47,500 nt of DNA from Pseudolabrys sp. Lineage in GTDB: Bacteria; Pseudomonadota; Alphaproteobacteria; Rhizobiales; Xanthobacteraceae. A program made the position numbers and the translations under genes. Below, in pieces: positions 1 through 47,500 of the stretch (positions are counted from its first letter, which is position 1; the number at the start of each line of letters is the position of its first letter). Where the stretch lies: contig JAHCKG010000010.1 of NCBI GenBank assembly GCA_026125895.1, positions 1 to 47,500 of the forward strand. The letters run 5' to 3'. The notes beneath the pieces were generated by a model. The model had not been told where the DNA came from and did not search any database. It saw only the letters and a program-made list of their open reading frames with translations.

Positions 1-694
1 TCAGCAGATTGAGGTTGAAGCGCGCGGTGACGCCGCGGCTGTCGTTATAGGCGGCGTTGAGGAGGTCAGCCGGCTTGACGAGATCGGCGCCGACGATCAT
101 CAGCGCGCCGGCCCCGAGAATGTCTGCGGCGTTGCGCAGGAAGGCCGCGGCGGCATGCGGCTCGAAATTGCCGATCGTCGAGCCGGGAAAGAAGCCGACC
201 CGCACCGGCGCGGCCATTGCCTCACGCGGCAGCGGGAACCGCTGCGTAATGTCGGCGACAACCGGCACCACGGTGAGATGGGGAAAGTCGCGGCGCAGCG
301 CCTCCGCCTCCTGCACCAGCATCTCGCCGCTGATGTCGACCGAGACATAGGCGGCGAGCGGACCGACCGCCTGCAACAGAATGCGCGCCTTCTTGCTCGA
401 GCCGCTGCCGAACTCGACCACGGCCGCGCCGTCGGGAATGAGCGCCGCGATCTCCTTGGCGCGGTCGCGCAGGATGCTCATCTCGGCGCGCGTCGGATAG
501 TATTCCGGCGTCTCGGTGATCTCCTCGAACAGGATCGAGCCCGCCTCGTCGTAGAAATATTTCGGCGACAGTGCCTTCTGCGGCTTGCGGAAGCCGGCAA
601 TCACGTCGGCCGCGAAGGCCGCATTGGCCCCGCCTTGCGCGGCGTCCTGCGGGGAAAGCGGTTGATGGCGAATGGCGCGGGCGGCTGCTGTCAT
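1..694 (-). CDS. egtD: EgtD, L-histidine N-alpha-methyltransferase (3' end beyond window)
   Basis: Predicted SAM-dependent enzyme that trimethylates histidine to hercynine, the first step of ergothioneine synthesis. About 231 N-terminal residues are present; the C-terminal part lies left of base 1. The protein starts MTAAARAIRHQPLSPQD and contains KYFYDEAGSILFEEI, ETPEYYPTRAE, the SAM-binding segment VVEFGSGSSKK and FFPGSTIGNFEP, all hallmarks of this family. The start at 694 follows an AGAGG-like ribosome site. It lies 26 bases after the stop of egtB on the same strand, so the two are very probably co-transcribed as egtB-egtD. The edge truncation is an artefact of the window, not a broken gene. 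Confidence 0.93.
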   Translation of the reverse strand, partial: MTAAARAIRHQPLSPQDAAQGGANAAFAADVIAGFRKPQKALSPKYFYDEAGSILFEEITETPEYYPTRAEMSILRDRAKEIAALIPDGAAVVEFGSGSSKKARILLQAVGPLAAYVSVDISGEMLVQEAEALRRDFPHLTVVPVVADITQRFPLPREAMAAPVRVGFFPGSTIGNFEPHAAAAFLRNAADILGAGALMIVGADLVKPADLLNAAYNDSRGVTARFNLNLL

Positions 695-720
695 GATCGA
701 CGCCTCTTCAATGTCACTGG

Positions 721-1992
721 TCAGGGAAATTCGACGAGCCGCAGTCCGCTGAACTGCCAGCGCGACGGCGGATAAAAGAAATTGCGGTAGCTCGCGCGCT
801 CATGGCCGGCCGGCGTCGCCAGCGAGGAGCCGCGCAGCACCATCTGACTGACCATGAACTTGCCATTGTATTCGCCGAGCGCGCCCTCGGCGGCGCAGTA
901 GCCCGGATAAGGCAGATAGGCGCTGCGGGTCCATTGCCACAGCAGACCGAAGGCGTCGTCGAGCAGACCCTTGCGCGCCGCCACCTCCCACTCCTGCTCG
1001 CCCGGCAGATGCTTGCCGGCCCAGCGCGCGAAAGCGTCGGCCTCGTAGTAGCTGACATGGCGCACGGGATCGGCCGGATCGACCGGCTTCAGACCGGCGA
1101 GCGACATCGCGTGCCAGGCGCCATCGCGCTCGATCCAATAACCCGGCGCCTGCCAGCCTTCGTTCTGCACCGCGGCCCAGCCGTCGGACAGCCACAGCGA
1201 GGCGGTCGCGTAGCCGCCATCGGCGATGAAATCGAGCCAGTCGGCATTGCTTACCATCTGCCGGGCGATGCGCACGTCCTGCAGCAGCACCTGATGACGC
1301 GGATATTCGTTGTCGAAGCCGTAGCCTTCACCATCATGCCCGATCTCGTGAATGCCGCCGGGAAGTTCGACATAGCCACCCTGCGACAGCGCGCGCTTCG
1401 GCGCCCGCCACGCCGCGTCATAGGCCGGCCAGGTCGGGTTCTGCGCGAAGGCGTGCAGGATGTCGGTGAGCAGCAATTCCTGATGCTGCTGCTCGTGATG
1501 CAGGCCGATTTCGAGGATGCGAAAGAACTCGTCAGCCTGCGTGGCGGGCACCGTTTCGATCAGCCGCTCGACCGCGGCATCGACATGGGCGCGATAGGCG
1601 GTGACGTCTGCCGTGTTCGGCCGGGTGATCAGGCCGCGCTGCGGCCGCGCGTGGCGCGGGCCGGCGGCGACGTAATAGGAGTTGAACAGGAACGAGAACC
1701 GCGCGTCGTATTCCCGGTAAGACGCGTCGTTCGGCTTGACCAGGAAGGTCTCGAAGAACCACGTCACATGGGCGCGATGCCACTTGGTCGGGCTCGCATC
1801 CGCCATCGACTGCACGATCTGGTCTTCGGGCGACAACGGCGCCGCGCGCGCCTCGGTCTCATCCCGCACGGCGCGGAACGCCGCGCGCCAGAACGCGCGC
1901 TGGTCGTCGAGCGAGGCGCCGTCCGGCCGCGCCGCCGGATGGGCCTGCGCGCCGCGCACAACGGCCGTGGATTGTGCGGAGACTCTTGCCAT
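721..1992 (-). CDS. egtB: EgtB, ergothioneine biosynthesis iron-dependent sulfoxide synthase
   Basis: 423 residues. EgtB-type enzymes use non-haem iron and oxygen to join a thiol (gamma-glutamyl-cysteine or cysteine) to hercynine. An N-terminal DinB-like domain carries WHRAHVTWFFETF (about 71-83) and the HxxxHxE motif HEQQHQE (166-172). H75, H166 and H170 are the likely iron ligands. A C-terminal FGE-sulfatase-like domain contains PRHQVLLQDVRIARQMV and WQWTRSAYLPYPGY and ends FSGLRLVEFP, as usual for the family. The ATG at 1992 has an AGGGAG ribosome site. egtD follows 26 bases downstream. No egtC, egtA or egtE is visible, so the thiol donor cannot be decided here. Confidence 0.94.
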   Translation of the reverse strand: MARVSAQSTAVVRGAQAHPAARPDGASLDDQRAFWRAAFRAVRDETEARAAPLSPEDQIVQSMADASPTKWHRAHVTWFFETFLVKPNDASYREYDARFSFLFNSYYVAAGPRHARPQRGLITRPNTADVTAYRAHVDAAVERLIETVPATQADEFFRILEIGLHHEQQHQELLLTDILHAFAQNPTWPAYDAAWRAPKRALSQGGYVELPGGIHEIGHDGEGYGFDNEYPRHQVLLQDVRIARQMVSNADWLDFIADGGYATASLWLSDGWAAVQNEGWQAPGYWIERDGAWHAMSLAGLKPVDPADPVRHVSYYEADAFARWAGKHLPGEQEWEVAARKGLLDDAFGLLWQWTRSAYLPYPGYCAAEGALGEYNGKFMVSQMVLRGSSLATPAGHERASYRNFFYPPSRWQFSGLRLVEFP

Positions 1993-2303
1993 TGGCGTTG
2001 CGCTCCCTGCTGGGGCCGCCGCGCGCCCCGGACAATTTCAGGGGGACATATAAGTCCCGGCGGATGGATTGCCATGCATCCGACCGGCCATGGATTCTCA
2101 TTCTCACGGCCGGCATGACTGCGATTGTTTCATCCGCAGCCGCATCGGGCAACCCGTCAATGCCGATATTCGCGCCATGCCTTCCGGTCAGGGGCGACGC
2201 GCGATAACAATCTCGCGAGATGGCGAGACGGCGTGGCGCATTCGCGGCGAAGGCGTGAACGAATTGCGATGTCGCGCGTTACGGAAGTTGGCCTTCGGGG
2301 AAC
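1993..2303. other. Intergenic region upstream of egtB; possible promoter dyad
   Basis: This 311-base stretch lies between the start of egtB and the stop of the RND pump gene. No convincing gene is seen. Reading toward egtB there is a TTATAT -10-like hexamer (2052-2047) inside a dyad with arms GGGAC and GTCCC (2043-2058), about 55 bases upstream of the egtB start. No good -35 hexamer goes with it, so promoter and operator are only suggestions. Confidence 0.3.
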
Positions 2304-5300
2304 CTAGCGGCCCCACCGCGGCGTCAGCCGGCTCAGCATCGCGCGCGGCCAGTTTCGCAGCGTCGTCGCGCGCAGCCGCGCCAGGTTCCGCCGCCGCCAC
2401 TCCGCCATGCGCTCGATCAGCAGCAGCGCCGCCGGCGTGACGATCAGCGTCAGCACCGTCGCGAAGCCGAGGCCGAACACGATCGCGGTGGACAGATGGA
2501 TCCACCACTGCGTCGACGGCGCGCCGATCGTGACCTCGCGCATCATGAAGTCGAGATTGATGCCGAAGGCGATCGGCAGCACGCCGAGGATCGCGGTCAC
2601 CGCGGTCAGCAGCACCGGGCGCGTGCGCTCGCGGCAGGTCTCGATCACCGCGTCATAGGCGCTCTGGCCTTCCCGCCGCAGCCGGTCGTAGGTGTCGATC
2701 AGCACGATGTTGTTGTTGACGATGACGCCGGCATTGGCGATGACGCCGATGCCGGTCATCACCACGCCGAACGCCTGCCCCATGATCAGCAGGCCCATCA
2801 TCACGCCGATGGTCGACAGCACCACCGCGGTCATGACGAGGCCGACCGAGGTCAGGCGGTTGAACTGCGCGAGCAGGATCGCGAAAATCAGGAACAGCGC
2901 GGTGCCGAACGCCTTCATCAGGAAGGCCGAGGCCTTTTCGCGCTCCTCGTCCTCGCCCTTGAGCTTGAAGGTGACGCCGGGGCCGAGATCGGTCTTGCCG
3001 AGCTCCGCCGTGATCTCCTGCTGCACCTTGGCGGTCGGCACGCCCTCGGCGACGTTGGAGGCGACCGTCATCACCCGGTGGCCGTCGACGCGGTTGAGAT
3101 AACCGACGCGCGGCGCCGGCTCCCGCTTGACGAAATTGCCGATCGGCACGCTGCCGCCGTTGAGGTTGACGCGCAGCTCGTCGATCTGGTCGAGGCTGCG
3201 CCGCTCCGGCGGGAAGCGCACGATGATGTCGACCGGCTTGTCGCTTTCGGCCGGCCGGTACTCGCTGACCTTCATGCCGTTGGTGACGAGCTGCACCGCG
3301 CTGCCGACGGTCGAGACCGCGGCGCCGTATTTCGCCGCTTCCGCCTTGTCGACGGTGATGCGCCAGTCGATGCCCGGCAGCGGCAAGCCGTCGTCGAGAT
3401 CGCGAATGTCGCTGCGCTTGGCGAGGATCGCCGCGACCTTCTTCGCCGCCGGCTCGAGCGCCGACGGCTCGACCGAGGCGAGCTGCACCTGGATCGGCTT
3501 GCCGGTCGGCGGCCCGCCGCGCGGCGCCGTCACCTCGACCATGATGCCGGGGATGTCCGCGGTCTTCTCGCGGATCGCGTCCATGATCTCGTGCGCCTTC
3601 GGCCGCTGCTTCCAGTCGACGAATTCGAACTGGATGACGCCGATGGTGTCCTCGGTGATTTCGTTGGAGCCGCGCGGCTGCTCGCCGATCCGGGTGTAGA
3701 CGGTCTTCAGCGTGTCGAAATCGAGCACGCGCTTTTCGACCTGGCCGACCAGCCGGTTCTTCTCGTCGAGCGAGAGATTGCCGCGAGCGTGGATGATGAC
3801 CTGCCCGTAGTCGGGCTCGACGTTCGGGAAGAACTCGACGCCGTTGCCGAGCTTGGCATAGGCGACCTGCACCACCACCAGCAGCGCGGCGGCCGAGATC
3901 AGCACCATGCCGGGCCGGCGCAGCGCGAAGCGCACGAACCGCATATAGGGGCCGCGGTCGGCCATGCGCTCGTCATGCGGGATCGGCGCCGCCTTGCCGA
4001 GCAGCGAGCCGAGCGTCGGCGTGAAGATCAGCGCGACCACCAGCGAGGCCGACAGCGTCGCGATCAGCGTGATCGGCAGATATTTCATGAACTCGCCGAC
4101 GATGCCCGGCCAGAACAACAGCGGCGAGAACGCCGCGACGCGCGTCGCGGTGGCCGCCACCACCGGGCCCGACATGCGCACCGCCGCCGTCGTATAGGCC
4201 TCGCGTGGCGACATGCCCTCGGACATCCGCCGCTCGGCATATTCCGAGACGATGATGGCGTCGTCGACCAGCATGCCGACCGCGAGAATGAGCGAGAACA
4301 GCACGACGATGTTGACGGTCAACCCCGCGAGCTGCAGCGCGAGCACGCCGGTCAGGAACGACACCGGAATGGCGATGCCGATGAACAGCGAGGCGCGGAA
4401 GCCGAGGATGAACAGGATGATGACGACGACCAGCAGCACGCCCATCACCACCGAGTTCTGCAGGTCCGCCAGCATGCTGCGGATGTCCTTCGACTTGTCC
4501 TGCGTGAAGGACACCTGCACGGCGCTGGGCCACCGCCCTTTCATCTGCTCGACCAGCTTCTTCACGCCGTCGACCGTCTCGATCAGGTTGGCGCCGGTGC
4601 GCTTCGACACTTCGATGGTCATCGCCGGGCGGCCGTTGACGCGCGTGATCGAGGTCGCGTCCTTGAAGGTCGGGCGCACCGTGGCGATGTCGCCGAGCGA
4701 CACCGAGGCGCCGGCCGTCGAGGCGATCGGGATATTGAGCATGTCCTGCGGCCGCTCGATCAGGCCGGGGACCTTGACCGCAAAGCGGCCTGTCGCGCTT
4801 TCCAGCGCGCCGGCGGCGATCAGGCTGTTGGACTGCTGCGTCACCTGGATGAGCTGGTCGAGCGAGATGCCGTAGCTCTTCATCAGCATCGGCTCGGCGA
4901 CGACCTCGACCGCCTCGTCGCGGGCGCCGCGCAGTTCGGCCTTGAGCACGCCGGGCTGCTGTTCGATCTGATTCTTGGCTTCGCGCGCAATATGCAGCAG
5001 CGAGCGCTCCGGCACGTTGCCGGCCAGCGTCACCACCAGCACCGGATAGAGCGAGAGATTGACCTCCTGCACCGACGGCTCGTCGGCGTCCTTGGGCAGG
5101 TCGTGCTTGGCCTGATCGACCTTGGCGCGCACGTCGGCGAGCGCCGCGTCGGAATTGAAGCCGGCTTCGAATTCGAGCAGCACATAGCCGCCGCCCTCGT
5201 AGCCGGTGGCGCGCATTTCCTTGACGTTCGACACCGACTTGAGCTGCGTCTCGACCGGGCGGATCAGCAGGCGCTCGGCGTCCTCGGGGCTGATGCCGCG

Positions 5301-5456
5301 CTGCGTAAGCTGCACATAGATGATCGGCACCTTGACGTCGGGTTCGGCTTCTTTGGGGATCGTGACATAGGCGATCAGACCCGCCACCAGAAGGAAGGCG
5401 AGCGTCGCCAGCGTCAGCCGCGCATGCGAGATGGCGTAATTGATGAAGCCGCTCAT
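2304..5456 (-). CDS. RND efflux pump, inner-membrane permease (AcrB/HAE1 type)
   Basis: 1050 residues, normal for an RND permease. The inner-membrane trimer exports drugs, solvents or other toxic compounds using the proton gradient. The N-terminal helix (about 13-33) is followed by IPKEAEPDVKVP, the usual start of the first periplasmic loop. The membrane block around 335-500 contains AVGMLVDDAIIVSEY, with the paired aspartates D398 and D399 that relay protons. A second loop and membrane block follow, including a VIVNNNIVLIDTYDR segment. It is the last gene of a minus-strand set tetR-adaptor-pump, separated from the adaptor gene by a palindromic repeat. No outer-membrane channel gene is adjacent. 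Substrate unknown. Confidence 0.95.
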   Translation of the reverse strand: MSGFINYAISHARLTLATLAFLLVAGLIAYVTIPKEAEPDVKVPIIYVQLTQRGISPEDAERLLIRPVETQLKSVSNVKEMRATGYEGGGYVLLEFEAGFNSDAALADVRAKVDQAKHDLPKDADEPSVQEVNLSLYPVLVVTLAGNVPERSLLHIAREAKNQIEQQPGVLKAELRGARDEAVEVVAEPMLMKSYGISLDQLIQVTQQSNSLIAAGALESATGRFAVKVPGLIERPQDMLNIPIASTAGASVSLGDIATVRPTFKDATSITRVNGRPAMTIEVSKRTGANLIETVDGVKKLVEQMKGRWPSAVQVSFTQDKSKDIRSMLADLQNSVVMGVLLVVVIILFILGFRASLFIGIAIPVSFLTGVLALQLAGLTVNIVVLFSLILAVGMLVDDAIIVSEYAERRMSEGMSPREAYTTAAVRMSGPVVAATATRVAAFSPLLFWPGIVGEFMKYLPITLIATLSASLVVALIFTPTLGSLLGKAAPIPHDERMADRGPYMRFVRFALRRPGMVLISAAALLVVVQVAYAKLGNGVEFFPNVEPDYGQVIIHARGNLSLDEKNRLVGQVEKRVLDFDTLKTVYTRIGEQPRGSNEITEDTIGVIQFEFVDWKQRPKAHEIMDAIREKTADIPGIMVEVTAPRGGPPTGKPIQVQLASVEPSALEPAAKKVAAILAKRSDIRDLDDGLPLPGIDWRITVDKAEAAKYGAAVSTVGSAVQLVTNGMKVSEYRPAESDKPVDIIVRFPPERRSLDQIDELRVNLNGGSVPIGNFVKREPAPRVGYLNRVDGHRVMTVASNVAEGVPTAKVQQEITAELGKTDLGPGVTFKLKGEDEEREKASAFLMKAFGTALFLIFAILLAQFNRLTSVGLVMTAVVLSTIGVMMGLLIMGQAFGVVMTGIGVIANAGVIVNNNIVLIDTYDRLRREGQSAYDAVIETCRERTRPVLLTAVTAILGVLPIAFGINLDFMMREVTIGAPSTQWWIHLSTAIVFGLGFATVLTLIVTPAALLLIERMAEWRRRNLARLRATTLRNWPRAMLSRLTPRWGR

Positions 5457-5479
5457 TTTGACAGTCGCCTTGTCATCTC

Positions 5480-5571
5480 CCGCTCACCCCCGCGCAAGCG
5501 GGGGTCCAGAAAGCGGCATGTTGCGTCCACTGTTGCAAAGACTGGGTCCCCGCTTCCGCGGGGATGAGCGG
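5480..5571. repeat. Palindromic intergenic repeat, family A, copy 1
   Basis: The element is bounded by CCGCTCA (5480-5486) and its inverse TGAGCGG (5565-5571). It contains two hairpins, CCCCCGC-gcaa-GCGGGGG (5487-5504) and CCCCGC-ttcc-GCGGGG (5548-5563). It sits between the adaptor and pump genes of one operon. A second copy lies at 13712-13794. REP-like in architecture; it could also affect message stability between the two genes. Confidence 0.8.
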
Positions 5572-5597
5572 AGCTAACGGCTCTGCCCCAGCACCAC

Positions 5598-6695
5598 TCA
5601 CTTCGCCGCCGTTTCGCTCGGCGCCTGTTCGGCCTCGACCACCTGGCCTTCGCGCACGAAGTCCTGGCCGCGCACGATGATGCGCGTACCGTCCTCGAGA
5701 CCCGAGAGCCACATCGTGTTCTGGCGGTCCTCGACGATCTTCACCGGCACGAACTGCACCTTGGACTGCGCATCGACGACGCGCACGCCGATGTCGCCGG
5801 CCGACGAGATGGTCAGCGCCGAACGCGGCACTTTCGCCGACGGCACCGCCTGCAACGACACCACCACTTCGGCGGTGATGCCGTCCGGGATCTTGCCGTC
5901 GGGATTGCTCATCTCGACTTCGACCCGATAGGTGCGCGTCGTCGCGCTCGCCGACTTCGACACGTAGCGGACGCGGCCCTGAACGGTCTGGCCTGTGATC
6001 AGCTTGACGTCGGCCGATTCGCCGACCTTGACGCCGGCGAGCTTGCGCTCCGACACCTCGACCACCGCCAGCATCGGGTCGAGCGCGACCAGCGTCGCGA
6101 TCTCCTTGCCGGCCATCGAGAACGCGGCGCCGCCGACTTCCGCCGGCACATCGGTGATGACGCCGGCCCACGGCGCGCGGACGATCGAGCGATCGAGCTC
6201 GGCGCGGGCGGCGCTGAGCGAAGCTTCCGCCGCCTTGAACTGCGATTCCAGATTGACCATGTCGAGCTTCGGCAACGCGCCGCTCTGGATCAGCGTACGC
6301 TTGGCCTCGAGCTCGGCGCGGCGCTGTTCGACCAGCGCTTCGGCCTGCGCCACTTGCGCCTTGCGGGCGTCGTCGGACAGCACGGCGACGACTTCGTCCT
6401 TCTCGACGTGCTGGCCGCGCTTGACGCGCAATTCGGTGAGCGTGCCGCCGGTACGCGCCGTGATATTCACCTTGTGGTCGGCCTCGGTGCGGCCCGACAA
6501 GGTCAGCGTCGGCGAGTGCGGCGCGATCGCCACCGGCATGACGGAAACGCGAAACGCCGGCTGCTTGGCCGCTTCGCTGGTGCGCACCGCCGCCTGACCT
6601 TCCGCGCTGTCATGCGGCAGAAGATGTCCCGACGCGATCCAGAGCACCGCGGCAAGAACGATGCCGACGGCCGTGATACGACTTCCCTTCATCAT
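5598..6695 (-). CDS. RND efflux periplasmic adaptor (HlyD/MFP family)
   Basis: 365 residues, typical of membrane fusion proteins that bridge an RND pump to an outer-membrane channel. An N-terminal membrane anchor or signal segment (about 7-27) is followed by a barrel/lipoyl half-motif containing LTLSGRTEADHKVNITARTG. Next comes a helical hairpin rich in Ala, Glu and Gln (about 105-155), the matching lipoyl half IVRAPWAGVITDVPAEVG, and a beta-barrel and membrane-proximal domain. The first ATG overlaps the stop of tetR by four bases (ATGA), so translation is probably coupled. A second ATG follows immediately. The pump gene lies 141 bases downstream. Confidence 0.93.
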   Translation of the reverse strand: MMKGSRITAVGIVLAAVLWIASGHLLPHDSAEGQAAVRTSEAAKQPAFRVSVMPVAIAPHSPTLTLSGRTEADHKVNITARTGGTLTELRVKRGQHVEKDEVVAVLSDDARKAQVAQAEALVEQRRAELEAKRTLIQSGALPKLDMVNLESQFKAAEASLSAARAELDRSIVRAPWAGVITDVPAEVGGAAFSMAGKEIATLVALDPMLAVVEVSERKLAGVKVGESADVKLITGQTVQGRVRYVSKSASATTRTYRVEVEMSNPDGKIPDGITAEVVVSLQAVPSAKVPRSALTISSAGDIGVRVVDAQSKVQFVPVKIVEDRQNTMWLSGLEDGTRIIVRGQDFVREGQVVEAEQAPSETAAK

Positions 6696-7321
6696 GACTT
6701 CGCCCCATCGCCGCCGGCGTCCGTTTTCTTCGGAACGGCCAGCAGCCCATGCACCATGTTGAGAATGAGTGGCAGCGCCTCTTCGGCGCTGAATTTCGGA
6801 TCGACCGAGCGGCGCCAGGACATGCCGTCGCCGATCGCCAGCAGCAGGCCGGCGACGGCCTGCGGATCGAGGTCGGCGCGGATCTCGCCGCGCTCCGCCG
6901 CGCTCTGCAGCATCGCGGCCATACGCTCGCGGATATCGTTTTCGATGGACTGGTAGAGCTGGCGGATGTCCGGATGACGGCGGCTCTCGGCCATGATCTC
7001 GGCGCAGATGCTCACTTCATCGTCGGTGCGATCGACGAGGTGATATTGCGCGAGACCCGCGAGCGCCTCGAAGAACTCGGGCGCTTCCTGAACCTGATTG
7101 AAGCTGTCCACCGCGTCGGCGCGGTTGCGCTCGCAGATGCCGGCGATCAGCGCTTCCTTGGACGGGAAATAGCGATACAGGTTGCCGGGGCTCATGCCGG
7201 CTTCGGTGCAGATGTCCTGCATCGAGGCGCGGTGAAAGCCGGCGCGGGCAAAGCAGCGCTCGGCCGCGTCGAGGATTTCGGCGCGGCGGTCCGATTGCCG
7301 CTGCAGGTTGGGCTGCCGCAT
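6692..7321 (-). CDS. TetR/AcrR-family repressor of the efflux operon
   Basis: 209 residues. The N-terminal helix-turn-helix spans roughly 14-58 (RRAEILDAAERCFARAGF, then SMQDICTEAGMSPGNLYRYF), the classic TetR signature. The rest is a helical ligand-binding and dimerisation domain. It is the first gene of the operon and overlaps the adaptor gene by four bases. A strong promoter with the palindrome TGAACGTTCA lies about 100 bases upstream, so self-repression relieved by a pump substrate is the simplest model. The ligand cannot be told from sequence. Confidence 0.93.
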   Translation of the reverse strand: MRQPNLQRQSDRRAEILDAAERCFARAGFHRASMQDICTEAGMSPGNLYRYFPSKEALIAGICERNRADAVDSFNQVQEAPEFFEALAGLAQYHLVDRTDDEVSICAEIMAESRRHPDIRQLYQSIENDIRERMAAMLQSAAERGEIRADLDPQAVAGLLLAIGDGMSWRRSVDPKFSAEEALPLILNMVHGLLAVPKKTDAGGDGAKS

Positions 7322-7420
7322 GACGTCTCCCAGCGGGCGTCGCCGCCCGGATGGCTCGCTGATCCGGATACGCTCGGGCGACGCATGCGCGAGAGCGCGG
7401 CGCCGCCACGATAATGAGAA

Positions 7421-7461
7421 TGAACGTTCACTCTATAAGTCGGTAGCGCTGCACCTGTCAA
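7421..7461 (-). promoter_or_regulatory. Promoter and TetR operator of the efflux operon
   Basis: Reading leftward, TTGACA (7461-7456) is followed after 17 bases by TTATAG (7438-7433), a near-consensus sigma-70 promoter. Directly downstream is the perfect palindrome TGAACGTTCA (7430-7421), where transcription would begin. AcrR-like TetR proteins commonly bind such sites. The -35 hexamer forms one half of the 12-base palindrome TGTCAATTGACA (7456-7467), so an equivalent hexamer also faces the other way. Confidence 0.75.
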
Positions 7462-7501
7462 TTGACATTCGATCCGGCTTTCCGCGCAGCGGCTGCGGCA
7501 G

Positions 7502-7530
7502 TTGACCGCCCCCCGGGGCGGGCCATAGGG
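7502..7530 (+). promoter_or_regulatory. Candidate crcB promoter
   Basis: TTGACC (7502-7507), a 16-base spacer and CATAGG (7524-7529) would start a transcript near 7535, just before the riboswitch aptamer. The -10 hexamer is poor; the call rests mainly on position. An alternative -35, TTGACA at 7462-7467, has no usable -10 partner. Confidence 0.35.
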
Positions 7531-7540
7531 TCGCCGTGAT

Positions 7541-7588
7541 GGGGATGGGGTCCCCCGATAACCGCCGGAATGGCTGATGACTCCTGCC
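7541..7588 (+). promoter_or_regulatory. Fluoride riboswitch (crcB motif) aptamer
   Basis: The segment matches the known fluoride aptamer in order: GGGGATGGGGTCCCCC (5' stem with the GATG element), AACCGCC, a short loop, then TGGCTGATGACTCCTGCC. The GGCTGATG and ACTCCT stretches are strongly conserved in this RNA class. It lies 100 bases upstream of crcB on the same strand, the classical arrangement. Fluoride binding is expected to raise expression of the exporter. Confidence 0.93.
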
Positions 7589-7668
7589 GGATGCAAAACG
7601 CGAGGCCGCGACGGCCCCGCGAATGGCAGGAGTCCAACCGTTTCAGGCGGTTTTTTGCCGCCCGAAAC
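7579..7668 (+). terminator. Expression platform of the fluoride riboswitch
   Basis: GACTCCTGCC (7579-7588), the 3' strand of the aptamer, is exactly complementary to GGCAGGAGTC (7625-7634), so the aptamer and a long downstream hairpin exclude each other. Next come AACCG-tttcagg-CGGTT (7636-7652) ending in a run of six T (7651-7656), a short terminator-like hairpin. A competing longer hairpin, with arms GTTTCAGGCGG (7640-7650) and CCGCCCGAAAC (7658-7668), would hold the T run in its loop. The pairings are read directly; the switching order is inferred. Confidence 0.55.
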
Positions 7669-7687
7669 CCAGGAACGGGTGAAACAG

Positions 7688-8062
7688 ATGCTTTATCTCG
7701 TCGTCTTTCTCGGTGGCGGCATCGGCGCGGCGCTGCGGCACGGGATCAACATCGCGGCCGCCCGGCTGTTCGGAACCTCATTCCCGTACGGGACGCTGAC
7801 GGTGAACGTGGTCGGCTCGCTGGTCATGGGGCTGCTGACCGCCTATTTCGCCTTCAAAATCGAGATGCCCCAGCATTGGCGGTTCTTCCTGACCACCGGC
7901 ATCCTCGGCGGCTTCACTACCTTCTCGACCTTTTCGCTCGATGTGGCCGTGCTTTACGAGCGCGGCGAGGTCGCCCTGGCGGGCCTCTATGTGCTGATCT
8001 CGGTCATCGTCTCGGTCGCAGCGCTCTTTGCCGGCCTGGCGCTGGTGCGCAGCCTCACCTGA
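7688..8062 (+). CDS. crcB: CrcB/Fluc fluoride ion channel
   Basis: 124 residues, four membrane segments, the normal length for a single-domain Fluc channel that works as a dual-topology dimer to expel fluoride. Family marks are GGGIGAALRH near the N-terminus, TLTVNVVGSLVMG with the conserved Asn40, and TGILGGFTTFSTFS (70-83) with the Phe/Thr residues that line the pore. The reading frame is open upstream to 7577, but that part overlaps the riboswitch, so the ATG at 7688 is chosen. A small GC-rich hairpin (8063-8077) follows the stop without a T run. Confidence 0.95.
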   Translation: MLYLVVFLGGGIGAALRHGINIAAARLFGTSFPYGTLTVNVVGSLVMGLLTAYFAFKIEMPQHWRFFLTTGILGGFTTFSTFSLDVAVLYERGEVALAGLYVLISVIVSVAALFAGLALVRSLT

Positions 8063-8211
8063 GCACCGCGCCGGTGCGGCAATTTGTTCAAGGATTTCAT
8101 GCGATTGAGCCGCGCCGGCTGGCGTGTTAGCTTGCCTTAAACTGATCGCAAATTGCGAGCAGAAGGCCGCGCAAGGCGACGGCTTTGGGGAAAGCCGGAG
8201 GAGAGACGATC

Positions 8212-8463
8212 GTGATCAGGCTCTTGTTCTCAGCCCTGGTGCTGGCGGGTCTGCTGGCCCAGCCGGCTTTTGCGCAGAACGGGCGCAAGCCGTTCAGCGC
8301 CATGTCGGACGAGGAAAAGGCGAACGCGAAAATCGCGGAGTCGGTCGACGCGCAGTATCGCAACGCGCTCAAGAACACCGACAAGACCGCGAATGAAATC
8401 TCGGTCGATCCGTGGTCGAACATGCGCGGCACGGAAACCTCTCCGGCCAAGAAGAAGAAATAA
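8212..8463 (+). CDS. Small secreted/periplasmic protein, unknown function
   Basis: 83 residues from a GTG start preceded by a strong GGAGGAG ribosome site. The N-terminus is a clear signal peptide (IRLLFSALVLAGLLAQPAFA, then AQN). The mature part, of about 60 residues, contains MSDEEKANAKIAESVDAQYR and DPWSNMRG and ends in a lysine run (AKKKK). I do not recognise a domain. Such short proteins are often conserved among related alphaproteobacteria. The reading frame extends further upstream from a TTG, but signal peptide and ribosome site favour the GTG. Confidence 0.72.
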   Translation: MIRLLFSALVLAGLLAQPAFAQNGRKPFSAMSDEEKANAKIAESVDAQYRNALKNTDKTANEISVDPWSNMRGTETSPAKKKK

Positions 8464-8563
8464 GCCCGCCTGCCCCATCTCGGCCGGACCGACGGCCGCC
8501 GCATTCCCGGCCCGCGGGGGACCGGGTTGCAAACAGCATCACCGGTGTGAGAGAAGCCCCGCC

Positions 8564-8836
8564 ATGTCCGACGAACTCAAAACTCCAGCCGCCGACACGC
8601 CGCCCGACCGCCTGTCGACCGATCCGCGCAGCCCCTATTTCAACGCCGATGTGCTGGCGCGCGACGTCGGCATCCGCTTCAAGGGCGCCGAGAAGACGAA
8701 CGTCGAGGAGTACTGCGTCAGCGAGGGCTGGGTCCGCGTCGCCGCCGGCAAGGCGCTCGACCGTTACGGCAATCCGCTCACCATCAAGCTGACCGGCACC
8801 GTCGAGCCCTATTTCCGCAACAAGACGCCGGGTTGA
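8564..8836 (+). CDS. DUF3297 family protein
   Basis: 90 residues, starting MSDELKTPAADTPPDRLSTD. The core has DPRSPYFNADVLARDVGIRF, then KGAEKTNVEEYCVSEGWVRV and GNPLTIKLTGTVEPYF, which I recognise as the DUF3297 family: short, highly conserved, uncharacterised proteins. No signal peptide or membrane segment, so probably cytoplasmic. It stands between two small proteins on the same strand. The start is the first ATG giving the family's usual N-terminus; the open frame upstream is not needed. Confidence 0.85.
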   Translation: MSDELKTPAADTPPDRLSTDPRSPYFNADVLARDVGIRFKGAEKTNVEEYCVSEGWVRVAAGKALDRYGNPLTIKLTGTVEPYFRNKTPG

Positions 8837-8875
8837 TCGTCAGCCGGCGTGACGGCGACTTGCAGTCGGCAGCGC

Positions 8876-9223
8876 ATGAACGACGACCTCGCCCACTCCG
8901 ACATCACCCGGCTTGAAGAACGCATCGAAGAGCTGCACCAGTCGCTCGCCCGTTGCGACAAGATCGCCATGGCCGCACAGATCGCCATCGGCGGCGGCGC
9001 ACTGTGGCTGGTGCTTATGCTCATTACGCTTCTGCCCTTCTCGCCGACCGCACTGTTCGCCGCGCTGGCCTCGGCGCTGGGCGGCGTCGTGCTGCTCGGC
9101 TCCAACAAGACGACGCGCGAGGAGCTGGACGGGCAATTGCAGACGCTCGAGCAGCGGCGCCGCGCTTTGATCGATGCGATGCGGCTGCGCCCCGTGGAAG
9201 ATCCCGGCGTCACGCTGCACTGA
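8876..9223 (+). CDS. Small membrane protein with flanking coiled coils, unknown
   Basis: 115 residues. A helical N-terminus (ITRLEERIEELHQSLARCDK, about 10-29) precedes two closely spaced hydrophobic segments (about 34-53 and 58-74). A charged helix follows (LDGQLQTLEQRRRALIDAMR, about 84-103). This suggests a hairpin in the inner membrane with both ends on the same side and a dimerising coiled coil. No family is recognised. The ATG at 8876 is used because the upstream extension has no hydrophobic or conserved character. Confidence 0.65.
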   Translation: MNDDLAHSDITRLEERIEELHQSLARCDKIAMAAQIAIGGGALWLVLMLITLLPFSPTALFAALASALGGVVLLGSNKTTREELDGQLQTLEQRRRALIDAMRLRPVEDPGVTLH

Positions 9224-9356
9224 GTTCTGCCCGCTCCGCGCGCAACGCCGCACCCGTGCTGGTTAACGACATCTCTCAACTTGTCGGCTCTGCCGCCTCC
9301 GATTGTTAGGGCCTGCTGCGCAACATGCGCGCTGGAGAGACGTGGGAGACCTGCAG

Positions 9357-9584
9357 GTGATCCGTATTCCGATCAACGGCGACATCGACGCCGCCCTCGA
9401 CAAATTCAACAGCGCCAAGAGGGAGCAAGAGAAGGCGTTCAACGAGCGCGTTGCCGCCGTTCTCGCCGGACCGGCGCAGGTACCGGCCGGCAAGCCGCAG
9501 GCCGCACCGCCGTCACCCCCGCCCCAGCGCCCGCCGGCGCCGTCCTACCAGAGCATCCTGGCGCGCTCGCGCCGCATGGGCTGA
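9357..9584 (+). CDS. Short proline-rich protein, unknown
   Basis: 75 residues from a GTG with GGGAG eight bases upstream. It starts VIRIPINGDIDAALDKFNSA, continues as a charged helix, then becomes proline and alanine rich (PPSPPPQRPPAPSY) before the end ILARSRRMG. There is no recognised domain. It is followed by a strong terminator, which supports a real transcript end here. The start codon is uncertain: the frame also opens at a TTG at 9303. Confidence 0.5.
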   Translation: MIRIPINGDIDAALDKFNSAKREQEKAFNERVAAVLAGPAQVPAGKPQAAPPSPPPQRPPAPSYQSILARSRRMG

Positions 9585-9630
9585 GGGGCCTCGCCCGCAG
9601 TCCCCTGCCCCGAATTCTCGCGCCTGAAGA

Positions 9631-9659
9631 AGCCCTGCCTCCGCAGGGCTTTCTTTTTT
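9631..9659 (+). terminator. Rho-independent terminator
   Basis: AGCCCTGC (9631-9638) and GCAGGGCT (9643-9650) form a perfect 8-base-pair stem with a four-base loop, followed by TTCTTTTTT. It closes the run of small plus-strand genes and insulates the LysR gene downstream. Confidence 0.9.
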
Positions 9660-9666
9660 GCGCCGC

Positions 9667-9716
9667 GATAGGAATTAGCTATCAAATTGGCGGCACTTGC
9701 ACGAAAATTCCCTATC
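9667..9716. promoter_or_regulatory. Candidate LysR binding region
   Basis: GATAG and CTATC form an inverted pair around GAATTAG (9667-9683). A third half-site in inverted orientation, AATTCCCTATC (9706-9716), reads GATAGGGAATT on the other strand. The sites end 53 bases before the LysR start, where an autoregulator of this family normally binds. No direct proof of binding. Confidence 0.45.
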
Positions 9717-9769
9717 AGTCGGAAGGCTCAGGTATTATCGTAAGTCACTGATTTGACGGGGCGAACACC

Positions 9770-10663
9770 GTGATCGACAAACTGGAATTCCTGCTGGCGC
9801 TGGCGCGCGAAAAGCACTTCGGCCGGGCCGCCGACGCCTGCGGCGTGACCCAGCCGACCCTGTCCGCCGGGGTGAAGCACCTCGAGGAGCAGATGGGCGT
9901 CCTCCTGGTCAAACGCGGCTCGCGTTTCCAGGGCTTCACGCCCGAAGGCGAACGTGTCCTCGAATGGGCCCGCCGCATCGTCGGCGACAGCCGCGCCATG
10001 CGCGAGGACATCAGCGCGCTGCGCCACGGCCTGTCCGGCCGCCTGCGCATCGCCGCGATCCCGACGGCGCTGGCCATGGTCGCACAGATCACGACGCCGT
10101 ATCGCGACCGCCATCCGAACGTCCAGTTCACCATCTACTCGCGCACGTCGCTGGAAATCCTCGAACTGCTGGAGAATCTCGAGATCGACGCCGGCATCAC
10201 CTATATCGGCAACGAACCGATCGGCCGCGTCAGCATCGTGCCGCTCTATCAGGAGCACTACCGGCTGGTGACGTCGGCCGACGCGCCGCTGGGCAACCGC
10301 GAAAGCGTCACCTGGGCGGAGGTCAGCCAGGTGCCGCTCTGCCTGCTCACCCCGGACATGCAGAACCGGCGCATCATCAACCGGCTGCTCAAGACTGCCG
10401 GCGGCGAATCGCGGCCGACCTTGGAGTCGGATTCGATGATTTTGCTGTTCAGCCATGTCCGCACCGGCCGCTGGGCGAGCGTGATGCCGGAAAAAATTGC
10501 GCAAACTCTGGGGCTCACGGAGCCGATCCGGGCCATCCCGATCATGGAGCCTGATGCAGTGCAAAACATCGGCCTCGTCGTGCCGCAACGCGAGCCGATG
10601 ACGCCGACGACCGCCGCGCTGGTGGCCGAAGCCCGCCGAATCACGCCGTCGTTATCAAGCTGA
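9770..10663 (+). CDS. LysR-family transcriptional regulator (FdsR-like)
   Basis: 297 residues from a GTG preceded by GACGGGG. The N-terminal winged helix-turn-helix is textbook LysR (FLLALAREKHFGRAADACGV, then TQPTLSAGVKHLEEQMGVLL). A substrate-binding-like effector domain starts near residue 88. From memory, the sequence around HFGRAADACGVTQPTLSAGV and RGSRFQGFTPEGERVLEWAR resembles regulators beside soluble NAD-dependent formate dehydrogenase operons. It precedes an oxalate/formate-type antiporter gene on the same strand, so control of formate or oxalate genes is a reasonable guess. The effector is unknown. Confidence 0.92.
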   Translation: MIDKLEFLLALAREKHFGRAADACGVTQPTLSAGVKHLEEQMGVLLVKRGSRFQGFTPEGERVLEWARRIVGDSRAMREDISALRHGLSGRLRIAAIPTALAMVAQITTPYRDRHPNVQFTIYSRTSLEILELLENLEIDAGITYIGNEPIGRVSIVPLYQEHYRLVTSADAPLGNRESVTWAEVSQVPLCLLTPDMQNRRIINRLLKTAGGESRPTLESDSMILLFSHVRTGRWASVMPEKIAQTLGLTEPIRAIPIMEPDAVQNIGLVVPQREPMTPTTAALVAEARRITPSLSS

Positions 10664-10957
10664 AACAATCGCTTCACTGCACGATTGCGTCTTTAGTCGT
10701 ATTACGATATAAATATCTCCAGCCGCCCATTGCGACTTTCACGCAGACACGCATCCAACGAATTTCACGACATGCCGCGCGGATTCTTCGCGCGTGCGGC
10801 ATGTAATCTTCCTATGGCGTGATCGAAAATCTGAATTTGATTCAGATGTGGCCTCTCCGCAGTGTTTAAAAAGGCAGGCGTTGGGGGCGACGTGGCTTCC
10901 CCGCGAACTGTCAAAAAACAAAAAAGCAATCGCATCGCACATGGGGAGTTTCGCACA
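10664..10957. other. Regulatory region upstream of the oxalate/formate antiporter gene
   Basis: 294 bases without a gene. It holds a TCGTATTACGA palindrome (10697-10707), a hairpin with arms ACATGCCGC and GCGGCATGT (10770-10804), and the dyad listed separately at 10829-10847. The frame of the antiporter gene is open leftward to 10862, but that part shows no protein-like character. No consensus promoter stands out. Confidence 0.4.
10829..10847. promoter_or_regulatory. Perfect dyad upstream of oxlT, candidate operator
   Basis: ATCTGAAT-TTG-ATTCAGAT is an exact 8-base inverted repeat with a three-base centre, 110 bases before the antiporter start. Its size and AT-rich nature fit a dimeric regulator. 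It does not match the GATAG-type sites near the LysR gene nor the TATACAT-type sites near the GntR gene, so a third regulator is possible. Confidence 0.5.
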
Positions 10958-12358
10958 ATGAGCTTTCTCGACCGCAGTCACACAGTCGCAGGGCCCGGCT
11001 TCAGCCGGTGGCTGGTGCCCCCTGCCGCGCTGTGCGTGCATCTTTGCATCGGCCAGGCTTACGCCTTCAGCGTGTTCAATCTGCCGATGAGCAAGCTGCT
11101 CGGCATCACGCAATCGACGCCCGAGGACTGGAAGCTGACGCAGCTCGGCTGGATCTTCTCCATCGCCATTCTCTTCCTCGGCATCTCGTCGGCGGTGTTC
11201 GGCCGCTGGGTCGAGGAAGGCGGCCCGCGCAAGGCGATGTTCACCGCCGCGCTGTGCTGGGCCGGCGGCTTCTTTATCTCGGCCATCGGCGTCTATATGC
11301 ATCAGCTGTGGCTGATCTATCTCGGCTACGGCGTGCTGGGCGGCATCGCGCTCGGCATCGGCTACATCTCACCGGTTTCGACGCTGATCAAATGGTTTCC
11401 GGATCGCCCGGGCATGGCGACCGGCATGGCCATCATGGGCTTCGGCGGCGGCGCCTTCATCGCTTCACCGTTGTCGGTGTGGCTGATGGCAAAGTTCTCG
11501 ACACCGACGCATGTCGGCGTCGCCGAGACGTTCATCGTTCTCGGCCTCGCCTACCTGTTCTTCATGATCGTCGGATCGATCATCGTCCGCGTGCCGGCGC
11601 CGGGCTGGAAACCGGAAGGCTATACGCCGCCGGTCGTGGCGCAGAAGCTGATCACCAAGAACGACGTCTATGTCTATGACGCACTGAAGACGCCGCAGTT
11701 CTGGCTGATCTGGTGGGTGCTGTGCCTCAACGTGACCGCCGGCATCGGCGTGCTCGGCCAGGCTTCGGCGATGAGCCAGGAAATGTTCCCCGGGCACATC
11801 ACGCCGATCGCCGCCGCCGGCTTCGTCGGCCTGATGAGCCTGTTCAACATGGGCGGCCGCTTCTTCTGGGCTTCCACCTCGGACTTCATCGGCCGCCGCA
11901 ACACCTACTTCGTCTTCATGGTGCTCGGCTTCTTCCTGTACTGCGCCGTGCCTTACACGGGATCGATCGGCAGCGTGGCACTGTTCGTGATCTGCTTCCT
12001 CATCATCATCTCGATGTATGGCGGCGGCTTCGCCACCGTGCCGGCCTATCTCAAGGACATGTATGGCACGCGATATGTCGGCGCCATCCACGGTCTGCTG
12101 CTCACCGCCTGGTCGGCGGCCGGCGTCTTCGGGCCCGTGCTGGTGAACTACATCCGCGAGTACAACGTCACGCACGGCGTGCCGAAGGCGCAGGCTTACA
12201 ATACCACCATGTACATCATGGCCGGCCTGCTCGTGATCGGCTTTATCTGTAACCTTATGATCAAGGCCGTACACGAACGCTTCCATATGAAGTCCGATCA
12301 TGAAGCCGAGCGCGCACAGGCGGAAGTCGCCGCCGTCAGCGAACCGGCCGGCGCCTGA
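10958..12358 (+). CDS. oxlT: Oxalate/formate antiporter-family MFS transporter (OxlT type)
   Basis: 466 residues with about twelve membrane segments. Proteins of this MFS subfamily exchange divalent oxalate for formate, though related members carry other organic anions. Segments such as QAYAFSVFNLPMSK, LGGIALGIGYISPVSTLIKW, FPDRPGMATGMAIMGFGGGA and the GGRFFWASTSDFIGRRN loop are typical. The ATG at 10958 has GGGGAG nine bases upstream. A 40-residue membrane protein gene follows after 15 bases and a terminator closes the pair. An oxalate-degrading cluster lies 4 kb downstream on the other strand, supporting the substrate assignment. Some members lack proven oxalate transport, so caution remains. 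Confidence 0.82.
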   Translation: MSFLDRSHTVAGPGFSRWLVPPAALCVHLCIGQAYAFSVFNLPMSKLLGITQSTPEDWKLTQLGWIFSIAILFLGISSAVFGRWVEEGGPRKAMFTAALCWAGGFFISAIGVYMHQLWLIYLGYGVLGGIALGIGYISPVSTLIKWFPDRPGMATGMAIMGFGGGAFIASPLSVWLMAKFSTPTHVGVAETFIVLGLAYLFFMIVGSIIVRVPAPGWKPEGYTPPVVAQKLITKNDVYVYDALKTPQFWLIWWVLCLNVTAGIGVLGQASAMSQEMFPGHITPIAAAGFVGLMSLFNMGGRFFWASTSDFIGRRNTYFVFMVLGFFLYCAVPYTGSIGSVALFVICFLIIISMYGGGFATVPAYLKDMYGTRYVGAIHGLLLTAWSAAGVFGPVLVNYIREYNVTHGVPKAQAYNTTMYIMAGLLVIGFICNLMIKAVHERFHMKSDHEAERAQAEVAAVSEPAGA

Positions 12359-12373
12359 GGGAAGAACAGCACC

Positions 12374-12496
12374 ATGCAGCAAGCACAAGAAACCTCGATG
12401 GGACTCAAGCTGGCGCTGGCCTGGGCCTTCGTCGGAATTCCGTTGGCCTGGGGCGTTATCCAGACGCTCATCAATGCGATGAAGCTGTTCCAGTAG
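12374..12496 (+). CDS. MFS transporter small subunit-like membrane peptide
   Basis: 40 residues, starting MQQAQETSMG and ending LINAMKLFQ, with one membrane helix (about 11-31, LKLALAWAFVGIPLAWGVIQ). It begins 15 bases after the antiporter stop and ends just before a strong terminator, so it is the second cistron of a two-gene transcript. From memory, very short single-helix proteins sit directly after this class of antiporter in many proteobacteria and are annotated as MFS transporter small subunit; their role is not established. Easily missed because of its size. Confidence 0.8.
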   Translation: MQQAQETSMGLKLALAWAFVGIPLAWGVIQTLINAMKLFQ

Positions 12497-12520
12497 CGGC
12501 TGTCATTTGACACAAGCTTG

Positions 12521-12560
12521 GGCGCCGCCTTCGGCAACGGAGGCGGCGCCTTTGTTTTTT
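12521..12560 (+). terminator. Rho-independent terminator after the oxlT pair
   Basis: GGCGCCGCC (12521-12529) pairs perfectly with GGCGGCGCC (12542-12550), followed by TTTGTTTTTT. Confidence 0.92.
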
Positions 12561-12644
12561 CCGCCAGTCCGCTGCCGGCGCTCACGGAACTGACAGCCCG
12601 GTCGCTCCGTTATCGGCGGAGACTTCCTCCAACCCCGGGGCTTT

Positions 12645-12923
12645 ATGATCACCCAACTCGATCCGCCGCTACCGCTCGAGACGCCGAAAGGCTCGGGCCT
12701 GGCGCATTTCGTCATCGACTACGGCCCGGAGGCCGATCTGATCTGGGTCGTCTTCATGGACAAGGATGGCGCCTGCTGGTCGGTGCCCAATCCCGACGTC
12801 CGCATGTCCTTCAACTGGACCATGGGGCGCCGCCCGCCAGCTCCGGCCGAGACGTCTTCGCCACCCACGGCACCGGACGCACCCGGCAAGGTGCATCCCT
12901 TCCCGCGGGCCAATGAAAGCTGA
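12645..12923 (+). CDS. Conserved hypothetical protein, 92 residues
   Basis: It starts MITQLDPPLPLETPKGSGLA and has a compact core HFVIDYGPEADLIWVVFMD, then GACWSVPNPDVRMSFNWTMG, followed by a disordered proline-rich tail. No signal peptide or membrane helix. I do not recognise a named domain. The core looks like a small beta protein with several tryptophans. Six bases separate its stop from the start of the flavodoxin-like gene, so the two are probably one transcript, starting after the preceding terminator. Confidence 0.7.
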   Translation: MITQLDPPLPLETPKGSGLAHFVIDYGPEADLIWVVFMDKDGACWSVPNPDVRMSFNWTMGRRPPAPAETSSPPTAPDAPGKVHPFPRANES

Positions 12924-12929
12924 GGTTCG

Positions 12930-13553
12930 ATGACGCTCAAGGCGATTGCGTTCAACTGCTCGCTCAAAGCCACCGGCAATAAGGGGCGCTCGTCCACCGA
13001 CGTGTTGCTCCGGCAACTCTTGGAAGCGCTGGGCGAATATGGGGTTAGCGGCGACGTCGTCCGCGCCGCCGATTTCAATATCAAGCCCGGCGTCACCTCC
13101 GATGAGGGTGAGGGCGACGACTGGCCGTTGCTGCGTCAGCGCACGCTCGACGCCGACATCCTGATCATCGGCTCGCCGATCTGGCTGGGGCAGCCGTCGA
13201 GCATCGCCAAGCGCGTGCTGGAACGCATGGACGCGTTTCTCGACGAGAAGGACGATCGCGGCCGCATGCCGTCCTACGGCAAGGTGGCGATCTGCGCGAT
13301 CGTCGGCAATGAAGACGGCGCGCATCACAGCGCCGCGGAAATCCTGTCGGCGCTGCTCGAAGTCGGCTTCACCGTGCCGGGCGGCCCGACCTATTGGGTC
13401 GGCGAGGCGCTCGGCTCGACCGACTACAAGGACCTCAAGGAGCCGCCGAAGGCCGTGGCCTCATGGACGAAGATGCTGGCGTCCAACACCGCGCATCTGG
13501 CGAAGCTGTTGAAGGCGTCGCGGTACCCGGGGGTGAAGGAAGGCGGCGGGTAA
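12930..13553 (+). CDS. Flavodoxin-like / NAD(P)H-dependent FMN reductase family protein
   Basis: 207 residues with the flavodoxin-like fold of FMN-binding reductases. The first beta strand and phosphate loop read AIAFNCSLKATGNKGRSSTD (about 5-24). The second flavin segment is ADILIIGSPIWLGQPSSIAK and a third is VAICAIVGNEDGAHHS. Probably a cytoplasmic FMN-dependent quinone or nitro reductase; substrate not inferable. It follows the 92-residue gene by six bases. A dense block of palindromic repeats begins 21 bases after its stop. Confidence 0.82.
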   Translation: MTLKAIAFNCSLKATGNKGRSSTDVLLRQLLEALGEYGVSGDVVRAADFNIKPGVTSDEGEGDDWPLLRQRTLDADILIIGSPIWLGQPSSIAKRVLERMDAFLDEKDDRGRMPSYGKVAICAIVGNEDGAHHSAAEILSALLEVGFTVPGGPTYWVGEALGSTDYKDLKEPPKAVASWTKMLASNTAHLAKLLKASRYPGVKEGGG

Positions 13554-13574
13554 TCGGCGGTCACCGCCCTCGAA

Positions 13575-13691
13575 CCGTCATCCTGAGGTGCCCGCCGCAG
13601 GCGGGCCTCGAAGGATGAGCGGGCACATTCTCGCCGCCTTGGCCGTCGCCCTTCGAGGCTCGTCCTACGGACGAGCACCTCAGGGTGACGG
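13575..13691. repeat. Palindromic intergenic repeat, family B, long copy
   Basis: Long imperfect inverted repeat: CCGTCATCCTGAGGTGC (13575-13591) opposite GCACCTCAGGGTGACGG (13675-13691). Inner paired blocks include GCCTCGAAGG against CCTTCGAGGC and two GC hairpins. The 346 bases from 13554 to 13899 hold only this, a family A copy and a short family B copy; no gene is seen. Confidence 0.8.
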
Positions 13692-13711
13692 AATTGGTAC
13701 TGCCGCACGCT

Positions 13712-13794
13712 CCGCTCATTCCCGCGCAAGCGGGAATCCAGAATACCCGGGCTGTGGGCGTTAGCTGGGTCCCCGCTTCCGCGGGGACGAGCGG
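13712..13794. repeat. Palindromic intergenic repeat, family A, copy 2
   Basis: Same architecture as 5480-5571: CCGCTCA at the left, hairpin ATTCCCGC-gcaa-GCGGGAAT, a variable middle, hairpin CCCCGC-ttcc-GCGGGG, and GAGCGG at the right. Confidence 0.8.
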
Positions 13795-13804
13795 AGAGAG
13801 TTGG

Positions 13805-13925
13805 CTACTTCTTCCCAGACTTCTTCGCCGCCTCGGCCGTAATTCCGGGGCGTGCATCCTTCGAGGGCCGCTGACGCGGCCAGCTCAGGATGACGAGCGC
13901 TATTTCTTCCCCGACTTCTTCGCCG
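13805..13925. repeat. Direct repeat of the ppa 3' end flanking a short palindromic element
   Basis: Bases 13805-13830 and 13900-13925 agree at 24 of 26 positions. Both, read leftward, encode AKKSGKK followed by a stop. Between them lies a family B-type hairpin, with arms CATCCT and AGGATG (13855-13892). The right copy is the present end of ppa; the left copy is a displaced duplicate. This is the expected result of an insertion with duplication of the target, or of a local tandem duplication. Confidence 0.7.
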
Positions 13926-14499
13926 ATTTCACCTTGTCTTTGCCGGGCTTGTCCTTGCCGGCTTTGCCGTTCTTGGCCTTGGCGCGCTTGATGCCGTCCA
14001 TGATGAGCGTCTCGGCTTCGCGGGCGTCGAGCCATTTCACGATCGACACCCACTTGCCCTTCTCCAGATCCTTGTAGTGCTGGAAGAAGTGAGCGATCTG
14101 TTCGATCATCACGTCGGGCAGGTCGCGATAGCTGGTGATGCCCTTGTAGAACGGGTGCAGCTTATCGACCGGCACGGCGAGGATCTTCTCGTCATTGCCG
14201 GCTTCGTCCTCCATCAGCAGCGCGCCGACCGGACGGCAGCGAATGACAGCGCCCGGCACCACCGGCACCTGGCTGATCACGATGACGTCGCAAGGGTCGC
14301 CGTCGTCCGACAACGTATGCGGGATGAAGCCGTAATTGCCCGGATAAAACATCGCGGTGTGCAGGAAGCGATCGACCAGCAGCGCGCCGGACGTCTTGTC
14401 GAATTCGTATTTCACCGGCACGCCGCCCAGCGGCACTTCGATGACGGCATAGACGTCATGCGGTGGGTTGAGGCCGCTCGGTATCCGGGTCAGGTCCAT
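13900..14499 (-). CDS. ppa: Inorganic pyrophosphatase with lysine-rich tail
   Basis: 199 residues. A family I soluble pyrophosphatase hydrolyses pyrophosphate to phosphate in the cytoplasm with magnesium. The signature DDGDPCDVIV is present, with VPVKYEFDKTSG and FYPGNYGFIPHTL before it and YKDLEKGKWVSIVKW near the end of the domain. The enzyme normally ends at about 175 residues. Here about 27 more residues are almost only Lys, Ala and Gly (KRAKAKNGKAGKDKPGKDK and so on). The stop lies within a direct repeat that duplicates the tail sequence. Stand-alone gene on the minus strand. Confidence 0.95.
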   Translation of the reverse strand: MDLTRIPSGLNPPHDVYAVIEVPLGGVPVKYEFDKTSGALLVDRFLHTAMFYPGNYGFIPHTLSDDGDPCDVIVISQVPVVPGAVIRCRPVGALLMEDEAGNDEKILAVPVDKLHPFYKGITSYRDLPDVMIEQIAHFFQHYKDLEKGKWVSIVKWLDAREAETLIMDGIKRAKAKNGKAGKDKPGKDKVKSAKKSGKK

Positions 14500-14628
14500 C
14501 GGGAATATCTCGGTTGACGAAAGTTACGGCACGCATGGGCGGCCAACAAGGTGAGAAGATGGCAGGACGGCCTGCCCCCGGCCCGGATCGTATAGCGGCG
14601 GCGGCGTTACCGCGCTCTTAAACGAGAA

Positions 14629-14667
14629 GCGGCCGGGACTTGAGACCAATGTCTAAGTCCCGGCCGC
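14629..14667. terminator. Long hairpin downstream of the GST gene
   Basis: Perfect 13-base arms GCGGCCGGGACTT (14629-14641) and AAGTCCCGGCCGC (14655-14667), with AGAC and GTCT pairing inside the loop. It lies 24 bases beyond the stop of the GST gene. Read leftward it is followed only by CTTCTCGTTT, so it is a plausible but not classical terminator. Confidence 0.5.
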
Positions 14668-14690
14668 GATAGTGCGCCAGAATGGCGGCG

Positions 14691-15377
14691 TCAGGCGACC
14701 TTCTCGTGCATGTGCCGGAACATCGCGCGCTTGGCTTCGTCGTCGAACTCGGCCTTAAAGGTGTGCTTGTCCTTGATCGCGACGGCGCGTACCGCGGCCG
14801 GGCGGGCGCTGATCTCGTCGATCAGCTTCTTGAGATGCGGGAATTTGGCCCAGTAGGTTTCGCCGAGCGCCACCGGGATGAGGCGCGCCCAGCCCCACAG
14901 CGCCATGTCGACGATCGTGTAGGTGTCGCCGACCATGTATTTCTGCTTGGCCAGCCGCGCCTCGATGATGCCGAAGTGGCGCTGCGCTTCGTACATGTAG
15001 CGGTTGACGGCGTACTCGATCTTCTCCGGCGCGTAATTGCGGAAGTGCACCGCCTGGCCCGAATAAGGGCCGACACCGGAGGCGATGAACATCAGCCACG
15101 ACAGCAATTCGCCGTGCAGCTTGTCGCCCTTCGGCGGCATGAACTTGCCGGTCTTCTCGCCGAGATAGAGCAGGATCGCGTTGGAATCGAACACGGTGAC
15201 ATCGCCATCGACGATGGCCGGCACTTTGGCGTTCGGATTGATGGCGGTGTATTCCGGCTTGTGCTGATCGCCCTTGCGGGTATCGACCGGGATCGCCTCG
15301 TAGGGCAGGCCGGCCTCTTCGAGAAACAGCGCGACCTTCATCGGGTTCGGCGCGCCGGAAAAATAGAACTTCAGCAT
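14691..15377 (-). CDS. Glutathione S-transferase family protein (YfcG/YghU-like)
   Basis: 228 residues. The N-terminal thioredoxin-like domain has LKFYFSGAPNPMKVALFLEE (2-21), the glutathione-site loop NPNAKVPAIVDGD, and FDSNAILLYLGEKTG. The all-helical C-terminal domain follows (about 90-220). The APNPMKVALFLEEAGL start with Asn near the active site recalls the nu-class-like YfcG/YghU enzymes, which have disulfide reductase activity. The ATG at 15377 has GGGAGAG upstream and is preferred over the TTG just before it. Divergent from the isochorismatase-like gene. Confidence 0.88.
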   Translation of the reverse strand: MLKFYFSGAPNPMKVALFLEEAGLPYEAIPVDTRKGDQHKPEYTAINPNAKVPAIVDGDVTVFDSNAILLYLGEKTGKFMPPKGDKLHGELLSWLMFIASGVGPYSGQAVHFRNYAPEKIEYAVNRYMYEAQRHFGIIEARLAKQKYMVGDTYTIVDMALWGWARLIPVALGETYWAKFPHLKKLIDEISARPAAVRAVAIKDKHTFKAEFDDEAKRAMFRHMHEKVA

Positions 15378-15576
15378 CAATCTCTCCCTGGGATGTCCCG
15401 GTTCAAACCGGCGCGCAGTCGATCATTCCGCCCGGCATGGCGCAAGCGGCGGCACCCGCAAAAATGTGTGACCCGGCATGCGGCGTTGCCAAAGCGTGGA
15501 CCGTCCCACATATAGCCAGGACATCCCCGCCCCATCCCCCGGCCCCGCCGGCCCGCCCCGAACCGAAGGCCCCGTC

Positions 15577-16152
15577 ATGCTCGAACTCGATCCCAAGACC
15601 ACCGCGCTCATTCTCATCGACTTGCAGAAGGGCATCCTGGCCCGGCCGCTGTCACCCTATTCGGCCGATCAGGTCGTCTCAACCGCGGCCCGGCTCGGCC
15701 GCGCGGTCAGCGATGCCGGCGGTCTCGTCGTGCTGGTCAATGTCGATTTCGGCGCCGACCTGTCGGCCGCGCCGCGCGGCCTGACCGATACGCCGCTCGC
15801 CGTGCCGCCCGGCGGCCTGCCGCCGGACTGGGCCGAGATCGTCGGCGAGGTCGCGCACCTACCGCACCTCTCGATCACCAAGCGCACGTGGAGCGCGTTC
15901 TTCGGCACCGAGCTCGACCTGCAACTGCGCCGCCGCGGCATCGACACCATCATCGTCGGCGGCGTCGCCACCAATTTCGGCGGCGAGCAGACCGCGCGCG
16001 ACGGCTGGCATCTCAACTACAACGTCGTCGTCGCCGAAGACGCTTCCACCAGCATGGGCGAGGGCCTGCACGCCTTCGCCATCGAGAAGGTGCTGCCGCG
16101 CGTCGCGCGCGTGCGCAAGGCCGACGAGATCATCGCCGCGCTGAAGCGCTGA
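15577..16152 (+). CDS. Isochorismatase-family hydrolase lacking the usual cysteine
   Basis: 191 residues. The fold is that of isochorismatase and nicotinamidase-like hydrolases: TTALILIDLQKGIL with the catalytic Asp, SITKRTWSAFFGTELD with the catalytic Lys, and TIIVGGVATNFGGEQTARDG. In nicotinamidases and most amidohydrolases of the family, the position after ATN-x carries the nucleophilic Cys; here it is Gly, as in true isochorismatases. So it is not expected to act as a classical amidase. The substrate is unknown and no siderophore genes are nearby. The ATG at 15577 is chosen because the upstream frame is proline-rich with no domain. Confidence 0.82.
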   Translation: MLELDPKTTALILIDLQKGILARPLSPYSADQVVSTAARLGRAVSDAGGLVVLVNVDFGADLSAAPRGLTDTPLAVPPGGLPPDWAEIVGEVAHLPHLSITKRTWSAFFGTELDLQLRRRGIDTIIVGGVATNFGGEQTARDGWHLNYNVVVAEDASTSMGEGLHAFAIEKVLPRVARVRKADEIIAALKR

Positions 16153-16160
16153 GAGCACAA

Positions 16161-16190
16161 GAAAAAGGCCGCCGGTTTGAGCCGGCGGCC
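16161..16190 (-). terminator. Rho-independent terminator of the fhs gene
   Basis: GGCCGCCGG (16167-16175) and CCGGCGGCC (16182-16190) form a perfect 9-base-pair stem. Read leftward it is followed by TTTTTC, so it ends transcription of the minus-strand oxalate/C1 cluster 27 bases past the fhs stop. Read rightward there is no T run. Confidence 0.88.
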
Positions 16191-16216
16191 TCAAGTCGTC
16201 GCACAATGAACGGCTG

Positions 16217-17911
16217 TTAGAACAGGCCGACGATCTTGCCGTCCTTGACGTCGATGGCGTCGGCCGACGGCGTCTTCGGCAGGCCCGGCATGGTCATGAT
16301 CTCACCGCAGATGGCGACGATGAACTCGGCCCCGGCGGAGAGACGCACCTCGCGCACCGGGATCGAGAAGCCGGTCGGCGCGCCCTTGGCGTCGGGGTTG
16401 GTCGAGAACGAGTACTGCGTCTTGGCGATGCACACCGGCAGCTTGCCGAAGCCCATCTCTTCCCAGGTCTTGAGCTGGTCCTTGACCGACTTGTCGGCGG
16501 TCGCGTCGTCGGCGCGGTACAGCTCTTTGGCGATGGTGCGCACCTTATCGAACAGCGGCATGTCGTCGGGGTACAGGAACTTGAGGTTGGCCTTGCCCTC
16601 GTCGCAGATCTTGACCACGGCCTTGGCGACATCGGCCGCGCCCTCGCCGCCCATGGCCCAGTGATCGGCCATCAGCGCCTCGACGCCGAGCGCCTTGCAC
16701 TTCTCCTTGACCAGCGCGACTTCGGCGTCGGTGTCGGCCGAGAAGCGGTTGATCGACACCACGGCCTGAAGGCCGAACTTCTTCACGTTCTCGATGTGGC
16801 GCTGCAAATTGGCCATGCCGGCCTCGAGCGCCTTGAGGTCTTCCTTCTTGAGGTCCTCTTTCTTGACGCCGCCATGCATCTTCAGCGCCCGGATGGTGGC
16901 GACCAGCACCACGCAGTCCGGCTTGAGGCCGGCCTTGCGGCACTTGATGTCGAGGAACTTCTCCATGCCGAGATCGGCGCCGAAGCCGGCTTCCGTCACC
17001 ACATAGTCGGCGAGCTTGAGCGCGGTGGTGGTGGCGACCACCGAGTTGCAGCCATGGGCGATGTTGGCGAAGGGGCCGCCATGGATGAAGGCCGGCGTGC
17101 CTTCCAGCGTCTGCACCAGGTTCGGCGCGATCGCCTCCTTGAGCAGCGCCGTCATGGCGCCGTGCGCGTTGAGGTCCTTGGCGCGGATCGGCTTACGCTC
17201 GCGCGTATAGGCGACGATGATGTTGCCGAGGCGCTCCTTGAGGTCGTCGAGGTTCTTGGCGAGACAGAAGATCGCCATGACTTCCGAGGCCACCGTGATG
17301 TCGAAGCCGGCTTCGCGCGGATAGCCGTTGGCGACGCCGCCGAGCGAGCAGACGATCTCGCGCAGCGCGCGGTCGTTCATGTCGAGGACGCGGCGCCAGG
17401 TGACGCGGCGCGAGTCGATGCCGAGCGCGTTGCCCCAGTAGATGTGGTTGTCGATCAGCGCCGAGAGCAGGTTGTGCGCCGAGGTGATGGCGTGGAAGTC
17501 CCCGGTGAAGTGGAGGTTGATATCCTCCATCGGGATCACCTGGGCATAGCCGCCGCCGGCGGCGCCGCCCTTCATGCCGAAGGACGGCCCGAGCGAGGGC
17601 TCGCGCAGCGCGCACATCGCCTTCTTGCCGATGAAGTTGAGCGCGTCGGTGAGGCCGACCGTGGTCGTGGTCTTGCCCTCGCCCGCCGGTGTCGGCGAGA
17701 TCGCGGTGACCAGGATCAGCTTGCCGTTCGGCTTTCCTTGCAGCGAGTTGACGTAGTCCATCGACACCTTGGCCTTGTAGTAGCCATAGGGTTCGAGGTT
17801 CTCGGCGGCGACGCCGAGCTTGTCCTTGGCGACGTCAAGGATGCGCCGCTTGGTGGCGGACTGGGAGATTTCGATATCGGATTTCGGGGACTGATGCTGC
17901 GAGGCGGGCAT
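16217..17911 (-). CDS. fhs: Formate-tetrahydrofolate ligase
   Basis: 564 residues, the normal length. It couples formate to tetrahydrofolate with ATP, giving 10-formyl-THF for C1 metabolism. The ATP loop TPAGEGKTT is at 74-82. Other family segments are [47 protein letters not shown] and [14 protein letters not shown], and the end is [19 protein letters not shown]. It is the last gene of the minus-strand oxalate cluster, followed by its own terminator. The gap before it (134 bases) holds a palindromic repeat, so partial uncoupling from upstream genes is possible. In context it would capture the formate released from formyl-CoA. Confidence 0.96.
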
Positions 17912-17957
17912 GGTGCGTTTCCGTTCGTAACGTGGTGAGCCGGCTATTTTCTTTCTT

Positions 17958-18041
17958 CGTCATGGCCGGGCTTGTCCCGGCCATCCACGTCTTGCCTAGA
18001 AGAAGGCGTGGATGCCCGGCATAAAGCCGGGCATGACGCGG
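17958..18041. repeat. Palindromic intergenic repeat, family C
   Basis: Two facing hairpins: ATGGCCGGGC-ttgt-CCCGGCCAT, and TGCCCGGC-ataaa-GCCGGGCA further right. CGTCATG at the left is inverted as CATGACG at the right, and CCACG/CGTGG pairs inside. It fills the gap between the formyltransferase-like gene and fhs. Confidence 0.8.
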
Positions 18042-18045
18042 AGAT

Positions 18046-18975
18046 TTATGTGAATCGCGCCTTGGGCTGAATCCCAGCGCCCTTCGCCCATTCGCCCGCG
18101 CTCATCTTCTTAGCCCCGTCGGGCTGCACGCGGGTGATGTTGAAGCGGCCGTCGGCGCAGACCACGGTGATGCTGTTGTCGTCGCTGGCGACGATCTCGC
18201 CGAGCTTGCCGCCGATGCCTTTCGGATCGCGCGCCGGCAGCGGCTTGGCGTCGAAGATCTTGACGGTGGCGCCGTTCAGCGTCGTCCAGGCGCCCGGAGC
18301 CGGGTTGCAACCGCGGATCAGGCGGTCGATCTGCTCCCACGGCTTGCCCCAGTCGATCTTGGCATTGTCGGCGCGGCACAGGCCTTCATAGGTGGCCTTC
18401 GATTCGTCCTGCTTGATCTTCGGCGCCTTGCCGGCTTTCACGAGATCGACGCCCTCGAGCATCGCATCGACGCCCATCGGAAACAGACGATCGAAATAGA
18501 CGGTGCCGAGCGTGTCGGTTTCGGAGATCGGCGTCTTCTTCTGGATCAGGATGTCGCCGGTATCGAGGCCGTTGTCCGGCCAGAAGATTGACAGGCCGGT
18601 TTCCTTCTCGCCCTTGATGATCGGCCAGTTGATGGCGGAGGCGCCACGATAGGCCGGCAGCAGCGACGGGTGATACTGGATCGAACCGTGCGTCGGGATG
18701 TTGAGGAAGTCTTCCGGCACGAAGAGCGTGACGAAGGCCATGACCTGCAGGTCGGGCTTGAGCGCCTTGAACTCCTCCCAGACCTTCGGGTCCTTGTAGG
18801 ACGCCGGCTGGTGCACCGGCAACCCGGCGGCCAGCGCCGCTTCCTTGAGCGGATCGGCCTTGGCGCCTTCCTTCTCCGGCGCGACATAGACGGCGATGAC
18901 GTTGTCGCCGCGCTTGAGCAGCGCTTCGAGCACCGCCTTGCCGAAGGCCTGCTGGCCGTGGACTACGATACGCAT
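18046..18975 (-). CDS. Formyltransferase-family enzyme resembling the 10-formyl-THF dehydrogenase hydrolase domain
   Basis: 309 residues. The N-terminal formyltransferase domain has SIQYHPSLLPAYRGASAINW and GLSIFWPDNGLDTGD. H102 and D138 keep the 36-residue spacing of the catalytic His and Asp of mammalian 10-formyl-THF dehydrogenase (H106, D142). The C-terminal domain (about 205-305) resembles the methionyl-tRNA formyltransferase C-domain (RLIRGCNPAPGAWTTLNG). There is no aldehyde dehydrogenase part. Similarity to the dehydrogenase's hydrolase domain is much closer than I would expect for Fmt, so a role with free 10-formyl-THF or another formyl donor is likelier than tRNA formylation. It lies between frc and fhs. 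Strong GGAGG site at the start. Confidence 0.82.
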   Translation of the reverse strand: MRIVVHGQQAFGKAVLEALLKRGDNVIAVYVAPEKEGAKADPLKEAALAAGLPVHQPASYKDPKVWEEFKALKPDLQVMAFVTLFVPEDFLNIPTHGSIQYHPSLLPAYRGASAINWPIIKGEKETGLSIFWPDNGLDTGDILIQKKTPISETDTLGTVYFDRLFPMGVDAMLEGVDLVKAGKAPKIKQDESKATYEGLCRADNAKIDWGKPWEQIDRLIRGCNPAPGAWTTLNGATVKIFDAKPLPARDPKGIGGKLGEIVASDDNSITVVCADGRFNITRVQPDGAKKMSAGEWAKGAGIQPKARFT

Positions 18976-19003
18976 TCAATAGCCTCCTAGAACTTCGCCA
19001 CTT

Positions 19004-19122
19004 GTCCCGGGCGCAGCGCAGCACGAAGTAATGCGCTGCAGAACCGGGACCTTCGCAAACTCTACGTCCGTAACGGTCCCGGATCTGCGGTGCGTCACTG
19101 CGTGCCGCACCGCGTCCGAGAC
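19004..19122. repeat. Palindromic intergenic repeat, family D, copy 1
   Basis: GTCCCGG (19004-19010) with GCGCAGCGCAGC, inverted as GCGCTGCAGAACCGGGAC (ends 19050), then a second part with a hairpin TGCGGTGCG / CGTGCCGCA. The copy at 20624-20726 shares the left half closely. It occupies the gap between frc and the formyltransferase gene. Confidence 0.75.
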
Positions 19123-19126
19123 AAGA

Positions 19127-20599
19127 TTACGCCGCCTTTTCCTTCTTCTCCGGCGCGCTCAGGGCGCCGGAGTTCTTGATGTCCGCGATCTCGGCCGCCT
19201 TGAAGCCGAGCACGTCGGCGAGGATCTCGTCGGTGTGCTCGCCAAGCAGCGGCGAACGCTTCACTTCCGACACCGAGTCCGACAGCTTGATCGGGTTGCC
19301 GACGCTCAGATACTTGCCGCGCACGGGGTGATCGACCTCGACCACGGTGCCGGTCTTGCGCAGCGACTGATCCTCGGCCAGTTCCTTCATCGACAGGATC
19401 GGGCCGCACGGGATGTCGAACTTGTTGAGGATGTCCATGGCCTCGAACTTGGTCTTGGTCATGGTCCATTCTTCGATGCGCGCGAAGATCTGGTTGAGCT
19501 TGGGCAGGCGCGCCTTCGGCGTGGCGAACTCCGGATCGGTCTTCCAGGTCGGCTCGCCGATGACGTCGCAGATCTCGCCCCAGACCGGCGCTTGCGTGAT
19601 GAAGTAGATGTAGGCGTTCGGATCCTCCGGCGCGCCCTTGCACTTGAGGATGCGGCCCGGCTGGCCGCCGCCGGAATCGTTGCCGGCGCGCGGCGTCGCG
19701 TCGCCGAACGGAATGCCCTCGCCGTACTGCGAATATTCGGTGAGCGGGCCGTGCGCGAGGCGCTGCTGGTCGCGCAGCTTGACGCGCGCGAGGTTGAGCA
19801 CGCCGTCCTGCATGGCGCAGAGCACGCGCTGGCCGCGTCCGGTGCGCGTGCGCTGGAACAGCGCGGTGACGATGCCGAGCGCCAGATGCAGGCCGGTGCC
19901 CGAGTCGCCGATCTGCGCGCCGGTCACGAGCGGCGGGCCGTCGCGGAAGCCGGTGGTCGAGGCCGAGCCGCCGGTGCACTGCGCGACGTTCTCGTACACC
20001 TTGCAGTCCTCGTAGGGTCCGGGGCCGAAGCCCTTGACCGAAGCGACGATCATGCGCGGGTTGAGCTTGTGGATGTGCTCCCAGGTCAGGCCCATGCGAT
20101 CGAGCGCGCCGGGCGCGAAGTTCTCGACCAGCACGTCGCACTTCCTGATCAGTTCATCGAGCACGCGCTTGCCCTGCGGATGCTTGGAGTCGATCGTGAT
20201 CGAGCGCTTGTTGTGGTTGAGCATGGTGAAGTAGAGCGAGTCCGCGCCCTTCACGTCGACGAGCTGGCCGCGCGTGATGTCGCCGACACCCGGGCGCTCG
20301 ACCTTGATGACGTCGGCGCCGAACCAGGCCAGCAGCTGCGTGCAGGTCGGACCCGACTGCACATGCGTGAAGTCGAGGATGCGCACGCCCTGCAGCGCCT
20401 TGCCGTCCATGCCGAAGGGCTTCGACGAGGGCTTGGGATAGGCGCCGTTGCCGTTGGCCTTCTTGGCGGCGGGTTTGGCGGCAGGTTTGGCGCTCGCCTT
20501 CTTCGCGGCCGGCCGGGCGGCAGCTTTCGCGGCCTTGCGGACAGGCTTTTTCGCCGCCGGCTTGGATTTGGCTTTCGCCTTCTGCTTCTTCTTGGCCAT
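19127..20599 (-). CDS. frc: Formyl-CoA:oxalate CoA-transferase with Lys/Ala-rich N-terminal tail
   Basis: 490 residues. A class III CoA-transferase moving CoA from formyl-CoA to oxalate. The catalytic domain begins near residue 64 ([18 protein letters not shown]) and runs to the C-terminus at normal length. [25 protein letters not shown] and AQIGDSGTG are family segments. Asp232 corresponds to the catalytic Asp169 of the Oxalobacter enzyme, and the 63-residue shift equals the tail length. The tail repeats AKPAAKK-like units, as in histone H1-like proteins. The start at 20599 has GGAGG seven bases upstream; an ATG 15 bases earlier is less likely, and there is no ribosome site at the core ATG (20410). 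Between oxc and the formyltransferase gene. Confidence 0.93.
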
Positions 20600-20623
20600 C
20601 TCGTGGTCCTCCATTTCCTTTTC

Positions 20624-20726
20624 GTGTCCCGGGCGCTGCGCAGCGCGTTAGCGGTGCGCTGCAGAACCGGGGCCGTTTCAAACTGGGGCGATCCCGAATC
20701 GCGGCTGCGCCGTGCCCGGGATGACG
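20624..20726. repeat. Palindromic intergenic repeat, family D, copy 2
   Basis: GTGTCCCGGGCGCTGCGCAG, then GTGCGCTGCAGAACCGGGGC and a right part ending GTGCCCGGGATGACG. It matches the copy at 19004-19122 most clearly in the left half. It fills the gap between oxc and frc; short gene gaps here are repeatedly occupied by such elements. Confidence 0.75.
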
Positions 20727-20733
20727 CTTCGCG

Positions 20734-22461
20734 TCACTTCTTCTTCAACTGGCTCTGCGGGTTGAGATTGCCGATGCGGCCGGACTCGCTGCCGGCGCCC
20801 GGATCGAGCACGGCGTTGATGAGGGTCGGCTTGCCGGAATCCATCGCCGCGTTGACCGCGCGCTTGAGTTCGTCGGGCGAGGTGGCATTGACGCCGACGC
20901 CGCCGAAAGCCTCGATCATCTTGTCGTAGCGCGCGCCCTTGACGAACACGGTGGTCGCCGGATCGTCGCTCGCCTTGTTGACGTCGGTGCCGCGATAGAT
21001 GCCGTCATTGTTGAAGATGACGATGCAGACCGGCAGGTTGTAGCGGCAGATGGTTTCGATCTCCATGCCGCTGAAACCGAAGGCCGAGTCGCCTTCGACG
21101 CAGAGCACCGGCTTGCCGGTTTCGACCGCCGCGGCGATGGCATAGCCCATGCCGATGCCCATGATGCCCCAGGTGCCGACGTCGATGCGCTTGCGCGGCT
21201 TGTAGACGTCGATGATGCCGCGGGCGAGATCGAGCGTGTTGGCGCCCTCGTTCACCAGCATGGCGTCCGGGCGTTCCTTGACGATGGTGCGCAGCACGCC
21301 GAGCGCGCCGTGATAGTCCATCGGCACGTTGTTGTTCATAAGGCGCGGCGCCATCTTGGCGACGTTGTCCTCGCGCTTCTTGGTGACGGCCGAAATCCAG
21401 TCAGACGGCGGCGCCGGGAATTTGTCGCCCATGCCCTTGAGCAGCGCTTCGACGCAGGAGCCGATGTCGCCGACGACCGGGGCGACGATCTCGACGTTCG
21501 AGTCCATTTCCTTCGGCTCGATGTCCACCTGGATGAACTTCTTCGGCGCTTCGCCCCAGGTCTTGCCCTTGCCGTGCGACAGGAGCCAGTTGAGCCGCGC
21601 GCCGATCAGCATGACGACGTCGGAATCCTTGAGCACCGTCGAGCGCGCCGCGCCGGCGCACTGCGGATGGGTGTCGGGCAGCAAGCCTTTGGCCATGCTC
21701 ATCGGCAGGAACGGAATGCCGCTCTTTTCCACCAGCGCCTTCACGGCGTCGTCGGCCTGCGCATAGGCCGCGCCCTTGCCGAGGATGATCAGCGGCTTCT
21801 TCGCGCCCTTGAGCACGTCGAGCGCGCGCTTGACCGCATCCGGGGCCGGAAGCTGCGCCGGGGCCGGGTCGATCACCTTGACCAGCGATTTCTTGCCCTT
21901 GGCCGCATCGATCACCTGGCCGAACAGCTTGGCCGGCAGGTCGAGATAGACGCCGCCCGGGCGGCCGGAGACCGCGGCGCGGATGGCGCGGGCGATGCCG
22001 ATGCCGATGTCCTCGGCGTGCAGCACGCGGTAGGCGGCCTTGCAGAGCGGCTTGGCGATGGCGAGCTGATCCATCTCCTCGTAATCGCCCTGCTGCAGAT
22101 CGACGATCTCGCGCTCGGACGACCCGGAGATGAGGATCATCGGGAAGCAGTTGGTGGTGGCGTGCGCCAGCGCGGTCAGGCCATTGAGGAAGCCCGGCGC
22201 CGAGACCGTGACGCAGACGCCCGGCTGCTTGGTCAGGAAGCCGGCGATCGAAGCGGCATAACCGGCGTTCTGCTCATGACGGAAGGACAGGACCCGGAGC
22301 CCCTCGGCCTGCGACATGCGCAGGAAGTCGGTGATCGGGATGCCCGGCACCGCATAGAGCGTCTTGATGCCGTTGAGCTTGAGTCCCTCGATGATCAGGT
22401 TGAAGCCGTCGGTCAGCTCCTGCTCGGTCTCGGCCGCGTTCTTCACCGCTGCTTCAGCCAT
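20734..22461 (-). CDS. oxc: Oxalyl-CoA decarboxylase
   Basis: 575 residues, close to the 568 of the Oxalobacter enzyme. The thiamine diphosphate-dependent enzyme converts oxalyl-CoA to formyl-CoA and CO2 in the cytoplasm. [11 protein letters not shown] carries the Glu (E63) that activates the cofactor. The thiamine diphosphate and Mg site is [13 protein letters not shown] (from 457) through [23 protein letters not shown] and [14 protein letters not shown] are further characteristic segments. The ATG at 22461 has GGGAG seven bases upstream. It forms the catabolic core with frc downstream; gntR lies 73 bases upstream on the same strand. Confidence 0.96.
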
Positions 22462-22534
22462 CGTCTACTCCCTTTCCTTTGCTCGCCAGCCGCCGCTCAC
22501 CCTGGGCGCGACGCGGGCATGTCCGTTTTTTGGT

Positions 22535-23296
22535 TCAGTCGAGATAATCGGCAAACTTGGCGACGTGATCGGCAAGGCCCAGCGCGTGGTCGCGCACGAG
22601 CTGCTCGGCGCGCTTGGTGTCGCGCGCCTCCAGAGCCTCGATGATCGCCATGTGATCCTTGATCGAACGGTCGGCGCGATCCTTTTCGCCGATGGTGGTG
22701 CGGCGGATCATGCGCATATGCGTGAACAGGTTGGCCGCCAGATCGATCAGCACGCTGTTCTTGCTGAGCCTGATGATTGTCTGGTGGAATTCGATGTTGG
22801 CGTCGGAATATTCGTCGAGATGCGCCCGCAACTCGCCGTCGATGAAGGCGGCGAACATCTCGCGCAGCCTCTCGATCTCGTCGTCGGTCGCGGAAAGGGT
22901 GATGAGGCGCGCCGCCATGCTCTCCAGCGCGGCCCAGGCGGTGATCATCTCGATCACTTCCTGCTTGGTCTTGCGCACCACATAGATGCCGCGGCGCGGC
23001 ACCGAGCGCACGAAGCCCTCGCTCTCGAGCTGCGCCATGGCCTCGCGCACCGGCGTGCGGCTGATCCCGAAGTCCTGCGCCAGCTTGCGCTCGTCGAGGC
23101 GGATCTCGTCGCGGCTGTGATAGACGTCCATCGCCACGATGGCGTTTTTGAGCGCCGCGTAGGCCTTGTGCTTGAAGCTCGGCGACTCCTCGATCGGCGC
23201 CAAATTTGGCCGCTGCGGCGCGGAAGTCACGCGAGCCGCACTGCCGGCCCGGCTCCGAGGAGAAACGTTGCGGGTACTGACGCCTTTGGTGCTCAT
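22535..23296 (-). CDS. GntR-family (FCD) transcriptional regulator of the oxalate cluster
   Basis: 253 residues. A 45-residue basic, probably disordered N-terminus precedes the winged helix-turn-helix (KHKAYAALKNAIVAMDVYHS, LAQDFGISRTPVREAMAQLE, GFVRSVPRRGIYV). The helical FCD effector domain includes HLDEYSDANIEFHQTIIRLS and, near the end, DHMAIIEALEARDTKRAEQL. It lies between tctA and oxc on the same strand, so it probably controls the cluster in response to oxalate, oxalyl-CoA or formyl-CoA. The ATG at 23296 is chosen; the frame stays open upstream to 23470 but would run through the candidate operator. Confidence 0.92.
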   Translation of the reverse strand: MSTKGVSTRNVSPRSRAGSAARVTSAPQRPNLAPIEESPSFKHKAYAALKNAIVAMDVYHSRDEIRLDERKLAQDFGISRTPVREAMAQLESEGFVRSVPRRGIYVVRKTKQEVIEMITAWAALESMAARLITLSATDDEIERLREMFAAFIDGELRAHLDEYSDANIEFHQTIIRLSKNSVLIDLAANLFTHMRMIRRTTIGEKDRADRSIKDHMAIIEALEARDTKRAEQLVRDHALGLADHVAKFADYLD

Positions 23297-23314
23297 GAGC
23301 GACTGCTTACCGTG

Positions 23315-23333
23315 CTGGTATACATAATGCCAG
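23315..23333. promoter_or_regulatory. Candidate GntR operator upstream of gntR
   Basis: CTGGTAT-ACATA-ATGCCAG is an inverted repeat of the form CTGGyAT-N5-ATrCCAG ending 19 bases before the gntR start. Its core TATACATAAT nearly matches TATACATTAT in the dyad upstream of tctC. The remaining 245 bases between gntR and tctA show nothing else. Confidence 0.55.
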
Positions 23334-23541
23334 AGGCCAATTCGGGCCGCAACCGCCTTCTGGCCGCGCTGCGTCGGCCGTCCCGCGGATCTCGCTGCCT
23401 GTGCCCAGAACGGCCGGGCGCGGCCCAAGGCGCCGACCCAGCCCGGCGCACGGCGCGAAAGCCTCGCCATCGTGCCGTCGGAGCTCTGGGATCGGGCGCC
23501 TCATGTCTCCTCCGCCGGCGCCAGCAGGCGCCCGCCCCTGG

Positions 23542-25062
23542 CTACTCCGCCGCCCGCGGCTCACCAGCGGAACCGCGCAGCCGGGTCCAGGTGTTCTGAA
23601 TGACCGGCCAGAACAGAGCGATGAGGCCGAGCAGCATGATCACCGAGACAAGGGGCGTCGACCAGAACACGTTGAATGAACCCTGCGATCCGAGCAGCGA
23701 CTGGCGGAACGATTCCTCCGCCTTGTCGCCAAGCACGATGGCAAGCACCATCGGCGCCAACGGATAGTTCGTTTTCTTCATCAGGTAGCCGGCGATGCCG
23801 AAGACCACCATCATGACGATGTCGAACGAATTGTTGTGCACCGTGTAGGCGCCGATGGCGCAGAACACGAGGATGACCGGGGCGATGACGCTGAAGGGGA
23901 TGCGCAGGATCGCGGCGAACACCGGCACGCAGGTCAGCACGATGATCAGGCCGACGATGTTGCCCATGTACATCGACGCAATCAGACCCCAGACGAAGTC
24001 CTTCTGCTCCGTGAACAGCAGCGGACCGGGCTGCAGGCCCCAGATCAGCAGGCCGCCCAGCAGCACGGCCGCGGTCGGCGAACCCGGCACGCCGAGCGAG
24101 ATCATCGGCAGCAGCGCCGAGGTGCCGGCGGCATGCGCCGCGGTTTCCGGCGCCACGACGCCTTCGATTTCGCCGGTGCCGAAGAAGCGGCCACGCTTGG
24201 AGATGCGCTTGGCGATGCCGTAGCTCATGAACGAGGCGGGCGTCGCGCCGGCCGGGCTGATGCCCATCCAGCAGCCGATCAGGCAGGACCGCAGCGACAG
24301 CATCCAGTAGCGCGGCAGTTCGGCCCAGGTCTGCAACACCACCTTCATGTTCAGCTTGGCGGTCTTGCCGCGGAACGACAGCCCCTCCTCCATGGTCAGC
24401 AGGATTTCGCCGATGCCGAACAGGCCGATGACGGCGATGAGGAAGTCGAAGCCGTTGAGCATCGACTCGAAGCCGAAGGTAAGGCGCAGCTGGCCGGTCA
24501 TCTGGTCAAGGCCGACGGCGCCGAGGCCGAATCCGAGCATCATCGAGGCGATCGTCTTGAAGGGCGGCTCCTTCGATAGACCGACGAAGCTGCAGAACGC
24601 CAGGAAATAGACCGAGAAAATCTCGGGCGGTCCGAACGACAGCGCAAAGCTCGCGACCAGCGGCGCCACCAGCGTGATCATGATGACGGCGAACAACGCG
24701 CCGACGAAGGACGAGGTGAAGGCGGCGGTGAGCGCCTCGCCGGCCTTGCCCTTCTGCGCCATGGGGTAGCCGTCGAATGTCGTGGCTACGGACCATGGCT
24801 CGCCGGGTATGTTGAATAGAATTGACGTGATGGCGCCGCCGAACAGCGCGCCCCAGTAGATACAAGACAGCATGATGATCGCCGAGGTCGGCGACATCGA
24901 AAAGGTCAGCGGCAGCAGAATGGCGATGCCGTTGGCGCCGCCGAGGCCGGGCAGCACGCCGACGATGACGCCGAGCACGATGCCGACGACCATCAGCAGC
25001 AGGTTGTACGGCTGGAGAACCACCGCGAAGCCGTGAAACAGATTGCCGATGTCTTCAAACAT
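23542..25062 (-). CDS. tctA: Tripartite tricarboxylate transporter, large membrane subunit (TctA)
   Basis: 506 residues, about 12 membrane segments, usual for TctA. It begins MFEDIGNLFHGFAVVLQPYN. The conserved GVLPGLGGANGIAILLPLTF and YWGALFGGAITSILFNIPGE segments mark the family, and a second conserved loop is TSALLPMISLGVPGSPTAAV. This is the ion-driven permease that takes substrate from the TctC binding protein. It lies 58 bases after tctB in the order tctC-tctB-tctA. Given its place upstream of gntR-oxc-frc, the substrate may be oxalate, which is an inference. Confidence 0.94.
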   Translation of the reverse strand: MFEDIGNLFHGFAVVLQPYNLLLMVVGIVLGVIVGVLPGLGGANGIAILLPLTFSMSPTSAIIMLSCIYWGALFGGAITSILFNIPGEPWSVATTFDGYPMAQKGKAGEALTAAFTSSFVGALFAVIMITLVAPLVASFALSFGPPEIFSVYFLAFCSFVGLSKEPPFKTIASMMLGFGLGAVGLDQMTGQLRLTFGFESMLNGFDFLIAVIGLFGIGEILLTMEEGLSFRGKTAKLNMKVVLQTWAELPRYWMLSLRSCLIGCWMGISPAGATPASFMSYGIAKRISKRGRFFGTGEIEGVVAPETAAHAAGTSALLPMISLGVPGSPTAAVLLGGLLIWGLQPGPLLFTEQKDFVWGLIASMYMGNIVGLIIVLTCVPVFAAILRIPFSVIAPVILVFCAIGAYTVHNNSFDIVMMVVFGIAGYLMKKTNYPLAPMVLAIVLGDKAEESFRQSLLGSQGSFNVFWSTPLVSVIMLLGLIALFWPVIQNTWTRLRGSAGEPRAAE

Positions 25063-25120
25063 GAGTGCTGTCTTTCGCCTTCACTGACAAAGTTTGTTCG
25101 GTGGCGTTTTTGGGCGCTTC

Positions 25121-25627
25121 TCAGAATCCCAGAGCGACTTCGAGCGGTCCCTTCGGCAGCGGCACCAAGAACCAGATCTCGAAGGTCACGAAGGTAAGGA
25201 TCGGCAGGCCGACGGCGATCGCCGCGATGACGGCCCAGTTGTAACGGCCGAACCAGCGCATGAAGAGAGCGATCAGCAGCGCCGAGGCCACGTAGATGCC
25301 GATATACGGAACGACCAGCGCGTAGATCGCGGTCGGCACGAGCACCTGCATCACCTTGCCGAGCTGACCCCAGGTCGCGAAAGTCGCGCCCGCGTCGGAA
25401 TGTTTCAGCGTCGAGGCGATGTTGACGGCGCAGGAAATCAGAATGATCACGCTGATATAGAAGGGAAAGAACCCGGCGCGCGGACCCTCCGCCGCCCAGC
25501 CGATGCCCACCTTGAGACTGCCGATGACGCCGATGATCGCGATGATCGCGATCAGCACCGCGACGCCGAGTTCGGCGCTGCGCTGGGACGGCCCGCCGCC
25601 GGCGGCATCTTCTGCGTTGTGAGACAT
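25121..25627 (-). CDS. tctB: Tripartite tricarboxylate transporter, small membrane subunit (TctB)
   Basis: 168 residues with four hydrophobic segments (about 20-40, 53-72, 93-120, 128-160). GPRAGFFPFYISVIILISCA matches the TctB pattern in which a G-x-FP motif lies before the second helix. TctB is poorly conserved in general, so position between tctC and tctA is strong support. The start follows GAGGGG. Confidence 0.9.
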   Translation of the reverse strand: MSHNAEDAAGGGPSQRSAELGVAVLIAIIAIIGVIGSLKVGIGWAAEGPRAGFFPFYISVIILISCAVNIASTLKHSDAGATFATWGQLGKVMQVLVPTAIYALVVPYIGIYVASALLIALFMRWFGRYNWAVIAAIAVGLPILTFVTFEIWFLVPLPKGPLEVALGF

Positions 25628-25724
25628 TCACCCCTCATATTTCGCTGGAGCAGCAACCGACGCCGCGCGGGCGGCGCCGGTTTTCTCGTTTGCCGACGTC
25701 AGCCGGCCGATCAGTTGGGCTTGA

Positions 25725-26741
25725 TCAGTTGGTTTTGGCCATGAAACCGGCCTCTTTCATCAGGCCTTCGTGCAGCTTCTCGGCGTCGGCGACCCACTTC
25801 TTGTATTCATCGCCGGTCATGAAGGTCTGGTTGAACGCGCCGTCGCTCATGAGCTTCTTCCACTCCGGCGTTTCACGCACCTTCTTGAACAAATCGACGT
25901 AGTAGGCGACCGCATCCGGGCTGACGCCCGGCGGCATGAAGTAGCCGCGCAGCATCACGTATTCCACGTCGAGACCGGCCGACTTGCAGGTCGGGATCGA
26001 GTCCCACGCCAGATCGCCGGCGATCTTCTCGTGATAGTCGAGCTTCTTGGCGTCGAACACGCAGAGCGGACGGAGCTTGCCTGCGCGCCAGTGCGCCACC
26101 GCCTCGATCGGGTTGTTGACCGACGAATCGATGTGATTGCCGACGAGCTGCACGGCAACGTCACCGCCGCCTTTATAAGGAATGTACGTCATCTTCTTGC
26201 CGGTCGCCTTCTGCAGCGCGACCGTGATGATCTGATCTTCCTGCTTCGAGCCCGTGCCGCCCATCTTGAAGCTGTTATCGGGCTTGGACTTGATGTCGTC
26301 GACGTATTCCTTGGCGGTCTTGTACGGCTTGTCGGCGTTCACCCAGAGGATGAATTCGTCGAGCGCCATCATGGCGACCGGCGTCATGTCCTTCCAGCTG
26401 AACGGAATGCCCGTGGCCATCGGCGTGGTGAAAAGGTTCGACAGCGTGATGATCAGCTTGTGATCATTGCCCTTCGAATTCTTCACGTCGAGGAAGCCTT
26501 CGCCGCCAGCGCCGCCTGATTTGTTGATGACCACCACCGACTGCTTCGACAAATTGTGCTTGGTGATGATGCCCTGCATGGCACGCGCCATCTGATCCGC
26601 GCCACCGCCCGTGCCCGCCGGCACGATGATTTCGATGGGGTGGTTCGGCTCCCAGGCGCTCGCCGGAGCGGCGGACAGTGCGATTGCGCCGCTAGCAAAA
26701 GCGGCGGTACCCAGTGTCAGAACTTTTTTGGCAACAGACAT
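25725..26741 (-). CDS. tctC: Tripartite tricarboxylate transporter substrate-binding protein (TctC/Bug)
   Basis: 338 residues. A signal peptide (MSVAKKVLTLGTAAFASGAI, cut after about ASA) leads into the Bug fold. PIEIIVPAGTGGGADQMARA is the first ligand loop. MGGTGSKQEDQIITVALQ and YIPYKGGGDVAVQLVGNHID form the second ligand region. It binds a small carboxylate in the periplasm and delivers it to TctAB. Chosen start is the ATG at 26741, with GGGAGG upstream, rather than the TTG before it. First gene of the minus-strand cluster; a dyad lies about 95 bases upstream. Confidence 0.93.
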   Translation of the reverse strand: MSVAKKVLTLGTAAFASGAIALSAAPASAWEPNHPIEIIVPAGTGGGADQMARAMQGIITKHNLSKQSVVVINKSGGAGGEGFLDVKNSKGNDHKLIITLSNLFTTPMATGIPFSWKDMTPVAMMALDEFILWVNADKPYKTAKEYVDDIKSKPDNSFKMGGTGSKQEDQIITVALQKATGKKMTYIPYKGGGDVAVQLVGNHIDSSVNNPIEAVAHWRAGKLRPLCVFDAKKLDYHEKIAGDLAWDSIPTCKSAGLDVEYVMLRGYFMPPGVSPDAVAYYVDLFKKVRETPEWKKLMSDGAFNQTFMTGDEYKKWVADAEKLHEGLMKEAGFMAKTN

Positions 26742-26834
26742 CAAAAGCCTCCCTGTTCGTTTTGTGCGCAGGCCGATCTTGTCGTCGGCTCATTTGTTTC
26801 TGCAAGCTTGGTTGCTGCAGCCGCCACTTTTCAC

Positions 26835-26860
26835 TTGGCGTATATTATACATTATACCAA
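26835..26860. promoter_or_regulatory. Candidate GntR operator/promoter upstream of tctC
   Basis: Outer arms TTGG (26835-26838) and CCAA (26857-26860) enclose the perfect dyad GTATATTATAC (26840-26850) and the core TATACATTAT. The latter differs by one base from TATACATAAT in the dyad upstream of gntR. Dense TA content also suits a promoter. Confidence 0.55.
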
Positions 26861-27023
26861 TACAAATCCGGGCCCTCTGCAAGCGGAATCGACCCTTCAT
26901 TGCAGGTGCAGGCGCAGCAAAAAACGCTGCAATGCAAAAAATGCGAATGTTCGATGTGGGAACACTGACGAAGCCAAAGCTCGAATGCGCTGCGCGGCGT
27001 CAAGAGATGCAGAGAGCCGGAAC

Positions 27024-27054
27024 AAAAAACCCGACAGGCTGTGAAGCTGTCGGG
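27024..27054 (-). terminator. Rho-independent terminator of the Crp/Fnr-family gene
   Basis: CCCGACAG (27030-27037) pairs perfectly with CTGTCGGG (27047-27054). Read leftward it is followed by TTTTTTG. It insulates the regulator gene from the tctC promoter. Confidence 0.88.
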
Positions 27055-27128
27055 TCGTCGGATGCCATCAATGCATTGCGCACAATACTGGCGCGAGCGC
27101 GCCGATGGCGCGATTCACTTGCAGCGGC

Positions 27129-27971
27129 TCACCGCCAGTCGGCAACGCGATGCAATTCGCTGGCGTTCAAGATGGTCAGCGAACGGCCGCTGATCTCGAT
27201 CATGCCGGCGCGCTGCAGTTCGCCCAGGATCTTGCTCACATGCACAGGCGTCAGGCCGGTCGCATCGGCGATGTGGCGCTGGCGCAGCGGGAAATCGAAA
27301 GTCTGCGTCCGCACCAGCGAGCGCTTGGCGACCTTCTCCGACAGCCGCAGGATCAGGCGGGCAATGCGCTCATCGGCACGGCGGCGGCCGAGGTCGAGCG
27401 CGAGCTGATCGGCGCGCGCCTTGGCTTCGTTCCACAGCGTGAAAAGCCGCTCCAGCAGATCGACGCGGCCAAAGAGCAGTTCCTTGATCTCCTGGCGCTT
27501 GAATTTGCGGTACGTCACTTCCGTGATCGCCTCGACCGTGTGACCGGAGAGCGGCGCCAGCAGGCTGCCGACCGAGACGATATCGCCCGGCAAAAGGAAA
27601 GAGATGACTTGCCGCCGGCCGTCCGGCAGCGCGATCGACGACATCGCCCAGCCGCTGCAAACGATCGGCACGAATTCCGACCATTCTTTCGGATGCAGGA
27701 TGAGCCGGCGGGCGGGAATGGTGTGCAACGTGCCGGAGATCGGCAAGGGCGAGAGGCCGCCGTCGGCCTCCTTGGACATACCGCCGCACAACAAATTATA
27801 GGCCGGACAGAGGGTGCAAGCGGTGTCACATGACACCGCGCACATCGCGGTGGAAGTGGTCGCTTCCGCGGCTCCGAATGCAGTCATGGACCCCGCCATG
27901 ACCTCGGCGGCGACCTGCCCGGCGAGATAGCTCGGCGAGTCCTGCTTTTCAGCGTCCTGAACCGGATTCAT
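27129..27971 (-). CDS. Crp/Fnr-family regulator with cysteine-rich N-terminus
   Basis: 280 residues from the ATG at 27971. An in-frame TTG at 27998, nine residues earlier, has a better GGGGA ribosome site and may be used. The sensor beta-roll contains FVPIVCSGWAMSSIALPDGR and VISFLLPGDIVSVGSLL. The C-terminal helix-turn-helix is RQRHIADATGLTPVHVSKIL. Ahead of the sensor there are five cysteines (C44, C48, C52, C55 and C62 from the ATG), spaced C-x3-C-x3-C-x2-C-x6-C, plus one in the beta-roll (IVCSGW). This suggests an iron-sulfur or redox sensor of the FNR kind, although the spacing differs from E. coli FNR. It faces the receiver-protein gene across 558 bases. Targets unknown. Confidence 0.85.
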   Translation of the reverse strand: MNPVQDAEKQDSPSYLAGQVAAEVMAGSMTAFGAAEATTSTAMCAVSCDTACTLCPAYNLLCGGMSKEADGGLSPLPISGTLHTIPARRLILHPKEWSEFVPIVCSGWAMSSIALPDGRRQVISFLLPGDIVSVGSLLAPLSGHTVEAITEVTYRKFKRQEIKELLFGRVDLLERLFTLWNEAKARADQLALDLGRRRADERIARLILRLSEKVAKRSLVRTQTFDFPLRQRHIADATGLTPVHVSKILGELQRAGMIEISGRSLTILNASELHRVADWR

Positions 27972-28529
27972 AGCGTTCTTTGTTGCGAGGCTGGTCAAGA
28001 TTCAGCATCCCCGATGAGCGGCAACGCGAGCATTCACACGCAAGCACTACAACCGCGGATGGTCCTTCTCGCAAATTAAACGCCGGCATCCGTAGTATTG
28101 CGACGCAACAAGGAAGTCGGGAACGAATCAGTTCCATCAACCCCCGAATGAACCATACGTCTTCTACATGTAGAGTACAGCGGGAATGCAATAATCCAGA
28201 TTGCCAATTCCCTACCGTTGCACCGCAATTACAGTAGAAGCCGCGTAGAAATCGCACAGGCCCAGTATAGCCGCGCGGTCGACCTGCTTCGATCGCAAGC
28301 CCCGGCAGGCCTCAAAGCCCGGCGGAGCATGACCCCGTTTGTTATTCCAGATTGTCATTCTTATCGGCGAAATGCGTTAACGCCCCGTTATCCTGAATCG
28401 GCAAAATTAGATGCGCTACCAAGATGCCCTAACGCAGGATTAGGCGATGGCTCGGCGCGAGCGATCCTTCGGCTCCCGACCGATACGCCGAACGCTGCGG
28501 TCGACCATTCGATCGCCTCAAGGCCCGCA
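27972..28529. other. Divergent intergenic region with a perfect 12-base palindrome
   Basis: 558 bases between the Crp/Fnr gene and the receiver gene. TCTACATGTAGA (28163-28174) is an exact palindrome and GCGTTAACGC (28374-28383) another. The receiver frame is open back to 28218, but that part looks non-coding (no domain, unlike the family N-terminus). No FNR-type TTGAT-N4-ATCAA box was found. Confidence 0.4.
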
Positions 28530-29117
28530 ATGAAAAACTCGACCATCAATCTGCGCGACCTGTTCATCCTCGTCGCCGACCCAAATTCTTATTTGCGGCG
28601 GGTCGTCAACGGCATGTTGCGCGGCTTCGGCGCCAACAAGGTCATGGAAGTCGACAGCGCGACCGGCCTGTTTCAAGCGCTTTCGAGTCAAAAGGTCGAT
28701 ATTCTATTATGCGACATGCGCCTGCCGCCGCACGGCGGACTCAAACTGACGCGCACCATTCGTCGCAATGCGGACAATGAAAACCGGACGATTCCGATCC
28801 TGCTGATGTCGAGCGACACCAGCGAATCCACGGTTAAGAATGCGCGCGACGCCGGCGCCAACATCGTTGTCGCGAAACCAATGTCGCCGAGCGGGCTTTA
28901 TGATAGGCTCGGCTGGATCGTCTTCAATCCGCGTCCCTTCGTCGATTGCGCCACCTATTTCGGACCTGACCGGCGTTTCAAGATCGAGGGTTATCCGGGC
29001 GGCGTCGGCCGGCGCAAGGGCGACAAGGCGATCGAGGTCGGCGCGGAAGCCGGGCCGGCTCTCGGTCAGGACGATATCGATAACCTCTTTTCGAATGCTC
29101 GTTCGGGACAAGACTGA
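28530..29117 (+). CDS. Receiver-domain protein with a FliM-like C-terminal motif
   Basis: 195 residues. The receiver domain (about 11-130) has phosphoacceptor D62 in DILLCDMRLPPHGG, conserved Lys117 (VVAKPMSP) and only one acidic residue at the first site (LVADPNS). After it come FVDCATYFGPDRRF and a basic segment seen in other alphaproteobacterial receivers. The protein ends with LGQDDIDNLF (178-187), close to the FliM N-terminal CheY-binding motif LSQAEIDALL. No output domain. Its stop overlaps the start of the next gene by one base (TGATG). It faces the chemotaxis cluster, so a role in motility signalling is likely. Confidence 0.85.
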   Translation: MKNSTINLRDLFILVADPNSYLRRVVNGMLRGFGANKVMEVDSATGLFQALSSQKVDILLCDMRLPPHGGLKLTRTIRRNADNENRTIPILLMSSDTSESTVKNARDAGANIVVAKPMSPSGLYDRLGWIVFNPRPFVDCATYFGPDRRFKIEGYPGGVGRRKGDKAIEVGAEAGPALGQDDIDNLFSNARSGQD

Positions 29118-29632
29118 TGGCTGACAAACAGGGCAATTCGGAAGCCACGATCTTCTTCGCCGACACCCGTTTCGAACGGATGGCCCGTCGGCCAGGCGGC
29201 ATCAGCCGCGAGGAGGCTCTCGAGCGCGCGCAGAGCGCCGTCGAAGAGATGAAGACGGACTTCACCGACTGGATCGATCAGCAGTACGGCGAGCTCAGCG
29301 CCAGTCTCGCCGATGTCGCGCGGGATCCCGGCGACAAGCAAGCGCTGGAACGCGCCCACCAGAAGTGCGCCTATCTTCGCGACGTCGGCAGCACCATGGG
29401 CTATACGCTGGTGACCTTCGTCGCCACGACCTTGTGCGACATTCTCGAGGCCTATATCGCCGGCGCACCTTTCGACAAGAACGTGACCGACTGCCACATG
29501 GACGCGTTCCTGCTGGCGCGTACCGATGAGTACCGCCACCGCCGTCCCGAGGAAGTGCCGGAGCTGGCCAACGGCCTGCTGCGCGTCGTCGAGGTGGCGA
29601 GTATCGTGCCGCCGGCGAGCCCCAAGGACTGA
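29117..29632 (+). CDS. Hpt-like helical protein of the chemotaxis locus, unknown
   Basis: 171 residues, mostly helical, no signal or membrane segment. The stretch ERAHQKCAYLRDVGSTMGY (about 79-97) resembles a histidine phosphotransfer motif (A-H-x-x-K-G), with H81 as candidate, but the Gly after the Lys is missing and one residue is absent. Translation is coupled to the receiver gene by a one-base overlap, suggesting a phosphotransfer or binding partner pair. I do not recognise a named family. It could also be a CheZ-like or scaffold protein. Confidence 0.72.
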   Translation: MADKQGNSEATIFFADTRFERMARRPGGISREEALERAQSAVEEMKTDFTDWIDQQYGELSASLADVARDPGDKQALERAHQKCAYLRDVGSTMGYTLVTFVATTLCDILEAYIAGAPFDKNVTDCHMDAFLLARTDEYRHRRPEEVPELANGLLRVVEVASIVPPASPKD

Positions 29633-29645
29633 GGCAAAGTCCTGC

Positions 29646-29676
29646 CCGGCCGCGCGCGCACCGCGCGTCAGGCCGG
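29646..29676. terminator. GC hairpin between convergent genes
   Basis: CCGGCC and GGCCGG enclose CGCGCG-cac-CGCGCG. It sits in the 75-base gap between the Hpt-like gene and the convergent DUF2336 gene. No T run on either strand, so terminator function is uncertain. Confidence 0.4.
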
Positions 29677-29707
29677 CCCCTCCGACATCAGATCGAAGTC
29701 GCCACCG

Positions 29708-30784
29708 TCAGATCTGGCGCCGGCTGCGCTGGAAGGCGATCACTTGCGCCGCCGTTTCCGGCTTCATCTTGTTGAAGATCGTCCGGCAGCTTTCCAACGT
29801 ATCGGCGGCCAGGCCGCCCCGGCCGGCGCACAGCATCAGCAAGGCGCGCGCGGTTGCCCATGACAATTTCATTGTCTTGGCGACGAGCAGGATCGGCTCC
29901 ACGCGGTCCAGCACCATGGCGCGCTCGACCAGGGTGAACGGCAGATCGCCCAGCACGGACAGGGCCACGGCGGTCTCTTCGAACTTTCCGGCGCGGGCGA
30001 AAGCGTCGATGTCGCGTTCCGACAGGTTGTTCGACCGCTTCATGTTTTCGATCAGGTCGCGGGCCGCGGTGTAGTCGCGCGACATCGCCGCCTGCTTCTG
30101 GATGTCGATGGCGACCCGATCGACCACCGCTTCGACGTGGCCGGCGATTTCCGGATGCGCGTTCTGCAACGAGATGCGCACGGCCTTGGAAGCCGTGCTG
30201 AGCAAGCGCAGGAAGTGCTGCCGGGGAATTTCGGGACGCGATCCCACCGTCCGCGCCAGTTCCTCATCACCCACCGAGCGCTTCACCAGCCTCAGGTAGC
30301 CGACATCGGAGAAACGGGCACCCTTGTTGCGGGCAACATTGAGCGCAACATCGCGGTTGCCGCGCTCGACCAGGACATCGGTCACGGTCTCGGCGAGCAC
30401 CTTGCGGTTCGAAATCGCCATCAGATGCGGCTGGCTCTTGGTGCGGGCGGTTTCGACCAGTGACGCGTTGTCGATGCGGTCGGACTCGGCCAGAACCGGG
30501 CCGGCCACCGAAATGTCATCGTCCATCGCCAGCGTGCGGATGACGCCAGCCGGCGCATTGGGCAAGGACTTCAGCCGGTCGGCCAGCGCGGCGCGGGCCG
30601 AGGTCTCGATGTTGACCATAAGATTCTGAAACACCCCGTCGAACATCGCGACGTGGTCTTCGGAAAAGTGACTGGCGCCGAAGACGAAAAGATCGGTGAC
30701 GCGGCGCAATGTCTTGGCGCGCTTGTCCGCGGGACCGTGGGTCAGAGCTTCTTCGAGCTCCGTGAGAAAAGCATTGTTTGACAT
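29708..30784 (-). CDS. DUF2336 family protein, full length
   Basis: 358 residues, all-helical repeat-like protein. DUF2336 is widespread in alphaproteobacteria and uncharacterised. Conserved segments include KTLRRVTDLFVFGASHFSED (about 24-43), TVTDVLVERGNRDVALNVARN (about 133-153) and GARFSDVGYLRLVKRS. The C-terminal half (about 200-358) has another helical block ending in IFNKMKPETAAQVIAFQRSR. It is the last gene of the che cluster, 42 bases after the 136-residue protein. A half-length relative lies at 44330-44938, so the locus is bracketed by two DUF2336 genes. Confidence 0.88.
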   Translation of the reverse strand: MSNNAFLTELEEALTHGPADKRAKTLRRVTDLFVFGASHFSEDHVAMFDGVFQNLMVNIETSARAALADRLKSLPNAPAGVIRTLAMDDDISVAGPVLAESDRIDNASLVETARTKSQPHLMAISNRKVLAETVTDVLVERGNRDVALNVARNKGARFSDVGYLRLVKRSVGDEELARTVGSRPEIPRQHFLRLLSTASKAVRISLQNAHPEIAGHVEAVVDRVAIDIQKQAAMSRDYTAARDLIENMKRSNNLSERDIDAFARAGKFEETAVALSVLGDLPFTLVERAMVLDRVEPILLVAKTMKLSWATARALLMLCAGRGGLAADTLESCRTIFNKMKPETAAQVIAFQRSRRQI

Positions 30785-30826
30785 CAGACCCTCGCAACGG
30801 CTTTGGGCGCAAAATCTCCGGACGGT

Positions 30827-31237
30827 TCAGTAAAGAACATCGACACCGACCTCCGCCGCCTGCTCCGCCGAGACCTCCGGCAGCAGCATTTCATCCTCGA
30901 TCGGCACGAGCCGGCTGAGCAGACGATCCTTCAGGTCAGCGACCGTGATCCCCGAGATGACGTCGTGGCCGAGCTGCAGCCGCGCCGCGCCGGATTCCGG
31001 CGTCGTCCCGTGAGCCTGGGCGTAGCGCGCCAGCGCGTCACCGAGCGCTTCGAACTCCTGCTTGATGCGGTCGAAGCTCTGCAAGGTGACGATGGTGTCG
31101 CGATCGGGCTTGTTGCTCATGACGAAGTCAGTCACGCGGCCGACGGTTTCATCGAGTTGCAGGACGTTGTCGAGCAACAAGGCGGCAAGCACGGCCAGAA
31201 ACGCGCTTACGTCGTTATCGGTGTCTTCGCCTGCCAC
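30827..31237 (-). CDS. Helical protein between cheY and DUF2336, unknown
   Basis: 136 residues from a GTG with AGGAGAAG seven bases upstream. The N-terminal half is a leucine-rich helix (FLAVLAALLLDNVLQLDETV) followed by a charged helix (DRIKQEFEALGDALARYAQA). The C-terminus is acidic (EDEMLLPEVSAEQAAEVG). No cofactor or catalytic motif. Tight spacing (36 bases from cheY, 42 to DUF2336) shows it belongs to the chemotaxis operon. The helical bundle shape could suit a CheY- or CheA-binding protein or a distant phosphatase, but nothing proves it. Confidence 0.75.
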   Translation of the reverse strand: MAGEDTDNDVSAFLAVLAALLLDNVLQLDETVGRVTDFVMSNKPDRDTIVTLQSFDRIKQEFEALGDALARYAQAHGTTPESGAARLQLGHDVISGITVADLKDRLLSRLVPIEDEMLLPEVSAEQAAEVGVDVLY

Positions 31238-31273
31238 TCGTCTTCTCCTGGCCGGTTCGACCGATTGATTTGC

Positions 31274-31663
31274 CTACGACAACTTGCCGATGACCTGCTC
31301 GATCTTGCCGCGCAGGATCGCCGAGGTGAACGGCTTGACCAGGTAGTTGTTGACGCCGGCCTGGGCGGCCTTCACCACCAGCTCGCGGTCGCCGCGGCCG
31401 GTCAGCATGATGAAGGGAACCTTGCGCGCCACCGGATGTCCGCGCACAGCGCGCAGGAAGCCGAGGCCGTCCATTTCCGGCATGTTGTAATCGGAAATGA
31501 TCAGGTCCAGCGGCTGCACGGCCGCCGTTTCCATGCCCTGGACGCCGTTTTCCGCCTCCTGGATGTGGCGGAAACCGATCTCCTCCAGCGCCATTCGGGT
31601 CATCTGCCGGACGCTGTTCTGGTCGTCGACGATGAGGACCTTGATTGCACCTGCAACTGGCAT
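31274..31663 (-). CDS. cheY: CheY, single-domain chemotaxis response regulator
   Basis: 129 residues. The acidic pair D13-D14 is in IKVLIVDDQNSVRQMTRMAL, phosphoacceptor D58 in LIISDYNMPEMDGL, Thr88 in FIMLTGRGDRE and Lys110 in NNYLVKPFTS. It receives phosphate from CheA and would bind the flagellar switch or serve as a phosphate sink. 55 bases after cheA. A second CheY domain is fused to a STAS domain two genes upstream, so the two receivers may split these jobs. Confidence 0.94.
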   Translation of the reverse strand: MPVAGAIKVLIVDDQNSVRQMTRMALEEIGFRHIQEAENGVQGMETAAVQPLDLIISDYNMPEMDGLGFLRAVRGHPVARKVPFIMLTGRGDRELVVKAAQAGVNNYLVKPFTSAILRGKIEQVIGKLS

Positions 31664-31718
31664 TTTTTATTACTCCTTATGCGACCGGCGCGGCATGCGA
31701 TGACGCGACTGATCGATC

Positions 31719-33869
31719 CTAGTTCAAGGCGGGCTGGGCCGCTCTCATGGTTGCGTTGTTGGTAACCGGTGTGTGTACTGCGAGGTCTGAGAGCTTCTCG
31801 ACATCAAGAATGAACGCGACCCGGCCGTTGCCGAGAATGGTGGCGGCGGCGATGCCGGGCACCGCGCCGTAGCTTTCTTCGATGCTCTTGATCACGACCT
31901 GCTGATGACCGAGCAATTCATCGACGACCAGGCCGATGCGGGAACCTTCGCCGGTGTCGGTGATGATGACGACGCGCTCCGAATTGTTCCCGACCGACGA
32001 GCCGATGCCGAGCAGATCGCCGAGCATGACGATCGGCACGAATTCACCGCGCAATTGCAGCATGCCGTGGGTGCCGATGAGGCTCGAAATCTCGCCGCGC
32101 GACGGCCGCAAGCATTCGACGATCGCCGACAGCGGCATCACGTAGGTCTGGGTGCCGACCTTGATCACCATGCCGTCCATGACCGCCAGCGTCAGCGGCA
32201 GCGCGAGCTGAATGGTCATGCCCTGGCCGCGCACCGACTTCAGCGTAATGCGGCCGCCGAGGTCCTGGATGTTGCTGCGGACGACGTCCATGCCGACGCC
32301 GCGGCCGGAGATGTCCGAAACCGTCTCCGCGGTGGAGAAGCCGGGCATCATGATGAGGTTGTTGATCTCGTCCTCGGACAACTGCGCGTCCGGTCCGACC
32401 AGGCCCTTTTCGCGGGCGATCTTCAGCACGCGTTCGGAATTGATGCCGGCGCCGTCGTCCTTGATCTCGATGACGATGCGGCCGCCGCGGTGTTCGGCGG
32501 ACAGGCGGATGACGCCCTCCTCCGGCTTGCCGGCGGCAAGGCGGGCGGCCGGCGCTTCGACGCCGTGATCGACCGAGTTGCGGATGATGTGCGTCAGCGG
32601 ATCGCCGAGGCGTTCGATGATCGAACGATCGACCTCGGTCGTCTCACCGTGCGTCTCCAGCCGCACCTTCTTGTGCGTCTTGGCGGCGACTTCGCGGACC
32701 AGACGCGGCATGCGCTGAAACACCGAGCCAACCGGCTGGGCGCGCATCGACATCACGCTGTCCTTGAGCTCGCGGGTATGGTGCGCGACCTCGTCCAGGA
32801 TCTGGATCAGGCGCATGCTGGTGGATTCCGGCAGGTCCTGAACGATCTGCCCCAGCATGGCCTGCGAGATGACAAGCTCGCCGACCATGTTGACGACGCG
32901 GTCGATACGCTCAAGCTCGATGCGGGTCGTCGTCGCGGCCGGCTTGGTGCGGCCGGCGCCGCCACCGGCCGTGGCCGGTTCGGCCTCGGCTTTCGGCGCG
33001 GCGGCCGCAACGGGTTTGGCGGGCTCGACCCCGGCGAGCGGCATCTCGGGGGCGAGCGGCGGCGCGTCGATCGTGGGCATGGCCGCCGCGACCGGGACAG
33101 GCGTCACGTCCTCGATCGAGAGGTCGCAGTCGCCGGAGACGAATTCGAAGACCTCGTCGATCTGAACGCGGGCCGCCTCGGTGCGCAGCGTCGCGGTCCA
33201 CCACAAGTACGGGACATCGGTCTCGATGTCGCCCAGCCCCGGCAGGTCTTCCGCGTGCGCCTCCAATTCAAGCTCGCCGAGCTTGCGCAACTCGCGCAGG
33301 ACGTAAAGCGGCTCATTGGCCTTCTTCAGCATTTCCGGCTTCGGCCGGAAGGTGATGGTGTAGATGCGCTGGCCGTCGGCCGGCTGGTCGGCGTCAATCT
33401 CGTCGAGATTGACGGCCACCGGCATGAAGTCGAGACCCTCGAAATCGGCCGGCGCGATATCGCCGCTGTCGCCACCGCCGCCGCCCTGCTCGATGATCTG
33501 TTCGAGCGCGACGCGGACCTCACCCCCGAAACCGTGCGCGATCTGCTGCCCCGAGCGCGACATCTGCACGAGGTCGGAGAGCACGTCGCTCGCCGACAGC
33601 AGGACGTCGAGGTTGTCCGGCGTCGCCGACAGGCTGCCGTTGCGCAGGCCGTCGAGTACCGTTTCGAAGACGTGAGCGAACTCGACGAGCTGTTCGAAGC
33701 CGAAAATGCCGGCGCCGCCTTTCACCGAATGGACGCCGCGGAACACCGCATTGACCGTTTCGTCGTTGCCTTCGCCCGATCGGATATCGGTCAGGCCGAT
33801 CTCGATCTGCTGCATCGCTTCGTCGCATTCGTCGAAGAATGTCTTCTTCAGATCGTCCAAGCTTGCCAT
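31719..33869 (-). CDS. cheA: CheA, chemotaxis histidine kinase
   Basis: 716 residues. The P1 phosphotransfer domain has H47 in FRGVHSVKGGAGIFGFEQL. A P2-like region (about 145-255) is followed by an Ala/Pro/Glu linker (to about 310), and the P3 dimerisation helices start at TRIELERIDRVVNMVGELVI. The P4 ATPase has N-box HIIRNSVDHGVEAPA, G1 IKDDGAGIN and G2 DISGRGVGMDVV. The P5 CheW-like regulatory domain (from about 575) ends near ILDVEKLSDLA. No receiver is fused. Central kinase of the cluster; 43 bases after the STAS-CheY gene. Confidence 0.96.
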   Translation of the reverse strand: MASLDDLKKTFFDECDEAMQQIEIGLTDIRSGEGNDETVNAVFRGVHSVKGGAGIFGFEQLVEFAHVFETVLDGLRNGSLSATPDNLDVLLSASDVLSDLVQMSRSGQQIAHGFGGEVRVALEQIIEQGGGGGDSGDIAPADFEGLDFMPVAVNLDEIDADQPADGQRIYTITFRPKPEMLKKANEPLYVLRELRKLGELELEAHAEDLPGLGDIETDVPYLWWTATLRTEAARVQIDEVFEFVSGDCDLSIEDVTPVPVAAAMPTIDAPPLAPEMPLAGVEPAKPVAAAAPKAEAEPATAGGGAGRTKPAATTTRIELERIDRVVNMVGELVISQAMLGQIVQDLPESTSMRLIQILDEVAHHTRELKDSVMSMRAQPVGSVFQRMPRLVREVAAKTHKKVRLETHGETTEVDRSIIERLGDPLTHIIRNSVDHGVEAPAARLAAGKPEEGVIRLSAEHRGGRIVIEIKDDGAGINSERVLKIAREKGLVGPDAQLSEDEINNLIMMPGFSTAETVSDISGRGVGMDVVRSNIQDLGGRITLKSVRGQGMTIQLALPLTLAVMDGMVIKVGTQTYVMPLSAIVECLRPSRGEISSLIGTHGMLQLRGEFVPIVMLGDLLGIGSSVGNNSERVVIITDTGEGSRIGLVVDELLGHQQVVIKSIEESYGAVPGIAAATILGNGRVAFILDVEKLSDLAVHTPVTNNATMRAAQPALN

Positions 33870-33912
33870 GTTCGTTAGCCTTGTCCGTCAGCCTTGCATC
33901 AATACGATCTGT

Positions 33913-34680
33913 TCAAGGGGCGACTTTGCGCACGGTGGCAACCAGGCGCTCTGGATCGAACGGCTTAACCATCCATCCCGTCGCGCCGGCTTCACGCGCC
34001 TGGTTTTTCTTGTCGCCGTCACTTTCGGTGGTGAGCACGAGGATCGGCTTCGACTTGTACGTCGGGTCGCGTCGCAAATTGCGGATCACTTCGTACCCGT
34101 CCATCCGCGGCATATTGATGTCGGTAATGATGACATCCACCTCGTCCTTCTCCTTAGCCAGAACGTCAAGGCCGTCCTGGCCGTCGACAGCCTGGATCAC
34201 ATCGAAGCCGGCCTCGGCGAGAGTCAGCATCAGCATGTCGCGAATCGTTTTGGAGTCGTCGATCGTCAGAATGCGTTTGCTCATGACTTTCTCGCTGATT
34301 GGAGGAATGTCGGCGTCAAACGACAGCGCCGTCTCCGCCGGCGTTGCCTCGGTCGCTGCGCCGGTGAGATCCGGCTCTTCGGAGGCGTCTTCTGAAATCC
34401 GGCTGTGGTCGAGATGGGCCTGCCAGTCTAGGCCGAAATCTTCGAAGGTGGCGACGAACGCCGCCGACGGGTTCCTGATCTTGATGCTATCGCCGGCTCG
34501 CAAGACCGCCAGAACAACCTGAGCGCACGGCAGCGTCAGGGTCTCGACTTCGGAGGCGTCGAGCGCGAGCGGCGCGTCGCCGCTGACGCGCTGTCGCATC
34601 AGCTCGAGAAAGGATTCGGCCGCCGCCTGATCCAGTATCGGCGGCAGCATGACCACGTTCTGTTCGGCGTTGCCCATCAT
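33913..34680 (-). CDS. STAS-CheY fusion protein
   Basis: 255 residues. Residues 1-92 form a STAS-like domain (PLALDASEVETLTLPCAQVV, then VATFEDFGLDWQ), as in the small STAS proteins often found beside cheA. An acidic linker (about 93-132) leads to a complete CheY (133-255): MSKRILTIDDSKTIRDML, phosphoacceptor D187 in VIITDINMPRMDGY, and WMVKPFDPERL. Met133 (codon at 34284) is exactly where a separate 123-residue CheY would start, so internal initiation could give free CheY, although only a weak GAGAAAG precedes it. 9 bases after cheB. Confidence 0.88.
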   Translation of the reverse strand: MMGNAEQNVVMLPPILDQAAAESFLELMRQRVSGDAPLALDASEVETLTLPCAQVVLAVLRAGDSIKIRNPSAAFVATFEDFGLDWQAHLDHSRISEDASEEPDLTGAATEATPAETALSFDADIPPISEKVMSKRILTIDDSKTIRDMLMLTLAEAGFDVIQAVDGQDGLDVLAKEKDEVDVIITDINMPRMDGYEVIRNLRRDPTYKSKPILVLTTESDGDKKNQAREAGATGWMVKPFDPERLVATVRKVAP

Positions 34681-34689
34681 CGGTTTGTC

Positions 34690-35760
34690 CTATGCTCGTG
34701 CCGCGGCCTTGGCCGATGTCGCGGTGCCATCGCAGGCGTCGAGGATCGCTTCGGCCATATGCGAGAGCGACACCTGCCGCATCACCGCGCCGCGCTCGAA
34801 GGCGACGCGCGGCATGCCGTAAATGAGAGCGGAAGCTTCGTCCTGGCCGAGGGTGTAGGCGCCGGCCTGCCGCATCGCGAGCAGACCCTCGGCGCCGTCC
34901 TTGCCCATACCGGTGAGGATCGAACCGACGGCCGCCTTCCCCGCCACTTTCGCCACCGAGCGGAACAGAACATCGACCGAGGGCCGGTGGCCCGAGACTG
35001 GTGCGGAGTCGCTCAACGTGCAGCGATACTCATTGCCCGCGCGCACCACCTCGAGATGGTGCGAGCCCGGCGCGATGTAGACATGACCAGCTTCGATGAC
35101 CTCGTTATGCGTCGCCTCGGACACCTTCATCGGGCACTCCCGGTTAAGGCGCTCGGCGAACGCCGCCGTGAAGCGCGGTGGCATGTGCTGGGTAATGACG
35201 ATCGGTGGGCATTCCGCCGGAAGCTGCATCAACACTTTCTTGAGCGCTTCGACGCCGCCGGTGGAGGCGCCGATGGCGACAAGGCGTTCGCCCGCGCCGG
35301 CATTGTAGGCCCGGCGCGGCTTCGCTGGCGCGAGGGCTGCCGAGCCGCGGCCCACGCGCGCACGGGCCGCCTGCTTCACTTTGGCCTGCAATTCGCCGGC
35401 GATTTCCGCGAGTCCTTGCGCGACGTCTTTCACCGGCTTGGCAACGAAATCCACCGCACCGATCTCGAGCGCTTCCAGCGTCGTTTCCGCGCCGGCCTGG
35501 GTCAGGGTCGAGACCATGATGACGGGCATCGGCCGCAGCGTCATGATCTTGCGCAGGAAAGTGACGCCGTCCATGTTCGGCATCTCGACGTCGAGCGTCA
35601 CGACATCGGGGTTGAGAGCTTTGATGCGGTCGCGCGCGATCAGCGGGTCGCCGGCGGTGCCGACAACCTCGATCTCCGGATCCTGCGACAGCAGCATCTG
35701 CAACAACTGCCGGATGACGGCGGAGTCGTCGACGATAAGAACCCTGACTTTCTTGTCCAT
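34690..35760 (-). CDS. cheB: CheB, receptor methylesterase/deamidase
   Basis: 356 residues. The receiver domain has D57 in VVTLDVEMPNMDGV and KPV at 108-110. After a linker (about 128-155) comes the methylesterase domain with catalytic S166 (AIGASTGG), H192 (ITQHMPP) and D288 (TGMGKDGA). These are the E. coli CheB triad positions shifted by two. It removes methyl groups from MCP glutamates when phosphorylated by CheA. It lies 14 bases after cheD and 9 before the STAS-CheY gene. Confidence 0.96.
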   Translation of the reverse strand: MDKKVRVLIVDDSAVIRQLLQMLLSQDPEIEVVGTAGDPLIARDRIKALNPDVVTLDVEMPNMDGVTFLRKIMTLRPMPVIMVSTLTQAGAETTLEALEIGAVDFVAKPVKDVAQGLAEIAGELQAKVKQAARARVGRGSAALAPAKPRRAYNAGAGERLVAIGASTGGVEALKKVLMQLPAECPPIVITQHMPPRFTAAFAERLNRECPMKVSEATHNEVIEAGHVYIAPGSHHLEVVRAGNEYRCTLSDSAPVSGHRPSVDVLFRSVAKVAGKAAVGSILTGMGKDGAEGLLAMRQAGAYTLGQDEASALIYGMPRVAFERGAVMRQVSLSHMAEAILDACDGTATSAKAAARA

Positions 35761-35774
35761 TGGCGTTTCCGTTA

Positions 35775-36416
35775 TCAGTCGAAGAGCGTGATTTCGCCGC
35801 CCGTCTGCCGCTTCGAAATGCGGCTGACATATTCCTTCTCCTCTCGCACGACCGCCGGGGATTCGCCGGAGCCGAGCAAGCGGCGGATGACCTTTCCCGT
35901 CGACGGCGCGTACTGAATGCGGCGCGGCAGGTTGCCACGAAGGTCTTGCGCAGCGCAGCGCAACCCTTCGGCCTCCAGATACCGCAGTATGAAGTCCGAA
36001 TTGTCAGTGCCGATGGCGTTCTGCGTGTCGGTAACGTTACCGCCGCCGAACACCTTGATCTCGAGCGAGCTGCGCGAACAACCGGCCTTCAGAAGTTCGT
36101 TGATCAGCTTCTCCATCGCGAAGTTACCGAACCGCGTGGACTGCATGTCGCCCGCCCAGTTTCCCGCATTGCTGTGCGGCAGCATGAAATGATTCATGCC
36201 GCCGATACCAAGGCGCGGATCGCGGATGCAGGCGGCGACACACGAGCCCAGGATGGTCACGAGCACTTCGTCGGGATTCGAGGTGACGTAGTATTCGCCG
36301 GGGAACACCTTGACCATCCAGGTTTGGCTGGCGGTGTCGAAGAACTTGCGCGACGCGAATGCCGCATTGGCGTCGGCTGCGGAGTCGCCCGGACGCGCCA
36401 TCGTGACAAAGCTCAT
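35775..36416 (-). CDS. cheD: CheD, receptor glutamine deamidase
   Basis: 213 residues from the ATG at 36416, which overlaps the cheR stop by four bases (ATGA). The frame is open much further upstream but there lies inside cheR. Active-site residues are Cys59 (ILGSCVAACIRDP), His76 (GGMNHFMLP) and Thr54. It converts MCP glutamines to glutamates and can modulate CheA or CheY signalling in other species. About 30 residues longer at the C-terminus than short CheD proteins. Confidence 0.95.
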   Translation of the reverse strand: MSFVTMARPGDSAADANAAFASRKFFDTASQTWMVKVFPGEYYVTSNPDEVLVTILGSCVAACIRDPRLGIGGMNHFMLPHSNAGNWAGDMQSTRFGNFAMEKLINELLKAGCSRSSLEIKVFGGGNVTDTQNAIGTDNSDFILRYLEAEGLRCAAQDLRGNLPRRIQYAPSTGKVIRRLLGSGESPAVVREEKEYVSRISKRQTGGEITLFD

Positions 36417-37300
36417 GCGGTCCTCCGATAGATGGTGCGACCGACGAGACTGATACCGGGATGCACGCCGTTGAGCGATTCCGAATGGCCGATATAGAGG
36501 AATCCGCCGGGCCGTATCATGGCGGTGAAACGATCGATCAACTGCATCTTCGTTGGCGTGTCGAAATAGATCATGACGTTGCGACAAAAGATGGCGTCGA
36601 ACGGCCCCTTGAACGGCCATGTTTCCATCAGATTGAGGCGCTTGAAGGCGATCAGGCTGCGCACCGCTCGCGCAACGGCGAGGTTGTCCGCCTTGCCGGT
36701 CGAGCGTTCGAAATACTCGTGGTAGGGACGCGGCACTTCCTCGAGCGAGGAGGCCTGGTATTCGCCGCGAGTCCCGCGCGCGACCATCTCGGTGTCGATG
36801 TCCGTGGCGAGGATGCGTACGTCCTGGCGCTCGACGTCGCGAATTTCGCGCTTCAGGACCATAGCGATTGTGTAGGGCTCCTCGCCGCTGGAGCAGCCGG
36901 CCGACCACACACGCAGGCGGCCGCCTGCCTTGTTGCGCGCGTAGGGCATAGCGATGTGGTCGCGAAAATGATCAAAGTGATGCGACTCGCGGAAGAACTT
37001 TGTCAGGTTGGTCGAGATCGCATTGATGAAGTTCTCGCGCTCGGCCTCGGTCTCGTCGAGATAGTTGCGATACTCGGCAAAGGAGCGAAACCCGAGCGCC
37101 CGCAGGCGGCGCGACAGGCGGCTGTAGACGAGATTGCGCTTGCTGTCCGCTAAGGCAATGCCGGCATACTGATAGGCGAGCTCGACGAAGCCGCGGAAGT
37201 CGGCGTCCGAGAAGTGAAACTCTCGCATGGCGTCATTCGGCGAAGGCAGCGGCGGGACCGCCGGCATCGCCGTTGTGCGTGACGCTGAGGACGTTTTCAT
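36413..37300 (-). CDS. cheR: CheR, SAM-dependent MCP methyltransferase
   Basis: 295 residues. The N-terminal helical domain (about 30-95) is followed by INAISTNLTKFFRE (about 93-105), then the SAM site VWSAGCSSGEEPYTIAM (131-147). DAIFCRNVMIYFD comes further on, with GGFLYIGHSESL near the end. It methylates glutamates of the MCP signalling helices. All three MCPs in the cluster end in a W-K-E-F docking tail suitable for binding CheR. Start at 37300; 97 bases after the first MCP's stop. Confidence 0.95.
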   Translation of the reverse strand: MKTSSASRTTAMPAVPPLPSPNDAMREFHFSDADFRGFVELAYQYAGIALADSKRNLVYSRLSRRLRALGFRSFAEYRNYLDETEAERENFINAISTNLTKFFRESHHFDHFRDHIAMPYARNKAGGRLRVWSAGCSSGEEPYTIAMVLKREIRDVERQDVRILATDIDTEMVARGTRGEYQASSLEEVPRPYHEYFERSTGKADNLAVARAVRSLIAFKRLNLMETWPFKGPFDAIFCRNVMIYFDTPTKMQLIDRFTAMIRPGGFLYIGHSESLNGVHPGISLVGRTIYRRTA

Positions 37301-37397
37301 TGCGAGAAGTCTCTCTCTACTCGGTGCCTTATCGAGCGACAGTCGATTGTTTCAGTGATATCCAGGCGACAGAATCTGCCGCCGCCCTTGCCGGCTG

Positions 37398-39215
37398 CTA
37401 GAACTCCTTCCAGTCATCGGCCTTGACCGCCGTCGCTAATGCCGCCTGCATACGGCGGGCCGGCCCGACATTCGCCGACGCACGCGACTGCGGCGCAGCC
37501 TGGCTGACCGTTGGCTTCCTCATTGCAGGCGTCGTCCTTGCCACCACCGTCGCAACGCGCGGCGCTGGCCTGGTCGCTGCCGCCATCGCCGGGCGGGCAT
37601 CGTGTCCCGCCGCGATCTGGAAGAACGCGACCTGGCTGTCCATCGCCTTGGCTTGTTGTTCCAATGTCTTGGCAGTCGCCGCATTTTCCTCGACCAGCGC
37701 CGAGTTCTGCTGCGTCACCTCGTCCATCTGCGTCAGGGCCCGATTGATCTCGTCAATGCCGGTGGCCTGTTCGGCGGAGGCATTGGCAATCTCGGCAACG
37801 ACGACAGAGACTTTCTTGATCGACTCGACGATCTCGTTAAGCGAATCTCCGGCCCTGTTGACGAGGTCGACGCCGTCTTTCACCTGGCCGTTGGAATTGG
37901 TGATCAGGTCTTTGATATCCTTCGCGGCCTGCGACGATCGCTGCGCCAGGCTGCGGACTTCCGAAGCAACCACGGCGAAGCCACGGCCGGCCTCGCCGGC
38001 GCGCGCGGCTTCGACAGCCGCGTTGAGTGCCAGCAGGTTGGTCTGCCGGGCAATCTCGTCGATGACACCAATGATGTCCGAGATCTTGCGTGAGGACTCC
38101 TCGATCCGCGCCATGGCATCGACCGCCTTGGCCACCACCTGGCCGCCGCGGTCGGCGACTTCGCGCGTGGCATTGGCATCTTGATTGGCGAGCTGTGCGT
38201 TCTCAGCATTCTTGCGCACGGTGGCGGCCAGCTCTTCCATCGCGGCGGAGGTCTCTTCCAGGCTCGCTGCCTGCTCCTCGGTGCGCTGGGACAGGTCAGT
38301 GGTGGAGGTCGCGATTTCCGCCGAGGCGTTGGTCACCTCACGACCCGAGGCCATGATCTCGGCGATCGTGCTGCTGACCCTCTGCGCCATCGACTGAACG
38401 GCGGCAGCGATCTGACCCACCTCATCCTTGCGATCGGCGCCCGGCACGGTGACGGCGAAGTTGCCGTCGGCGACGGTTTCCAGCGGCTTGACCATGGCGC
38501 GCAGCGGACGCGCGATACCGACCGAACCGAGCACGGCGTTGACGACGGCAACTGCAATCGTCAGCAGCCCGAGCACGATGGTCATCAAGCTGGCGAAGCC
38601 GATGCTCTGTGCCGCCTCGGCCTGCGAGACGGTCGCCGACTGGCTCGTCGCCGCGACAATTTCATCGGTCACTTTCGTGAGCGCGATCGCCGCCGGGATG
38701 TTGGCATTCGACGCCTTCAAGATCGCGTCATTGAGCTCGCTGATGCGGGCGGCATCCGCCGAAGTCAACTGGCCTTCGCCCTTGGCATCGAGCGCGATCA
38801 ACTCGCGGCGTGCGGTCGCGTTTGCTGTGACGTTCTTGGCGTAGCTGTCGGCCGTCACCTTCATCTGCTTGGCTTGCTCGACCCGAGCCGGCAAGACGGT
38901 CAGGGACAGAATGTGGTCGACCTTTGCGTCGAAATCCGCATGGGCCGCCTGCAGATCCTTCATCTGCGCTTCGAGCGCCTTTTCATTGTCGGCGTAGCGG
39001 ACGTTGATCGCGGCGATACGCATGGCCCGCAAGGCGGCTTTCGCCAGCGCGGCATCGAGGGCGAGGTCGGTTCGCCGGTCGGTCGCCTCATTCGATTTTC
39101 TGATTTGAGCGGCGGTGAGAAGCTGACTGATGATAAGCACAGCGACCAGACCGATGGTCACGGCCGACATGATCGCCAATTTCATTCCGATACGAATATC
39201 CGACAGGCGGGGCAT
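37398..39215 (-). CDS. Methyl-accepting chemotaxis protein 1
   Basis: 605 residues. Membrane helices at about 12-35 and 205-230 enclose a periplasmic four-helix-bundle-like sensor of about 170 residues rich in Ala and Lys. HAMP starts near [11 protein letters not shown]. The signalling hairpin tip is [20 protein letters not shown], flanked by methylation helices. An Ala/Pro/Thr linker leads to the final ADDWKEF, a CheR/CheB docking tail. Ligand unknown. It lies between cheW and cheR in the cluster. Confidence 0.95.
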
Positions 39216-39305
39216 TTCGCGTAAATTCCAGAAGAGTGCGTTGCGATGTTAAGGCGGAGGCAAGAGCGCCGGCCGACGCAGTGGGCTGCATGCCGGCACA
39301 CGGCG

Positions 39306-39827
39306 TTAGTGCTCGGTACCGGCGTCGTCCTGCACCGATAGGAGATTGGGCAGGTCGATCAGCGCGATCATGACGTTGTCGTGGGTGACCAGACCGGAAA
39401 GAAAATCCGTCTGATGGCCGTTGCCCGTGCGCGGCACTTTCTGGATCTGCGCTGCATCGACCGAGACGATGTCGAGCACGCGATCCCCAATCAGGCCGAT
39501 CTGGCGACCGCCGATCTGCACGATGATGACGATGTGCAGCGGCGTTGTCTCGGTAAGGCCCTGGCCGAAGCGGCAGCGCAGGTCGACGATCGGTACGATC
39601 GCGCCGCGCAGGTTCAGAACACCACGGACATACTCCGGCTGCTTCGGCAAGTGCGTGATATCGGACCAGCCCTTGATCTCGCGCACCGCCATGATGTCGA
39701 CGCCGTACTGGTCATCGCCGATGGCGAAGCTGATGAATTGCGTCTGGTTGCCGGTGCTGTGAGCGGCGCCGGAGCCGTTCCAGTCGTTCGGCTGAACGGC
39801 GGTGTCCGTAGCGGCTAACTGATTCAT
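39306..39827 (-). CDS. cheW: CheW, receptor-kinase coupling protein
   Basis: 173 residues from the ATG at 39827. The frame is open to 39995 but that part has no CheW character. The SH3-like double barrel has TQFISFAIGDDQYGVDIMAV, VREIKGWSDITHLPKQPEYV, GVLNLRGAIVPIVDLRCRF and, near the end, a DNVMIALIDLPNLL segment. It links MCP tips to CheA. Only one cheW is present here. It lies between two MCP genes. Confidence 0.94.
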   Translation of the reverse strand: MNQLAATDTAVQPNDWNGSGAAHSTGNQTQFISFAIGDDQYGVDIMAVREIKGWSDITHLPKQPEYVRGVLNLRGAIVPIVDLRCRFGQGLTETTPLHIVIIVQIGGRQIGLIGDRVLDIVSVDAAQIQKVPRTGNGHQTDFLSGLVTHDNVMIALIDLPNLLSVQDDAGTEH

Positions 39828-40070
39828 GAGATCGTGACTCGCCCGTGATGGCCGTGGGAGGCCGGTGACAAACACACCGCACTCACGGCACCGCGTGAAC
39901 CGGGCGCGATGCGCACGATATCGGCGGGCCTTCGGCGGCAATGGGCATCGCTCGCGCGATTCCCACGGGACAAGTCTAGAAAAGCGCCGTGACAAAAGAC
40001 TTTAATTGTCCCTAGAGACGGCACGATAATTCGAATTGATAAAATAGATTATTAATGTGATGCGTCAGAC

Positions 40071-40112
40071 TTGCGGTTGCCGGATGCCGTTACCGGCATC
40101 CGGCAACCGCAA
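40071..40112. terminator. Perfect 19-base-pair hairpin after MCP 2
   Basis: TTGCGGTTGCCGGATGCCG (40071-40089) pairs exactly with 40094-40112 across a TTAC loop. It begins two bases past the MCP 2 stop. There is no T run on the exit side in either direction, so it is either an unusual terminator or a message-stabilising structure. The rest of the 287 bases between MCP 2 and cheW shows nothing else. Confidence 0.55.
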
Positions 40113-40114
40113 AA

Positions 40115-41890
40115 CTAAAATTCCTTCCAGGCGTCCTCGTTCACCGCCGCCGCCAAGGCGGTCTGCATCCCGCGCGCCGGACCGGTACGCGACACCGTCG
40201 GGGCGGCCCGCCCTACGGTTTTGGCCGCAACCGGTTTGGCCACAGCCACCGCTTGTATCGCGCGCGGCGCCGCGACAGGCACGTCGTGACCGGCCGCGAT
40301 CTGGAAGAAGGCCACCTGCTCGTCCATGGCTTTGGCCTGATGCTCCAGCGTCTTGGCGGTCGCCGCATTCTCCTCGACCAGAGCCGAGTTCTGCTGCGTC
40401 GTCTGGTCCATCTGCGTCAGCGCCCGATTGATTTCGTCGATGCCGGTCGATTGCTCGGCGCTGGCATTGGCAATTTCGGCGACAACGACCGAGACCTTCT
40501 TGATCGATTCAACGATCTCGGTCAGCGACTCGCCGGCCTTGTTGACCAAATCGACGCCGTCTTTCACCTGGCCATTCGAACTGACGATGAGATCCTTGAT
40601 GTCCTTGGCCGCCTGCGACGAACGCTGCGCCAGACTGCGGACTTCGGAGGCGACCACGGCGAAGCCGCGACCGGCTTCGCCGGCGCGCGCGGCTTCGACC
40701 GCGGCGTTGAGCGCCAATAGATTGGTCTGCCGGGCGATCTCGTCGATGACGCCAATGATGTCGGAAATCTTGCGCGAGGACTCCTCGATCCGGGCCATTG
40801 CCTTGACGGCGCGGCCCACCACCTCGCCACCCCGATCGGCTACCACTTGCGTTGCGCTGGCATCGCGGTTGGCGAGTTGGGCATTTTCGGCGTTCTTGCG
40901 CACCGTCGCCGACAACTGCTCCATGGCCGCCGAGGTTTCCTCAAGGCTCGCCGCCTGTTCTTCGGTGCGCTGCGACAGGTCGGTCGTGGAGGTGGCGATC
41001 TCGGCCGAAGCGTTGGTGACCTCGCGGCCCGATGCCTTGATCTCGGCGATCGTGGCGCTGACCTTCTGCGACATCGACTGGACGGCGGCGGCGATGTGAC
41101 CGATTTCATCACCGCGATCCGTACCCGGCACGGCAACGGCAAAATTGCCCGCGGCGACGCTCTCGAGCGGGACGAGCAAGGCGCGCAACGGCCGGCCTAT
41201 CGTCACGACACCGATAACCGCAGAGATCGCCAGGATGGCGACCGCCAGAAGTCCGACCGCAAGACCGACGGCGCCGCTCGACGACATTGTCGCCACGGCG
41301 GCGTCGAAGCTCTTCGCCGCGTCGTCGGAGACCAGCGCCCCCAGTTTCGCTACCCCGTCCTCGATCTGGGTGCCGATGGGACGCAAGCCCTCGCGGGCGA
41401 AACGCTGAATGTCGGCGGTCAGCCGATCGGCCTTGTCGACTTCGTCGGGCAGCCCGTTGCCGCGCAGCGTGAGGATTTCGCCTTTCGTCGCGCCGATCTT
41501 CCCTGCGTCGGCTGCGTAGCGATCGACGAGCGCTTTGATCTTTTCGGCCTGGGCGCGGCGTTCGGGCTGATCGAAAGCCGGGATCATCGCGTCGATCTGA
41601 GCGCCAGCCGATTTGTGATAATTGGCAATCTGCGCAAGCGTCTTCGCGAGATCGTCCTTTGAGGACGATACCAGGGATTCATTGACGGCGAACTGCATGC
41701 CGCGCTCGGCCGCCAGGATCGACTGCAGATCGCGCGCCATGAGCAGGCGGTCGTTCGCGGCGTGAACCGCGGTCGAAATCGACGAATCGGCCCGCATCTG
41801 GTTGCCCAGAATGCCGGCCACCAGCAGGATGCCGAGCCCCGATATCACCGCAAGCTTGATGCTGATTTTGATGTCCGAGAGCTTGATCAT
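40115..41890 (-). CDS. Methyl-accepting chemotaxis protein 2
   Basis: 591 residues. Membrane helices at about 11-31 and 195-220 flank a sensor of about 160 residues. [20 protein letters not shown] lies near its start. HAMP starts near [15 protein letters not shown]. The signalling region is almost identical to MCP 1 and MCP 3. The protein ends NEDAWKEF, a docking tail with Ala instead of Asp before Trp. Sensor sequence differs from its neighbours, so it should see a different ligand. Confidence 0.95.
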
Positions 41891-41979
41891 TTACCCCCCG
41901 TGCAACGCTTGAATCTCTCCGGTTAGCCGGCGAACCCCACATTCGCGCGACCCCGGTTCAGACGCCTCGCCGTCCGAAA

Positions 41980-43839
41980 TCAGAATTCCTTCCAGTCGTC
42001 CTCATTCACCGCGGTCGCCAGAGCCGTCTGCATGCGGCGCGCGGGGCCGACATTGACCGAGGACGATGGCGCCGCCTTGGCCGGCGCCGGCTTCGCGGAG
42101 GCAGCCGCCGATCGCACGACAGGCTGCGTGACGGGCTGCATCCTGGCCGGGGCCGCGCTCACAGAGGCGGCTGCCGCCGGCTGTGACGAGGGCCGACCCG
42201 ACGCATCGTGGCCAGCCGCGATCTGGAAGAACGCCACCTGCTGGTCCATGGCCTTGGCCTGGTGCTCGAGCGTTTTCGCGGTCGCCGCATTCTCCTCGAC
42301 CAAGGCCGAGTTCTGCTGCGTGACCTCGTCCATCTGCGTCAGCGCGCGGTTGATCTCGTCGATGCCGGTCGCCTGCTCGGCGGAGGCGTTGGCGATCTCG
42401 GCAACGACGGTCGAAACCTTCTTGATCGATTCCACGATCTCGTTGAGCGATGCACCCGCACGGTTGACGAGCTGCACGCCGTTCTTCACCAGACCGTTCG
42501 AGTTCGTAATGAGGTCCTTGATGTCCTTGGCCGCTTGCGACGAGCGCTGCGCCAGGCTGCGGACTTCAGAGGCGACCACGGCGAAACCGCGGCCGGCTTC
42601 ACCGGCGCGCGCCGCCTCCACCGCGGCGTTGAGCGCCAGCAGGTTGGTCTGCCGGGCAATCTCGTCGATGACGCCGATGATGTCGGAGATCTTGCGCGAG
42701 GAATCCTCGATGCGCGCCATGGCCGTCACGGCTTCGCCCACCACGGCGCCGCCGCGTTCGGCGACGTCGCGGGTGGCGTTGGCGTCCTGGTTGGCGAGCT
42801 GGGCATTCTCCGCATTCTTGCGCACCGTGGCGGCGAGCTCTTCCATCGCCGCCGACGTTTCTTCCAGGCTCGCGGCCTGCTCCTCGGTACGTTGCGACAA
42901 GTCGGTGGTCGCGGTCGAGATTTCGGCCGAGGCATTGGTCACCTCGCGGCCGGACGCCTTGATTTCGGCAATGGTGGCGCTCACCTTTTCCGCCATGGCC
43001 TGCACCGCCATCGCGATCTGCCCTACCTCGTCCTTGCGCCCGGTGCCCGGCACTGCGACCGCGAAGTTGCCGCCGGCGACGCTTTCGAGCGGCGACACCA
43101 GCGCGCGCAGCGGACGCGCGATCGCGGAGACGCCAAGGATCGCGGTGGCAATCAGCATAATGACCGCAAGCCCGCCAAGTCCCATGGCGAGACGGAACGC
43201 GGTCGCCTGAGATTGATCGGCCAGGGCTTGGGCGTCATGGCGGGCGGCCACGGCCTGCTGATCGGTCTCATCGATCAGCTTTTCCGCCTCGGCGGCCACC
43301 GGCTTCATGTCCATCGCCGTGCCCATCTGCTGCGCATCGAGCATCTCGATGTCCATGCCGAGCGAGAGATACTCACCCGACTGCTTGACGATGGCGGCTT
43401 TCTGCTTCGCTTCGGTGGCGAACCGCTCGGTCATGATCGGCACGATGGCCTCGGCCAGTTTGAGATACTTGTCCGCCAGCGCGATGACCTTCTCCACCCG
43501 GGCGCGAGCTGTGGCATCCGGCAGTTGCGGCAGCAGCGGCTCCGTCCTCTCATGAACCTCCTTGAGGCGCGCCTTCGCGACCTGCATGGCCTTGTTCAGA
43601 TCGGCGTCGTTGCGCGTCGCCAGCACGTCCTGAACCGCCATCTGCAGGCCTCGCAACGAGGCCCGGGTCATCAGGATGCTGCGCCCTATTTCGCTCTGGA
43701 GATCCGCCGCGCGCTGTGACGAATTGACAGCAGCGCTGCCGACGATCTGGCCGACGATCATGCCGAGGACGAGCAGGACTCCCAGCCCGGACATGATCGC
43801 GAGTTTCGTTCCGATGCGGAAATTCGAGAGATTGAGCAT
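41980..43839 (-). CDS. Methyl-accepting chemotaxis protein 3
   Basis: 619 residues from the ATG at 43839 ([20 protein letters not shown]). The frame is open to 44001 but the extra 54 residues would push the first membrane helix away from the N-terminus. Helices at about 11-35 and 215-240 flank the sensor, which has [20 protein letters not shown] and [20 protein letters not shown]. Then come HAMP ([15 protein letters not shown]), the standard signalling hairpin, a linker rich in Ala, Pro and Ser, and the docking tail DDWKEF. Probably the first gene of the cluster. Confidence 0.94.
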
Positions 43840-44329
43840 TCCAGAGGACTCCCCATTCCAACGCGAGACAGGTTCGATGACCGCCGGCAGGCTCGCCCAT
43901 GACGGCGCGAACCAGCCTTGCGGCCTCCTGCTCCAGCGCCGCCCAGAAAACGACAGATCGCGAGTGCAGCGGCGATTACCGCCGCGCCATGGTTGAAGCA
44001 AAACGCATAATTAAATTCTTACTTGTTGCATCTTTCTGTTTGTCGAGAAATCTTGTCATGCCGGAATATGGCAATTGGAAACCAAGCGTTAAGAAACAGC
44101 GCCGCGTTGCCCGGCAAGGAAGCAGCCGGGACGAATTGGCCGGCACCATCCAGGCTGCTATCGGCGGAAAGAGGAAAGACGCTTAGGCGAATGCGCCGAA
44201 TGGCCAATTCCTGCCGGCCGCGAAATAACGTCCCTTAAATGTCATGTTAATTGAAGTTTGCTCTGGTACCGGCTGTATGTCCGGGCCGGTCGACCGTCGG
44301 CCCGGCAGAGCGTTCGGGAACCGCCGCAG
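43840..44329. other. Divergent intergenic region upstream of MCP 3
   Basis: 490 bases between MCP 3 and the short DUF2336 gene. It must contain the promoter of the chemotaxis cluster, but no clear sigma-70 or flagellar sigma-28 hexamers were recognised. An AT-rich tract (44007-44030) is the most likely promoter location. A possible small gene at 44058-44186 is listed separately. Confidence 0.4.
44058..44186 (+). CDS. Possible small basic protein
   Basis: 42 residues, MPEYGNWKPSVKKQRRVARQ then GSSRDELAGTIQAAIGGKRK and DA. A GAGAAA sequence eight bases upstream is a weak ribosome site. The composition is basic and protein-like, but no family is recognised and the length allows chance. Low confidence. 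Confidence 0.25.
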   Translation: MPEYGNWKPSVKKQRRVARQGSSRDELAGTIQAAIGGKRKDA

Positions 44330-44938
44330 ATGAGTTCGGCCAAGCAATCGCTGATTCTGGAGCTCGATGCCGCGCTCAGCAAGGCGTCGAATTTCCGGCA
44401 GCTGCAGATTCTGCGGAGCATCACGGACTTGTTCGTGCTCGGGGCCGATTCCTACACCGACGAACAGGTAGCGATCTTTGACGATGTCATCACGCGCCTG
44501 ATCGAGAGAATGGACCAGCGCTCGCTCGGCGAATTATCGGCCCGTCTCGCCGAAGTGGCAAACCCACCGAAGGGCGTCGTCGCGCAACTGTCCGGCTCGG
44601 ACAACATCGCGATTTCCGGCCCGGCGCTGGAAAAGTCCGAAGGTTTGAGCGACGAGGCGCTGGTCAGCATCGCCGCCAGCAAAAGCCAGAAGCACCTCAA
44701 GGCCATTGCCGGCCGGCGCAGCTTGAGCGAGGTGGTGACTGACGTTCTGGTCGAGCGCGGCGATCCGGAAGTCTCGCGCCGGGTCAGCGCCAATCTGGGG
44801 GCCCGTCTCTCGGAGATGGGCTTCGTGAAATTGATCAACCGGGCCAAGAAGGATCGCAGCCTGGCCGATGCGATATCGGGCCGCGACGACCTGCCGCCCG
44901 AACTAGTGCCCTTTCTCAAGCTCGCTATGGAATCCTAG
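44330..44938 (+). CDS. DUF2336-like protein, half length
   Basis: 202 residues from MSSAKQSLILELDAAL. It aligns with the N-terminal half of the 358-residue DUF2336 protein: LRSITDLFVLGADSYTDEQV against LRRVTDLFVFGASHFSEDHV, and VVTDVLVERGDPEVSRRVSA against TVTDVLVERGNRDVALNVAR. It then stops at PFLKLAMES, where the longer protein reads FLRLLSTASK. So it lacks the whole second half. The reading frame is intact, which argues for a functional short form rather than decay. It lies at the promoter end of the che cluster on the opposite strand. Confidence 0.82.
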   Translation: MSSAKQSLILELDAALSKASNFRQLQILRSITDLFVLGADSYTDEQVAIFDDVITRLIERMDQRSLGELSARLAEVANPPKGVVAQLSGSDNIAISGPALEKSEGLSDEALVSIAASKSQKHLKAIAGRRSLSEVVTDVLVERGDPEVSRRVSANLGARLSEMGFVKLINRAKKDRSLADAISGRDDLPPELVPFLKLAMES

Positions 44939-44951
44939 CGCGAGCTGCCTG

Positions 44952-45353
44952 TCAGCGATGAACCTCGAGGCGCTCCTCCAGCGCCAGGGTGCGCGTCTCG
45001 ATATCGCTCAACTCAAAATCCTGCGATGCCATGAACGCACCCGAGCCGGCGGTGGGGGCGGCGGCGAGACGATGTGTCTCGTTCTGGTGATGCCTGAGCC
45101 AGGCGCGTTGCTCGGCGCGCAACCGTGCTTGAGCCGCGTGGCCGCTCTCATGCATCAGCGCCTGATAGGCCAGGTTCAGCCGCTTGTCCCATCTGGCGAT
45201 TTCGGCGTGGCCGCACGCCAGCATGGCCGTCGACACGCCGTCCGAGCGGTCCATGCAGGCCTGAAGTTCCGGCGAATCCTGCGCGGAGGCCGACGGCGAC
45301 ATCATCGGCGCCAACAGGACGAGGGTGAGGACCAGGGGCTTTCCATGCATCAC
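44952..45353 (-). CDS. LprI/DUF1311 family exported protein
   Basis: 133 residues. Signal peptide (HGKPLVLTLVLLAPMMSPSA, cut near ASAQ). The mature part has CMDRSDGVSTAMLACGHAEI, WDKRLNLAYQALM and RLRAEQRAWLRHHQNE, the DUF1311 pattern (two Cys, D-x-x-LN-x-x-Y, R-x-x-QRAWL). The family includes lysozyme inhibitors such as LprI, but most members are untested. The GTG at 45353 is nine bases from GGAGG; the ATG directly after it is an alternative. Convergent with the DUF2336-like gene, 13 bases apart. Confidence 0.82.
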   Translation of the reverse strand: MMHGKPLVLTLVLLAPMMSPSASAQDSPELQACMDRSDGVSTAMLACGHAEIARWDKRLNLAYQALMHESGHAAQARLRAEQRAWLRHHQNETHRLAAAPTAGSGAFMASQDFELSDIETRTLALEERLEVHR

Positions 45354-45478
45354 GGTTGCGTGCCTCCGCCGCCGCGCAGCGCGCGGCCTTGGGTGGTGGC
45401 TAGCAGCGGAAAGGGGAAATAGTTTGGCCGCGCGACATCGGCGCGCTAGCCATAAACATTTGATTTTGTTGTTGAAAT

Positions 45479-45556
<78 letters not shown>

Positions 45557-45798
45557 CCAAAGAGATTGGCCTGATATAACAATTACATGTCAGATGCAAA
45601 GGCTTCTTCGCCCTGCAGCGGGAATTCTTGGATTTAATTTTTTGGCGCGCCCGAACCTCGGCCAATTGATGAGGAACAAGCGTATCGGGCTGCTGCCATG
45701 CGCTAATGTCCCGCGGTCCCGGCCGCCGCCGTCTCGCGGCGGGCCGAAACTCCCTTCTTTTCATCGACTTGACACATGTGCACGGCAAAAGACGCGAC

Positions 45799-46707
45799 AT
45801 GAGCGAGGCTGAGGCCCAGGATCGCCAGGAAGCGGATGATGCGTTCGGCGACAGCCTGACGGCCGCCGCCCGCGCCATCATCGCGGACGCCCGTTCTGCG
45901 CTTTCCGATCCGCAACTCAGCGACGCCGAGGCGGTGCACGACATCCGCCGGGCCTTCAAGCGCTGGCGGGCCCTGATGCGTCTGCTGGCCAAGCCGATCG
46001 GCGAGCCCGCGGAACGGTTGCGCATCGAGGCTCGCGACCTCATGCGCACTTTGTCCGGCAGCCGGGACGTCCAGGCCGCGCTTGATGCGCTGGCCGATCT
46101 CGGCAAGTCGGATCTGCCGATGTCCGCGACCACGGCAAAGACCATCGAGGCCCGGCTGACCAAATTGCGCAGCGAAGCCGAAGCCGCGCATTTCACGCCG
46201 GAACTGCGTCAACAGGTGGCGTCGTATCTGGAAGCGGCCGAGCGGACGAGCGAGCAGTGGCCGCTCACCGAAATCGACTTCGACGCCATCGCCGACGCGA
46301 TGACGCGCACCTACACGCGAGGACGAGATCTCATCCCGTCGCACTGGCTCGAGGCCGAAGCCGAAGATTTGCACGAGTTGCGCAAACGCGTCGTCGAGCA
46401 TCGTCACCAGATGGAACTGCTCGACGCGCTGTGGCCGCGGCTCGGCAAGGTGTGGGCGCAGGAGGCGCAGCGCTTGCGCGAGCGCCTCGGCGCCTGCCAG
46501 GACCTCGCGGTTTTCGCAACCTACATGGCGCCGCGCGGACCGCTGGCGCCGTGGCGCTCGCGTCTTCAGCCGTTGATCGAGGACCGCCGCCGCGCGCACC
46601 TCAACGCCGCCGCCAAACTGGCCGGCCGGCTGTTCGCCGAGAAGCCGAAGGCGTTTCGCTCGCGCATCCGCGCGCTGTGGTCGGCGCGGCAGTCGAACAC
46701 GCCTTAG
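45799..46707 (+). CDS. CHAD domain protein
   Basis: 302 residues from the ATG at 45799; the frame is open to 45706 but the extra part overlaps no domain. CHAD proteins are helical bundles with conserved His and basic residues that bind polyphosphate. Here the paired motifs are AVHDIRRAFKRWRALMRLL (about 58-76) and DLHELRKRVVEHRHQMELLD (about 191-210), plus RERLGACQDLAVF. No thiamine triphosphatase-type CYTH domain is fused. The ppa gene is elsewhere in the window, so no polyphosphate operon is evident. Confidence 0.9.
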   Translation: MSEAEAQDRQEADDAFGDSLTAAARAIIADARSALSDPQLSDAEAVHDIRRAFKRWRALMRLLAKPIGEPAERLRIEARDLMRTLSGSRDVQAALDALADLGKSDLPMSATTAKTIEARLTKLRSEAEAAHFTPELRQQVASYLEAAERTSEQWPLTEIDFDAIADAMTRTYTRGRDLIPSHWLEAEAEDLHELRKRVVEHRHQMELLDALWPRLGKVWAQEAQRLRERLGACQDLAVFATYMAPRGPLAPWRSRLQPLIEDRRRAHLNAAAKLAGRLFAEKPKAFRSRIRALWSARQSNTP

Positions 46708-46708
46708 C

Positions 46709-47212
46709 TCAGGCCACCAGCGGCCGCAGCACCGCACTGTCCCTGACGAAGCGCAGGCTCTCGACCCAGCCATCGAGGCCGAGGACATGACCCGCGCGCT
46801 TGTAGATCAGATAGGCCAGCACACCGGCATAGACCAGGTGATAGTCGAAGATGAGGTTGTTGTGGTTCTCCACGAACGGCCAGTCCATGTGCGCCATCCA
46901 GTAGACAAGCATCAGAACGATGCCGAAGGCGGCGCTGACCCGCGTCATCAAGCCGAACAACAGCGACAGGCCGATCAACAGGTGGCCGTATTCGACGAGG
47001 AAAGTCGTGATCGGCGCCATCGCCGGCGTGGTGAAGACCGCAAACTGGTCGTGAAACGTCTTCGTCGATTTGAGAAAACCGACGACGCTGAAATCGTGGA
47101 CGAAGACCTGGTGCGAGGCGGCGTAGAGGAAGGTCCACGCCATGGTGAAGCGGAAGAAGACGATCAGGAATTTCTCGGTGGTCGAGTTTGTCATGGCCGG
47201 TCTCGCAATCAT
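46709..47212 (-). CDS. DoxX family membrane protein
   Basis: 167 residues from the ATG at 47212 (GGGG about eight bases upstream); an ATG at 47194 is also possible. Four membrane helices: FLIVFFRFTMAWTFLYAASH, HLLIGLSLLFGLMTRVSAAF, VLMLVYWMAHMDWP and HLVYAGVLAYLIYKRAG. The VEYGHLLIGLSLLFGLMTR segment is typical of DoxX/DoxD-type proteins, which range from quinone-linked oxidoreductase subunits to uncharacterised membrane proteins. Convergent with the CHAD gene, whose stop lies two bases from its own. Confidence 0.82.
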   Translation of the reverse strand: MIARPAMTNSTTEKFLIVFFRFTMAWTFLYAASHQVFVHDFSVVGFLKSTKTFHDQFAVFTTPAMAPITTFLVEYGHLLIGLSLLFGLMTRVSAAFGIVLMLVYWMAHMDWPFVENHNNLIFDYHLVYAGVLAYLIYKRAGHVLGLDGWVESLRFVRDSAVLRPLVA

Positions 47213-47330
47213 GGCGTCGCCCCGCGCCAAGGCTGCCGCCGCGGCGTTACGATCGAATTGACCCAGCGCAAGAACTGAACGCTTTGTAATGATGGCGGCG
47301 CCGCCGACGGGGCACGGCAGCCCAAATGAA

Positions 47331-47388
47331 AAGCCGCCGCGGATCCCCCACGGCGGCTTCTCTGTTTTTGGAGGGCAGCTCCAAAAAC
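47331..47388. terminator. Two tandem hairpins, first with T-rich exit
   Basis: AAGCCGCCG (47331-47339) pairs with CGGCGGCTT (47351-47359), followed rightward by CTCTGTTTTT. The T run is itself the left arm of GTTTTTGGAG (47364-47373), which pairs exactly with CTCCAAAAAC (47379-47388). The 288 bases from 47213 to 47500 contain no gene start or end other than DoxX. Confidence 0.6.
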
Positions 47389-47420
47389 AAAACGGCCGCC
47401 ATCTCGGACGGCCGTTTTTT
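47389..47420. terminator. Rho-independent terminator, possibly bidirectional
   Basis: AAAACGGCCG (47389-47398) pairs exactly with CGGCCGTTTT (47409-47418). T runs leave on both sides (TTTTTT rightward; TTTTGTTTTTGG leftward). It probably ends a gene lying to the right of the window. Confidence 0.8.
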
Positions 47421-47500
47421 CTATTCGTTGCTGGACCGGAATCTAACGGCCGGGGCCGCCAATAGCAAGGCTTTCCCGGCCGCCGAACCTGCTTTTTCTG

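Follow-up and report, generated by a model that had tools for sequence, protein, structure and literature searches.

A formyltransferase close to the ALDH1L1 hydrolase domain between the oxalate and folate genes of a Pseudolabrys sp., with a possible role in formyl exchange between CoA and folate

What becomes of formyl-CoA in oxalate users is not settled: formyl-CoA hydrolase and oxalate CoA-transferase are listed, in passages of PMC10192776, as activities without a gene. The question raised by the locus in this report is what a free-standing formyltransferase gene (FT) does between two oxalate genes and a formate-tetrahydrofolate ligase gene. The window, which is the whole stretch of DNA analyzed, comprises 47,500 nucleotides of contig JAHCKG010000010.1 from Pseudolabrys sp., a soil-type bacterium with oxalate enzymes adjoining two folate enzymes. 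Eight genes lie on the minus strand from 26741 to 16217, in the order tctC-tctB-tctA-gntR-oxc-frc-FT-fhs given by a preliminary description, and Pfam and NCBIfam matches bear out their names:

25725 to 26741, minus strand: tctC, periplasmic receptor of a tripartite tricarboxylate transporter (PF03401, 105.3 bits), with an ATG at 26741.
25121 to 25627, minus strand: tctB (PF07331, 65.7 bits).
23542 to 25062, minus strand: tctA (PF01970, 493.8 bits).
23316 to 23324, minus strand: TGTATACCA, a putative operator for GntR, some 20 nt upstream of its gene.
22535 to 23296, minus strand: gntR, FCD-type regulator (PF00392 and PF07729), likely start at the ATG at 23296.
20734 to 22461, minus strand: oxc, oxalyl-CoA decarboxylase (TIGR03254, 1014.9 bits).
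19127 to 20599, minus strand: frc, formyl-CoA:oxalate CoA-transferase (TIGR03253, 712.4 bits).
18046 to 18975, minus strand: FT, 309-residue formyltransferase (PF00551 and PF02911), closest to the ALDH1L1 hydrolase domain.
16217 to 17911, minus strand: fhs, formate-tetrahydrofolate ligase (NF010030, 928.3 bits).
16165 to 16192, minus strand: terminator-like hairpin after fhs, with an 11-pair stem (9 G-C pairs) and a T tract.

The hairpin lies directly downstream of fhs, where a terminator had been claimed, and is one of 18 terminator-like sites in the scanned region, compared to a mean of 8.9 in shuffled sequences. The earlier naming of Oxc and Frc as oxalate enzymes also stands, both proteins scoring above curated NCBIfam cut-offs (the equivalog cut-off of 739.4 for TIGR03254, and 504.2 for TIGR03253). 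The best PDB matches of Oxc are 7ayg and 7b2e, both annotated as putative Oxc, and the window protein has the 7ayg residue at all four positions that distinguish the two. Frc is the one protein in the genome above the Frc cut-off, accompanied by ten weaker class III relatives, and it has an N-terminal tail of about 65 residues rich in Lys, Ala, and Pro; its start is predicted at 20599 from the ribosome-binding site. It has a glycine-rich loop rather than GNxH, which we take to be the stretch that aligns with YfdW. The rule that tells Frc by this loop is given in passages of PMC3720670. Fhs exceeds the NF010030 cut-off of 652 and is the single match, and the sole copy found, in the 82%-complete genome.

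The operator-like site, allowing at most one mismatch, is present upstream of gntR in 28 of 32 loci, compared to 16 of 640 random stretches, and an exact GTATAC-type palindrome was seen in 25 of 53. It is not conserved upstream of tctC, unlike upstream of gntR, so tctCBA may form a separate unit. Since the site falls between them, the likely gntR start is 23296 and not that of the longer frame reaching to 23470. GntR probably controls gntR-oxc-frc-FT-fhs as one unit, presumably co-transcribed, and the tct genes would form a unit of their own; any substrate assigned to their transporter is a prediction. The second transporter of the preliminary description, an oxlT gene, did not hold up: the MFS gene at 10862-12358 scores 117.8 bits against the OxlT antiporter cut-off of 335 (TIGR04259) and lies above that of the SfMCT L-lactate transporter (NF049980, 338.4 bits; cut-off 320).

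FT, previously left as a generic formyltransferase, turned out to be the most informative gene of the array. The FT of Pseudolabrys sp. Root1462 (L125) is 96% identical to it. Its best six sequence matches in the PDB are ALDH1L1 chains, at 211 to 217 bits, and the best Fmt reaches 165; ALDH1L1 domains score 277 to 286 bits with an FT profile versus 138 to 142 with an Fmt profile. By sequence closeness, FT belongs with the N-terminal domain of ALDH1L1 (ALDH1L1-N) rather than with Fmt. The first Foldseek match is the ALDH1L1 hydrolase domain (4qpd, 36% identity over 308 columns); by structure alone, ALDH1L1-N and Fmt are inseparable. In the tree, Fmt forms one clade (100/100) and ALDH1L1 is a long branch at an open fork, and, as the tree has no outgroup and carries a long-branch warning, it does not permit the placement of ALDH1L1.

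Gln100 of FT sits at the slot of the Asn in the N-x-H motif of Fmt. All 53 FT sequences have either Gln (36) or Cys (17) in this slot, Fmt has Asn in 13 of 13, and all three ALDH1L1 sequences compared have Ile. In methionyl-tRNA formyltransferase, this Asn has an active-site role. H102, S104, and D138 of FT, corresponding to the His-Ser-Asp triad named in passages of PMC6802093, are invariant in 30 of 30 FT sequences. The ALDH1L1 hydrolase domain, the closest PDB sequence relative, shares both the fold and the triad with FT, but it is followed by phosphopantetheine carrier and aldehyde dehydrogenase domains, whereas FT is free, and the two differ in the slot residue. In ALDH1L1, the 10-formyl-THF dehydrogenase of humans and other animals, this domain passes the formyl group from folate to the phosphopantetheine thiol (passages of PMC6802093).

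The other family names do not fit. FT shares the two-domain PF00551 and PF02911 fold with Fmt but scores 182.3 bits against the TIGR00460 cut-off of 201.5 and lacks the Asn of N-x-H. It scores 22.6 bits against the cut-off of 285.95 for PurU, the 10-formyl-THF deformylase (TIGR00655), and is likewise below the PurN cut-off. With 309 residues and only PF00551 and PF02911, it is not a full 10-formyl-THF dehydrogenase. The formyl-THF domain of HypX/HoxX, from the CO maturation of NiFe hydrogenase, is homologous to FT, although distantly (45.9 to 48.6 bits, about 22% identity), and the authors of PMC6802093 propose, in the passages concerned, that it transfers formyl from 10-formyl-THF to CoA; in HypX, unlike in FT, an enoyl-CoA-hydratase-like domain is fused on and CoA is bound, and FT without that domain is not HypX.

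The same gene order was found again in many genomes, and the array is therefore not a chance cluster, a reading also set aside by the co-occurrence of fhs. FT immediately follows frc in 29/29 family loci, 26/30 order loci, and 65/77 loci of named genomes (these sets overlap), and across families it stays mostly between frc and fhs. Of the genomes with FT, 78 of 81 in the family also carry fhs, as do 40 of 42 in the order; in the three family exceptions FT is near a contig end. Among family genomes with oxc, fhs is present in 63 of 65 with FT versus 32 of 76 without it, and in the order none of the six genomes with FT-less oxc loci that have fhs at all has it within 15 kb of them. The annotated flanks of unlinked FT loci showed no common theme, and the aldehyde dehydrogenase beside FT in one locus (L074) is closest to betaine-aldehyde dehydrogenases, with ALDH1L1 chains far down the list.

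Among the 66 FT loci whose available sequence covers 4 kb upstream, we found oxc there in 45, a ThDP enzyme resembling 2-hydroxyacyl-CoA lyase (HACL) in 8, and neither in 13, so that an oxc slot without oxc is often occupied by another ThDP enzyme. Oxc and HACL both handle formyl-CoA. The ThDP enzymes of the oxc slot score 337.6 to 351 bits (n=4) and 338.1 (a fifth) against the 2-hydroxyacyl-CoA lyase cut-off of 600 (NF058623), and higher with the acetolactate synthase model PRK05858 (417.6 to 448.1), still below its cut-off of 587.

The favored reading, to which we would give somewhat less than an even chance, is that FT moves formyl between formyl-CoA and THF and, with Fhs, could capture the C1 unit or prime the formyl-CoA cycle; it draws on the gene identities, the nearest family, the conserved linkage, and the conserved operator-like site. 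Frc would activate oxalate and Oxc would decarboxylate it to formyl-CoA, roles assigned from established families. FT would catalyze formyl-CoA + THF <-> 10-formyl-THF + CoA, a reaction predicted here along with its direction, perhaps with thiol chemistry like that of the ALDH1L1 hydrolase domain on its phosphopantetheine arm, and Fhs would link this folate pool with formate and ATP. In the capture direction, FT and Fhs would hold oxalate carbon as 10-formyl-THF with no ATP spent. In reverse, they would constitute an ATP-driven maker of formyl-CoA, priming the Frc/Oxc cycle after loss of formyl-CoA. Priming is a recognized need, with YfdE suggested as the primer, and in quenched reaction mixtures the half-life of formyl-CoA is 1.9 h (passages of PMC3720670). 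The yfdXWUVE genes of E. coli share the Frc and Oxc core, and a neighboring gene is thought to prime (same source), whereas here FT and Fhs adjoin the core. The preliminary description had read the array as assimilation of oxalate carbon into folate: the link itself is supported by the gene order kept across genomes, and net assimilation is plausible, but the same genes could prime the cycle or balance the formyl-folate pool.

With Frc as the query, no YfdE-like primer was detected at an E value of 1e-20 beside oxc in FT-less loci. Two Frc matches per locus were seen in 7 of 20 chosen FT-less loci (L106, L110, L111, L112, L116, L117, and L120; two of the 20, L121 and L122, are from genomes with FT elsewhere) versus 0 of 40 FT loci (L064 to L103), a difference that is only suggestive because the loci were hand-picked. 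All five CoA-transferases classified, four extra ones and the only one of L121, are above the Frc cut-off.

The strongest rival, because no PurU was found in the 82%-complete genome, is that FT is a 10-formyl-THF hydrolase that, with Fhs, prevents trapping of folate as 10-formyl-THF when oxalate-derived formate is high, setting formate and THF free, and that may replace PurU; we consider it rather unlikely. Besides FT, the PurN protein (122.3 bits) and a fourth PF00551 protein (32.1 bits; it is another formyltransferase) fall below the PurU cut-off, and the remaining PF00551 protein passes as Fmt, although in an assembly of this completeness PurU may simply be absent. A title in the reference list of PMC8748788 names the isolated N-domain of ALDH1L1 a 10-formyl-THF hydrolase, and both the Gln or Cys at the Fmt slot and the near-constant company of Fhs agree with hydrolysis; yet beside Fhs such an enzyme would run a futile ATP cycle, and the tight link of FT to Frc is not readily explained.

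It is improbable that Fhs alone captures the formate from Frc and that FT is an unrelated tRNA or metabolite formyltransferase carried along. By family, Fhs is a genuine formate-THF ligase, and the two FolD-type matches above cut-off in the genome make an onward route from 10-formyl-THF available. The genome, however, has its own Fmt and its own PurN, each above cut-off, so the tRNA-formyl and PurN jobs are already taken; FT is below the Fmt cut-off, it lies mostly between frc and fhs, and FT-less oxc loci lack a nearby fhs. Similarly improbable is the suggestion that FT, with vestigial or regulatory folate binding, is the missing formyl-CoA hydrolase (EC 3.1.2.10; formyl-CoA to formate and CoA), an activity tied to no gene since 1963 in passages of PMC10192776 and in keeping with the neighboring frc and formyl-CoA-linked genes, as the thioester recycled by Frc would be wasted and the Fhs pairing left unexplained, and FDH, Fmt, and ArnA are described as 10-formyl-THF users in passages of PMC6802093.

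Formyl exchange between CoA and folate can be put more broadly, in a form that we regard as more doubtful than the reaction itself: FT may be a dedicated CoA-THF formyl exchanger working without free formate, used across many bacteria in oxalate pathways and perhaps in 2-hydroxyacyl-CoA ones, and a free-standing bacterial counterpart of the ALDH1L1 domain. If so, CoA would replace the fused phosphopantetheine arm, and FT with Fhs would amount to a folate-mediated, ATP-driven formyl-CoA synthetase. The cluster supplies one concrete, widely conserved gene that is open to assay with formyl-CoA and THF. If FT does transfer formyl, the C1 chemistries of CoA and folate would be joined directly, which would bear on oxalate turnover in soil, on synthetic C1 pathways that produce formyl-CoA, and on the evolution of mammalian ALDH1L1.

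The gene order and single strand of the preliminary description were borne out by Pfam and NCBIfam searches: tctC, tctB, tctA, gntR, oxc, frc, the formyltransferase gene FT and fhs lie on the minus strand (26741-16217). Oxc, Frc and Fhs exceed their curated equivalog cut-offs. Residues 12-575 of Oxc align with PDB chains 7ayg and 7b2e (each annotated as putative Oxc), which differ at four places, and the window Oxc has the 7ayg residue at all four. Frc aligns with YfdW, including the Gly-rich loop that a section of PMC3720670 gives as a mark of formyl-CoA:oxalate CoA-transferases. The cluster is followed by one further feature:

16192-16165, minus strand: terminator-like hairpin 3' of fhs

The N-terminus of Frc (20599-20405) carries a tail of about 65 residues, rich in Lys, Ala and Pro, which we take to resemble histone H1; counting the window, 11 of the 120 Frc loci have an open in-frame K/A/P-rich stretch there. 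An isochorismatase-family gene (15478-16152) is convergent with fhs. Two families of palindromic interspersed repeats occupy gaps of the oxalate unit (17957-18038, 19001-19125 and 20625-20684) and might alter readthrough within the unit; genome matches number 65 for one family and 63 for the other when both palindrome strands and the query itself are included.

Allowing up to one mismatch, the motif TGTATACCA is present within the 320 nt surrounding the gntR start in 28 of 32 loci, compared to 16 of 640 random stretches of those loci, a count that measures conservation and is not an independent test, since the motif was chosen from the same loci. In these 32 loci the gntR match extends into the first 12 residues with at least 45% identity, and 300 nt of sequence is available. 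The motif is not enriched before tctC (1/16), oxc (1/59), tctA (4/56), FT (0/119) or fhs (4/85); the exact GTATAC-type palindrome alone gave 25/53. The window site (23324-23316) is some 20 nt upstream of the probable start of gntR, and a looser AT-rich palindrome, GTATAATATAC, precedes tctC (26850-26840). Judged from these sites, gntR-oxc-frc-FT-fhs is likely a self-controlled unit, with tctCBA a neighbouring one.

The second transporter proposed 4 kb away, OxlT, did not hold up: with the OxlT model (cut-off 335) the gene at 10862-12358 reaches 117.8 bits, and with the L-lactate transporter model (cut-off 320) it reaches 338.4 bits. By the same test, a true OxlT in a related genome (L171) scores 657.4 bits. 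Elsewhere in the window are a fluoride riboswitch (RF01734, 56.1 bits, 7532-7593, plus strand) and a chemotaxis-type cluster (31719-36908) encoding a CheA-like kinase, a STAS-plus-receiver protein, CheB and a CheD-containing protein; the STAS-receiver fusion (33913-34680) looks unusual.

FT has 309 residues and two Formyl_trans domains as its only domain content. It was rejected as Fmt, scoring 182.3, below the cut-off of 201.5. Its top six PDB sequence matches are all chains of 10-formyl-THF dehydrogenase (ALDH1L1), with 211-217 bits; Fmt comes next, with 165. In a comparison of 3 ALDH1L1, 53 of 81 FT and 13 of 16 Fmt sequences, the profiles tell the groups apart: an FT profile scored the three ALDH1L1 domains at 277-286 and an Fmt profile at 138-142. 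A tree of 69 sequences has Fmt as a single clade (100/100); lacking an outgroup, and with ALDH1L1 as a long branch at an open fork, it shows ALDH1L1 neither joining FT nor arising within it. The AlphaFold2 model of FT (mean pLDDT 94.6) has as its best Foldseek match 4qpd, the ALDH1L1 hydrolase domain, and VIA-align 2 placed Fmt equal to or slightly ahead of that domain; by itself, comparison of folds gives no preference for thiol over amine acceptors.

Residues H102, S104 and D138 are shared by 30 of 30 FT proteins without variation. At the slot that is Asn in 13/13 Fmt and Ile in 3/3 ALDH1L1, FT has Gln (36) or Cys (17; n=53). The Cys proteins (motif CFHPS; 17 of the 53 FT used) form one clade with support 100/99 and come from loci L014, L015, L024, L027-L031, L034, L085-L091 and L202; their active-site thiol could carry formyl.

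FT was sought in 199 genomes of the order (called at E <= 1e-60) and 198 of the family. In the order, FT is present in 42, oxc in 41 and both in 27, 23 of them within 5 kb on one strand; in the family the figures are 81, 141 and 65, and in 60 of the last the two starts share a contig and are no more than 6 kb apart. Fisher values for these co-occurrences ignore phylogeny. Among loci with enough flanking sequence, FT directly follows frc (same strand, at most 1.5 kb apart) in 26/30 order, 29/29 family and 35/40 extended loci and 65/77 in a scan of named genomes, and fhs directly follows FT in 17/27, 26/26, 26/37 and 56/76, respectively; these sets overlap and are best-scoring matches from related genomes, and hence are not independent. 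The family loci are the best 30, the window's own excluded, and the extended loci draw on order and family. FT does not directly follow frc at 4/30, 5/40 and 12/77 loci, and the annotated flanks of unlinked FT loci have no shared theme. Many oxalate users are without FT. At two loci (L074:6339-8873 and L075:7562-10069), FT directly follows a same-strand aldehyde dehydrogenase gene, an adjacency that recalls the ALDH1L1 fusion; the L074 enzyme itself comes nearest to betaine-aldehyde dehydrogenases.

Nearly all FT genomes have fhs (78/81 family, 40/42 order). In the three family exceptions no more than 712 bases separate FT from the end of its contig; the order exceptions are G018, with FT 310 bases from a contig end, and G167, with no fhs and no frc beside FT. 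Among the 14 order genomes with oxc and without FT, fhs is present in 6 and within 15 kb in none, and family oxc genomes have fhs in 63/65 with FT versus 32/76 without. FT therefore appears to depend on the presence of Fhs in the cell.

In the hydrolase domain of ALDH1L1, formyl passes from 10-formyl-THF to a 4'-phosphopantetheine thiol via His106, Ser108 and Asp142, and a homologous domain of HypX is proposed, without direct experiment, to make the same transfer onto CoA (both from portions of PMC6802093). FT H102, S104 and D138 match the three ALDH1L1 residues. CoA bears the same phosphopantetheine arm. For FT, an ALDH1L1-type protein that stands free beside makers of formyl-CoA, this analogy suggests that it may exchange formyl between formyl-CoA and 10-formyl-THF. 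In one direction, Fhs would use ATP and formate to produce 10-formyl-THF, which FT would convert to the formyl-CoA required by Frc; such priming would explain the dependence on Fhs. Parts of PMC3720670 suggest that another enzyme, YfdE, does the priming, and put the half-life of formyl-CoA in quenched mixtures at 1.9 h. In the opposite direction, FT would capture formyl into folate, which is also possible; the genome has two FolD-type proteins over the cut-off.

The data leave room for plain hydrolysis of 10-formyl-THF by FT: a hydrolase would likewise depend on substrate made by Fhs, and no PurU was found in the genome, whose assembly is 82% complete. A separate Fmt and a PurN (225.2 against a cut-off of 150.1) are present. 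A fourth formyltransferase (G000:C48:130260-130691, locus L004 of the same genome) has a PF00551 domain alone, reaches no NCBIfam cut-off and gives only weak matches to other formyltransferases; as PurU it was rejected (32.1 against 285.95).

Formyl exchange by FT may also extend beyond Oxc. At nine order FT loci, in genomes without oxc, the gene before frc encodes a ThDP enzyme that shares 24-27% identity with Oxc, and a tenth (L069) has only the contig-edge end of such a gene.

L072, L073, L079, L081, L082, L083, L092-L094: loci with a ThDP enzyme in the oxc slot
L147, L153, L178, L188, L191, L195, L200, L202: further loci with a ThDP enzyme of this kind, resembling the 2-hydroxyacyl-CoA lyase and acetolactate synthase models, before frc-FT

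The closest PDB match of the two compared is 2-hydroxyacyl-CoA lyase (268 and 252 bits); in NCBIfam, the acetolactate synthase model is best for the four tested and 2-hydroxyacyl-CoA lyase second, both below cut-off. 2-Hydroxyacyl-CoA lyase makes formyl-CoA, so these enzymes, if lyases, would yield it too; the lyase is discussed with formyl-CoA in part of PMC10521678. They may also be unusual, non-orthologous oxalyl-CoA decarboxylases, since the neighbouring Frc of L081 and L073 passes the oxalate Frc cut-off. Bins titled Nitrospira (L188), Longimicrobiales (L200) and Gammaproteobacteria (L191) keep a ThDP enzyme, frc and FT side by side at 56-60% FT identity, with fhs next to FT in L188 alone among these three. 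Close to the ThDP enzyme-frc-FT-fhs cluster of L081, a locus of a streamlined 1.3-Mb genome (family f4), are genes for an NAD formate dehydrogenase and a PanE-like reductase.

11742-12941 of L081: neighbour annotated in L081 only
4065-5099 of L081: neighbour annotated in L081 only

Our search of open-licence PMC papers found no report of this gene linkage. Oxalate pathways are described in portions of PMC10192776 and PMC12927642; tetrahydrofolate is absent from the main texts of both, and formyltransferase from PMC12927642. The oxalate core is known, and the enzyme activity predicted at the centre of the cluster is testable and potentially new.
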